Shown piece after piece: positions 1 through 64,000 of a stretch of 64,000 bases of DNA. Position 1 is the first letter of the stretch. The number at the start of each line of letters is the position of its first letter. The translations under genes and the position numbers were made by a program. Source of the stretch: Sphaerolaimus hirsutus (lineage: Eukaryota; Nematoda; Chromadorea; Monhysterida; Sphaerolaimidae); the NCBI GenBank assembly GCA_964036195.1, contig OZ038460.1, forward strand, positions 313,504-377,503, in the 5' to 3' direction. The notes below the pieces were generated by a model that saw only the letters and a list, made by a program, of their open reading frames with translations, was not told the origin of the DNA and made no database searches.

Positions 1-3000
1 GCAACTTATGACCCCATAATGGTAGCCGCTCGCTCTATCCGTGCACACGACACATGGCGCATTAGGGGGCATTGGCGCGACGCACTGCACAATTGTTGGC
101 CCGATGCCAGAACTGTCTGAAGTTAGCACGTTGCCAGGCGAGCGTAAAGTTGTTTTTGGGATCGTCATTGAGGGCAGAGTGACCGTGCGCGGGACGGGCT
201 GCGGGGGGGGGGGGACTATTTGTTGAGTGTCTGTTTTTGACCAGTGGATTTACAATGGCGCTACGCACACTAGTTGACAGTTGAAACTGGGTGTCAACTG
301 GTTGTGATGACACTTCGGAATATAGCCTACGGATCACATAACGATGTCAAACGCATTTGCCGCTTAATATTGCAAAAATAAGCATAAAAGCGCGTGTATT
401 TAAACGTCGCCCTCCAAACTGTCAATCAAAATCGTGAACAAATACCGAAACCAGTTGACACCCAGTGTCAACTAGCGTGCATAACAACGATATCCACAAA
501 AAAAACCCTCAAAATAACCACCTATAAACACAAACCAACCTTCCTAGGACTACCACACTCACGCACAGATGTCACAATCTCCCCACCCCCAGAAGCCGCA
601 CTGGCGTTCAAATTCGACACTGCCAATTGTCTGTGTCTTGACAGCGGAGTAGAGGTCGACGGGGTCGCCGGGGTCGGCGGAGGGCTGCGGCATGTCGCCG
701 CGGAGGTTGATTGCGATGGTACGTCCTTGGGGTTTGACTGTGATTGGTGGGAGGGGTGTTTTTGGGGGTGGTTTTTTTTTGTGAATTCTGATTTTTTATA
801 TCATATGGAAAAGGGCGGCTACGTGAACGAGTTTGAACTGGCCCGATATTTCTTGTCGATATAGGTGCCAATCAGGGGACAGTCCCGCACCATGTATAGT
901 GCCAAATGTCATGTGAAGTGAAAAAAAATAAAAATTATTACTAAACTTTTTACACTTTGCATGACATTTTACAAATTCATATTTATGACACTTTGCATTG
1001 CACTTGACACTTTACAGTTGCGGGAGAGTACACCACCTAAACCGCTCAAAAACCGTCCCACATATCAGCAAGTCATGTGTATTTTTTTCACACCAACATT
1101 AATCTCGGCGACAGCAGTTTTTTTGTCAGTCAGTTCGCCGCGCTGCGCGATTTGCGGCGGCTTGGCGGCGGGCGGCTGGCCGCGCGACAAAATGTGCTGC
1201 ATGGAGAACTTCAGCTGCGCCAGGTCCGTCGAGCCCTTGCTGCTCGAACGGGAGCGGGACTCTGCGGGATGTTTGAATGGTGGGTAGAGTTCCGAAAATC
1301 TCGGTTTATATTTTTAAATAAATATAAGAAAATAAATAAAAAACCTAATATTTATTTAATGTTCTTTCTCCAGGTTTTTTCAGGTGAGATAAACTTATAT
1401 CAAATTTACGAGAAAATATAAAAATCTCTCATTTATATTTAGTTAGATTTATTTTCTCTGCATTTTTCAGAAAGATTCAATAAATAAATTTATGCGTGAA
1501 ATTTTTGTTTATGAGTGTAATTTCACCTGTGAAACTCTTGACACTGAGCATTTTGGCCTATTGCCAATCCCACACACACACAGACCAGCGAGACGGAAAA
1601 CCCCCTTAATTCCATCAATTCTACTTTCAAAAAATCACATTTTTCAACAATTCACTCTCACCCAACTCAAACAAATCCCACTATCCCAAATCAACACACC
1701 CTCACTCAAATCCACGCTGCTGAGCGACACGGCGGCGGGGCTGTGCGACCGGTGCTGCCAGCCGCCCCAGCCGGGCGACGCGCCGCCCCACGGGGCACAT
1801 GCACCCATGTCGCCCGCTTGCGTCCTGGGGGGGGGGTGATTGCAGGGTTAAAAGGGGTTGGGGGGTTGATTGCAGGGTTAAAATGGGTTTTGGGGGGTTG
1901 ATTGCAGGGTTAAAATGGGTTTTGGGGGGTTGCCGATTGATTTTGGGGGGTTGAGATGGGTTGTGGGTGTAGTTCAGGATCCTGTGAAGTGCCACGTCAA
2001 TTGTCAAATGAAATGCGAAGTGTCAATTAAAAAAAACAATGAAAAAAATTTTGTCACTGAACTTATGAGATTTTACATGACATTTGACATTTTACAGGGT
2101 GCGGGACTGGCGACGTATTCGAAGGTTGTCTCATCCAGGAAAATTTCACGGGTCCTTCCATGCAACTTAACATTACATAAATAGGTATATAATAAAATTC
2201 ACGAAAAATGACTCAAAAAATTCTCCACTTTTTCAACTAAAAAACCCTCTAACCCCCCACCTCAAAATGGACGCCAAAATCCCGTGCCCAATGAGCTGCG
2301 TGGACGCGGCACCCCCCAGCTGCACTTGGTGCTGCTGCGAGCCGGGCGACTGGGCGGAGTCTATGGGCGGCGTGTGGTTACTGGCTGCAGTCAGGGACGA
2401 CTCGTTGCCGGAGTCACGGTCCGTCGTGCAGGACAGGGTGCTCGTCTGGGGGGGGGGGTGGTAATTGTGATGGGATTCGGGGGGGGGGCGGTGATAATTG
2501 AGTGGGTGGTCAAGTGACAGGAAAAGTGATAAGGGTAAGTGGAGAGTGATAAGTGGTAGTTCAAGTGTCAAGTACTTTCAGTTGTGACTAGTAATTTCAC
2601 TTATAAGCTTTATGTCACTTATAAGCTCACTTTATACCTGACTTACCACTTAACTTGTCTCACTACGTACCCTTTTCTCGTAACTTCTCCACTTGCACAA
2701 TCGACCACAAACGTGTTGAATGCATAAATACCAAAATAATCAAAAAAAAAAAAATCGTTCAATTCCCACCCCCCTTCCAAACCTGCAGCGCCCTATTAAC
2801 GCCCCCACTAGCAGCGCCATTCCCAGGCGTGGGCCAGGCGCCATTTCCATTGGCGCTCGGCGCCACCCGCACTGGCGTGGGTATCTGCACGCCAACGTGG
2901 TGCTGCAGCGGCGCCATTCTGTCGCCGCGCGGCGTGCCGCAGTGCTGCTTTAACTGCGGCGGCTGGGGCGGTGTGGGCGAGTGCAGGGTTTGGTGTTGTT

Positions 3001-3725
3001 GTTGTTGTTGCAACTGTGGGGTGGAGATGTTGTATTTAAGTGTTGTTTTTTGGCATTTTAGGTGGAGATTTATCATTCGTCTATTTATTCATATTTACCG
3101 TATTTCCTCGAAATACCCCCAGGGGGTTGATTATTTCGCCAGCAAATTTTGAGGGAGGGGTTTAATTCGAGGTGGCTTATTCGATATGGGGGTTTATTTT
3201 TTCGTCACAACTTTTCGCTAATGACAATACTAAATATTAGGCCTATACATACCCAAAACTATAATAAATGTGCCCAAACAGGTTGTATCTGTACATGTAT
3301 AGTTATATGTAGTAGTCTATGTGTAACTGTGATGTTAATTTGCATCATTGCATACATGATGTACAATATTACATTAAATGGCTCCAGGCATAACAGGCTC
3401 AAAAATCAGTTCAAACTTATCCCAACGAAATTTAAAAAAAATTCAAAAAAAAAAATCCATCCAACCCCCCAAAACCCACCCTATTCAACTGAACATGCAC
3501 GGGCACAAACAGCGACAAATGTGTCCTCTTGCCGCAGTCCCCAGGACATCTCTCACTAAAGCACACATCAGCCGCAGTCAGCGCCCAGGCGGGCGGCAAG
3601 GGCGCCATGTTGCCGTTGGCATTGGGGTTGATGTGCCCGTGGAAGTTGTTGTCGGGCATGCCCGACTGCCACGACATGTCGGGCTTGTCGGGTTTGGGTT
3701 GGTGGGTTAGGTTTGGTGATTTTGG
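1..3725 (-). CDS. Nuclear receptor, N-terminal region and start of DNA-binding domain (partial)
   Basis: A ligand-regulated transcription factor gene running off the left edge. Minus-strand exons, in order: 3725-3567, 3013-2783, 2445-2261, 1824-1706, 1261-1092, 737-567, 198-1. Every junction is GT/AG and all phases agree (0,0,2,1,0,0), giving 411 open codons. The last exon ends in CVVCTDRASGYHYGVISC, the first three zinc cysteines and the D-x-A-S-G-x-H-Y-G core of a nuclear receptor first finger. The fourth Cys and the P-box lie outside the window. Before it come about 390 residues rich in Gln, Pro, Ser and Thr, typical of an A/B transactivation region. Exon 1261-1092 holds FSMQHIL, which resembles the eh1 Groucho/TLE co-repressor motif. 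The residue after the second Cys is Thr where most receptors have Gly. The subfamily is unresolved (NR2C/Hr78-like or NR6-like by finger resemblance). No start-codon exon was identified. Confidence 0.8.
265..480. repeat. Family K short inverted-repeat element (MITE)
   Basis: The ends are inverted copies reading GCACACTAGTTGACA inward. Subterminal TCAACTGG words are also inverted. It lies in the nuclear receptor intron between exons 737-567 and 198-1. No clear target duplication was found. Confidence 0.6.
881..1025. repeat. Family B inverted-repeat MITE, degraded
   Basis: Begins CAGTCCCGCACC and ends with the inverted GTTGCGGGA. The interior carries the family B words ATGTCATG and CACTTTGCATGACA. 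It lies in a nuclear receptor intron. Confidence 0.5.
1975..2113. repeat. Family B inverted-repeat MITE, degraded
   Basis: Left end CAGGATCCTGTGAAG, right end TTTACAGGGTGCGGGACTG; the arms are about 50 bp with TGTCAAATG words. It fills part of the nuclear receptor intron between exons 2445-2261 and 1824-1706. Confidence 0.5.
2511..2665. repeat. Family O-type element with AAGTGATAAG words
   Basis: The left half is made of repeats such as AAGTGATAAG and GTGATAAGTGG. The right half holds their complements (CTTATAAGCT, CCACTTAACTTG). The pattern resembles the better preserved family O copies at 8132 and 61153. Confidence 0.4.
3096..3372. repeat. Family A element, left end only
   Basis: Starts with TACCGTATTTCCTCGAAATA and continues with interior sequence shared with the longer family A copy at 9819-11059. 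No matching right end is present, so the copy is truncated. It lies in the nuclear receptor intron between exons 3725-3567 and 3013-2783. Confidence 0.55.
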
Positions 3726-5490
3726 CTGGGTCGCATTGGTGGTGGTGGTTTTTTAGTGAATAAATGTGTATAGGAAGTTGGGTGTAGTTCTCTCGATCTT
3801 GAGAAACCTGTGGAGTGGTTAAAAAATGTTAATAATATATATATTCTGAGCGGACTGATGCTGTGTGCAGAATTTTACCATAATTTGATGAAAAACATCA
3901 CATGAAAAAGCTGTACATAAATACATATCATACCAGAGTGCAGAACAATGTATCGTGGACGTGGGTGGTGATGGAATAGCGCCATGAACAATGGCGCTTG
4001 GCGCTCTTCGTAAAAACGGCGCCAGGCGCCGGTTGAATGGCGCCAATGCTCTTGGCGCCATATGGCGCCGCGCACAAGAAAAAGGGCGCCAAGCGTCATC
4101 GCAGCACCAATCGTGGACAAAAAAAGTTATTACCTATTCATTATTCAGAGGATTTGTCAATATTTAGTTGATTGAACAATCAACTACTACAAATAGTAGC
4201 TTTCAATGAGAACTTTGCGTTCAGTATGGTATAGCTGAGTGTGGATTGTAACTAGAGCAAACTTGCCGAAAACTGCGTAGGTAATGTAATATGGAAACAC
4301 CTGTGCAACTGTGCAAACAGTGTCAAAAAAATCTTGCAGCATGTCATTTTCACAGTTCACACTGTGAATCATTATTGGATGCAGACCTAGGGAAAATGGT
4401 GAATTTCGGTTCGAAAGTTTGACCCAGGGCCATATGCTGGCCACACGCGGCGACAGGCGCCGTACAGGGTGGTTCATTTGAGCGATTTTTTTCATACAAC
4501 TGATCGAAAAAGGTACTGATATGTCAGGACGCAAAACAAATAATGTTACCGTATTTTGATGAATATATTCACGCAAAATTGTGCAACAAATTCACCGATA
4601 CCGAGTGATGCAATGAGCAAAAAAAGGATTTTTGATTTTCATTCAAATGGGATATGGTAGATAGAACAGCGAATAGAACAACAATACCAAAAAAGGGAAC
4701 ACCACAAATAATTCAAACACCCCACAACAGGTAAATAGTAGCATTTGGTCAGTTCAAAGCCCAAGTTCAAATATGTACATACGCAATCATTACACAACAC
4801 CCACTGGGCCGAGATCCACGGGAACGCGCAGTAAGCAAATATTATGCAGGATTTTGGGCACCCCAAAAAAATAAAATGGGAAAATCTTTGAGCATCGCCG
4901 CACAGATTCCCTATTTTTATGTACATATGCACTTTTCAGCGCGGCGGGTGTGCTAAGTACATATGAATATTACGGATATGAGCATGAACAGATGCCCCGA
5001 AATGAGAAGTCTGTTTTTTTCATGAGAAAATGGGAACTTCTTCAAGTGGGCGACGTGTAGCCGCAGACACTTCAGACACTTTTCTTCAAGTGATCTTCAG
5101 AGAAACTTTAAGTGCGGCCTACTGTTTAAGTTATACGGTAGAACATCATCAAACTTAAGCAAGATTGACAACAACAACAAAAAAAACAGGTGAAAAGTTG
5201 CCGAGCACTTGACGCAAACAAGTGCACTTGATATTTATTTTACCTGGCCAAATTCAAGTAAAAAGTGACCTTGTTTTGCAAGTGGAATGACGCAAACAAA
5301 AAGCGATGATCACATGCCCTCGGGGGTCACTCAAAAAATGCGCGTATATGGCATGACGACTCGTAAAACAATGCAGTTCCACTGATGAATGGCGGGAGGG
5401 AAAATGTGATCAGGACCAAATCCCCGCAATACATGGGCAGCGGCGGGTAATCAATGGAAATATTTGTCACTTTTTGGGAGAAAAATGTGA
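3726..5490. other. No supported gene; upstream of the nuclear receptor exons
   Basis: Mostly AT-rich single-copy-looking sequence. A patch rich in GGCGCC words at about 3980-4110 resembles the ends of family G elements. I found no exon with good borders. The missing 5' exon(s) of the nuclear receptor may lie here or further right. Confidence 0.4.
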
Positions 5491-5500
5491 ATTCAGGTGC

Positions 5501-5655
5501 CACTCCCAGACCCTGTAAAATGTTAAATGTCATGCAGTGTCAAACGTCATGTGAAATGCCCTGCAAAATGGCAACCGAGTTGGCATTTCGCAGGGCATTT
5601 CACATGACTTTTGACACTTTGCATGACATTTGACATTTTACAGGGTCTGGGACTG
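5501..5655. repeat. Family B foldback MITE, near-complete
   Basis: Left arm starts CTCCCAGACCCTGTAAAATG and the right arm ends with its inverse, CAGGGTCTGGGACTG. The centre is a hairpin around GGCAACCGAGTTGGC. Almost the whole element is one imperfect palindrome. Better and worse copies occur at 13000-13165, 25610-25770, 27798-27960, 57168 and 60496. Confidence 0.7.
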
Positions 5656-5939
5656 CCGCCAAAATAATCAAATAAATAATAATATTTTACTATCCACAAC
5701 AAATTATGAAACACAAGTCATTTTTAAAAAGCCAGACCATCACAAAATGACCAAATTCCCCGCCAATGCGCCATAAATGGGGAGGGCAGTAAAACAAAGG
5801 ACCTGAAACGGACTCTATAGTTCTTACGCAAGACTTCTGTTGCGCCAAGAAAATCCCATGGCGCCTGGGGGGTGCCAGCGCCAGGTTCACACACAGGGCA
5901 GCATAAGCTTGGGGTCACTTTTGGGGGTGGCCGATTTTT

Positions 5940-6650
5940 AATTGGGGAGATTTTGAATTCGACATTGGCGCTTCACGTAAATACCAGTTGACATCGTCAA
6001 CTGGTTTCTATGGTAATTCAGAGTTTAGTTGACCGGTTGCAGAAGGATGTTTGGTCGATGGAACGATAAATATTCAGCGTCAACTGGTGTGCCAGTTGAC
6101 AATTTTGATAGCTGAATTAGTGTGTATTAGCTGAATAAAAGTATTGTAGGTGGGTATTGATCGAGTCCAAAAAATTGGAAGTCAGCTTCACGGGGCAAAA
6201 AGTAAATCGCTAACAGAAATAAAATAATAATAGGTAAGTCCGCAATTAGTCTCCGCTGTAACTTTATATCTGCGTAATTTTGGCTCCACACACATTTTTT
6301 TCAACCAAAATTTTTACAACTCACTAATGAGCTCTGAACACAACTGAGTTTACCAGAATGGGCTGTCAGTCATACTGAGGCTGTCAGACTGAGAGGTCCC
6401 ACACACGCTAGTTGACGCCAAAATTAGCGTCAACTCAGAGTCAACTGGTCAAAAATTCAATTGACTCTGAGCCATTTACAATATGTATCCAAAAAATCCC
6501 CTTCTTTCATTCTACATCAATCGACTTCTCAATATTTCTTAATCAACACAGGTAAAAAATTAAAAATAGTTATACTTAAAACAGTTGACTCTGAGTTGAC
6601 TCAATCGACTTCTAAAAAGTAGCGTCAACCACCGTGTGGAGCGCCTCAAC
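5940..6650. repeat. Family K elements in a TTGAC-rich stretch
   Basis: One element at about 6400-6641 has ends ACACACGCTAGTTGACGC and GCGTCAACCACCGTGTGG, with GACTCTGAGTTGACTC words inside. A second, weaker element at about 5980-6115 has CCAGTTGAC and GTCAACTGG ends. No coding signal. Confidence 0.5.
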
Positions 6651-8131
6651 TATAGTTGATAAAAATTGGAAAAATAACTCATTCCTGAAAACTCAAACGG
6701 ATTCAAAGCTGATTTCCGAGTTTTCGAAATTGTGTTAAAACTAGTGTGTCCATCATTATAAAACCATCAAGTTTTGACTTTTTACATATTGAGATCATAT
6801 TCAAGTTGAAAATAACATCGCCAAAAGTTCAAGGCGAGCGCAATCAAAAAATATGAATCGCGAATGCTCAGAAAACAGGAACAGAACAGTAAAAAAAAGC
6901 CGGTCACTCGACATAAAAACGCCAACGACTACCGTATTACGCAATGAGCTACCATAATCTCTCAAATAAAAGGGGCCATGTAAAGTCCAGCGGGCATCGT
7001 AAAAATTAGGCGAGGCCACGTCGCATGAAGAAAAAACGTCACCAGTGGTAAAAAATAACGTAAGGTACAAAAAATAGTGTGGTGAATTTCAGCTGTGTCC
7101 ACGTGTGGAGCTGATTTGAAAATATTTGGGTTGGGGCGGAAAATTGTAGAAAAATTTAGATAGAGGAAATCATGGACGGGCCAAATTTCATTGACCACAT
7201 TTTCACTGAAAATTCAATTGATATGTGAAACTTTTTGATGGTAAATAATGTAAAGTAAATTCAATGTGCTTCTGTAGAGTTACCTAAAAACACTCATGTC
7301 TCACAAATTTGTCAAAACAAAGGCCATGCCTAAGAATTAACGCAAAACCAAGCTGAGAACTAGATACTTTGAATCGAGTAACTTCAACATAATTTCAGTA
7401 ACTAATCGGGTACCCGAAAATCAACATATCGACTTAATTCCGGTCCAATTCCACCAGACAACAGAAAAAATTGTCACTTTAAAGTGACAAATTTTCCGCC
7501 AAAGCGGGGCTATGGGGTTCAAAAACAAGTTCATCAGAAAGGGGGCACGCATGCAATATCGTCCATAACAATTTCACATGACCCCAGTTTGAGTGGAGGT
7601 CAACCCACAGGGAGGGGGCATTTTGGCATGTTTGATAGAGTTTCAAATGTTTTTGAAATAGTGTGAAGAAAAGTGGTACTGGTATGAGATTTTATTGTCA
7701 CGATTTTGATTGTGCTTATGATTTTGATTTGGAGGTATTTCTGAATTTATAGTGGATATTATCATATTTTGATGAACATAAGTGACATGATGCAGCAAAT
7801 ATAGTGAGAATGAAAGCAATAAAATGTGATGAGGAAAAGTTTAATTTTTAGGTAATTTATTCAGTTGGGGCATGGTAGATTTCATTGTTAATTTAGTATG
7901 TTCGCGGTAGTCTACGCATGCAGCATTTTGCTTTAAACGCTGCATTTTAATGGTCAAATTTTCCGATAAATATAATAGGGAAACATAATATCGAAATACG
8001 AAACCATTGAATTTGAATAAATCCATTTGCCAATAAACCGTTCAAGTATTTATCTTGGTAAATTTAACCTTAGACAATAAGTGCGCTTAAAATACGCAAA
8101 TTACGGTTGGAACATAAATATGCACAGGCCA
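6651..8131. other. No recognised feature
   Basis: AT-rich sequence without convincing exons. One small perfect palindrome (TTGTCACTTTAAAGTGACA) lies at about 7472. I see no terminal repeats of the families defined elsewhere. Confidence 0.4.
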
Positions 8132-8357
8132 CAGGGGCCAGTTCCGCAAGTGGAAAAGTTAAGAGTTAAAACTTAAGAGTTGAGTAAAATGACAAATGAC
8201 AAGTTATGAGTAAATTTAAGAGTTAAGAGTTGAGTAAAACGACAAATGATTTTACTCAACTCTTAACTTTTAACTCTGCTCTTAACTTATCATTTATTAT
8301 TTTACTCAACTCTTATCCCTTCACTCTTAACTTTTCCACTTGCGGAACCGGCACCTG
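8132..8357. repeat. Family O element with AAGAGTTAAG words
   Basis: Ends CAGGGGCCAGTTCCGCAAG and CTTGCGGAACCGGCACCTG are near-perfect inverted repeats. The interior is almost only the word TAAGAGTT on the left and its complement AACTCTTA on the right. The family O copy at 61153 has the same ends but a different word. Confidence 0.65.
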
Positions 8358-8921
8358 AACAGGCTAAATGAAAAATTCAATCAAGCATCAAAAATCATGC
8401 CCCGGGGCCGATCAAAAATCACATCTGATACGCAAGGGTTCCAAAGTTCACCAGTAGAGAAATTTAATGCGCAAAAATGGAATGCGATTATTTTTATCCA
8501 ATAGACCGAGGATAATTCCGGGATTGGGCACTTTTTCAGAGAAAGTATAAAGTGATAAAAAAGTGGCATTCGAAAAGTGTCTGTAGATTATATTTCCCTA
8601 CAGCCCCCCCCCCAAAAAAAGAAAGAAAAAGGCCCCAGATCGCTAAATTATCATGAATTAACTCAGCATGACGACATATTCCAATCGGAATGGTTCAATT
8701 GTCTTACAAAATATGTAGTACACACTAATGACATAATCGCACGTAATCTAACAAAAGGATTGTAGATAAGATCATATGACCAATGCAAAAATGCATGCAC
8801 GGTATCATGGGGGCATATTGATATACATCAAGATAAATACGATAGCGAATTATGGTGGCCATTGATTATAAAAAAAATTTCGGAGATTTTTTAATTTTGT
8901 AAATAAGTTTTCGAAAGAACT

Positions 8922-9042
8922 TACCGTATTACCTCGAAATACCCCCAGGGGGTTTATTATTTCGCCAGCAAAATTTGAGGGGGGATAATTCGAGGGGGGG
9001 GGGGTGAATTCAAGGGGGGGATTAATTCGAGGTAATACGGTA
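8922..9042. repeat. Family A MITE, 121 bp
   Basis: Ends TACCGTATTACCTCGAA and TTCGAGGTAATACGGTA are inverted repeats. The interior is G-rich on the right half. TA at both edges fits a TA target duplication. Confidence 0.75.
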
Positions 9043-9179
9043 TTCAATATCAAAAAGTAGAATAAATGTAAAAACATTGAGAAGTAAATAGTCTATAAAA
9101 ATAGGTAAAATTATTTTTTTTTATGGTAGGTAAATTCATAACTGCGAAGCGAAATTGCAAGTAAAAATTCGAAATGTTT

Positions 9180-9320
9180 ATAGCGTTTTCTTGTCGCTTT
9201 CCATTTGTCTTTAAACTTTTCACTTGCCATTTCACTTCCCACTTCAAAATTTACTTCAAAATATCAACATTTTACTTTTAACTTCAAAATTGTTCTTTCT
9301 CCACCCGCGGAAATGGCACC
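9180..9320. repeat. Family O-type fragment
   Basis: Holds repeated CACTT / TTTCACTT words and a CCACCCGCGGAAATGGCACC right end like the family O terminus. No left partner was seen. Confidence 0.35.
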
Positions 9321-9818
9321 ACCAGGTGACCCAAATGAGAAAACGGAGCTAAATATCGAATCCATGCAAAAACACAAAAAAAAAATCAGCCAATATAAAT
9401 TTACGCAACCACCCCACAGTAGGCATGTTATTCCATCTCAAAACTTCCGCTGTTTTTCATGAGCGCATCATCAAACACAGAAACACAAACACAGATACAC
9501 GACAAAGGAGACACACAAAGAAAATCGGGGGGGGGGGGGGGTCGCTTTACATCAAGAGGGATTATGTAGCATTACGATAGGTATCGGAAATTCGGCGTGT
9601 ATAAAGGCACACATTTTTTAGGATTGATCGTAATTAATGGAGGGCAATTTGTAGTAGGGATTAGTGTGGTTTGAAGATTCAAAAACGCCTAATTTGAATG
9701 TTTCTGGTTGCCAAAAAACAACGACAAACAGGGGTCTTTAATGTAAAGTTGGCTAGATGTTTGTATTTATTTCATTGATTGAATATTTGGGATACGTATT
9801 TACCGTATTTGGGATATT

Positions 9819-11059
9819 TACCGTATTACCTCGAAATACCCCCATGAGGGTTTATTATATCGCCAGCAAAATTTGAGGGGGGGGGGTTAATTCGAGGAGG
9901 GGTTTATTCGAGCGTTTTTTTAAAAATTATTTCGTCAGAAATTTTCGTAAGGATCGTAGTATACTCCAGTTACTTTACACCCTGCACGCGCGGTTCGCGC
10001 TGGAAAAGTGCCAAGATTTTTTACGTATGCGATTTTCATAAAAAGTTGAAAAAAGTCATCGTTGTTATAACGCTATTCGTAAACTCATTCACAACAATGA
10101 GTTTCTTTATCTTTTACACAAAAATCGCATGCTTTATCATATTTGGCACGCTTCCAACGTGAGACATAAATGAGTACGAGGGCAGAGTATCATGTCCGCC
10201 GAGTATAAATAGTAGGCATTTGCGTACCCAAAACAGGTAATAAATGTATTCAAACAGTATATACAGGGGTGGGCATCTTCAGTTACCGCTGGAAAAACGC
10301 GATAGTTTGAGCTACAGTTGAGCTATCACAATGAAATTTCAACACAATAAAGTAGACTCCATAGGACACCTATTCTGAAGTTTGCAACCCAAATGGCCAC
10401 ATTTTGGGTGAGTTGTGGAACGCACAGTTTTTAGTGTAATTTTGTGACTTGACCCCCTTATCTTGGAACTGGGAGACTATTTGAGAAAAAAAAAACGAAT
10501 TTGGTCACAGCCCTGACCCAAAACCCCAACATACTCAAAGAGCATCAAAATCGGCAAATGTACAACATAATGGGACGACACGACACCAAAGACCCATGAC
10601 CCCCCCCCCCCCCACCTAAAATTCCACCCTTGATTTATCCAGTGCATGATGCCAAGTCACAAAATTACCCTAAAAACTGTGTGTACCACAACTCACCCAA
10701 AATGTGGCCGTTTCGGTTGCAAACTTCAGGATAGGTTTCCTATGGAGTCTACTCTATTGTGTTAAAATTTCACTGTGATAGCTCAACCGTAGCTCAAGCT
10801 ATCGCGTTTTTCCTGCGGTAACTGAAGATGCCCACTCCTGTATTTGGACATAAAAACGTAGATAGCTACACAAACTAGTCTATGTGTAGCTGCAATGCAA
10901 ATTAGCAGTAATATACATCATGTACATTGCATACATGACGTATTTATTACGTACATGATGCACATCATTCCGAAGGGGGGTATTTCTAGGGGGGGGGGGT
11001 TATTATTTCCCCAGCCCATTTTGAGCGGGGGGGGGGGGTTAATTCGAGGAAATACGGTA
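9819..11059. repeat. Family A element, long form, 1241 bp
   Basis: Left end TACCGTATTACCTCGAAATA, right end TTCGAGGAAATACGGTA. The interior holds a conserved ACATCATGTACATTGCATAC core shared with 3096-3372 and 54331-56132, and it hosts a separate foldback element at 10263-10842. No transposase frame was recognised. Confidence 0.7.
10263..10842. repeat. Nested foldback element with TA flanks
   Basis: Ends CAGGGGTGGGCATCTTCAG and CTGAAGATGCCCACTCCTG, flanked by TA. The arms extend roughly 190 bp with few mismatches, including GGCCACATTTTGGGTGAGTT and its complement. It is inserted in the family A element at 9819. Confidence 0.7.
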
Positions 11060-11266
11060 TTTTTACTTAGATTGGATAAATATGTATATGAAAAACATTG
11101 TCAGGAATTGCCACTTACCAGAATCTGTAAAGTGTAAAATGTCATGAAAAATTCCAGGTAAAAGAAAACTCCGGTATACATTTTACATTTACAGGGCCTG
11201 GGCGTGCCCAGCTGCAACAATATACAGAAATAAAAGACTGGCATTACGCGGACTACCACCAACAAT

Positions 11267-12524
11267 CAGGGGTATCCTAGAGGGGGCTGCCTCCCCCCAA
11301 ATCGCCCAGCTATCTATCTATCCCGGAGGCCGCTTAGCTATCTATCTATCCTGGAGGCCGCTCAGATATCTATCTATCCTGTGGCCAGAGTTGCAAAAAC
11401 GTATTTACGTTTACCGGAAATACCCGGTTATTTGGGTATTTATACTTACGTTTACGTTTACGTTTTCATAAAATACCGTTACGTTTTGTTACGTTTTCCT
11501 GGCCGAAATACCCGGGTACCAGAGAAAACGTAAAAACGTTGTGAGATCAAAAAAGTTTCAGCAAAATGCAACTTCCACCATAAATTTCCGACAACTTGAA
11601 AAATTTTGCGCGCAAGCGCGCACTTTTTCTCCACAGAAGCCGTATTTTCAAAATAGGTAGGTATATTCAATATTCAAATTGCTCTATAGTTCGACCGCAC
11701 ATGCAATGCATAGTATTGTGTATTACTTCCCAAACTAGAATTGTGCCAAATGCTTAATAAAAAAGTCAGCGGACGCTGTTATTTCGTGGCTTTCGTTGAT
11801 TGATTGTGCTATTTTAAGATCAAATGTTGAAAAAACTCTATGAATCGTTAAAATATCAACTTTTTGTGGCATAACACTCGGGAAAACGTTGACAGAACGT
11901 GAAAAATTGACTGAAAAACTGGCAAAAAATAGAAGGGCAGCTTCCAACAGACGGTGTCTCCATAATAGAAAGTTGGTGTAAAATGGAAGGGCGCCCTTCT
12001 ATTAGATGAAATATGGTAATAATTTTTTACGTTTACGTTTTATTATACGTTTTCCCAGGTATTTTAAAAATACCTTACGTTTTAGTATTTATACTTTCAT
12101 TTTGGAAAAGGTATTTACGTTTACGTTTACGTTTTCCAAAAATACCAGTATTTGACCAACTCTGCCTGAGGCAAAACTTTTGGCTACTACCTCCAAATCA
12201 CTCAGTTATATCTATCTGGAGTGGTTTTTGAGAAAATTTGCTTCAATTTTCGCACCTTTTTATAGTTTTTAAGTCAAAATATTGCTTTCCGGCTATATTT
12301 ATACATGATTATATACCTATATTAGCCATTTTTAACCTACTTTTGGCTACTTTTCACTGATTATTAGCGATTTGTCCCCTTTCTGCCTTCTTAACCTTGA
12401 AAAAGCCTATATATTGTGCCCCCGCCAGCACCCCCAGAGAAATTTTTTCAGCTATCTATCACTCCGGAGGAGCGATTTGCGATCTATCCAGCCCCCAAGA
12501 GGGTCAGAATCTTGGAGACCCCTG
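11267..12524. mobile_element. Family C hAT-like element (with nested E)
   Basis: Begins CAGGGGTATCCTAG and ends CTTGGAGACCCCTG. The flanks are a perfect 8-bp duplication, CCAACAAT (11259-11266 and 12525-12532). The related repeat units at 24925 and 27113 carry a single CCAACAAT, that is, the empty site. The interior has CAGCTATCTATCTATCC words. An element of family E is inserted at 11386-12164. No transposase is present. Confidence 0.85.
11386..12164. mobile_element. Family E hAT-like element, ACGTTT-word form
   Basis: Ends CAGAGTTGC and CAACTCTG with flanking near-identical 8-mers CCTGTGGC / CCTGAGGC. Both ends are packed with ACGTTT words (about fifteen in all, either orientation). It is nested in the family C element. 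Compare 54478-55290, which has the same layout with ACGCTT. Confidence 0.85.
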
Positions 12525-13826
12525 CCAACAATGAACCATGGGACAATCAGCCCACACATTGTTATTTTCAATGTCAAGGAATGTCAAATGTCAAGCCAAA
12601 TTTCACGCCAATCCCACAAACGTCATCCAAAATGGAAGACAACATTTTTGCTTAATAGTTGACAGAAATTTGCAGAATCTGCTGATACTCGCGGCCGCCA
12701 TGAAAATCGACCGGGTGGAATCGAACCCTGATATTTAGTGAACATTTCAACAAAAAAAAAACAATATTTCAAAATCAACTGATGGGTAAATAAATATGTA
12801 CACGTTTATTTGTAATTTCTTGACTAGCGCCCGAATAAACTAAACCAGCAAATATCGTATGGGTACAGTGTGATCATTGAAACAGTGGATTTTTCAAAGC
12901 TTTTTAAAATAGACAAAACCACGATAAATGTAAGAGTATTCTAGGTGAATAATCTGTTTTATTAAAAACAATGAAGAAAACAATTTTAAAATGCACATCA
13001 TGTGCCACTCCCAGAACCAGCGAAATAGCAAATGTCATGAAAGTGTCAAAAGTCATTAAGTTCATGAAAAATGTGAAGGACCGGTGAAACAAATAAACAT
13101 TGACACTTTCTAACATTATTATTGGCACTTTGCATGACATTCAACATTTTACAGGGTCTGGTAGTGGCCCCATATCACCACCAGAAGCCAATACTACAAG
13201 TGACAAGAGAAGTGGTGAAGTACATGTAAATTCATAAATGGCAAGTTAAGTAAATATCAAGTAAAGTTCATATCCATTTAGACACTATATCCACTCATCA
13301 CCAGTTTACCTGTCACTCGATTTACCACTTACCACTTTTTGTCACTTTTCCACTCGCGGAATTGATCCGCAGTTGTCAGATTTTAAGCGCCAAGCTAAGA
13401 GCTGTGAAAAATTCATACACCACACAGTTTAGAGAAAAGCTGAAGTCTAAAAAACTGTGGTGAAATAAAAAAAGTTTATAAAAAAGTATTTACAGCCAGC
13501 CTAATGAAAGTGAGGCTTAAAATAAAAAATTCAAACGAAATCTCACACTCCAGGAAAGAACAGTCCTAAAACACCACTAATGAAACTAAAGTAAAGTACC
13601 ATCCGGAAAGTAAATACGTGCAATTTCCAATGCTAGTGCATTTCCAGCACTAATAACGATGTTGCAGGGGAAAAAGCCACGTGAAAATTATAGAAACACG
13701 ATAAAACTACTGGAGTAAAAGCTAAAGCTGATTATTTACAAGGTCATAAAAACAAAATAAAAAAATACGGAAATTCATGATTTGATAGAATTGAAGACAA
13801 TACTGTATAGACGAAAAAAAGGGGAT

Positions 13827-15683
13827 TTACATAATTATTAATTGTTCTTCTTCTTCTTCTTGTTGTTGTTCTTCTTGTTGTTGTTCTTCTTGTTGTTCTT
13901 CTTCTTCTTCTTCTTGTTGTTGTTCTTCTTGTTGTTGTTCTTCTTCTTCTTGTTGTTGTTCTTCTTGTTGTTGTTCTTCTTCTTGTTGTTGTTGTTCTTC
14001 TTGTTGTTGTTCTTCTTGTTGTTGTTCTTCTTGTTGTTGTTCTTCTTGTTGTTGTTGTTGTTCTTCTTCTTGTTGTTGTTCTTCTTCTTCTTGTTTTTCT
14101 TCTTCTTCTTCTTGTTGTTCTTCTTGTTGTTGTTGTTGTTCTTCTTCTTCTTCTTGATGTTGTTCTTCTTCTTCTTGATGTTGTTCTTCTTCTTCTTGTT
14201 GTTCTTCTCCTTCTTGTTGTTCTTCTCCTTCTTGTTGTTCTTCTTGTTGTTGTTCTTCTTGTTGTTCTTCTTGTTGTTGTTCTTCTTGATGTTGTTCTTC
14301 TTGTAGTTGTAGTTGTTCTTGTTGTTGTTGTTCTTCTTCTTGTTGTTGTTCTTCTTGTTGTTGTTCTTCTTGATGTTGTTCTTCTTGTAGTTGTTGTTGT
14401 TCTTGTTGTTGTTGTTCTTCTTGTTGTTGTTGTTGTTCTTCTTGTTGTTGTTCTTCTTGTTGTTGTTCTTCTTGATGTTGTTCTTCTTGTTGTTGTTCTT
14501 CTTGTTGTTGTTCTTCTTGTTGTTGTTCTTCTTGTTGTTGTTCTTCTTGTTGTTGTTCTTCTTGTTGTTCTTCTTGTTGTTGTTCTTCTTGATGTTGTTC
14601 TTCTTGTTGTTGTTCTTCTTGTTGTTGTTCTTCTTGTTGTTGTTCTTCTTGTTGTTGTTCTTCTTGATGTTGTTCTTCTTGTTGTTGTTCTTCTTGTTGT
14701 TGTTCTTCTTGTTGTTGTTCTTCTTGTTGTTGTTCTTCTTGTTGTTGTTCTTCTTCTTGTTTTTGTTGTTCTTCTTGTTGTTGTTCTTCTTGTTGTTGTT
14801 GTTGTTCTTCTTCTTGTTGTTGTTCTTCTTCTTGTTTTTCTTCTTCTTGTTTTTCTTCTTCTTCTTCTTCTTGTTCTTCTTGTTGTTGTTGTTGTTGTTC
14901 TTCTTCTTCTTGATGTTCTTCTCCTTCTTGTTGTTCTTCTTGTTGTTGTTCTTCTTGTTGTTCTTCTTGTTGTTGTTCTTCTTGATGTTGTTCTTCTTGT
15001 AGTTGTAGTTGTTCTTGTTGTTGTTGTTGTTCTTCTTGTTGTTGTTCTTCTTGTTGTTGTTCTTCTTGATGTTGTTCTTCTTGTAGTTGTTGTTGTTCTT
15101 GTTGTTGTTGTTGTTCTTCTTGTTGTTGTTGTTCTTCTTGTTGTTGTTGTTCTTCTTGTTGTTGTTGTTCTTCTTGATGTTGTTCTTCTTGTTGTTGTTC
15201 TTCTTCTTGATGTTGTTCTTCTTGTTGTTGTTCTTCTTGTTGTTGTTCTTCTTGTTGTTGTTCTTCTTGTTGTTGTTCTTCTTGTTGTTGTTCTTCTTGT
15301 TGTTGTTCTTCTTGTTGTTGTTCTTCTTCTTGTTGTTGTTGTTCTTCTTGTTGTTGTTCTTCTTGTTGTTGTTGTTCTTCTTCTTGTTGTTGTTGTTGTT
15401 CTTCTTGTTGTTGTTCTTCTTCTTGTTTTTCTTCTTCTTGTTGTTCTTCTTCTTGTTGATGTTGTTCTTCTTGTTGTTGTTCTTCTTGTTGTTCTTCTTG
15501 TTGTTGTTCTTCTTGTTGTTGTTCTTCTTGTTGTTGTTCTTCTTGTTGTTGTTCTTCTTGTTGTTGTTCTTCTTGATGTTGTTCTACTTGTTGTTGTTCT
15601 TGTTGTTGTTGTTCTTGTTGTTGTTGTTCTTCTTGTTGTTGTTCTTCTTGTTGTTGTTCTTCTTGTTGTTGTTCTTCTTGTTT
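13827..15683 (-). CDS. Possible chimeric 3' exon: Gln/Glu-rich tail of CCPG1-like copy 1
   Basis: The minus strand has a pyrimidine-rich tract and an acceptor ending GAGCAG at 15684-15689. It is directly followed by an open frame of 618 codons (KKQEEQQQEE...) ending in LIIM-stop. The frame is phase 0, matching the donor of exon 16126-15869 only 186 bp upstream. If spliced, copy 1 would encode about 349 residues with one membrane span plus a 618-residue polar tail. It could equally be non-coding satellite; nothing but the phase and acceptor supports splicing. Confidence 0.25.
   Translation of the reverse strand, partial: KQEEQQQEEQQQEEQQQEEQQQQEQQQQEQQQVEQHQEEQQQEEQQQEEQQQEEQQQEEQQQEEQQEEQQQEEQHQQEEEQQEEEKQEEEQQQEEQQQQQEEEQQQQEEQQQEEQQQQEEEQQQEEQQQEEQQQEEQQQEEQQQEEQQQEEQQQEEQHQEEEQQQEEQHQEEQQQQEEQQQQEEQQQQEEQQQQQEQQQLQEEQHQEEQQQEEQQQEEQQQQQEQLQLQEEQHQEEQQQEEQQEEQQQEEQQEGEEHQEEEEQQQQQQEEQEEEEEEKQEEEKQEEEQQQEEEQQQQQEEQQQEEQQKQEEEQQQEEQQQEEQQQEEQQQEEQQQEEQHQEEQQQEEQQQEEQQQEEQQQEEQHQEEQQQEEQQEEQQQEEQQQEEQQQEEQQQEEQQQEEQHQEEQQQEEQQQEEQQQQQEEQQQQEQQQLQEEQHQEEQQQEEQQQEEEQQQQEQLQLQEEQHQEEQQQEEQQEEQQQEEQQEGEEQQEGEEQQEEEEQHQEEEEQHQEEEEEQQQQQEEQQEEEEEKQEEEEQQQEEEQQQQQEEQQQEEQQQEEQQQEEQQQQEEEQQQEEQQQEEEEQQQEEQQQEEEEEEQQEEQQQEEQQQEEEEEQLIIM
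13843..15683 (-). repeat. 15-bp-type minisatellite, open as a Gln/Glu frame
   Basis: About 1.84 kb of units close to CAAGAAGAACAACAA on the minus strand, with interspersed CAC, GGA and CTA codons. The minus frame is open throughout and encodes QEE/QQ runs. A higher-order repeat of about 0.7 kb is visible: the TAGTTGTAGTTG block at about 14301 recurs at about 14998. The array sits exactly at the edge of the gene duplication, and the paralogous position near 37585 lacks it. Because the unit is a multiple of three, an open frame alone does not prove coding. Confidence 0.9.
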
Positions 15684-15868
15684 TTTCTGCTCACAAAATA
15701 TAGCATACAGAAAAAAATGCCAGCATAAACTGAAAACTTCTTCCCCCCAGGTTGAATTGAACACTGATCTATACTTCGGGAAGGGAAATCGTTTTTTGAT
15801 GTTATTTAGAGCTAAAATGTTATGTAGAGCTAAAATAATCACTCCCTAAAAAGCATGTAATCACTCAC

Positions 15869-18800
15869 ATTTTCCCTCATTTCCTTCTGTCGCCTCACCA
15901 CATCTCCCAAAGACTTCCTCATGCGAAAATTGACCAAACGCTCCCTTCTAATCAAATTCCACATTCCAGCGTCACGCGTCACAATCGGAGAAACTGGCAG
16001 AGTGCCAAAATTGTCGCCAGACTCCTGTTTCGAAGGGGGCCGTTCGTGCGCCAGACAAGTTTGAACATTTGCGTGACAAGCGGCATTGCGTGTGGAGAGT
16101 TCGGTTAATTGCGATTGGTAGTTGCGCTGAGTGATGGGAACGTTTTTTTGGAATGTGAATGCGGGGCTTGAGTGGCTTAGTAGCTGAGCGTGATTTTACA
16201 CTTTATTGGGCTCCCACGCACACTAGTTGACAGTCGTCCAGCTGTCAACTGAAAAATCTGTTCTAGATCGCTTTTTATTAACTTGGGCACAGTTTTTCAG
16301 TTCTCATCGACTTGTGACGGAGGTTAAAGATAAGGCGTTTCCTTTAACTGTAAGTTTTCAAAATCATAACTGTACATTAAAAACGGCATTTGTCCATGTA
16401 AGGAAAATAGAAGCGCGCTTTCAGGGTGGTATGGATGAAATAAGGTTTTCCAATACCCCACTAAAAATGTTTTTGTTTTTTAAATAAAACAGTTTTTTCA
16501 AAAGCAATATAAATGTACAAGCGATCGATCTTCAGTGAACATTATTCACAAATGGGGAGTTTCATTCCAAAAACGCAAATATCCACAATTTACATATTTT
16601 CAAAATCGCATTTTAAAGTTTGGCGATGGCGCGACGGCGCTATGTTTGGGCGACAAAGATTGCCTTGAAATTTTCAGATAGATCTAACATTTCTCTACAA
16701 TTTTTGTATCCACAAATTTTGTTGGCCGGGAAATATTTAGGGAGTTATGTGAGATTTTGTAAATCACCCAAAATTGGAAAAATTGTCTGAAAGTACCTCT
16801 ACCTAAATTTTCAGATCAATATATACACGCATATTTGATTTATAGTGCAAAATAGATTTGGAAATTCACGTATGCATTTTTGGAAATGAAACTTTATTTT
16901 GTATGGGAATTCCGGCCAGCTCTTCACGACCGCTCCGAAGCACGCGTGCATTTTTGGAAATTAAACTATTTTTTGGATATGTGCATTTTCAATATGAAAC
17001 TCAGGCGGTCTGAGATGGATTTATGCATTTTCGATGTGAAAGTCGTGTTTTTCATAGGGGACTGGTCATGGATATGTGAACTTTCGATGTGAAAATTGCA
17101 ATTTTTTTGAAAATCGGTACCACTGTATCTCGGGAACGAAATGGACTATAACGCTGATTTTTTTTCTAAAATGTGAAAAACTATATGTGGAGGTCAAATC
17201 CACGCTTAACTCGATTTTTCTGGATTTGGCGCTTGTAAACTTTTGGAATGGAACTCCCCAAATAGCCTCTGAACCTACCTGAACCTGATTCATGTGATCG
17301 TAACAGGCGACAAGTCGGTCCTGCAGCGGCTTCAAGGCGCGTTCCATTTGGGCGTCTTTGTGCCGCCGCAGCCACGAGTGAGTGGTGCCTGCAATTATTA
17401 GGGAATTGTGGAAGGATCTGTTTATATTTACGTGGTTTGTGTGTTTGGGCCCACACAGATTAGTTGACATGAAAAATTAGTGTCAACTAAATTTTGCTTA
17501 ATAATGTGATTTTAAGTTTAATAAATATGTGATAGAGCATACCGTATTTCCTCGAAATACCCCCCCCTCGTTTGACCCCCCCCCCTCTCGAGACCACTAT
17601 GAAACAATCACCCCCCTCGAAATACCCCCCCCCCCCAGATTGAGTGTAAAGAGAACGTACATGCCAAATACTGCAGTTTGGTTTCTGCGTAGTGCAGAAC
17701 ACACGTTAAAACAATGTCGGAATCACGTTAGAACAGTGTTTATACCATCTACGTACTAATATTAGTCTACATAACCTTATAAATAGCGGTTTTTGTTGTA
17801 TTTTTCGACGTCTGCGTACGTTTCAGACGACAATTTCGTACTGCGATTTAAAAAAATTTCTTGTGAAATAATAACCCCCCCCCCTCGTTCTACCCCCCCC
17901 CCTCTCGAGACCACTATGAAACAATCACCCCCCGGGGGGTATTTCGAGGAAATACGGTAGTTAATTTTATACCGTGTCACTGAAGTTTCATTGTTTCATG
18001 TTAAGTGTGATGCTTCAAAAATTTTTTGTGTTATTTAGTTGACATTCAGTTGACATTTATTTCCGATGTCAACTAGCGTGTGTGTTGGCTCTTTGTCGTG
18101 GTTGGTTTGTGTTTGTGTTTACGGATTTTAATTATTATTCAAGTGTTTCAATTGTTAATGACACTTTTCATGCTATTAGAGTGCTTGGAAATTCTGCTGC
18201 CAATTCCGCAAGTGGACAAGTGACTTGGTCCATGATTATGAATGGTGAAGAATTGGTCCATGATTATGAATTTTGGATGATATGAAAAGCTTATCTACAT
18301 TGCATTGGTAAGTCGATGGACATGGTCAGTTAAAAATTCTGTTGGACACCACAACAACAGCAATAAAAACACACGCGCAAGCTTAACGCACAGTTATCAT
18401 AACCGGCATTGTTCTTCTCTGTTTCTGAAAATATTTACATTTTTACAAAATCGAAACACGTTGGCAGAGGGTCAAATATACCAACATCGAAAATGGGAGA
18501 TGCCATCGCGTAAATGGAAGTAAATTACAACTATCACATCGATTTACAGAAACTTCGTCAGGAATTGACTTTATAAACACTTTGCAAAAACGATACACAC
18601 CCGGGGCCGTAACATGTGATGCAAAATGTCAATAAAAATGAAGGATTTGATTACTAAACTTCTGAATGTTTGCAAGATATTTGACATCTTTCAGGGGTAG
18701 ATAGATAACTGGGGTGTTTTGGGGGGTTATCATCCCCCCCCACTAAACCCCTGATTTTAGTTCTTGGTAGCAGAACAATGTTCGAAAGCAATAACTATTT

Positions 18801-21800
18801 ATCTGAAAAATAATAATTGCAGCACGCAAACTTCAACATGGTTCTTCAAACCGTCAACTAAAATCAGAATAGACATGGAAACCAGTTGACGCCCGGGCCT
18901 GGCGTCAACTAGTTCGCGTAGCACCTACAAACACACATCAAAGCTGACCGATAAAATGTCCGATGCCCAAGCCGATAACGGCGGCGGCGGCGACCAGCGC
19001 CAGCAAAGTGAGCAACCAGTTGAGGCGGTTGTTGAACTCGTGCGTGTAGTTGACGCGCTCCCGGTGGTGAGTGCTGCGAGTTTGTGAATTGAAATTGAGT
19101 TCACATAAAATGGAGGATAAATACGGCGAGATTTTTCAAAATCAAACAATTGATGCATTATGAGGGATCTCCCGTAGGTTGAGATCAGACTTTCAATTGT
19201 TCGAGCTTTTCCACCTTTCCTTTAATTTATCCGAGAAAAAAACCACTTCTTCCAATCATACCACGGCAAAACCACTCAGCAAAACGTACCTAGCCACGAA
19301 ATTAACAGGGAGGTCCTCATTAAAATCCTCCCTTTCAGCTGCATCCGAATCCGCAGCCGGCGCCCAAGAACCATCCGTACTGGGCGCTTCGATTTGGCTG
19401 GCTGCCAGGTGGTTTGATATTTACTATTGAGTGAGAAAGGGAGCGGTACCGGAACAAGCGGGTTGGAATTAGATCGATATTTGTACTTTTACGATTTCAA
19501 AATTGAGACGTGCACGTCTAAAACCCCAAGCTCCAAAAAATTTAGTTAAGCACATTCGGGAACGGCATCTAGGATCGCTTCCGCAAGTTTGAAATACAAA
19601 TCGCATCTTTGAACCGTTTTGTGAACGATTAAAAGAAACCCTAAACCCCAAATTTTTGACCAAAATCGCGAAGCAGAAAAGCCAATAACGTTTGAACCCC
19701 ATCCCAGTTGACATCGATGTAATCGTCAACTAGTGTGAAGAGCCTAAGAGTCACCACTCCCAATTAAAGTCGCCTACAAACGAAAAAAGCCTTCCTCACC
19801 CAAAGCATCCAGTAGCCTGGCGACGCGATGCGGGTCAACTTTATACTTGCACCTCGCGTCGGCGCAGCCAATCAGCGACAAGTTCTCTTCCAGGGGACGC
19901 GCGCACCCGCCGCACCCGCCCACGGAAGATCGCTGCTATGGGAAAAACTTATGTTGCGGTTCATGGGGACATAAGTTTCATCAATAGTCTAGGCGTTACT
20001 CACGATCCAAAAACGGGCGTCCAATTTAGGATTATATCAGGGGTCTCCAATGAGGGGTTGGGGTAACCCCCCCCCCCGCCAAACCGCCCAGCTATCTATC
20101 TATCCCGGAAGCTGCTCAGCTATTTGTCTACCCCGAAAGCAAAATTTTTGGCAACTACTCCATGAACCCACCCTCCAAAATTGGCCAGCTATCTACCATC
20201 TGGAACGATTTTTGAGGCATTTTACCCCAAAAAAATTTCAGGTAAATATCTGTACGACCAGGGGCATATCAAGGATTTTTGAGCGGGGGGGGGGCTGCTT
20301 GTTTACGGAGGCCGGCGAACGCCCCCCCCCCCTAAGATTTTAGTTACAGAAAAACCCTGAAAAACAATCCGATCCCGATCCCGGTCCCGAGAAGTCAATC
20401 CCATTTGAACGATATCACAAGGTGGTGGAAAAGTGACAATTACGTGTTCGCATGAATAACTTGTGAACAAGTGGAGCTATCGCAGCCATATTTTCAGGGA
20501 TCCTTTCCTATTTAGTTGTTAATGTCGACCTAAAATTTGACGTTAATCCGACCACCCAGTGACAAGTTATTCAAAACTTTATGGGGTCCGCCTAAATTGC
20601 CGCACCCTGTACAACGCGCATTAGTTACCGCTGAAATTTCCAAGACTGGTAGATAGCTTTGAAATGCTTATGAGTTGGGGTCTTGTAAATAGATTTCGAT
20701 CCCTGCATATAAATAGGTAGTAGATACAGTGTTCATATAGATTGTAAAGTGCTCATTCGGAGAGGGGAGGTATACATTTCTTTTGGGGGTGGTGGTCTGG
20801 CTGACATTTTTTACAGATTTCATTTTTCTATTTTTTGAGAATCTATTTTTGTGTGAATTCACTATATATTTTACAACTGTTATGCGCGCACTTTCTTCAC
20901 ATACAATTTACCTTGAAAACCTGTGCAAAATGCAAATCATCGATATATAAACATAAATATTGAGCGATTTTCACTTGCAAATTAGCAAAAACAGGAAAAA
21001 ATCAGCGATTTTGATTTAAGCTATTCAAAATGTGTTAGATGGGCGAATAGCTAGCCGAGGTGTCAGTAGCCATAAATTTTCCCTCTGGACAGATATATAC
21101 ATAGCTGAACAGTTGACAGCCCATACTAAACCAAACCCGCTAACTCAATCCTTCAAAACAACCGTCAACTAAAAAACCTGATTATCATTGGGCGAGTGTT
21201 GTCCAACGGGGCTCTGTTCCACGCAGCCAGGGGTGGATATGGACAAATGCGCGTACTCGCTCGAAGAACCTCCCGAACTGGAATCTCTGAAAATAGGAAT
21301 GTAGTGCTGTGGAAATGGTTGGATGGTAGACAGGGGGCTGGATAGATAGCCAATCGCTCCCCCTGAGGGATAGATACTTGAAAAAAATTTCTGGCGGGTG
21401 CAGGGACGTAGCCACGATTTTTGAGCGGGGGGCTGTATACGAAGCCCGGCGAACGCCCCCCCCCCAAAAAAAAAAAAATTTGGCGCCCGGGTTAAAGAAA
21501 TAGCGCCTTGGCGCCAGCGCCATTCGTAGGCGCCACGCCATGGCGCCATTGGCGTTGGCATTGGCGACAAACACAGCTGTACATGTATGTATTTTTCATA
21601 GATTTACAGCGACGGGGACTTATTTTGAGTGCTTTTTTGGTCCTAAACGACATTAATGAAGAAAATGAACTGTGCGGCGTCGAAATGCTCGTTTGCGCGC
21701 AAGATTTTTTTTGAAGTGCCAACAAAATCGCTTTACGGAAGTGCTATTTCTGACATATCGTTTGTCCGACCTGGGAAGGGGGCGGCTGCCCCCCCCCTGG

Positions 21801-23808
21801 TTACGTCCTTGGGGGGGGGGGGGGCTTGGAGGTGGCTTGCGGATGGTCGCGGGAGCAAAATATATAGGCTTTTTCAAGGTGTAGAATGCCAAAAATGGGG
21901 ACAAATCGCCAAAATGGGTAGGAAATAGCCAAAATAGGTTAAAAATATAACTATGTACATGGTCCGGCTGAAAAGTCCCCGGGCAGTGCTCGCCATTCGC
22001 GCTAGGGGTAAGCTGCTGTCATAACATTTTGGCAGGTGAAAATATCAGGTGTTTTGAGTTTTGAGTTTTCACCCAAAATTACACCCCTTTAGCTCCACCC
22101 ACTGCGGAACTGTGGGGGTTACAATTTCGGTCATTTTGTACATGATGTACAAAATGACCGAAATTGTAACCCGCACAGTTCCGCAGTGGGTGGAGCTAGA
22201 GGGGTGAAATTTTGGGTGAAAACTCAAAACACCTGATATATTAACGTGTTAAAATTTTATAACCGTAGCTTACCCCTAGCGTGAATGGCGAGCACTGCCC
22301 GGGGACTTTTCAGCCCGACCATGTACATAGCCGAAAATAGCAATTTTGAAACTAAAAATTAGGGAAACGTTTTTTGGTGAAATTTACAGAAAAATCACTC
22401 AAAATTTGCTCCACGTAGCAGGATAGATAGCCAAAATATTTGCCTAAGGGTACATAGATATATATAACAAAATTGCAGACCTGCGGCAGCGACTAGTGCT
22501 CGTTGTGCCCGTTTCAGCTACAGCAGCAGACGGGGCCAATTGACTCTGCAGGGAGAGAGCCCACCTTGTACATGGTCCGGCTGAAAAGTCCCCGGGCAGT
22601 GCTCGCCATTCGCGCTAGGGGTAAGCTGCTGTCATAACATTTTGGCAGGTGAAAATATCAGGTGTTTTGAGTTCTCACCTAAAATTTCACCCCTCTAGCT
22701 CCACCCACTGAGGAACTGTGGGGGTTACAATTTCGGTCAATTTGTACCGATGTACAAATGGTGCTCTAGCTCAATGATGCTATAAGTTGTGATGATGAAA
22801 CTTTGGCTAGTGTAAGCCAACCGGTTTTTTTGACGATGTGCTGATAGTATTCAACACTTTCATATTTACACATTATTGCTTGAGGTAAAAATAATATGCA
22901 AATCAGGGTGATGTGCAAGAAACGTGGGAACTGTGGTGGATGTTTTTGGTGATCATCTGGAATCATGTTGTAATGCAGTGATTTTAATGTGGTTTTGTAA
23001 TGTGCAGTAAATGAATTATGTGGATAAAATTTCCCTATGTTTCATTGCTAATGTGTAGTGGACACATTACCGTGTTCAACAGCAGTGAGTAGACTCCAAG
23101 GGGGGCTATTTTGAGAAGGAGAGGCAGAATGATAATTTGGTTAGAGAGAGTAGTGACAGGTATGACAATATGGACTAGGCTTATGCTATCATAGCTAATG
23201 TTGGTTAGTGCTGGCACATTGCCAACACTGGTGGCTTATACTAGCCAAAATTTCATGATCACAACTTAAAGAAGCGTTGAGCTAGAGCACCATTTGTACA
23301 TCAGTACAAAATGATCGAAATTGTAACCCCCACAGTTCCCCAGTGGGTGGAGCTAGAGGGGTGAAATTTTGGGTGGAAACTCAAAACACCTGATATCTTA
23401 ACCTGTCAAAATTGTATGACTGTAGCTTACCCCTAGCGCGAATGGCGAGCACTGCCCGGGGACTTTTCAGCCGGACTATGTATAAAACAATTAACTTTAC
23501 GTTTCGGTGTTTTGACAAAAGCTTTCGATTTGTTGCGAGTTCGTTTTCCTCCCCAGAGTTTCCCATCAAACAACCACAACCCCCCCCCCCCATCACACAA
23601 CAACCACAACTCTCCCCCATCACACAACATCAAAAACACCCAACCCCCCCCACCCAACCGGACAATCACACAAGCCAGCATCATCAGCCATCTCCACCTC
23701 CCCATTGGTATTCAGCACGGTCCAGCCCCTGCCCGTTGTGTCGCCGCTCGCCGAGCTGCTCAACGAATTGCGTCGACTCGTTTTCTCCTTTTCCGGTTTT
23801 TGGGACAT
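15869..23808 (-). CDS. CCPG1-like gene, duplicated 3'-truncated copy 1
   Basis: Eight exons, minus strand: 23808-23672 (start ATG), 22543-22481, 21286-21178, 19932-19800, 19401-19290, 19073-18949, 17388-17279, 16126-15869. All borders are GT/AG and phases agree (2,2,0,1,2,1,0,0), giving 349 codons without a stop. They encode the LIR-type GWTVL segment, the Cys motif, the acidic segment, the membrane span and the first lumenal coiled-coil exons. The eight downstream exons of copy 2 are absent. Exon sequences differ from copy 2 by a few mostly conservative changes (e.g. Thr/Ala at residue 10, Ile/Val-class change in the span), so this copy is not obviously decayed. Without a new 3' exon the frame runs into the intron for nine codons and stops. 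It lies downstream of copy 2 in the same orientation. Confidence 0.7.
16554..17259. mobile_element. Family D element, 706 bp, 4-bp target duplication AAAT
   Basis: Starts GGGGAGTTTCATTCCAAAA and ends TTTTGGAATGGAACTCCCC. Flanked by AAAT on both sides (16550-16553, 17260-17263). The paralogous position near 39320 lacks it. The interior has tandem GGAAATGAAAC-like words. The right end lies 19 bp from the start of exon 17388-17279. Confidence 0.85.
17449..18090. repeat. Family K element with a nested family A MITE
   Basis: Ends CACACAGATTAGTTGACA and TGTCAACTAGCGTGTGTG. The uninterrupted paralogue is at 42059-42270. The family A MITE at 17540-17959 accounts for the length difference. Confidence 0.75.
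17540..17959. mobile_element. Family A MITE, 420 bp, with paralogous empty site
   Basis: Ends TACCGTATTTCCTCGAAATA and the inverse. The paralogue at 42141-42160 reads GATAGAGCATAGTTAATTT with a single TA at 42151-42152. The insertion therefore duplicated TA, as Tc1/mariner-type elements do. It is closely related to the copy at 61921-62373. Confidence 0.9.
20037..20345. repeat. Family C left-end fragment
   Basis: Starts CAGGGGTCTCCAATGAGG, with GCTATCTATC words; truncated on the right. It is also present at 44858 in copy 2, so it predates the duplication. Confidence 0.6.
21402..21960. repeat. Transposon end fragments in copy 1 intron
   Basis: Includes a CAGGGACGTAGCCACGATTT end (also at 48461), a GGCGCC-rich patch, and a reversed family C-type end near 21800. 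Part of it (about 21772-22345) is missing from copy 2. Confidence 0.45.
21967..22321. mobile_element. Family L palindromic element
   Basis: Left arm reads CATGGTCCGGCTGAAAAGTC near 21959 and the right arm is its inverse ending near 22322. The centre is TGTACATGATGTACA at about 22137. The element is one long imperfect hairpin flanked by TA. Copy 2 of the gene lacks it. Confidence 0.7.
22571..23480. mobile_element. Family L element, 910 bp, shared by both gene copies
   Basis: Ends CATGGTCCGGCTGAAAAG and CTTTTCAGCCGGACTATG, flanked by TA. A second inverted repeat (GGTGCTCTAGCTCAA and its inverse) lies inside at about 22758-23300. The paralogue is 49032-49917, so insertion preceded the duplication. 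Confidence 0.75.
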
Positions 23809-24156
23809 TTTTGGGATTTTTAAGTGTTTTTTGGGGCCTGAAATTTGGGTGGGTATGAGATTGTATTGTGGTGTGATGATTGTAGCATGCGATTTACAGA
23901 TAATTTTACCGTGTTTTGGTGAATTAAGTCACTTGAATGAATGCGAGACAAATTCATGGATGGATGTGGTGATGTGGTGGTGATCAATGTGATGGAGTAA
24001 AAACCCCATTTTAATGGTTAATTTAGATGGTATAATGTAGGTTGAATGTACTCTGCGGACAATCGAGTTGTGACACGTCGTCCGTGACGCAAGAACACGT
24101 TGCCGGCAACGTGGGCAAATGATTTGTCAGCATTCGTTTACTAATTGGCTTAGGTC

Positions 24157-24755
24157 TAGGGTGTCAAATTTCTGTTTTCCGTTTCCGTTTTTCGCAGGCA
24201 AATTTTTTCCGTTTTCCGTTCCGTTTTCCGGCCACTGAAATTTTTTTCCCGTTTTCCGTTCCGTTTTCCGGCCACTATTTTTTCCGTTTCCGTTTTTCCG
24301 GCTCATTTTCCGTTTTCTGGTTAAAATTTCAGTTTTTCTGCCTTTTTTCTGTTTTCCGGCTCAATTTCCAGTTTTTCCACCTTTTTTCCGTTTTTTGCCT
24401 CAATTTTCTGCTTTCCGCATCATTTTACCCTTTTCTGGCTCAACTTTCAGTTTTCTGTTCCAGCCAAACTGGTAAACAGTCATGCAGATTGTCAATTATG
24501 TGGAAAAAAAATTTTATGCGAAAAATGCGAATTTTATCTTTTTTTTGGCAAAATTTCAGCAAATTTTTCCATTTCCATGCAAATTCCATTTTTCCGTTTC
24601 CGTTTTTCCGGCCCCTTTTTCCGTTTTCCGGCCACTGAAATTTTTTTTCCGTTTCCGTTTTCCGCCAAGTGCAAATTTTTTTCCGTTTTCCGGCTGCTGA
24701 AATTTTTTTTCTGTTTCCGTTTCAGTTTTCCGTAAAAATTTTTTTTGACACCCTA
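24157..24755. mobile_element. Family H hAT-like element, TTTCCG words, perfect TSD
   Basis: Ends TAGGGTGTCAAA and TTTGACACCCTA. Both flanks are CTTAGGTC (24149-24156, 24756-24763). The paralogous empty site at 50393-50400 has one CTTAGGTC. The interior consists largely of TTTCCG / GTTTTCCGG words on one strand. No transposase. Confidence 0.9.
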
Positions 24756-27700
24756 CTTAGGTCCAAGTGACACTCGTACCTCCTTCCAGAGATTGAGCGC
24801 GTCACCAAAACACTCAGACAATTTATTTTACATTTTACAGAATTTTACATTTACGGGGCCTGGGCGTGCCCCGGGAGCTGCAACAATATCCAGAAATGCA
24901 TGACTGGCATTACGCCGACTGCCACCAACAATGAACCGATGTAGGCCCGCTTGGCATGTAATCGTTCAACTAGGTATCTACAATCGATGTGAGGCAAACG
25001 TTGAGCGATTCTTCTGTAATTTTTCCTCAAAATCGCTATAGGTATTTGCTATCTATCCAGCCCCCGTGAGGGTCAAAACCTTGGAAACCCCTGATTCGAT
25101 TTTTATATGCCGAACGGGTCTACATTCCAAGCGGCACAGAGCCCAATGAACCATGGGACAATCCGCCCACGAATTGTTTTTTTAATGTCAAGAGTATTTA
25201 TCAAATGTCATGCAAAATTTCACGCCAACTCCTCAAGCGTCATCCAAAATGGAGGACAAATTTTTTGCATAAAAGTTGACAGAAATTTGCAGAATCTGCT
25301 GATTCTCGCGGCTGCCATGAAAATCGACTGGGTGGAATCGAACCCTGATATTTAATGAACATTTCAACAAAAAAAAACAACAATATTTGAAATTGTAAAT
25401 ATGTACACGTTCATTTGTAATTTCTTGACTAGCGCCCAAATAAACTAAACCAGCAAATATCGTATGGGTACAGTGTGATCATTGAAATTGGAACAGTAGA
25501 TTTTTCACAGCTTTTTAAAATAGACAAAACCACGATAAATGTACGAGTATTCTAGGTGAATATTTTGTTTTATTAAAAACAATGACGAAAACAATTTTAA
25601 AATGCACATCATGTGCCACTCCCAGAACCAGCGAAATGGCAAATGTCATGAAAGTGTCAAAAGTCGTGAAAAGGTCATGAAAAATGTGAAGGACCGGTGA
25701 AACAAATGAATATTTTAACATTTCCTAACATTATTATTGGCACTTTGCATGACATTCAACATTTTACAGGGTCTGGCAGTGGCCCCATATCATCACCAGA
25801 AGCCAATTCCGCAACTGACAAGAAAAGTGGTAAAGTACATCCATACATAAAATAATCCATAAATGACAAGTCAAGTAACTATCAAGTAAAGTTTGACATT
25901 TTATTTATACATTTACTCATCACAAGTTTACCTGTCACTTGATTTACCACTTACCACTTTTTGTCACTTTTCCACTCGCGGAATTGATCCCCAGTTGTCA
26001 GATTTTATGCGCCAAAGCTAAGGGCTAAAAAATTCATAAAACACACAGTATCGAGAAAAGCTCAAGTCTTAAAAAACCGCGGTGAAATGAAAAAAAGTTT
26101 ATAAAAAAGTATTTACAGCCAGCCTAATGAAAGTAATCGGCTTAAAATAAAAAATTCAAACGAAATCTCACACTCCAGGAAAGAACAGTCCTAAAACACC
26201 ACTAATGAAACTAAAGTAAAGTACCATCCGGAAAGTAAATACGTGCAATTTCCAACGCTAGTGCATTTCCAGCACTAATAACGATGTTGCAGGGAAAAAA
26301 GCCACATGAAAATTATAGAAACACGATAAAACTACTGGAGTAAAAGCTAAAGCTGATTATTTACAAGGTCATAAAAACAAAATAAAAAAATACGGAAATT
26401 CATGATTTGATAGAATTGAAGACAATACTGTATAGACGAAAAAAAGGGGATTTACGTAATTATTAAATTAAAAATAGCCTATACAAGTGATGTAAATCTA
26501 GCTTTTGGCGCCATTCACCAATGACACCACTGGCGCTTGGCGCCATGTCAATTTCCAGTTTTTCCACCTTTTTTCCGTTTTTTTGCCTCAATTTTCTGCT
26601 TTCCGCATCATTTTACCCTTTTCTGGCTCAACTTTCAGTTTTCTGTTCCAGCCAAACTGGTAAACAGTCATGCAGATTGTCAATTATGTGGGGAAAAAAA
26701 TTTATGCGAAAAATGCGAATTTTATCGTTTTTTTGGCAAAATTTCAGCAAATTTTTCCATTTCCATGCAAATTCCATTTTTCCGTTTCCGTTTTTCCGGC
26801 CCCTTTTTCCGTTTTCCGGCCACTGAAATTTTTTTTCCGTTTCCGTTTTCCGCCAAGTGCAAATTTTTTTCCGTTTTCCGGCTGCTGAAATTTTTTTTCT
26901 GTTTCCGTTTCAGTTTTCCGTAAAAATTTTTTTTGACACCCTACTTAGGTCCAAGTGACACTCGTACCTCCTTCCAGAGATTGAGCGCGTCACCAAAACA
27001 CTCAGACAATTTATTTTACATTTTACAGAATTTTACATTTACGGGGCCTGGGCGTGCCCCGGGAGCTGCAACAATATCCAGAAATGCATGACTGGCATTA
27101 CGCCGACTGCCACCAACAATGAACCGATGTAGGCCCGCTTGGCATGTAATCGTTCAACTAGGTATCTACAATCGATGTGAGGCAAACGTTGAGCGATTCT
27201 TCTGTAATTTTTCCTCAAAATCGCTATAGGTATTTGCTATCTATCCAGCCCCCGTGAGGGTCAAAACCTTGGAAACCCCTGATTCGATTTTTATATGCCG
27301 AACGGGTCTACATTCCAAGCGGCACAGAGCCCAATGAACCATGGGACAATCCGCCCACGAATTGTTTTTTTAATGTCAAGAGTATTTATCAAATGTCATG
27401 CAAAATTTCACGCCAACTCCTCAAGCGTCATCCAAAATGGAGGACAAATTTTTTGCATAAAAGTTGACAGAAATTTGCAGAATCTGCTGATTCTCGCGGC
27501 TGCCATGAAAATCGACTGGGTGGAATCGAACCCTGATATTTAATGAACATTTCAACAAAAAAAAACAACAATATTTGAAATTGTAAATATGTACACGTTC
27601 ATTTGTAATTTCTTGACTAGCGCCCGAATAAACTAAACCAGCAAATATCGTATGGGTACAGTGTGATCATTGAAATTGGAACAGTAGATTTTTCACAGCT

Positions 27701-28736
27701 TTTTAAAATAGACAAAACCACGATAAATGTACGAGTATTCTAGGTGAATATTTTGTTTTATTAAAAACAATGACGAAAACAATTTTAAAATGCACATCAT
27801 GTGCCACTCCCAGAACCAGCGAAATGGCAAATGTCACGAAAGTGTCAAAAGTCGTGAAAAGGTCATGAAAAATGTGAAGGACCGGTGAAACAAATGAATA
27901 TTTTAACATTTCCTAACATTATTATTGGCACTTTGCATGACATTCAACATTTTACAGGGTCTGGCAGTGGCCCCATATCATCACCAGAAGCCAATTCCGC
28001 AACTGACAAGAAAAGTGGTAAAGTACATCCATACATAAAATAATCCATAAATGACAAGTCAAGTAACTATCAAGTAAAGTTTGACGTTTTATTTATACAT
28101 TTACTCATCACAAGTTTACCTGTCACTTGATTTACCACTTACCACTTTTTGTCACTTTTCCACTCGCGGAATTGATCCCCAGTTGTCAGATTTTATGCGC
28201 CAAAGCTAAGGGCTAAAAAATTCATAAAACACACAGTATCGAGAAAAGCTCAAGTCTTAAAAAACCGCGGTGAAATGAAAAAAAGTTTATAAAAAAGTAT
28301 TTACAGCCAGCCTAATGAAAGTAATCGGCTTAAAATAAAAAATTCAAACGAAATCTCACACTCCAGGAAAGAGCAGTCCTCAAACACCACTAATGAAACT
28401 AAAGTAAAGTACCATCCGGAAAGTAAATACGTGCAATTTCCAACGCTAGTGCATTTCCAGCACCAATAACGATGTTGCAGGGGAAAAAGCCACGTGAAAA
28501 TTATAGAAAGACGATAAAACTACTGGAGTAAAAGCTAAAGCTGATTATTTACAAGGTCATAAAAACAAAATAAAAAAATACGGACATTCATGATTTGATA
28601 GAATTGAAGACAATACTGTATAGACGAAAAAAAGGGGATTTACGTAATTATTAAATTAAAAATAGCCTATACAAGTGATGTGAATCTAGCTTTTGGCGCC
28701 ATTCACCAATGACACCACTGGCGCTTGGCGCCATGT
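24361..28736. repeat. Tandem duplication, unit 2188 bp, two copies
   Basis: 24361-26548 and 26549-28736 are nearly identical with a constant offset of 2188 bp. The unit includes the right part of the family H element, so duplication followed that insertion. The unit also contains a B-box-like GGTTCGATTCC (minus strand, about 25340) without an A box, and a family O element at about 25806-25985. Confidence 0.95.
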
Positions 28737-28739
28737 AAA

Positions 28740-29097
28740 TACCGTAAATCCTCGAATATGTCCCCCCTCTTGTGAGTGAGGAAAAAATACCCCCCCCCCC
28801 TCGAATAACTCCCCCCACTATGATGGGTAGAAAACATTTCACATTTACAAAAAACGTTTTATGTATTTAATATGTAAATATATGTATTATCTAACATCAA
28901 TTTCGCTGCCTGAATTGTGAATTTTGTATTCCTACAAACGATTTATGTCACCAAATTTATCCCTTTTGTGCAGTAAAGTAATCATACATTTTATTGAAAA
29001 TTCTAATGAAAAAATAACTCCCCCTCAAATAACTCCCCCTCAAAAACTTCTGACGAAAAATTAACTCCCCGGGGGACTTATTCGAGGATATACGGTA
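28740..29097. repeat. Family A variant MITE, 358 bp
   Basis: Ends TACCGTAAATCCTCGAATA and TTATTCGAGGATATACGGTA. C-rich left and G-rich right subterminal runs. It lies just past the last exon of the CCPG1-like gene. Confidence 0.75.
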
Positions 29098-29427
29098 TAT
29101 GGAAATATGTCGGTTTTTACATCACCAATGTCATTCTATAAAGAAGATCAGTTAAATTCAACCTAGAAGCTATGGCCGGTAATTTTATCGAATATTACTG
29201 GTTTTAATACACGCCATTCAAAAAAACTTTTCTATTAAAAACACACACAATTGAATCGCCTTTTTTCCACTGTATAAGAGCTAAATATTTATGTACAAAA
29301 ATATGTGGATGCAACTAGGTATTTAATTACTCGCATAGGAACACTTCACACTTAACACTAAATACTACGTAGCACAAAGATTATGAACAATACACAAAAG
29401 TGTATAAATTTGTACAATCGGTGGAAC

Positions 29428-32400
29428 TTAGAAGCACGGTGGCGGGGTAATTTCGCGACTGAAGCTCCGCCCACATGAAATTTCATCCCAGTCACTCATA
29501 TCGTCATCTGTGATGTTTAAGTGTCAAGTTGTTTTTTACGATCCATTCATATGCCGACTTAAAAGTGTTCAAGTGACAAGAAAAGTTGTAAAGCATTTTC
29601 AAGCAAAGTAAGTTAAGTTGTAACTGGCAAGCATTTTCATACAAATGTACTCTTCGCTTAACGTTTACTTGCCAGATGACATATTTACACTGAAAACTGC
29701 CATAATGCGTCTACGCACACTAGTTTTCAACGGAAATTTCGACAGTCAACTAGTTTTCGAACCAAACAAACCAGAATCATCATCCGAAAGGTCCTTCCAT
29801 CCAACATTTTTCTCTCCGCCCCCACTTTTCCTCGATTTACCCTTGGCTTTTAGTTTCCCTTTATACCCTTTTAAAGTTCCCTTTTCATTTTCGGGATTTT
29901 TGCCCTGCACCCGCCGCAATTCATTTCGACCTTTGGAACGGAGCCAATGCCAATCAGCTAGGGTAGATTTTTGTCTTTGTGCCTTTCGCTCTTCTGCTCG
30001 TCTGTGGGGATTGGCGAGAGGTTTTGAGACAACTTTTTCACGGAGAATTTTTCTTGCATTTCTTTGTTACATATTGATGCTTTTAATCTAAAAAAGTTTT
30101 TACACAACTATTGACAAAAAAATCGACAGAAAGATGCTTGCAAATATAGACTCAACAACTTTGCAAATTTTTTCAGCGATTTTGCAATCAATTTTGCGAT
30201 TTCAGACGCAAATATCTCACCGGCGAGGGCTCCGTGTGCATCTAAACTAGGTGCCCATGTAGACCCGGTGCCCATCTAGCGCTAACCAAGTGACTATGTA
30301 GACTCGGTGCGCATGTAAGGCCGTCAGATGGGCACCGGGTAACATGCGCACTGAGTTTACATGGGCACCAGGTTGTAGCGCTACATGTGCACCGGGCGGG
30401 AATCGTGGATGACATTGTACCAATGTAGCAAAAACGTATTTACGTTAACTCTAAATACCTGGGTATTTGGGTATTTATACTTACGTTGACGTTTTCCAAA
30501 AATACCTTTACATTTTGTTACGTTTTCCTGGCAAAATTACCCGGATAAATCGTAAAAAATAAGTTAGGTACATATGTTAAAAAACATGTTACCCCAACCT
30601 TGGATTATTACTTATAATATCAGAGCACTTCTCGAATAAATAAATACATTTTAGTATTTAAACTTGAAATTTGGAAAAAGGTATTTACGTTTACGTTTTC
30701 CAAAAATACCAGTATTTTAACAAAACTGCATTGTACTCGTACATGGGAATGGTGCACATGTAGACCCCATGCATATAAACCCGGTGCCCATGTAGACCGG
30801 TGCCCATCTAGCGCTAACCAAGTGACTATGTAGACTCGGTGCGCATGTAAGGCCGTCAGATGGGCACCGGGTAACATGCGCACTGAGTTTACATGGGCAC
30901 CAGGTTGTAGCGCTACATGTGCACCGGGCGGGAATCGTGGATGACATTGTACCAATGTAGCAAAAACGTATTTACGTTAACTCTAAATACCTGGGTATTT
31001 GGGTATTTATACTTACGTTGACGTTTTCCAAAAATACCTTTACATTTTGTTACGTTTTCCTGGCAAAATTACCCGGATAAATCGTAAAAAATAAGTTAGG
31101 TACATATGTTAAAAAACATGTTACCCCAACCTTGGATTATTACTTATAATATCAGAGCACTTCTCGAATAAATAAATACATTTTAGTATTTAAACTTGAA
31201 ATTTGGAAAAAGGTATTTACGTTTACGTTTTCCAAAAATACCAGTATTTTAACAAAACTGCATTGTACTCGTACATGGGAATGGTGCACATGTAGACCCC
31301 ATGCATATAAACCCGGTGCCCATGTAGACCGGTGCGCATGTACAGTTGAATCACATGCGCACCGGGTCTACATGGGCACCGGATAGAAATACATGGGCAC
31401 TGAGCCTACCTGCGCACCGAGTTTACATGCGCACCGGTAGGGTTCAAACGATATATCGTATCGAATATCGAATATCGGATATCGACCATTTTTTAATATC
31501 GAATATCGAATATCGATATCGAAAATTTTGAAAAAATATCGAATATCGAATATCGATATCGAAAATTTTGAAAAAATATTGAATATCGATATCGAATATC
31601 GACCATTTTTTCGATATATCGAACCTATATTGTGTCCCAAAAACAAGTTATCATTTTCATTTTGAGATATTCATGATTGATCTGATGTGCTTGATCTGAT
31701 CTGAGAATTGTATTAGATGAGTAAAAGTACAGTACTTATAATGTCATTTTTGTTGGAGTGCTAAATTTGAAGCCAGAAAATGCTGATATTCTATTTTTTG
31801 CAACATGCCCTTAGCAATCAGGTTATCAGTATAAACTAATATCTACCAATTGTTATTTGTCTGATACACATTCATTCATCATGTTTTTTTCTACATGTTC
31901 TACTTTTGAGTGATGTAAACCTTGTTAATATCACTTGTACCATTCACATTTAACTAAAGAGATGATTAACCATGCGTGCAACCACATGAAAATACAATCT
32001 GTCACTTGAAATATGCCTTGCTATACCAAAAGCAAATCGCAATATCGAATATCGAAAATATCGAAATATCGAATATCGAATATCGACCATTTTTTAATAT
32101 CGAATCTCGAATATCGATATCGAGGTTCCATATCGTATCGATATCGAATATCGAGTTTCAGAAAAAAATATCGAATATCGAATATCGATATCGAAAAGTC
32201 ATATCGTTTGAACCCTACGCACCGGCACAGACCCATCTCACCTCTCACTCCATTCCTTCCCATTTGGCACAGAACTTCCGCCAGTCCCTTCACAAGCGAC
32301 ATCTTCCCCACTACAGTAACCCTCATCAGGCACGCTACCGTAACCCTCAACACCCCCATGCAAAACCCTGTGGACATTCGTATTTGTGCGCACAAATAGG

Positions 32401-35400
32401 GACGGATTCACTCGTAGACTGGTCTGCCACTCGTAGAGATTTTGTTGGCAGATGTCCAGGGGGTAGTCCCAGTCGAGCCACCAGGATATTTGGCACTGTG
32501 CCCAGTGGAGTGAACTTTTGTCCGGGATGGGAGACTGGAAATTGGGAGGGGGGTTTTTGTAGATTGAGGGGGGTTATTGTTGATTGAGGGGTTGGAAGTC
32601 GTTCGTTGGCTTCTCAGCAAATTTTGAATTGGGATCGGAACCAGTTGACATTTGATGTCGATGTCAACTAGTGTGTGTGGGGACAATCGGGGAGAGAAGT
32701 AAGAGTTCGCATTAACACCACTGGCATCTTTCTAGGTGCCAGATTTTGGGAGCACTAAAATATAAATGAACGGGCGTTCGATACGCTTCTTATCATATTA
32801 ATCGCGGACGTCACATTGGAACATTTATAAAAGTAAGAGTAAGTTTAGTTTTCCTACCCCTATGCCGATGTAAATAAATACCATTGCCTGAATTGATAAA
32901 TTGGTATTCCATATGAAAGAGCCCGCTTGACCTCATTTGAAAATCGTAAATATCGATATTTTATATTCGATAGAAAAAGGTGCTCTATTTCGATAGTCGG
33001 TCCGGTATGCAGCCCAAACCAATTTTGGATTAAAGTGTGAACTTTGAACGCAAGTTCTATATAGCTACAAGTTTCAAATCACATTATCTTTCTGGTGTGG
33101 ACACAAGTTTAAATCCAAAACAGCCAGTAACCCTTGAAAAAAACCCAAAACGCAAAACCAACAATTTTCAGGTTCTTGGCTCGCCGCCAAAGTGTATCCG
33201 TATACGACGAGGCAACTTCACGCCCTAACTTTTCCGCCAGCGAACTGTGTTTGAGAGCCCAGCTGAGACGCCACAGGTCCTGCCAGATAACGGTTGGCAG
33301 TGCTGCGATGATAAAAAATTTGAGTAGGTAAGGACCTTGAATTACACCCCTCCCTTGCGGGAAACTACTAGGTAGGAATCTGTTTATGCCATTTGTCAAT
33401 TTCAAAGTTTGAATAGAGCGACGGAAAAAGTGGCAAATCCCACTAACAACTTTGAGTAAAGTTGTAAATTTCGTAAGTCAAGTGACAAGTAAATTTTCAA
33501 AGTGGAATACTTGTCAATCTCAATCTCGATGCCGGAAATTCAAACAAAAAATTCCGAATCTGAAAAATCAATCCCCTTTGAACCCTAATCAGAACTCATT
33601 CAACTGGAAAAATAATTTATAACCCACTGTCAATATCATTTTCCAACGACAGGCCAAAATTCTTCTGATAATCAGAGCTGTCAGCTTTCCAATCACATTC
33701 TTCCATATCATTGTTAGTTTTTTCCGTTTTGATATTTGCGCGGATTTTCGCGAGCAAGTCATTTGCATAGGCGTGAACGGAATCGGGAATATATACGCCA
33801 GTTTGCGAGTCGTCCAGAAAATCGTGCACAGCTGTTTCGATCTGCGTAAATGGCGATGTAAATGTATACTATTACGTAGAATGGTTGACACCGGGTGGAT
33901 ATTTTTGTAAGAAATCACTGCTTTTAATGCTATCCCATGACTCCACAGTCATAATATGACCACAATAGACATAACAATACATTGTATGACTTAGGGTTGG
34001 AAAAAAATCAATTGTTTTTAAACGCCTTGATTTAAAAAAAAATCAATTAAAAAAAAATTGATTTTTTAAAATTAAAATCAGATTTTTTTAAAAATCGCCC
34101 AAATTGGGGGTATAGAGAAAAAATATGTCTATGTTAAGTGTCAGACAATGTATTGTTATGTCTATTGTGGTTATATTATGACTGTGGAGTCATGGGATAG
34201 TATTATAAACAGTGATTTCATTCAAAAATATCCATTTTATGTCGACTCGTTACGTTTATCGCCTTTTGTCAAACGTTCGTGACTTCAAGTGAAGTTCAGC
34301 ATAGAACAGTGCTTAAATAAGGCTATAAGAGAAGGCTAATACATTGACAGTGATGCTACACACTGTAGAAGTATGTGGGAGCACATTGGCTGGATATTAT
34401 ATACTACACTAGCATATCACAGCTTATTATTACACTGTAGCATGAATAAATGCAATGTTCTACACTAAAAATGCCCCAAAACCCATGAAAACACCACCAA
34501 TGGTAATGTGTATTAGAAATAGGGTTCAAACGGGACCAGTTTTTCGGACCGGGACCGGGACCGGGACCAGAAATTTTCTAATGTCGGGACCGGGACCGGG
34601 ACCGGGACTGGGGGGTCGGACCGGGACCGGGACCGGGACTGGCTTTTTTCAATTGTCGGGACCGGGACCGGGACCGGGACTGGGGGGTCCGGACCGATAC
34701 TGGGATTTTCCGAACCAGGTACCGGCACCGCGGTATTGTTTGAACCTTATTGGTATGTAATATCCAGCCAATGTTGTTCCACACACCTCCACTGTGTGAA
34801 GGACCACTCTCAATGTATTAGCCTTTTCTTATAACATTATTCAAGCAGTATTCCATTACCGTCTTCACTTGAAGTTGTGAATATATGATGAAACGCAATT
34901 TACGCAGGATTTTTTTAGGAGGGGGGGCGGCGCCAGTTGTAGGTGCCAACGCCATGCCAGTATTGGCGCTGGCGTTGGCGCCAACGTCTACAATATAGGT
35001 ATCTTTATATACCTATATTTCCTACTATGTAGAATCATGTTGGGGACCTTTCTAACGCTGTCACATTATGGAAAAATACATAGTAATCATTGGCTGGGTA
35101 TTTGCGCGCTTGCGCGCAAAAAATTTTTAGATGTTCCTACAAAATCGCTTTAGAAAAGTGCCATTTCTGGCAAATGTTCTTGATAAATATGTTTTTTCCA
35201 TCCCTTGTCGGGACCGCTATAAAATTACGGGACCAGGACCGGGACCGGGACTGGGTGGTCGGGACCGGGACCGGGACCGGGACTGGCTTTTGTTAATTGT
35301 CGGGACCGGGACCGGGACCGGGACTGGGGTGTCGGGACCGGGACCGGGACCGGGACCGCCCCAGTCCCGACTTTTTGCCGAACCATGTACCGGGACCGCG

Positions 35401-38400
35401 GTCCCGTTTGAACCCTAATTAGAAATTGCACACTTGCGCGCAAAAAGTTGCAAAATACCTAGTGCAAGTCTACCAGAAATTTTTCATTTTGATTTTTTTA
35501 AATAATATCAGTTTCCACCCTTGATTTAAAATAAAAAAAATCAGTTAAAAAATTCAAGTGCCAACCCGAACTTAACATACACATTTTCTCTCTATACCCC
35601 CAATTTGGGCGATTTTAAAAAAATCTTATTTTCATAAAAAAAATTGATTAAAAAAAATTGATTAAAAAGTATCAATGCGATTAAAAAAATTGATTTTTTT
35701 CCAACCCTATAGTTGACAGTGTCAACTAGTTTGCGTAGAACCATATACACGCCAAAATACAACGTTGGGTTAATCTCAAAGTAACCTTTGTAGTCCACTT
35801 TTCCGCCCCAGTCGAGACCAACTGCTGCGTTTCAGACAAAAAGTTTGTCACAGCCGTTCTCATCTGAAATTAATTGACAAGAACTTTGTTGCAGTTGACT
35901 AACGTTTTCTAAACCTTTTATAAAAATGGAATAGTTAATAGAAACATGGTCTATCCCTGCAAAGGGTCACACAAGTTCATACGGTAGGCTTGGAGCGATA
36001 TCTAGTCATTCTCAATGTTTTGGTGTTTTCTATATCATTATGTAAAAAATAATCTACATAAACCGTTTGGATTCACACGTTGTCCCAACGTAAACGTACA
36101 AACATAAATAATAAAAAAACGTAAAAACACAAACAAACAGATCACCTGTCCAGAATCATCCTTAGCCATCAACCAAAGTCTATTCGCCTCCCCGCCAAAT
36201 TTGTCCTTCAGCAAATCGTGCCCCTTTTGCAAAGTTTGGCCCAAATGTCCGCGGACTTCTTCGATGGGTGCATTAAGTTGGGCCAAATCCACGGAGCGGG
36301 CGAAAAGTGACACATTTTGAACAAAGTTGTCGATAAATGAGCCAATAGTGGGGGTCTGGGTGGGTTTGGATTTACTTTCACTTTCCGGGATTGAGTCGTT
36401 TCGACAGGTGGGCGGCACTGGGCAGGTCTGAAATGGGACAAATCTCAAATTAACAAGTGGACAAGTGACTGGCCAAGTTGTCAAGTCAAGTTGTGGAAGT
36501 GACAAAGCAGATAATTGGCAAGTAATTCGGAACTGAAAATACCGTGAAATATGATTTACTCGTTACTCGACGTACTGATTATCAGCTATAAGTTTGCTTA
36601 TCACCTGAAAACAAACCACTATAAATAACTTCACTCATCACTTTTGCCACCCTTTGTCACTTACCACTTGACGGATAAGTGCTAAGTGTCAAGTTTAAAA
36701 GTACCGTATATACTCAAATAATCCCCCCGCCTTAAATAATCCCCCCGCCTTAAATAATTCCCCGCTGTTAGAGCAGCGAGGAAAAAATAATCCTCCCCCC
36801 ACTCGAACCCCCCCCCCCCCCTAAGCCATATGGTAAACTTTTTGTGTCTAATTTGAACAAAAAAGGCACGTTATTTTGTACATAAAGCATATTTCATGAA
36901 ATCAGTTACTAGATACATGCTTGAAATTTTTGACGGAATATTATTTCTCCCCTTGAAAAATTCCCCCACTCGAATAATCCCCCCTCATAAAAGTCTGACG
37001 AAAAAATAATCCCCCGGGGGGATTATTCGAGTATATACGGTAATCGAATTGAGCACACGTCGCAAACAAGGCACGTACCATCTGATCCGACTGGCAAGAC
37101 TGCACATCGATGTGCAATTGATCTACCCGCCCCTGGGAAACATCCAAATGGTGCTGCAACTCTGCCAGACGCACTTGTTGAAGGAGCATCTGTGCAAAAA
37201 TAGAAAGCATTTAGGTATATTGATCTGAGCGCAGCCAGGCTTTACACGAGGGCTACCGTATGTTGACGAATAAAGTCACGTGGAAAATTAGGCACCACAT
37301 TGCAGGGGGGCAGCCCCCCCCCCCTAGGAGACCCATGATTCGTGGACAGTGAAAGCAAGTCCAAAGTTCCTATAAACCACTTTTAAGCACATTAGAGTTG
37401 ACCGGAATGTACCATTTCGGATCTGCGTCAACGGTACTTGACGGACTTCACTTCGGAAAACTTAAATGCGTTCCAAGCTTTTTTATCAGCCTCCAATATA
37501 CTGGCCGTGAACTGAATCGTACAAGCACTCCGACGTGGGTGGGTAACAATTAATCAAAACACCAGTGAATAAACGCACTTATATTTTTCTGCTCACAAAA
37601 TATAGCATACAGAAAATATGTGCCAGCATAAACTGAAAACTTTCTCCGGGAAGGAAAATCGTTTTTTTTAAACGACCTAGTTTTTTAATATAAAAAAACC
37701 GTTTTTTTTCTTCAAAAGCTCCCAGATATGGTTATGAGTCAACATACGCAGGTAAATCAAACAGGTGGCAGGGCTTTGTGATGTTATATATAGCCTTGCG
37801 ATGTTATGTAGAGCTAAAATAATCACTCCCTAAAAAGCATGTAATCACTCACATTTTCCCTCATTTCCTTCTGTCGCCTCACCACATCTCCCAAAGATTT
37901 CCTCATGCGAAAATTGACCAAACGTTCCCTTCTAATCAAATTCCACATTCCAGCGTCACGCGTCACAATCGGAGAAACTGGCAGAGTGCCAAAATTGTCG
38001 CCCGACTCCTGTTTCGAAGGGGGCCGTTCGTGCGCCAGACAAGTTTGAACATTTGCGTGACAAGCGGCATTGCGTGTGGAGAGTTCGGTTAATTGCGATT
38101 GGTAGTTGCGCTGAGTGATGGGAACGTTTTGTTGGAATGTGAATGCGGGGTTTGAGTGGCTTAGTAGCTGAGCGTGATTTTACACTTTATTGGGCTCCCA
38201 CGCACACTAGTTGACAGTCGTCCAGCTGTCAACTGAAAAATCTGTTCTAGATCGCTTTTTATTTACTTGGGCACAGTTTTTCAGTTCTTTCTCATCGACT
38301 TGTGACGGAGGTTAAAGATAAGGCGTTTCATTTAACTGTAAGTTTACAAAAACTGTACATTTAAAACGGCATTTGGGGACTTTCATTCCAAAAGTTAACA

Positions 38401-41400
38401 TATCCAGATTTTTCGATTTTTAAAAATCGCATTTTAAAGTTTGGCGCTGGCCCGGCAGCGCCATGTTTGGGCGACAAAGCTTGCCATGCACTTTTCAGAT
38501 ATCTCGGACATTTGTCTACAATTTTTATGTCCCTAAATTTTGTCGGCTGGTAAATATTTTGGGAGTTATGTCATATTTTGTAAACCACCCAAAATAAGGA
38601 GTAAATTTGAAAATTTGAACTTGAAATGTAAATAACTTCCTAACGGTGCATCGCAGGGCAAAACCAATTACACCACTGAGAAGCCCTTTTCGAGAGGTAC
38701 ACAAACCTAAATTTTCAGATCTATATTTATACCCGTACTCGATTTATAGAGCAAAATAAATTTGGAAATTCACGTATGCACATTTGGAAATGAAACTTTA
38801 TTTTGTATGGGAAATCCGGCCGGCTCTTCGCGAGCGATCCGGAGCACGCGTGCACTTTTGGAAATGAAACTATTTTTTGGATATGTGCACTTATGAAATG
38901 AAACTCCGGTGGTCCGACATGGATATGTGCACTTACGAAATGAAAGTTCTGTTTTTCATAGGGGATCTGAGATGGATATGTGCACTTTCGATATGAAAAT
39001 TGTGATTTTTCTGAAAAACGGTACCACTGTATCTCGGGAACGAAATTGACTATAACACTGATTTTGTTACCAAAATGGGCAGAATTATACGTGGATGTCG
39101 AATCCACAGCTAACTCGATTTTTCTGGATTTGGCGCTTGTGAACTTTTGGAACGGAAGTCCCCATTTGTCGTTCATGTAAGGAAATAGAAGTGCGCTTAG
39201 GGCGGTAGGGGTGGAAAAACAACGTTTTTTCAATGAACCCGTTTAAAAAACATCTTTAGATAAAAACGTTTTTTTTCTTCAAAATCTACAAGCGATCGAT
39301 CTTCAGTGAACATTATTCACAAAGACCCTCTCAACCAGGGGTCTCCTAGGGGGGGGGGGCTGCCCCCCCCAAATCCGCCAGCTATCTATCTATCCCGGAG
39401 GCCGCTCAGCTATCTATCTATCCCGAGGCAAAATTTTTGCCTACTACCCTCAAAGACCCCCCCCCAAATCGCTCAGCTATCTATCTGTCTGGAGTTGTTT
39501 TTGAGAAATTTTGCCCCAATTTTCGCTCAAAATCACAAATTTTTGCATCTTTTTATCGTTTTTCACCTTCAAAATCGTGCTCTCCGGCTATATGCATGGT
39601 TACTTGCCTGTTTTTAGCCATTTTAAACCCACTTTTGGCCACTTTTAACTGATTATTAGCGATTTTTTCCCCTTTCGGCATTCTATGCACTGAAAAAGCC
39701 TATATATTTTGCCCCTGCGAGCCCCCCCCCCCCAACTCAAAATTCAGCTATCTATCCCTCCGGAGGAGCGATTTGCTATCTATCCAGCCCCCGCGAGGGC
39801 CAAAATCTTGGAGCCCCCTGCTCTGAACCTACCTGAACCTGATTCATGTGATCGTAACAGGCGACAAGTCGGTCCTGCAGCGGCTTCAAGGCGCGTTCCA
39901 TTTGGGCGTCTTTGTGCCGCCGCAGCCACGAGTGAGTGGTGCCTGCAATTATTAGGGAACTGTGGAAGGATCTGTTTATATTTATGTGGTTTGTGTAGGA
40001 AATGTTTTGGAAACATTGAAGAGCAGAGTTAGGTGGGTTATGCTGTGGGAATTGAAATTTTTTGGAACTTTTTAGGCTTTTGATGTAAGTTAAAGGTGCT
40101 GGGAAAAGTGAATAGTATGCTCCTGGATAAAATTTGTTTTGTTAAAAACATATTTTTTTTTTTTCGACTAAAAGTACCGAAATAACCTACCCTCGAAATA
40201 CCCCCCTCAAAATGACCACTATGATTTAATATACCCCCTTGAAATACCCCGCTCAAAATTTCAACTATAATAATAAACCCCCAGGGGTTTTTTTTCGAGG
40301 AAATACGGTATGTAAAATGTACTTGAATACTTAGTATACTGTATCGAAATCCAAACCCCAACCCCCAGTCTCTACATAGCCGTGCATTGCTTTGGTCAAA
40401 TGGTCATCATGCCCTACGGATTTTCACGAGATATCCGACCGCGCTACTACAATTGGCTGAAACACGTGGGCAAACTTGGCGCCAACGCCATGACTGGGAG
40501 ATCCGAAACAGTTAGGAGGTATTATTTGGTCAATGCGATCAACACAATATTCCCAGGTGCGGTGGTTTTGTGAAGCTGATTGAAGGGGACTGTGTTGGAA
40601 TGGCGCCATTTGATGGCGCCAAAGGGTCGTGGCTAGTGATGGAAAAAGCGCCAAGCTTTTAGCGCCAAGCGCCAAAAGCGCCATGGCGCTTTTTTGGACC
40701 AGGGCGCCAGGCGCCAATAGCGCCAGAGCGTTTTAGCGCCAAGCGCCAAAAGCGCCATGGCGCTTTTCTGGACCACGGCGCCAAGCGCCAATGGCGCCAG
40801 GAGGCTATGGCGCCAAGCGCCAATGGCGCCAGCGCCAAAGCGATTTCGCGTGGTGTCGTAAATGTGTTCCTTACCGTTGCTTTGTGTGAGCTATATCACT
40901 TTCCAAAACATAGTCACATAATCCCGCAGTATGAGTGCTTTTTTGCTACCAAAAAGCTCCTACTAGGGATGGGAAAACGTCTTTTTAATGACTCCGTGTT
41001 TATAAAAAAAGCTGTGTTTTTAAAAACCGGTTTTTAAGGTCACCGGATATAGTTATAAGTTAACAATGCAGGTATGTCAGTCGAGTGGCGGTGCTTCGTG
41101 ATGTAATTTATAGCCATAGAATGGCTGCGGAACCATGGGTTAGCATTATAAAAGGAGAAAGGTATTTACCATGGAGCTTTCTGTCAGAAATATTAGTTTT
41201 TGTTCCGAGTCATTATGTCTGTCGAATGGGTGGCGAACTTGTCCGGGAAGGTGTTTATGGCCCCACACACACTAGTTGACATCGACACCCAATGTCAACT
41301 GGTTACGATCCCAATTTAAAGCTTGCGTTTGAACGTCGTTCATCGGCTCGTCAGCAACTTTTGAATCGGGATCGGAACCAGTTAACATTTGTTGTCGATG

Positions 41401-44400
41401 TCAACTAGCGTGTGTAGGGCCAATGATGGGATGGATTTGACATACTACACTAATATATCACAGCATATTTTTGGACAATAGCATGAGCAAATGGAAGCTT
41501 TTACACCAAAATTGCTTGAAAATGCACCTACTTAAAAATGCACCTACACCTGTAACATCACAGAGTAACACCACATGTGTGGTGATATACCTATGTGTTG
41601 TACGAAAGCGCGTTTTTCACTGTCTGGCGGTGGCGCTTTTTTGGCGCTTTTTTAAATGCTAGCGCCAAGCGCCAATAGCGCCAGAGCGTGTTAGCGCCAA
41701 GCGCCAAAAGCGCCATGGCGCTTTTGGGAGTAGCGGCGCCAAGCGCCAATGGCGCCACAGCAAAATGGCGCCAAGCGCCAAAAGCGCCATGGCGCTTTTT
41801 GCTTTGGCGCTAGCGCCAGGCGCCAGCGCCATGGCGCTTTTCCATCACTAGTCGTGGCGTCATGGCGCCATTGGCGCTTGGTGCCTTTTTTCTTATGCGT
41901 TATTGGCACGTGGCGTCCTGTTTCCGAATAATGGCGCTGCATACACTAGTTTACTGCTGGAAAACAAACAATTTAGTAAACTCATTTATCAGATTTGAAT
42001 GACACTTGAGTTTACCAGAATGAGCTGTTCGTCAACTACAGTTGACCGAGATTAAACGGGCCCACACAGATTAGTTGACATGAAAAATTAGTGTCAACTA
42101 CATTTTGGTTAATTATGTGATTTTAAGTATCCTAAATATGTGATAGAGCATAGTTAATTTTATATCGTGTCACTGAAGTTTCATTGTTTTATGTTAAGTG
42201 TGATGCTTCAAAAATTTTTTTGCGTTATTTAGTTGACATTTATTTCTGATGTCAACTAGTGTGTGTGTTGGCCCTTTGTTAACTTTATTAATTATTATTC
42301 ATATTTCAATTGTTAATGACACTTTTCATGCTATTAGAATGCTCGGAAATTCTGCTGCCAATTCCGCAAGTGGACAAGTGACAAGGAAGCTAGTATGTTA
42401 TATTTACGTTGTAAGTCAAGTGAGAAGTTAACTCACAAGTAACAAGCAAATTAGTATCAAAGTAATGCCACTTCTGAGTTCACTTGTCACTTGACTCACT
42501 AAGGTTTATTTAACCAGTTTTCTTGTCACTTGCCCACTTGAAGAATTGGTCCATGATTATGAATTTTGGATGATATCAAAAGCTTATCTACATTGCATTG
42601 GTAAGTCGATGGACATGGTCGGTTTAAATTCTGTTGGACACCACAACAACAGCAATAAAAACACACGCGCAAGCTTAACGCACAGTTATCATAACCGGCA
42701 TTGTTCTTCTCTGTTTCTGAAAATATTTACATTTTTACAAAATCGTAAAACGTTCGCAAAGTGCGAAGTATATCACCCTCGAAAATGGTGAGATGACATC
42801 GCGTCAGTAGATGGAACGACATTGCATATATTTAATAGACTTATGGCAACTCAGTCATGAATTCAACTTTACCAATCCACTTGACAAAAATGCCCGGGCA
42901 GGGGTCTCCTAGGAGGGGGGCTGGGGGGGGGGGGGCTGCCCCCCCAAATCCGCCAGCTATCTATCTATCCTGGAGGCCGCTCAGCTATCTATCTATCCCG
43001 AGGCAAATTTTTTGGCTACTACCCCCAAAGACCCCCCCCCAAATCGCTCAGCTATCTATCTATCTGGAGTGGTTTTTGAGAAATTTTCCCCCAATTTTTG
43101 CTCAAAATCACTAATTTTCGCACCTTTTTATAGTTTTTCACCTTCAAAATCGTGTTCTCCAGCTATATGCATGGTTATATGCCTGTTTTTAGCCATTTTT
43201 AACCTACTTTTAGCCACTTTTAACCAATTACTAACGATTTTTCCCCTTTCGGCCTTCTATGCACTGAAAAAGCCTATATACTTTGCCCCCGCGAGCCCCC
43301 CCAAGCCCCCTCCCCAGAAATTTTTTTCAGCTATCTATCCCTCGGGAGGAGCGATTTGCTATCTATCCAGCCCCCGCGAGGGCCAAAATCTTGGAGACCC
43401 CTGTGCCCGGTGTCCGTCCGCACCTGTGACATGCTATACAAAATGTCAATACAAAGGCAGCATTTGATTACTGAACTTCTGACATTTTGCAATACATTTT
43501 ACATTTTACAGGGGTAGATTGACAGCTGGAGTGTTCTGGGGGATAAACCTCCCCCGACTAAATGCCTGGGCCATATTTAAGTTCACGGTAGCAGAACAAT
43601 GTTCGAAAGCAATAACTATTTATCTGAAAAATAACAATTGCAGCACGCAAACTTCAACATGGTTCTTCAAACCGTCAACTCAAATCAGAATAGACATGGA
43701 AACCAGTTGACGCCCGGGCCTGGCGTCAACTAGTTCGCGTAGCACCTACAAACACACATCAAAGCTGACCGATAAAATGTCCGATGCCCAAGCCGAGAAC
43801 GGCGGCGGCGGCGACCAGCGCCAGCAAAGTGAGCAACCAGTTGAGGCGGTTGTTGAACTCGTGCGTGTAGTTGACGCGCTCCCGGTGGTGAGTGCTGCGA
43901 GTTTGTGAATTGAAATTGAGTTGACATAAAATGGAGGATAAATACGGCTGAAACAGAGATTTTTCAAAATCAAACAATTGATGCATTATGAGGTATCTCC
44001 AGTAGGTTGAGATCAGACTTTCAATTGTTCGAGCTTTTCCACCTTTCCTATAATTTATCCGAGAAAAAAAAACACTTCTTCCAATCATACCACGGCAAAA
44101 CCACTCAGCAAAACGTACCTAGCCACGAAATTAACAGGGAGGTCCTCATTAAAATCCTCCCTTTCAGCTGCATCCGAATCCGCAGCCGGCGCCCAAGAAC
44201 CATCCGTACTGGGCGCTTCGATTTGGCTGGCTGCCAGGTGGTTTGGTATTTACTATTATTATTAACGGCATCTAGGATCGCTTCCGCAAGTTTGAAATAC
44301 AAATCCAGAAAAAATTACCGCTTATCATGATCCCCAAAAGTGTTATATTCTTAAACGAACAAGGAAAAGCGAAAAAATGACTTGTTTGTGCATTTTATGC

Positions 44401-47400
44401 CAGTTCTCTGGCATTCAATCGCATCTTTGAACCGTTTTGTGAACGATGAAAAGAAACCCCAAACCCAAAATTTTTGACCAAAATCGCGATCCAGTAAAAG
44501 CCAATAACGTTTGAACCCCATCCCAGTTGACATCGACGGTATCGTCAACTAGTGTGCGAAGGGCCTAAGAGTCACCACTCCCAATTAAAGTCGCCTACAA
44601 ACGAAAAAAGCCTTGCTCACCCAAAGCATCCAGTAGCCTGGCGACGCGATGCGGGTCAACTTTATACTTGCACCTCGCGTCGGCGCAGCCAATCAGCGAC
44701 AAGTTCTCTTCCAGGGGACGCGCGCACCCGCCGCACCCGCCCACGGAAGATCGCTGCTATGGGAAAAACTTAGGTTGCGGTTCATGGGAACATAAGTTTC
44801 ATCAATAGTCTAGGCGTTACTCACGATCCAAAAACGGGTGTCCAATTTAGGATTATATCAGGGGTCTCCAATGAGGGGTTGGGGTAACCCCCCCCCCCCC
44901 CCCCGCCAAACCGCCCAGCTATCTATCTATCCCGGAAGCTGCTCAGCTATTTGTCTACACCTAAGGAAAATTTTTTGGCAACTACTCCCAGAACCCACCC
45001 CCCAAAATTGGCCAGCTATCTACCATCTTGAACGATTTTTGAGGCATTTTACCCAAAAAAAAATTTTCAGGTAAATATCTGTACGTCCAGAGGAAATCTT
45101 GGACAACATGGATTGCATTTATATTGGCAATGTGTCATTATGGTCATGTGTCATTTGGGTATGTGTCAAAGTGTCCTTTGAGACGAAAATACCATGCCAT
45201 ATTTAGGGTTCAAACGGGACCAGTTTATCGGACCGGGACCGGGACCAGAAATTTTCTGATGTCGGGACCGGGACCGGGACCGGGACTGGGGGGTCGGGAC
45301 CGGGTCCGGGACCGGGACTGGAATTTTTCAATTGTCGGGACCGGGACCGGGACCGGGACTGAGGGGTCGGGACCGGGACTAGGATTTGCCGAACCATGTA
45401 CCAGCACCGCGGTCTTGTTTGAACCTTGTTGGTACGTAATATCCAGCCAATGTTGTTCCACACACCTCCACTGTGTGAAGGACCACGCTCAATGTATTAG
45501 CCTTTTCTTATAACATATTCAAGTAATGCCCCCCTTACATTTTGGCCCTATAGTTAAGAAATAGAGCCATTTGTAGGCGCCAACGCCATGGCAGTATTGG
45601 CGCTGGCATTGGCGCCAATGTCTACTATCTAGGTATCTTTATAAACCTATTAATATTTCGTACTAGAATAATGTTGGGGACCTTTCCAACACTGTTATAT
45701 TACAGAAAAATACATGTAATCATTGGGTGGGTATTTGCGCGCTCGCGCACAATTTTTTTTATAGATGTGCCTACATAATCTTTAGAAAAGTGCCATTTCT
45801 GGCAAATTTTTTGAAGAGGTCATTAAAAATACGTTTTTCTTCATCCCTTGTCGGGACCACTATAAAATTCCGGGACCAGGACCGGGACTGGGTGGTCCGG
45901 ACCGGGACCGGGACTGGCTTTTTTGAATTGTCGGGACCGGGACCGGGACCGGGACTGGGGTGTCGGGACCGGGACCGCCCCAGTCCCGACTTTTTGCCGA
46001 ACCATGTACCGGGACCATGGTCCCGTTTGAACCCTAGCCATATTGTCATGTGTAATATCGACTAGGGATGGATAAAAAGCGCTTTTTTCAACGGCCCCGC
46101 TTTTTTTAAAAAAGCGCCCTTTTTTTAAAAAAACGCGCTTTTTTCGCTTTTTTTTTAAAAATGTCAAGACATTTCCTAAAAAGCTCCCACATATGGTTCT
46201 GATTCAATATTCACAGGTATATCATACAAGTGGCAGTACTTGTGATGATATATAGTCATAGAATGGCTGTGGAGCGATGGGATAGCATTATAAGTGGGGT
46301 TTTATGCCAAAAAATCCATATTTTATGTTGACTCGTTATGTAAATTGCTATTTGTCAAATAGTCAGGAGTTCAAGTACAGTTAGGCATGAAATAGTGCCT
46401 TAATAAGGTTATAAAAGAAGGCTAACACATTGAGACTGATGTTTCCGACTGTAGAAGTATGTGGAACCACATTGATCGCTCCACCGGAGGGATAAATAGC
46501 TGGAAAAAAAAAATTTTGGGGGGGGCGGGGGGTGGTTGGCGGGGGGTGGTTCGCGGGGGTTCAATATATAGGCTTTTCCGAGGTATAGGAGAAAAGGGAA
46601 AAAAAATCGCTAAAAGTAGGTATGTAAGTACATACTGTATTTCCTCGAAATACCCTCTGGGGGGTGATTGTTTCAGATTGAGAATTTTGAGGGGGGTTAA
46701 ATGAGGGGGGTATTTCGAGGGGGGGCTTATTATTTCGCCAGAATTTTTTTGAAATTCCAGTACTAAATTGTTGCCTGTAACGTACGCAGACATAGAAAAA
46801 TGCAACAATAACCGCTATATATGAGTCTATATAAGTGTGTAACACTGTTCTAACTAGGGTTGGCCGATGTTTTTTCAAACGTTTTTTATTTATTTTTTAA
46901 ACGAGAGTATTTCGAAGAAATACGGTATAGTACAAAAAATAGCCGAAAATAGGCAATACGGAACATGAATTAGAATTTTGAAGGTGAAAAACTATACAAA
47001 GGTACGAAAATTAGCGCTTTTGAGCGAAAATTGGGGCAAAATTTCTTTAAAATCGCGACGGATAGAGAGCTGGCCGATTGGGGGGGGGGTTTAGGGGATA
47101 GTAGCCCTCCCCCAACCCCCCCCCCCTACTAAACCCCTGTTGTAAATTGCTCATTCGGAGAGGGGAGGTATACATTTCTTTTGGGGGTGGTGGTCGGGCT
47201 GACATTTTTTACATATTTCATTTTTTCTATTTTTTGATAATCTATTTTGTGTGAATTCACTATATATTTTAGACCTGTGATGCGCGCACTTTCGTCACAT
47301 ACATCTTACCGTGAAAACCTGTGACAAAATGCAAATCATCGATATATAAACATAAATATTGGGCGATTTTCAATTGCAAATGGGCAAAAATAGAAAAATC

Positions 47401-50205
47401 AGCGATTTTGTGTTAAGCCATTCAAAATTTGTTAAATGGGCAGAGAGCTAGCCGAGGTGTCAGTAGTCATAAATTTTCCTTCTGGACAGATAGATACATA
47501 TAGTTGACAGCCCATACTAAACCAAATCCACCAACTCAATCCTTCAAAACAACTGAGGCGTCCAATTCTAAAAGTCGACAGTCCAAATATGAAAATTTCG
47601 AGTTAGGCCCGGAAACGTCATCTGGGGCTACTTCCGCACATTTTTCATCATTTTCCATAAATTTTTTGACCTCACATGCCCATATGGCATAGTGCCAAAT
47701 TCGACATTTTTGGGGAAAAATGCAAAAAAATTTGGGCAAGAAGTCGACAAGTCCACTTAGTTTTGGGCTAAAAGTCGACAAGTCCATCCTTCGCATCCTT
47801 TTTTTATGGGAAAGAAACGCAAGATATGTGATAAGTCCACTATGGGCACCGATTTCTAAAAGTCGAGAAGCGCATAAATTTCCCATAAGGGAGGCGCAAC
47901 GCGGGCGGGAACAAAAATGTTCTTGCCTGCAAGAAGGCGACAAGTCCATTTCCCTCCCAAAAACAGTTTTGCTCTGACCGAATGGAATTTTATGGACACC
48001 CCATTTTTCACATATACGTTGAGATTTGGGGCTGAAAATTTGATACTTTATTGTCAACATATGGAACTTAAGGAAAAGCATGAGAGAGCCAAATTGGACA
48101 CGCACCACGGGCCTGGAATTGGGTTTGAAACTTAAAATGCGATTTACTCAAAATCACATTTTGTGGACTTGTCGACTTTTAGAATTAGACGCCTCAACTG
48201 TCAACTAAAAAACCTGATTATCATTGGGCGAGTGTTGTCCAACGGGGCTCTGCTCCACGCAGCCAGGGGTGGATATGGACAAGTGCGCGTACTCGCTCGA
48301 AGAACCCCCCGAACTGGAATCTCTGAAAATAGGAATGTACTGCTGTGGAAATGGTTGGCTGGTAGACAGGGGTCTCCAAGATTTTGACCTTCCGGGGGCT
48401 GGATAGATAGCAAATCGCTCCCCCTGAGGGATAGATACTTGAAAAAAATTTCTGGCGGGTGCAGGGACGTAGCCACGATTTTTGAGCGGGGGGTTGAATA
48501 CGAAGCCCGGCGAACGGGGGGGGGCAAAACAAAAGAAATAGCGCCTTGGCGCCAGCGCCATTCGTAGGCGCCACGCCATGGCGCCATTGGCGACAAACAC
48601 AGTTGTACATGTATGTACTTTTCATGCATATACAGCGACGGGGACTCATTTTGAGTGCCTTTTTGGTCCTAAACGACATTAATGAAGAAAATGAACTGTG
48701 CGGCGTCGAAATGCTCGTTTGCGCGCAAAAATTTTTTGAAGTGCCAACAAAATCGCTTTACGGAAGTGCTATTTCTGACATATTGTTTGTCCGACCTAGC
48801 AATTTTGAAACTTAAAATTAGGGAAACGTTTTTTGGTGAAATTTACGGAAAAATCACTCAAAATTTGCTCCACGTAGGAGGATAGATAGCAAAAATATTT
48901 GCCTAAGGGTAGATATATATATATATAAAAAAATTGCACACCTGCGGCAGCGACTAGTGCTCGTTGTGCCCGTTTCAGCTACAGCAGCAGACGGGGCCAA
49001 TTGACTCTGCAGGGAAAGAGCCCACCTTGTACATGGTCGGGCTGAAAAGTCCCCGGGCAGTGCTCGCCATTCGCGCTAGTGGTGAGCTATGGTCATAAAA
49101 TTTTGACAGGTTAAGATATCAGGTGTTTTGAGTTTTCACCTAAAATTTCACCCCTCTAGCTCCACCCACTGAGGAACTGTGGGGTTACGATTTTGGTCAT
49201 TTTGTACTGATGTACAAATGGTGCTATAAGTTGTGACGATGAAACTTTGGCTAGTGTAAGCCACCAGTGTTGGCGATGTGCTGATAGTATTCAACACTTT
49301 CATACACATTATTGCTTAAGGTAAAATTAATATGCAAATCAGGTTGATGTGCAAGAAACGTGGGAACTGTGGTGGATGTTTTTGGTGATCATCTGGAATC
49401 ATGTTGTAATGCAGTGATTTTAATGTGGTTTTGTAATGTGCAGTAAATGAATTATGTGGATAAAATTTCCCTATGTTTCATTGATAATGTGTATTGGACA
49501 CATTACCTGTGTTCAACAGCAGTGAGTAGACTCCAAGGGGGGCTATTTTTAGAAGGAGAGGCAGAATGATAATTTGGTTAGAGAGAGTAGTGACAGTAAT
49601 GATAATATGAACTAGGCTTATGCTATCATAGCTAATGTTGGTTAGTGCTGGCACATTGCCAACACTGGTGGCTTACACTAGCCAAAATTTCATGATCACA
49701 ACTTAAAGCAGCGTTGAGCTAGAGCACCATTTGTACATCAGTACAAAATGACCGAACTTGTAACCCCCACAGTTCCCCAGTGGGTGGAGCTAGAGGGGTG
49801 AAATTTTGGGTGAAAACTCAAAACACCTGATATCTCAACCTGTCAGAATTTTATGACTGTAGCTTACCCCTAGCGCGAATGGCGAGCACTGCCCGGGGAC
49901 TTTTCAGCCGGACCATGTATAAAACAATTAACTTTACGTTTCGGTGTTTTGACAAAAGCTTTCGATTTGTTGCGAGTTCGTTTTCCTCCCAAGAGTTTCC
50001 CATCACACAACATCCACAACCCCCCCCCCCATCAAAAACACCCAACCTCCCCAACCGGACAATCACACAAGCCAGCATCCTCAGCCATTTCCACCTCCCC
50101 ATTGGTATTGAGCACGGTCCAGCCCCTGCCCGTTGTGTCGCCGCTCGCCGAGCTGCTCAACGAATTGCGCCGACTCGCTTTTTCCTTTTCCGGTTTTTGG
50201 GACAT
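29428..50205 (-). CDS. CCPG1/PBXIP1-like single-pass membrane protein, complete copy 2
   Basis: Predicted 801 residues from 16 minus-strand exons: 50205-50069, 49004-48942, 48322-48214, 44753-44621, 44230-44119, 43894-43770, 39942-39833, 38110-37853, 37189-37079, 36427-36146, 35863-35786, 33841-33697, 33302-33163, 32534-32242, 30001-29772, 29507-29428. Phases agree throughout. The N-terminus has GWTVL at residues 28-32, placed like the LIR (ATG8-binding) motif of the ER-phagy receptor CCPG1. Other parts are a C-x2-C-x12-C-x4-C motif (110-131), an acidic stretch, a membrane span at 204-226 ending GLGIGHFIG (compare the GHF-G of CCPG1), coiled-coil exons, a Lys-rich stretch and an acidic C-terminus containing DWDEI. 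By family knowledge it would sit in the ER membrane, N-terminus cytosolic. Exons 1-11 are well supported; exons 12-14 use weaker donors, and 33841 could instead read to a stop at 33617. The CCPG1 assignment rests on layout, not on an alignment. Confidence 0.65.
30271..31334. repeat. Tandem duplication, unit 532 bp, within a CATGTAGACCCGGTGC repeat
   Basis: 30271-30802 and 30803-31334 are almost identical. Each holds a family E-like fragment (ACGTATTTACGTTAACTC to CCAGTATTTTAACAAAACTG) bordered by CATGTAGACCCGGTGCCCAT words, which continue to about 31440. Confidence 0.85.
31438..32217. mobile_element. Family F hAT-like element, ATATCGA-word form
   Basis: Ends TAGGGTTCAAACG and CGTTTGAACCCTA. 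Flanked by a perfect 8-bp duplication, CGCACCGG (31430-31437, 32218-32225). Both ends are arrays of GAATATCGA / TCGATATCG words around a unique core (about 31640-32035). It is inserted in the intron between exons 32534-32242 and 30001-29772. Confidence 0.9.
33617..33841 (-). CDS. Alternative terminal reading of exon 12 of the CCPG1-like gene
   Basis: From the acceptor ending ACGCAG the frame stays open for 74 codons to TAA at 33617. If the donor at 33691-33696 (GTGATT) is not used, the protein would end here at 580 residues, with an acidic tail (…SLENDIDSGL). Both readings are open; transcript data would decide. Confidence 0.4.
   Translation of the reverse strand: METAVHDFLDDSQTGVYIPDSVHAYANDLLAKIRANIKTEKTNNDMEECDWKADSSDYQKNFGLSLENDIDSGL
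33992..35709. mobile_element. Family N element, ATTGATTTTTT words, hosting a family F element
   Basis: Ends TAGGGTTGGAAAAAAATCAA and TTGATTTTTTTCCAACCCTA. Both ends are filled with GATTAAAAA / TTTTTAATC words, then an inverted CCCAATTTGGG-type block. The core contains a stretch also found inverted just outside the left end (33918-33990). No clean 8-bp duplication was found. Confidence 0.7.
34520..35417. mobile_element. Family F hAT-like element, GGGACC-word form
   Basis: Ends TAGGGTTCAAACGGGACC and GGTCCCGTTTGAACCCTA. Perfect 8-bp flanks ATTAGAAA (34512-34519, 35418-35425). Arrays of CGGGAC words lie at both ends, with a 450-bp core that includes a GGCGCC-rich palindrome. Nested in family N. 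The sister copy is 45204-46036. Confidence 0.9.
36440..36700. repeat. Family O-type element with AAGTGAC words
   Basis: ACAAGTGGACAAGTGACTGG on the left and CACTTACCACTTGACGG on the right, with TCAAGTTG-type words between. It lies in the intron between exons 37189-37079 and 36427-36146. Confidence 0.4.
36702..37042. repeat. Family A variant MITE, 341 bp
   Basis: Ends TACCGTATATACTCAAATA and TATTCGAGTATATACGGTA, with TAATCCCCCC words. The right end is 36 bp from exon 37189-37079 of the CCPG1-like gene. Confidence 0.8.
38375..39163. mobile_element. Family D element, 789 bp, 4-bp target duplication ATTT
   Basis: Starts GGGGACTTTCATTCCAAAAG and ends CTTTTGGAACGGAAGTCCCC. ATTT flanks both sides (38371-38374, 39164-39167). 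The copy 1 paralogue near 16385 reads CGGCATTTGTCC without it, giving a direct empty site. Confidence 0.9.
39336..39820. mobile_element. Family C hAT-like element beside exon 7
   Basis: Begins CAGGGGTCTCCTAGG and ends CTTGGAGCCCCCTG. Flanking 8-mers CTCTCAAC / CTCTGAAC differ by one base. The right flank reaches into the 5' splice site of exon 39942-39833; the element ends 12 bp before the exon. Absent from copy 1. Confidence 0.8.
40175..40310. repeat. Family A MITE, degraded left end
   Basis: Left TACCGAAATAACCTACCCTC, right TTTCGAGGAAATACGGTA, with AAATACCCC words inside. Part of the block private to copy 2. Confidence 0.65.
40369..40556 (+). pseudogene. Orphan exon of an M14 zinc carboxypeptidase
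   Basis: Acceptor ACCCCCAG at 40361-40368, then 62 codons in frame, then donor GTGCGG at 40557. The peptide reads LYIAVHCFGQMVIMPYG and continues …RPRYYNWLKHVGKLGAN…INTIFPG. It fits the M14 segment around the third zinc ligand (the His of VHCFGQ) and the PYG turn that follows. The exons carrying the HxxE zinc ligands and the catalytic Glu were not found in the window. The exon runs antisense inside an intron of the CCPG1-like gene, in a block absent from copy 1. It is probably a captured or translocated gene fragment. Confidence 0.65.
40634..41850. mobile_element. Family G hAT-like element, GGCGCC-word form
   Basis: Ends TAGTGATGGAAAAAGCGCC and GGCGCTTTTCCATCACTA. Perfect 8-bp flanks GTCGTGGC (40626-40633, 41851-41858). 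Both ends are arrays of GGCGCCAAGCGCCA-type words. Inside lie a TAGGGATGGGAAAACG fragment (from 40964) and a family K element (41262-41425). Confidence 0.9.
41262..41425. repeat. Family K MITE, well preserved
   Basis: Ends CACACACACTAGTTGACATC and GATGTCAACTAGCGTGTGTA. Inner CCAGTTAACATT / AATGTCAACTGG words. Nested in the family G element. Confidence 0.7.
42059..42270. repeat. Family K element, uninterrupted paralogue
   Basis: Same ends as 17449-18090 but without the family A insertion. The TA at 42151-42152 is the empty target. Confidence 0.75.
42357..42550. repeat. Family O element, AAGTGAC words
   Basis: Left CCAATTCCGCAAGTGGACAA, right TTGCCCACTTGAAGAATTGG. The paralogue at about 18200-18250 keeps only the outer parts, so it is an internal deletion or an older state. 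Confidence 0.6.
42899..43403. mobile_element. Family C hAT-like element, 505 bp
   Basis: Begins CAGGGGTCTCCTAGG and ends TTGGAGACCCCTG. Flanks TGCCCGGG / TGCCCGGT (7 of 8). Copy 1 lacks it near 18600. Confidence 0.8.
45204..46036. mobile_element. Family F hAT-like element, GGGACC-word form
   Basis: Ends TAGGGTTCAAACGGGACC and GGTCCCGTTTGAACCCTA. Perfect 8-bp flanks GCCATATT (45196-45203, 46037-46044). Sister of 34520-35417 with the same core. Private to copy 2. Confidence 0.9.
46063..46460. repeat. TAGGGATGG element, AAAAAGCGC words, truncated
   Basis: Left end TAGGGATGGATAAAAAGCGC with CGCTTTTTT words. The core is shared with 40964-41240 and 37720-37800 (a GGCTGTGGAG…GGGATAGCATTATA segment), although the end words differ. 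No right end found. Confidence 0.5.
46463..47145. repeat. Family C element in reverse orientation with nested family A
   Basis: Runs from a GATCGCTCCACCGGAGG end to ACTAAACCCCTG at about 47143. The family A MITE at 46633-46927 (TACTGTATTTCCTCGAAATA to AAATACGGTA) is inside. Confidence 0.55.
47554..48196. mobile_element. Family J element, AAAAGTCGACAAGTCC words
   Basis: Ends TGAGGCGTCCAATTCTAAAA and TTTTAGAATTAGACGCCTCA. AAAGTCGACAAGTCCA words recur in either orientation. Copy 1 has an uninterrupted sequence at about 21155-21170. The right end is 17 bp from exon 48322-48214. The target duplication looks very short (AC) or is unresolved. Confidence 0.75.
49032..49917. mobile_element. Family L element, paralogue of 22571-23480
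   Basis: Same TA-flanked CATGGTC ends and inner inverted repeat as in copy 1. Confidence 0.75.
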
Positions 50206-50589
50206 TTTGGTGGGTTTTGAGTTTTTTAGGGGCCTGGAATTTGGGTGGGTATGAGATTGTATTGTGGTGTGATGATTGTAGCATGCGATTTACAGAGGAT
50301 TTTACCGTGTTTTAATGAATTAAGTCACTTTGATGAATGAATGCGGGACAAATTCACGGCAAACAATTTCTCAGTGTTCGTTTACTAATTGGCTTAGGTC
50401 CAAGTGACACTCGTACCTCCTTCCAGAGAATGAGCACATCACCAAAACACTGAGACTCGGGAGCTGGATCACCAGTAGTACGCCTTTAAAAGACGCAATG
50501 CCTAGGAACTGTTGGAGCAAGCAAGTTGTGCTCCAACAGTTGCACTTGACTATTTCAGTGGTCTGTTGTAGATTCCACTGAAATACAGC

Positions 50590-51185
50590 CACCCTTAGAA
50601 AATATGTTTCAAGAACTGATGAAACATCAATTTTGCGGGTTTGGGGTTAGAGGTACTCCAGGCATTTTTAGGGACATCAAAAGATATTTAGGTTGAATAT
50701 GGGGCCAAACTGAACCCGCAAAAATTATGTTTCACAATTTTTGGGGGCAATGAATGCACTAAAATTGGAAACCTTACCCAAAAAATGTTTCACCACTTTC
50801 AGGGCCTAAGCGACCATGGCGTGGTTCTATGGCCCAACAAACCACACCCATTACCCACCCTCAAAAATATATAATCATCAACCTTCATTTGTTAAGGCCA
50901 CACTTGGTCAAAAATTTCAATGCTTACCAAAAATCATTGAAACATATTTCTTGCGGGTTCAGAACACCATGGTCAGAGTGAGTTTCCCCAAATATGTTGA
51001 GGTAGACACTCTGAAGACTCTGAATCTGTAAAAAATATGTTTCATGATTTTTGGGGCATCCAACCAAAGTCAGATCCAAAGGTAAAGAAACAAAGCTCCA
51101 TCTGCTGGGGCTGAAAATATTTTCATTTGCCAGTCCTATTGAAGAATCATTGAAACGTGATTTTTGCGGGTTCAGATTAGGATCG
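50590..51185. repeat. Word-type repeat, ATGTTTCA and TTTTTGCGGGTTCAG
   Basis: At least six diverged copies, in both orientations, of a word close to GAAACATAATTTTTGCGGGT. No terminal pair was resolved. No exon was seen here. Confidence 0.45.
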
Positions 51186-51215
51186 AAAATATTTTTCCAA
51201 AAAGGGAATTGGCAT

Positions 51216-51782
51216 TAGGGTTCAAACGGGATCCCGATCCCGGATCCCGTGAAATTCCAGGATTTACCAGTCCCGATCCCGATCCCGAAACCCCAATCCC
51301 GATCCCGATCCCCAAAACTCAAAAATACCAATCCCGATCCCGATCCCGAAAGTTTTCAAATCCCGATCCCGATCCCGAGAAACTCCCAAGTCCGGGATCC
51401 CGATCCCGGAAAAATTAGTGGAAATTATAAAAAATGAAATAATGACGTTTTTGCATGCAAAAAAGTGGATGCAAACCCCCAGCGTCAATTTTATGCCACT
51501 TTTCTGGCATCCAACAGTGTTTTGAGACCTTTATGAACAACTGTGAATGCCAGAAAAATGGCCAAAATCTCTATCCCTAGAACCCAATCCCGATCCCGGA
51601 AAAATGCCTATCCTAATCCCGATCCCGTGACCCCAATCCCGGCCAATCCCGATCCCGATCCCGAAATCTCAAATTACCAATCCCGATCCCGATCCCGAAA
51701 CCCCAATCCCGATCCCGATCCCGAAATCTCAAAAAGTGAATCCCGATCCCGATCCCGAAAAGTCAATCCCGTTTGAACCCTA
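51216..51782. mobile_element. Family F hAT-like element, GATCCC-word form
   Basis: Ends TAGGGTTCAAACGGGATCCC and CCCGTTTGAACCCTA. Perfect 8-bp flanks ATTGGCAT (51208-51215, 51783-51790). Both ends are arrays of CCCGAT words around a core of about 150 bp. Confidence 0.9.
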
Positions 51783-52148
51783 ATTGGCATGGATTCTTTT
51801 TCAATCCGCCATTACTCACTACCGATGATATAGGTACCCTGAGACTCAAGCCTAAGCCTAAGCGGACCTAAAATATTGTGAAAAATATTACAAATTTGTA
51901 TGTAAACCAAATAAATGCGAAGTACAAACCGTATCCAAATCAATTATCCCAATAGAATTTTTGGCACATTATCAAAAAAGTCGCAAAAAGAATGCCGATG
52001 AATTGAATCACCAAATTCACTATCAGTAAGTATTATCAATGAGATGGACTAAACCCATTTAAATGGTTCATTTAGATCGTATAATGTAGGTAGAATGTAC
52101 TCTGCGGACTATGGAATTGTGACACGTCATCCGTGATGCAAGTACACG

Positions 52149-52439
52149 TTGCCGTTTAATAACGTAGAATCAGGTTTTCAGTTTAAGCGATTTACAGGTT
52201 CCATACTTCGCCAATGGTCGTTTCACGAAGTGGCTACATCAAAAACAGTATACAAAAATCTGGAGGCATTAATTAAATATGTGGATTTACCTCTGTTTCG
52301 ATGTGGGACGAAAATTCGTGGTGTTGAAACTTTGAATAGAACGGACGCTAATTACGCTCAGAATTTTATTGTTTTTTTTCCGTCGCATATCTCACTTGTA
52401 ACTGTATCCGGGAAAGATTCAAATAACATTTATCCGTGA
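52149..52439 (+). CDS. Unidentified open frame or exon
   Basis: A 96-codon frame containing an acceptor-like TTTACAG at about 52191-52197. After it the peptide reads GSILRQWSFHEVATSKTVYK and continues to a stop after NNIYP. The composition looks protein-like, but I do not recognise a family and see no partner exons. It may be a transposon-derived fragment. The sequence just upstream (52080-52148) is shared with 24030-24100. Confidence 0.25.
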   Translation: MPFNNVESGFQFKRFTGSILRQWSFHEVATSKTVYKNLEALIKYVDLPLFRCGTKIRGVETLNRTDANYAQNFIVFFPSHISLVTVSGKDSNNIYP

Positions 52440-52697
52440 TTTACAAAGGGCGTGTTTCTTTCATGATCTATTTCCATCAAAATTATCAACATTTTCACAT
52501 CAAGTGTCTCATTCTATCATTAGAACCAATCATAAAACGAATCAAAGTAACAACAAAAAGCCGGAAAATATACGGGAACGAGTGTTGCACTCCCTTAATC
52601 ACGTGTTTCTGTGGATGGCTGTATACTTCTGGTTTTTGATTGCAAAATTATACAGATGAATAATACAGCATTTAATAATTATGTGGTTAGACAAATT

Positions 52698-53453
52698 GGG
52701 GAGTTTCATTCCAAAAACGCATATATCCACAATTTTCAATTTTTCAAAATCACATTTTAGAGTTTGGGCGACAAAGCTTGCCTTATCATTTTCAAATAGA
52801 TCCGACATTTCTCTACAATTTTTGTAACTACAAATTTCGTTGGCAGGGAAATATTTAGGGAGTTATGTGAGATTATGTAAGTCACCCAAAATTGGGAACA
52901 AATCTGAACATTTGAAATTAATTGTTGAATAACTTCTTAACGGTGCATCACATGCAAAAACAAATTACACTACTGCAAAGTCCGTGTCTAAAAGTACCTC
53001 TACCTAAATTTTCAGATAAATATATACATGCATATTTGATTTATAGTGCAAAATATATTTGGAAATTCATGTATGCATTTTTGGAAATGAAACTTCATTT
53101 TGTATGGAAATTCTGGCCAGCTCTTTGCGGCCGCTCCGAAGCACGCGTGCATTTTTGGAAATGAAACTATTTTTTGGATATGTGCATTTTCGATATGAAA
53201 CTCCAGCGGTCTGAGATGGATTTATGCATTTTCGATGTGAAAGTCCTGTTTTTCATAGGGGACTGGTCATGGATATGTGAACTTTCAATGTGAAAATTGC
53301 GATTTTTTAAAAATCGGTACCACTGTATCTCGGGAACGAAATGGACTATAACGCTGATTTTTTTTCTAAAATGTGAAAAACTATACGTGGAACTATCGCT
53401 TAACTCGATTTTTCTGGATTTGGCGCTTGTGAACTTTTGAAACGGAACTCCCC
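52698..53453. mobile_element. Family D element, 756 bp, 4-bp target duplication AATT
   Basis: Starts GGGGAGTTTCATTCCAAAAA and ends TTTGAAACGGAACTCCCC. AATT flanks on both sides (52694-52697, 53454-53457). This third copy confirms the 4-bp A/T-only target. Confidence 0.9.
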
Positions 53454-53764
53454 AATTGGTTTCGGTTGTTTTTTTGTTGCATGATATTGTCCCCTGGGAA
53501 TATCCAATTGACATGTGTATTTTCCGGAATTCGGGAACGAGTGCTGCATTTTTGAGGAAAAATTATTGCGAAATCAATTTCAGTGTCCACTTTGATGAAT
53601 GGCGGCGCGTCACACACTGAAATGTTCAGTTATGCTTTTGAACTTTTTTGTTGACGGAGGCGGAACTTATATCTTCAAAAAAATTTGGATGAAAAACAAG
53701 TCCCTGGTACTTGGTCGCATGTAGTTTTTTCCCTTATACGTGTTTCCGTTCGGTAGATCTCTAT

Positions 53765-54235
53765 CATAGTTGTTCAAACTTATTTAAATACTTTTACTCG
53801 ATAAATACGTATAGGTACTCTAGTACAGAGTAAATACGTTTACGTTTCCTCTGAAAAAATTATCTGCACTCGCCTTTACGAATACTTTTTGAAAGTACTC
53901 GAGACAGAAAACGTATTTCAGGTTGTCTTTTATATTGATTTCTAAAGGCATAGGAGATAAAAAAGGGATAAAGCATGCTAAAAATGGGGGAAAATAATCG
54001 AAAATGGCTATGTGATCACGTATATAGCTAAAATTGTTTAAAATAGGCAAAACGTTATTAAAATTTTTAATTTTGGGATAAATAGGGGTGACATTTCGCT
54101 GGTGAAAAGTAAGTTTACTCATGAGTAAAAGAAAAAAATTGACTTTACATTTTCTGTACTCAGGGGGTGTGTAAAAAATGAATACTTTACGTTTACATAT
54201 ACTTAGAAAAATGTTCAATACTTTTAACAACTCTA
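53765..54235. repeat. Family E-related element, TTTACG words
   Basis: Left CATAGTTGTTCAAACTTATT, right ACTTTTAACAACTCT. Words AAATACGTTTACG and TACTC throughout. No matching 8-bp flanks, so the ends may be damaged. Confidence 0.5.
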
Positions 54236-54477
54236 CTTCCTCCTTTGAGGTGCACTTCCAAAAACCGTCCGAACTCACGACTCTAAATTCGAATGTGCGG
54301 CGCGTCAATGAATAATTCATCGGGCATAGATACCGTATGACCTCGAATTATCCCCCCTTTAAATACCCCCCTCGTATTAACCCCACTCAAAATGGGCTGG
54401 TGAAGTAATATCCCCTCGAAATACCCCCCTCCGGCCTAATATACATCATGCATGCAATGTACATGATGTATTTATTG

Positions 54478-55290
54478 CAGAGTTGCGAAAGCGTATTTAC
54501 GCTTACCCGAAATACCCGGGTAAATGGGTATTTATACTTACGCTTACGCTTACGCTTTCATAAAATACCTGTACGCTTTTTTACGCTTTCCCGGCCAAAA
54601 TACCCGGGTACTAAAAGCGTAAAAAAGCTTTTCACATGGTTCAGTTTTACAGTTTTGAAAAAGCATAAAACCACAAAAAAGAGTGAACGAAACTGCGTAC
54701 AAAAAAATTACTGCGTGCGTGCAGTAATGTGCTGGAAATAGTGGCACATTTACAAATTGTGTCGCAGTACGAATGTCTTGCTAATACTGTGTCGTCAAGC
54801 AAAATCGTGGCTTCAGATAAGAAATTTTGGGCTGAAAATGGATTCCGACGACGATGTTGTCGCCGTCGACAGCGCCAACTCCAAGTTGGAAGATAAAAAG
54901 ATGACTTACCGTGTTTCTTCTAATAGAACGGCAGCCTCCAATAGAACGGCACCTCCCATAGAACGGCAGGCAAATAAAGTTGACGAAAGAATTGAACGGT
55001 GCTCTTCTATTAGAAGAAATACGGTAAGTGCCGCTGCAGATGAATTGCCAAACAACATATGAGGGCAGACTACTAAGTGGACATCTGAAAAATGTCGCTG
55101 AGAGCTTGATTTGGAAAGAATTCACTGAGAAAACGTCTCTTAAAAAATTTTTTACGCTTACGCTTTTATTTACGCTTTCCCAGGTATTTAAAAAATACCT
55201 TACGCTTTAAGTATCCATACTGAAAATTTGGAAAGTGTATTTACGCTTACGCTTACGCTTTCCAAATATACCGGTATTTTAACAACTCTG
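54478..55290. mobile_element. Family E hAT-like element, ACGCTT-word form, perfect TSD
   Basis: Ends CAGAGTTGCGAAAGCG and TTTTAACAACTCTG. Perfect 8-bp flanks ATTTATTG (54470-54477, 55291-55298). About fifteen ACGCTT/AAGCGT words stand where the family member at 11386 has ACGTTT/AAACGT. A short acidic frame (MDSDDDVVAVDSANSKLED, from 54839) may be a transposase N-terminal remnant. A 120-bp MITE sits inside at 54907-55026. Confidence 0.9.
54907..55026. repeat. 120-bp MITE, TACCGTGTTTCTTCTAATAG ends
   Basis: Left TACCGTGTTTCTTCTAATAG, right CTATTAGAAGAAATACGGTA, with AGAACGGC words inside. TA at both edges. Nested in the family E element; related to family A at the outermost bases. Confidence 0.75.
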
Positions 55291-55322
55291 ATTTATTGCT
55301 GCTAATTTGTATCGCAGCTACA

Positions 55323-56009
55323 TATGAAGGGTGTGCTTCTAAAAGTACCGATCTACAAAAAAAACGATTTTGAGATAATCGCGATTGAAAGTTTGGAGCA
55401 TGCAATACCCATACATGGGTATTGGGTATGGGAATTTTGGGTAAGGGTACTTCGGCCATATTGTTGGGTATCCACATGCATGGGTATAATCATTGATTAT
55501 ACACATAACACTAGCTATATAAAATTTAGGGAATTGTATTTTTGTAGTACAGTACATTTTAAAGGAACAAATTGGTAATAGCGTGTAGATCGGTATTTTT
55601 TAAAGCACAAAATCAGAAAGCTGTAGATCGGTACTTTTACCCATAATAAAAAAGCACAAAATAAGTTTTTGCGCAACAGGACGCCGATCTGACATCGGTA
55701 CTTTTAGAAGCACAAAAAATAATGTGCAGATCAGTACATTTAAAAGAACAATTTTGAAAAAAGTGTGTAGATCGGTACTTTTAAAGACACAAAAGCTGAA
55801 AAAGCTTGTAGATCGGTACTTTTAAAATTTCAAAAACTGTATTTTGCGACTTTTTTGCTTTTTTCGACCCCCCATATCTCAAAATTGAATTTCGCACCCC
55901 CCACATATTATATATATTTTTGAAGCGCATTTTTATGGGGACCCCAAAAATGGTCCTAACTCAAATTTGAAAAATTTGTAGATCGGTACTTTTAGAAGCA
56001 CACCCTTCA
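55323..56009. mobile_element. Family I element, TAGATCGGTACTTTTA words
   Basis: Ends ATGAAGGGTGTGCTTCTAAA and the inverse, about 35 bp almost perfect. The right half has repeated GTAGATCGGTACTTTTAAA words. Nested in the long family A element. The target duplication is unresolved because the host sequence (TACAT/ATGTA) is palindromic. Confidence 0.7.
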
Positions 56010-56967
56010 TGTAGACTAGTTTGTGCAGCTATCTACGTTTTTATGTCCAAATATATCCTGTTTACCCCCCCCCCTCAAATTTTGCTCGCGAAATAATAAA
56101 CCCCCATGGGCGTATTTCGAGGTAATACGGTAATTCGAACGCCGACGACTTATTTTCGTCCGCAACATTGTCACATCTCGACGCAACTTCCCCATCTTCA
56201 TGCAATTTTGAAATGTAATTATAAATGCCACCCTTGATAAATATGTTTCTAAACTAGTCTCCCATTTGATAGGCAAACCTAAAATGCAGTCAACACAAAA
56301 GTGTAATAATTTTGCAGGGTTACACTTGACTGGCGTTTGTCTGGTAATTTCAACGACTGGTGAAATACCTTTTGTTTTAGTGCCATTCTGTCGGGTCTCT
56401 CATGCAGAAATGGCCCTAAACACACTAGTTTTCACCGTGAATTGTGTGAAAAATGAAATGGCCACATAGAGACATACAGCCTACTCTTTTTGTATGCTGT
56501 ATGTGTTTTAGTCTTCACATTTTCAAATTTAAACTTGCATCAATTTAAATTCACATTTTAATTAAATCAAATCATTCAACCGTGATGATTAACTTAAGTT
56601 TGAAAATTTCAGTTTTCACTGAAGTCACGGTGACAACTAGTGTGTGTAGGCACAATATAACCGCTGAATATTTAATTAAAGTTGAAATTTAAATACTCTG
56701 GGTTACCGGCGGCAGGTATTGATAACGTCATTTTCTGCTGTACGCAAAAAATTTCATGCGTGTTTTGTGTTTTACCGGTCTTTTTCATGATAATTTGAGA
56801 TGAGTTGTTTTGAATTTGGATCGATTTTTTTCTATTTTTAGATGGAATGCGATTTGTTCATTGAAGCACTCAATCAATTCCTTCCAAATATTTGGTGACG
56901 TTTCTGTTCACTTTTATTATCATTTTTAATGGTATGGGCACAACATATTTTCAAGAAAAAAACGACC

Positions 56968-57079
56968 AACCATTTTTTTCAGCGACGTCATCTATTAACG
57001 ATACAACCATTTTTTTCAGCGACGTCATCTATTAACGATACAACCATTTTTTTCAGCGACGTCATCTATTAACGATACA
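56968..57079. repeat. 37-bp tandem triplicate
   Basis: Three identical units beginning AACCATTTTTTTCAGCGACG, spaced exactly 37 bp. Confidence 0.95.
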
Positions 57080-57167
57080 GTAACTAAAATATTGACATTG
57101 TGTCTTTCGAGAAACTTTTTAAAGCTAGGATATAAATGGATATCTATGCAAGTTCTTGATCAGGTGC

Positions 57168-57334
57168 CAGTCCCAGACCCTGTAAAATGTCAAATGTCAT
57201 GCAAAGTGTCAAAAGTCATAGAAATGCCCTGCAAAATGGCAACCGAGTTGCCATTTTGCAGGGCATTTTCCAGGACTTTTGACATTTTGCATGACATTTT
57301 ACATTTTACAGGGTATTTTACAGGGTCTGGGACT
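57168..57334. repeat. Family B foldback MITE
   Basis: Ends CAGTCCCAGACCCTGTAAAA and TTTTACAGGGTCTGGGACT. Centre GGCAACCGAGTTGCC. Right arm has a duplicated TTTTACAGGGT. Confidence 0.75.
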
Positions 57335-58241
57335 ACCCCCTGTACTATGTATAAAAATGATGCTCTCACGGTCCCATCTTTGCAATAACACAGATTCAAG
57401 CATCAAAACAATTACCGTAAACCCTGGATTAGTTCCCCCTTGAAACGTTCTCCTTTTCAACCCCAGTGAGGAATAGAAACCCGCCTCGAATAATTCCCCC
57501 ATTTTGATGGGGGGGGGGATAAATGCTGAGCATATTTTAAGAACAGTCAATGAATGTCTAGGTTTGTAGGTTTTGACAGGTTTCTGTCAATTTTCTGTAT
57601 TTACTTTTTTATGCTTTTTCAGTCGCTTTTAAAACTATCGAGAAGGTGCTTGAGTTGAATTCCAGCAAATTGCCATAATTTTTTTCCCAATGTAATACTG
57701 TTCATACCTACAATGAATTGACAAAAAAAAATATTTGAAAACACCGACATAACAATGGTAAAAAAATAAACAATTGCCCTGTTTGATTAGCCCCCCCCCC
57801 CACCCCCAAAAAGTGTGGCCAAAAACAATTCCCCAGTGAGAACTATTCTAGAATTTATGGTAGTCAAACACATTTCAGTTATTCAATACACAAGTAAAAT
57901 TTTGGGCATTTCCGACCAAGTAAACGTCGATTTTCCACCAACGATTCCATGCACAAATAAATTATTTTTGCACGCCTAGAAACTTTCCATCCGTGCACAT
58001 GCATACGGAGGCATGTGAACTTTGCTGTCCGACTGACAAACACAATAAATACACTTTCTTGTATGTGTTATGCTGCACTTAGCAACAGGCAGGGTTTTAT
58101 ATTTATAGTACGATTACGTAGGCAGAATGTTTTTTTTTATTTGTCATTGTCTTGCTATTATGATTTGTTGTCATTTTTTGTCGAGAAAAAATTACTTCAT
58201 CCGACAAAGCTGACATTGAATTTTTTGTCGCCGCAGAAACG

Positions 58242-58275
58242 ATAAAAACGGTGCGGCGAGCTATTCCATCAGATT
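58242..58275 (+). promoter_or_regulatory. Candidate core promoter of the secreted-protein gene
   Basis: A TATA-like ATAAAAA at 58242-58248 lies 29 bp before an initiator-like TCAGAT (A at 58271), followed by a short leader to the ATG at 58294. The spacing suits TATA plus Inr, but the alternative is a UTR exon after the acceptor-like CCGCAG at 58231-58236. Confidence 0.35.
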
Positions 58276-58293
58276 ATAACCTACACTACAACC

Positions 58294-59566
58294 ATGGTGA
58301 GTTTCTTTTTATGGCAAATTTATGGCTTTTTGACGAGACCTAAAAGGCACCATGAAACCAGAAGGGTGCCATAGCACCTGGCAACACCCCATTGAATACC
58401 GGTGGACGTTTTGAGTTTTTCAACCGATCAATTTCTGTCAACAGATTACATTAGGCATCTTATTGGCAGCCAGTAAACAGTATACTGCCAGTAAACTTTT
58501 ATACACCCATTAATCAACTTTGAATGGCATTTGAGTTTACTGGAATTAGGTGTCCGTCAAGTAAAATTGACCGAGAGTAAAAATGGGTCTCATTCCAGTA
58601 AACTCAAATGCGTTCAAGGCTGATACATCAGTTTACTAAATTTCCATAGTGTGCAGCGACATTGAATTCAAAACTCCCCTCCCCCCGCAGCTGCGTCTAG
58701 CCACCGTTCTAATCCTGATTCCTTTGGCACTGTGCCATCCACACGACGACGCTGGCAGCGGGCCAGGATGTCCCCACAGCAACATCAGGGATGCCATTGA
58801 TGAGGTGAGTATGTTTTTCTATTGATTTTGGGTGATTTGTGCACGTGGAAGGATGTCAAATGTGTGTGTTGGATGTATTGTGATGGTGCGTTGCGAATGC
58901 AGTGGTAAGGATGGTACGGTGAAGAGGAAGTGCAAAAATTGCACTGTCGTTGGTGGGAATCGAACCTGTGGCGATGACGCGCGGGCTCCTTAACTGCTCG
59001 ACTACAGTCTAGCTGGGCTCTAGTAACTTTTAGGGGTTGTTAAGCTGAGGCTGAATTGTCTAAACTTTAGTTGCAGCAAAAACGCCCGCGTACATAAGAC
59101 ACCCTTGTGTGCTTTCAAAGCGCACCATATGAACGTCACGCACCCTCTAATGTGTAAATTAAGGTGTCAAATGTCATGCAAAGTGTCATACAAATGTGTC
59201 AAATGTCACGCAAAATGTCCAAACTTCAGTAATAAAAACGTTCTTTATTATTTTAAATGACACTGCATGGTATTTGATAATATTGTCAACACTTTGCAGG
59301 GTGCGGGACTGCCACCATATCACCACTCAACCCCCAGTTGACAAAAAATTCTAAATAAAACCCCATTTAACCCCCCACAGGCAGTGCAGTCAACCCCCGA
59401 TGACCTGTTAGCAATTGCCAAGTCCGTTCAAGCGGCTGGGGAATCCGGGGGTGAAAAATGGGAAGTAGTCTGTGCCTACTGTGAATTCGGGTATGCGAAC
59501 TGGTATACGAACAAGATTTGCCAACACGAATCCAATGGAGTGTATTGCACCGCGTGGCAGGATTGA
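58294..59566 (+). CDS. Small secreted Cys-containing protein, three exons
   Basis: Exons 58294-58296 (ATG only, followed by GTGAGT), 58691-58804 and 59381-59566; GT/AG borders and phase 0 at both joins. The product is 100 residues. Residues 2-16 (LRLATVLILIPLALC) form a signal peptide with likely cleavage near CHPHDD. The mature part has a CPHSN cysteine, then CAYC, ICQ and YCT, five cysteines in all, with Trp/Tyr-rich WEVVCAYCEFGYANWY. The Ala/Ser/Asp-rich middle could be helical. I do not recognise the family; the size and cysteines suggest an extracellular or effector-type protein. Intron 2 holds a tRNA-like SINE and a family B MITE. Confidence 0.75.
58927..59012 (-). repeat. tRNA-like SINE copy with hairpin tail
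   Basis: On the minus strand: A-box-like TGTAGTCGAGCAGTTAAGG, B-box GGTTCGATTCC, then the hairpin GTGCAATTTTTGCAC. Same layout as 60764-60855. The acceptor arms do not pair, so it is not a working tRNA gene. Confidence 0.6.
59159..59313. repeat. Family B MITE, degraded
   Basis: TGTCAAATGTCATGCAAAGT on the left and CACTTTGCAGGGTGCGGGACT on the right. Inside intron 2 of the secreted-protein gene. Confidence 0.5.
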
Positions 59567-60205
59567 TTTTTTAAAGATTTTTTTTTTAATGTGTACACTT
59601 TGATTTTCTATGCAATTTTCAGTCTGAATACCTATACTTTGAGGGGTGTGTTCATCTGAATGAGGGTCGTATTTATTTAAAATTCAGGACAACATTTCAA
59701 AGTTTTGAAGACGTGATTTCGTTGAGAAAACTTTTTTGTGACTTCACGTAAATGTGAAAAAATACCTGAGAAACTTTGCGCCATCTTAGCCCACTATTGA
59801 ATACCTATTTGTGTATTTACATACCCCCTTAATTAAGAACTAAATATTTACGATAATTTAGCATAACCAAAGTGCCATCTTTACGTGTGAATAATAATTT
59901 AAATTTGAAACGTTTAGCCCTGCCTCGGTTTTACACACTGTGACGTTACGTTCTTTAAGATCAGTGATTTCACTTCTAATTTTGATGAGACCTTGTATTT
60001 ATCGGTGCTAAAAATGAACGAGATTGCCTTGCCGTTTTTATGTATTTATCGCATTGGAATCAGAAAGAATGGTGGAATATAAATACCTAAAAAATTGGAA
60101 ATGTGCCAGGATTTTCCAGGATTTGCCATGTTCTATGAATTGCGCTGCGTTTCATTGATAAAATTTGACGGGAGCTCTCCAGCCTTGTATCATCCAAGTT
60201 GCGAT

Positions 60206-60356
60206 TACCTAGTGATGGAAAAGGCACCGGGAAAAATGGCGCCGCACCGGTGCCATTCTTAAAAAAGTTGCACCGGCACCAGCAGGGCATCCTCAAAAAA
60301 GGTATCGCACCGCACCAGCACCGGGGCACCGGTGACCCTGTGCCTTTCCATCACTA
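60206..60356. mobile_element. Short family G-like element, CACCGG words
   Basis: TAGTGATGGAAAAGGCACCGG at the left and GCCTT TCCATCACTA at the right, with CACCGGTGCC words inside. An 8-bp direct repeat GTTGCGAT flanks it (60198-60205, 60357-60364), with four extra bases at the left edge. Confidence 0.75.
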
Positions 60357-60495
60357 GTTGCGATAATTCAAAAAAATATTCGTTCTCTCTAAATGATCAC
60401 AGTAGTTAAAAGTTTTGTGGACTATGTTTCCTTTAAGGGCATTGCGGCCGCAGCACGTCAGCCCCTAATGGTGACTAGAGCCCTTGCCCTGGGCG

Positions 60496-60667
60496 CACTC
60501 CCAGACCCTGTAAAAAGCCCTGTAAGATGTAAAATGTCATGCAAAGTGTCAAAAGTCATGGAAAATGCCTGTTAAAATGGCAAACGTACGTTTGCCATTT
60601 TACCGGGCATTTTACGGGACTTTTGACACTTTGCGTGAAATTTGACCTATTACAGAGTCTGGGACTG
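60496..60667. repeat. Family B foldback MITE
   Basis: CTCCCAGACCCTGTAAAA to TACAGAGTCTGGGACTG. Perfect centre GGCAAACGTACGTTTGCC. Confidence 0.75.
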
Positions 60668-60763
60668 TCCCGTGGAGGGGGATAAACTGACAGATTGTGC
60701 TGAATTTGAACCAATCGATAAAACATCATGCTTGCTCCCGCCGCGCTGTATTGAACAAGAACA

Positions 60764-60855
60764 GCCGGACCTGTGGTCTAGCGGTTAGGGCGCCCCTGTT
60801 CAGTGCGAGAGGCGCGGGTTCGATTCCCGCCTGGGGCGAGTGCAATTTTGCACTC
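60764..60855 (+). repeat. tRNA-like SINE copy with hairpin tail
   Basis: A-box TGTGGTCTAGCGGTTAGGG, a paired T-arm GCGGG/CCCGC around TTCGATT, then the hairpin GAGTGCAATTTTGCACTC. The 5' and 3' acceptor segments do not pair. Best explained as the tRNA-Glu-like head of a SINE. Confidence 0.65.
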
Positions 60856-61152
60856 TTTCTTTGTCCAGTTTTTGTCAAGTTGCGATTTAGCTCTCAGTTG
60901 ACATTTGGCGATGTACGTACAACAGTTTCTTTCTTTGTTTTTTTACTGGGGATAATGAATCTACGTGTGCATTTTTTGTCACACCGCAAATTGCGCCAGT
61001 AGTTACTAACAGTTGTGAAAATGTCAATAAAATACCTAAAATATTCACTTATACACAATGTTGCAGAATAGTTGACACATTTCACCCATAGAGAAACGGG
61101 AGACTGGGGCACAGCATAAATCGAGGGTACTATTTTAAAGGAGGGGGTACAC

Positions 61153-61483
61153 CAGGGGCCAGTTCCGCAATTGGAGAAGTGAAATGAGAAGTGAAAAGCG
61201 AAGTAAAATGGGATATGAAATGAGAAGTGAAAAGCGGAGTAACAAGTTTTTTTTAAATAAAAACGTAAAGGATGAATTCTGGCTTAGATAGACAGTACTG
61301 TTAGACAGTACGAGCCTATTTTTCGCTTACGTCGGAACTTTGGAATTGAAAGTTTAAATCTATTCAAAAAATTCAAAATTTCACTTCCATTTTCACTTCT
61401 CATTTCACTCCGCTTTTCATCTCTCACTTCCCATTTCACTTCCCATTTCACTTCCCACTTCTCCACTTGCGGAACTGGCACCA
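61153..61483. repeat. Family O element, GAAGTGAAATGA words
   Basis: Ends CAGGGGCCAGTTCCGCAATT and CTTGCGGAACTGGCACCAG. The left side repeats GAAGTGAAATGAG and AAGCGAAG; the right side repeats TTTCACTTCC. Confidence 0.65.
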
Positions 61484-61698
61484 GAGTTTCGTGTCGTCCT
61501 ATTTTGGTGTACGCCGGCTGATTTGAATGCCGTTCAGTACTAAATATGCTGGGAATTGGTGTCGGGGAACAGTCTAAAAAAACATTGTTTCCTCCAATAA
61601 TCTGCCGGTCCCGAGATAAAGGAGGTCTAAAGAAAGGTGGTTCTTTTACATGGCCAAAGCTCAATAACGTATCCAAAGTTACCTATAGCACTTCAGAC

Positions 61699-62644
61699 CA
61701 TAGTTGTTAAAACGTATTTACGTTTACTAGATAAATATGATACTCGAGTACTGCATAAATACGTCTTCATTTCCTCCCGAAAAAATGCGGTACTCACTTA
61801 CTCGCGTACTTTTTGAAAGTACGAGAGTTCAGAAAACGTATTCCAAACAGGCTTTTTAATTGTTTTTTCAAGGCATAAATGAAAAAGAGAGATAAAAGCA
61901 GAAAATGGGGGCAAAATATCTACCGTATTTCCTCGAAATACCCCCCCCCTTGAAATACCCCCCCTCGTTTGACCCCCCCCCCTCTCGAGACCACTATGAA
62001 ACAATCACCCCCCCCTTGAAATACCCCCCCCCCAAATTGAGTGTAAACAGAACGTACATGACAAATACTGCAGTTTGTGTTCTGCGTAGTGCAGAACACA
62101 CGTTAAAACAATGTCGGAATCATGTTAGAACAGTGTTTATACCATCTACGTACTAATATTAGTCTACAGAACCTTATAAATGGCGGTTTTTGTTGCATTT
62201 TTCGACGTCTGCGTACGTTTCAGACGACAATTTCGTACTTGGTATTCAAAAATTTTCTTGTGAAATAATAACCCCCCCCCCTCGAAATACCCCCCCCTCG
62301 TTTAACCCCCCCCCCCTCTCGGGACCACTATGAAACAATCACCCCCCGGGGGGTATTTCGAGGAAATACGGTAAAATAGCATAAAAATAACCAGGAACAC
62401 ATCAACTACTCAATTTGATGATTAAAAAGCTCGAAAATTAGTGATTTATAACGAAAATTGGGGTAAAATTTCTCAAAAATGCCCGCTTTTACGTCTTCTG
62501 GGGACAAAAGTAATTTACTCACGTTTACTCATGAGTAAAAGTTAAAAATACATACTTTATGTTTTCTGTACTCACCTGTGAGTAAATTATAAGTACTTTA
62601 CGTTTAGGTACTTTCAGAAAAAATTCAGTACTTTTACAACTCTG
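61699..62644. mobile_element. Family E element with perfect TSD, hosting a family A MITE
   Basis: Ends CATAGTTGTTAAAACG and TTTTACAACTCTG. Perfect 8-bp flanks CTTCAGAC (61691-61698, 62645-62652). The family A MITE at 61921-62373 is inside. Confidence 0.85.
61921..62373. mobile_element. Family A MITE, 453 bp
   Basis: Ends TACCGTATTTCCTCGAAATA and the inverse. Core shared with 17540-17959 (AACGTACATG, GTTCTGCGTAGTGCAGAAC). Nested in family E. Confidence 0.9.
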
Positions 62645-64000
62645 CTTCAGACTCCTGCCACCAATTCATATAAATAACCGCAACTTCAAAACTCCATTTC
62701 TTGACCATTTCTTAGCCGATTTAGCATGATCAGAATAACCTGGAGATAACATTTTTATTCTCAGGTTATTTGTTTTGAGGTTTTAAGGAGCTTTTGAGGT
62801 GCATGCATTGTTATTTATGTGATTTTTTACCGTATATCCTTGAATAATACCCCAGGGGAGTTATTATTCCATCAGAAGTTTTGGTGGGGAGTTATTGAAG
62901 GTGGTCACTTTCAACGTGGGAGTTATTGATTCTCTAGAACGTTCAGGAAAACTGTAACCAGCTTTTTTGACCCCCTTATCTCGGATCGGACCCCCTTCTG
63001 TTTTTTTCATCTGATAAGTATGTATTTATTGGGAAAATATCCGATGTTTGTCACTTTCTATCTGTCATAATGTCACTTTCTATGTCCCCTTAAAATACGT
63101 TTTCGGTACTGCTTTCGGTCGTGCTTTCATAAAGTACGCGAGTAAATGGGTCCCGGTATCTTTTCGGGAGGAAACGTAAACGTATACGTATTTATCGAGT
63201 AAACGTAAATACGTTTTAACAACTATGATTTAAAGGCACCCGGCAAATTTTTCAGTAAACACTTTCGGCATTGGCGCGGTGTGGCGCTGGCGCCAGGTCC
63301 ATTCACAGTAACTTTATGTGTTTGGTTTGGCGCTGGCATGAAGTGAGTTGGCGGCAGTTTTGGCGTGTTGGCGCCAAATCGGCAAGCGCCATGGCACGTT
63401 AGGCGCCATACCTTCGTAGAGTTTTAACGTGTTTGGGGTTGCTAAGAATTGGTTTTAGGTAGTGATTGTCGCAAATGATTTGAATCCCTAGATATTTAAA
63501 TCGTAGCTATTATATTTACATTATAGCTCTTGTAAAAGCTACATTTTTTCTAAATACTTCACATTCAAATGAGTCGACGCCACAGTCTACAGATGTTGAT
63601 TACTTCGAATACTTATTAACCGGTTTCCAATTTCAGCCAAATGTCGAAATGGCGTGTACGGTTCCATGGGAAATCAAGTAAAAATTCTGTGTAAAACAAT
63701 ATGCACCGGTGTGTGATGATTACTACTGGGCGCGCGTGATTGGCAGTAATTGATTGAATATTGATAAAACAAAAGCCGAAAAAGTTCGCTCGAACAGTGA
63801 AAATTACGCCAAAAATCGATTGATTTATCCACTTTAATCAACATGGTATGTCGGTTTTGTATATTTTTAATTTAAATAATTTTCATCAAATTTTATAATT
63901 CCATTTAATGTCGTTCAACTTAATAAAGTGATTTCATTAAAATACTCGAATTTTGCGATCGATCTAAACCTATCAAATCCATTGAACACAGCAAAAGCTC
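62645..64000. other. Repeat remnants; no supported gene
   Basis: Holds a solo family A end (62829), a family E right-end fragment (about 63090-63230) and a GGCGCC-word patch (63260-63420). The window ends without a clear exon; see the ATG-donor candidate at 63843. Confidence 0.4.
63843..63845 (+). other. Possible ATG-only first exon at a splice donor
   Basis: TCAACATG is followed directly by GTATGT, the same layout as the start of the gene at 58294. A TATA-like GATAAAAC lies about 75 bp upstream. The second exon would be outside the window. Confidence 0.2.

Follow-up and report, generated by a model that had tools for sequence, protein, structure and literature searches.

It is already known that subterminal words are read by a transposase and that transposon subfamilies may differ in part in how their ends are recognised. 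The transposase of maize Ac binds repeated AAACGG hexamers cooperatively; three copies are reported as needed for transposition, and some Ds1 elements move without AAACGG (PMC3260210). In Herves, a mosquito hAT element, the transposase cannot do without a single short subterminal motif (CG/AATTCAT) for binding, and this motif is also enough (PMC3143072). The Hermes BED finger recognises AAG(T/C) with a helix that enters the major groove, and its adaptable residue pair N67/R70 changes conformation between two related sites; high-affinity binding requires an AT-rich stretch after AAGT, and when the putative BED sites of the left end were mutated, transposition in cells was not dramatically lower (PMC10368747). 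In Tol2, the tip is directly followed by AAGTACTT (PMC10368747). Outside these elements, the THAP finger of the G type of Galileo showed weak binding to K ends and none to N ends, both from the same species, and significant binding to the ends of the Drosophila ananassae element (PMC3688188). Here, we report two hAT-type elements, E1 and E2, from one window (the whole stretch of DNA analysed, 64,000 nucleotides), between which a repeated subterminal word differs by the same single base at 15 of 15 shared sites. So complete and clean a change, with phasing and a second word intact, is unusual.

E1 (11386 to 12164, plus strand, 779 bp) and E2 (54478 to 55290, plus strand, 813 bp) are sister non-autonomous (MITE-like) hAT-type elements with an 8-bp TSD, terminal inverted repeats and subterminal words. 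E2 is flanked by ATTTATTG at 54470 to 54477 and again at 55291 to 55298 (8/8), and E1 by CCTGTGGC and CCTGAGGC (7/8, one mismatch). In both, the terminal inverted repeats CAGAGTTG and CAACTCTG are perfect across 8 bp, boundaries that fit the hAT-like label given to the element by a first-pass annotation. Non-autonomy follows from length, both elements being too short for a typical hAT transposase (600 to 800 residues; PMC4890040); one interior open reading frame of each (87 codons in E1, 106 in E2) matched no Pfam family.

The first-pass annotation had located both copies and the word substitution correctly, but had them aligning end to end, which they do not. Homology is limited to the ends (left, about 156 bp; right, about 147 bp), and the interiors differ in 257 of 451 aligned columns. 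The sole interior similarity found between E1 and E2 covers about 100 bp at about 71% identity; it is a hairpin-like stretch (54904 to 55029 in E2, 11928 to 12019 in E1), which may be a small nested element or what is left of a common interior. Left and right ends of the elements are directly similar to each other.

Short words are repeated subterminally at both ends of E1 and E2, as in the hAT superfamily. The left word array of E2 (54489 to 54620, plus strand) carries AAGCGT at 54489 (-), 54499, 54540, 54546, 54552, 54573, 54583 and 54615 (-), and its right array (55154 to 55260, plus strand) carries the same word, written ACGCTT, at 55154, 55160, 55172, 55202, 55243, 55249 and 55255. E1 has the AAACGT (ACGTTT) spelling, at 11397 (-), 11407, 11448, 11454, 11460, 11481, 11491, 11526 (-) and 11534 (-) in the left array (11397 to 11539, plus strand) and at 12029, 12035, 12047, 12077, 12117, 12123 and 12129 in the right array (12029 to 12134, plus strand). 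The E1 ends thus hold 16 AAACGT and no AAGCGT (2.7 AAACGT expected over 200 shuffles), and the E2 ends hold 15 AAGCGT and no AAACGT (0.7 AAGCGT expected). ACGCTT occurs 22 times in the whole window, counting both strands, and 15 of these lie inside E2. The earlier statement that no ACGTTT was left in the word arrays of E2 holds; one AAACGT does stand inside the element but outside the arrays, at 55131 to 55136, 17 bases ahead of the right array and without a counterpart in E1. An additional AAACGT lies in the E1 interior at 11884.

When the ends were aligned (16 word columns), every shared word site read AAACGT in E1 and AAGCGT in E2 (15/15, against about fifteen claimed at first pass), and the sixteenth word (E1 11534) was gone in E2 through two other changes. 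At the other five positions of the word, 2 of 80 bases had changed, both within that lost word. On the plus strand, the switch comprises 13 T>C and 2 A>G changes, matching 13 words in one orientation and 2 in the opposite one, and it affects both termini, as had been noticed. Word phasing was kept: 10 words lie at identical distances from the tip in E1 and E2, and the other 5 have moved by 1 to 3 bp. A second class of word (word 2: AAATAC or AAATACC, TACCCGGGTA and surroundings) differs between E1 and E2 at 4 of 76 positions, and the remainder of the ends at 25 of 128, so that the sequence between the words is indeed much less changed than the switched base. Fisher's exact test gave p = 6e-9 for the 15 of 16 switched columns against the remainder of the ends, and p = 1e-12 when every non-variable position of the ends was taken for comparison (284, of which 31 differ). 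The words are otherwise better conserved than the spacers (6/156 versus 25/128 changed, p = 3e-5). Leaving out the switched base, 7 of the 188 A/T positions in the E1 ends show an A>G or T>C change. All 11 AAATAC sites kept their third base (2 of the 11 lost the word through different changes), and three of three other AAAY sites also lack the third-base change. The switch is limited to the AAACGT class, and word 2 is independent of word 1. Because word 2 stayed conserved yet did not follow word 1 in E2, the two words are probably read separately.

The direction of the change was assessed with relatives in the window. The window holds a third family E element, E3 (30421 to 30728, plus strand, 308 bp, decayed), with an 8/8 TSD (CATTGTAC, 30413 to 30420 and 30729 to 30736), five AAACGT and no AAGCGT. 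A second copy of E3 (30953 to 31260, plus strand) arose when a 532-bp unit was duplicated in tandem (copies 99% identical); E3 was counted once, since this copy was duplicated together with its surroundings and is no independent insertion. The duplication spans 30237 to 31342, carries E3 and lies among short CATGTAG-type repeats.

Three more distant relatives have a left end of the same kind as E. F1 (61699 to 62644, plus strand) is a Tol2-like relative with an 8/8 TSD (CTTCAGAC), the AAACGT spelling and AAGTAC at 6 of 9 word-2 sites. F2 (53765 to 54235, plus strand) is a decayed relative of F1, also with AAACGT; a TSD was looked for, and the 8-mers at its two flanks differ. G (63080 to 63227, minus strand) is the left end of a further relative with AAACGT, whose second end was not found in the window. 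AAACGT counts are 5, 4 and 5 for F1, F2 and G (one end), with no AAGCGT in any of them. F1 also contains a nested C-rich insert (CCGTATTTCCTCGAAATACCCCC..., 61948 to 62373), of which a 90% identical copy lies at 17550 to 17959, with weaker relatives elsewhere in the window. A fourth candidate with inverted tips and a TSD (57243 to 58522; CCGAGTTG and CAACTTTG, TSD 7/8) has no word cluster and was rejected as a chance occurrence.

E3 carries a letter at 11 of the switched sites, the E1 base at 10 of them and a third, different base at the other, and shows a gap at 4 further sites. With the switched positions excluded, changes unique to one copy number 13 in E2, 10 in E1 and 23 in E3, and distances outside the words are nearly star-like (E1-E2, 0.148; E1-E3, 0.173; E2-E3, 0.191), so that assignment of the change to a branch leans on F and G too. 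Since E3, F1, F2 and G all have AAACGT, parsimony places the origin of AAGCGT on the E2 branch; the AAGCGT spelling, known from one copy (E2), looks derived in the E2 lineage, and the E2 spelling as ancestral state was rejected on account of those four relatives. Copies with random mixtures of the two words had been named as evidence that would speak against the pattern: among the ends of the six elements (one end for G), AAACGT and AAGCGT never occur together.

F1, F2 and G have some AAGTAC and TACTCG words in place of the AAATAC and TACCCG of family E (AAATAC versus AAGTAC, 3 versus 6 in F1, 4 versus 1 in F2 and 3 versus 1 in G). It is possible that the difference in word 2 between E and F is a second, partial word switch, which we regard as a lead and not as a second proof.

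Compared with the described systems, E1 and E2 share with maize Ac/Ds the AAAC-type hexamers within the terminal 200 bp, the 8-bp TSD and the pattern of shared ends with unrelated filler seen in Ds (PMC3260210). They differ in the word itself, which is AAACGT or AAGCGT and not AAACGG, and by this subterminal hexamer they do not belong to Ac/Ds; no wholesale respelling among Ds classes is described in the available part of that source (PMC3260210). The likeness to Herves would be the reliance on one short subterminal motif; its motif is not the E word, and the portion of the report at hand mentions no respelling (PMC3143072). With Hermes, the ends have in common short AARY sites, present in both orientations near the tips, a rigid phasing at the left end and, putatively, reading by the helix of a finger (PMC10368747). 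In contrast to Hermes, the third base in E1 is A and not G, AAGC is followed by GT in E2 where Hermes has an AT-rich stretch after AAGT, and no second conserved word is described for Hermes in the accessible text (PMC10368747).

The closest match to Tol2 and Tgf2 is in F1, whose right tip equals the printed left end of Tgf2 (taken from PMC4890040) at 17 of 18 bases and whose AAGTAC word also occurs in the printed ends of Tgf2 and Tol2. Among the 11 ends compared with the Tgf2 tip, F1 right had z 6.6 and the other F and G ends z 2.8 to 5.5, whereas those of E1 and E2 matched at 11 to 14 of 18 bases (z 0.9 to 2.9), with the words AAATAC and AAACGT or AAGCGT; the E3 ends had z 0.2 and 1.6, and the ungapped tip counts of E3 right and F2 right, two ends cut out of register, were left out.

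We propose that E1 and E2 would represent two non-autonomous subfamilies of one hAT lineage, possibly Tol2-like. Each of their ends would be a series of sites that a transposase from another locus binds through its N-terminal BED zinc finger; for E2, membership of a subfamily is suggested by one AAGCGT copy. AAACGT or AAGCGT would be the site of this finger, and word 2 (AAATAC, often in the palindrome TACCCGGGTA) a second element, read separately. The transposase of the E2 lineage may have shifted its preference from AAAC to AAGC, with G in place of A as the third base. With many phased sites acting jointly, copies with matching sites would have been mobilised better until all sites had switched, and intermediate copies would have died out or escaped sampling. 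We give a probability of about 0.72 to this reading, in which the E2 subfamily was served by a transposase whose finger prefers G at the third base and the sites followed. In this reading, the reader would be a BED finger, its specificity would have changed, and the sites would have followed singly under selection.

The first-pass annotation had offered two readings, a matched change in a transposase and all its sites or a process that homogenises dispersed words. The former fits best, given the constrained words, the kept phasing, the switch of one word class only and a site resembling AAG(T/C). It is the third position of an AARY site that switched, and we read each word as AARY followed by a tail: AAAC-GT for E1, AAGC-GT in E2, AAAT-AC for word 2 of E and AAGT-AC in F1. 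The apparent fit of the E words to the Hermes site is such a reading and not a result. The third base is also where word 2 of E departs from AAGTAC, the form seen in F1 and in the printed Tgf2 end; F2 and G are mixed. Several points speak against a matched change. The frames scanned yielded no transposase and the collections searched no further copy, AAGCGT is known from one copy, and no intermediate copy shows the path; a few sites may suffice for transposition, if the Ac/Ds1 and Hermes precedents apply; the AT-rich stretch that Hermes needs for high-affinity binding is replaced by GT after AAGC; and the G-type THAP finger of Galileo bound the D. ananassae ends, which suggests that specificity need not diverge between relatives.

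The main rival is that E-type ends adapted to an existing, AAGCGT-reading transposase of another hAT family. Non-autonomous elements use enzymes in trans, and the word pattern predicted is identical; word 2, spacing and tips are nonetheless shared by E1 and E2, which is simplest if the recognition machinery belongs to one lineage. This argument is not decisive; we consider such a capture unlikely. We hold it to be quite improbable that dispersed words were homogenised within the element, independently of a transposase, by slippage in tandem runs or very short conversion tracts. Tandem runs do hold 3 of the left words and 5 of the right words, where slippage could act, and the direct similarity of left and right ends also speaks for this reading. 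When the runs are counted once, however, 10 clusters remain, in both orientations and at both ends. Moreover, the 10-base flanks of the words are 81% alike at corresponding sites of E1 and E2 but 41% alike among different sites within an element (for the 7 non-tandem sites, 76% versus 38% and 40%). Array-wide conversion was rejected on this ground, and since neighbours were not copied along, conversion tracts would have to be about word length. An active rewriting of dispersed words to a common spelling, with tracts no longer than the word and the sites evolving as a unit and not through selection on each point in turn, is to our minds just as improbable.

Context-specific mutation or deamination would account for one and the same transition throughout, but we give it very little credence. 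The switched base lies outside CpG, and all 14 other AAAY sites (11 AAATAC and 3 others) are unchanged at that base. As for deamination, just 7 of 96 C/G positions of E2 (switched base excluded) are T/A in E1, and the other elements of the window set the direction as A to G. The copies have also diverged outside the words (25/128 in the remainder of the ends), as ordinary neutral divergence of old copies would have it, but the chance that this produced the switch is minimal: with tandem runs counted once, 10 of 10 clusters switched has p of about 5e-15 at the transition rate of 7/188 and p = 8e-8 even at 0.195 (any change in the remainder of the ends), which bears out the earlier remark that independent mutation is hard to credit. 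Chance is contradicted by these counts, and deamination or context mutation by the untouched AAATAC sites.

How a DNA-binding protein that acts at many sites changes its specificity without failing midway is an old question. E1 and E2 form a natural before-and-after pair for it, in which spacing and word 2 were kept, one base was switched and relatives give the direction. Should the host genome yield both transposases, one could read off directly which residue changed, in what order the sites switched and whether intermediates exist; the untouched word 2 predicts a second, independent reader of E ends. The dialects of the DNA uptake sequence in Neisseriaceae offer an analogy, in that a small change is common to dispersed copies of a word and tied to a receptor, although they are bacterial, genome-wide and linked to transformation, and do not lie inside a transposon. 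Among the matches listed in our literature searches (hAT words and transposase-site coevolution, with thin coverage of subscription journals), there was no report of a wholesale one-base word switch.

No Pfam transposase was found in all six frames of about 30697 to 64000, the minus frames of 1 to 13700 and 15700 to 30698, one of the three plus frames of 1 to 14997 and 15700 to 30696, and the minority of frames covered in the repeat at 13.7 to 15.7 kb. The scan was run in 5000-residue pieces, at lower sensitivity (zf-C4 weakened from 1e-5 to 0.002). Word-pattern scans returned 16, 5, 10 and 0 stretches from viral contigs and 33 from genome contigs. BLAST of E1, E2, E3, F1 and F2 against the 64 pattern-scan loci (E <= 1e-3) gave six rows (L025 and L042), and 13 loci inspected by eye were simple repeats or isolated words, none taken as a relative. 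In blastn searches, E2 had no match in phages and E1 none in plasmids. Neither Rfam nor the tRNA scan gave a match in the window. A repeat-family search of the whole window returned at least 60 families, of which the best 20 all corresponded to a microsatellite near 14 kb.

The window also contains an imperfect CTT/GTT trinucleotide repeat of about 2 kb (13716 to 15730, plus strand), with several frames open and an AT skew of -0.81 for 14001 to 16000. A repeated sequence lies at 24537 to 25539 and 26725 to 27727 (spacing, 2188 bp), detected as paired BLAST matches and word clusters. The window is eukaryotic, and two protein matches make a nematode the likely host. At the left edge of the window, positions 1 to 57 (minus strand) encode the first part of a C4 zinc finger of the nuclear-receptor type, and a long translated stretch matches the Ground-like domain at about 59345 to 59557 (plus strand; E = 9e-8, 33.1 bits versus a cut-off of 35.4). 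The nuclear-receptor zinc finger is an animal family, and Ground-like is a nematode family.
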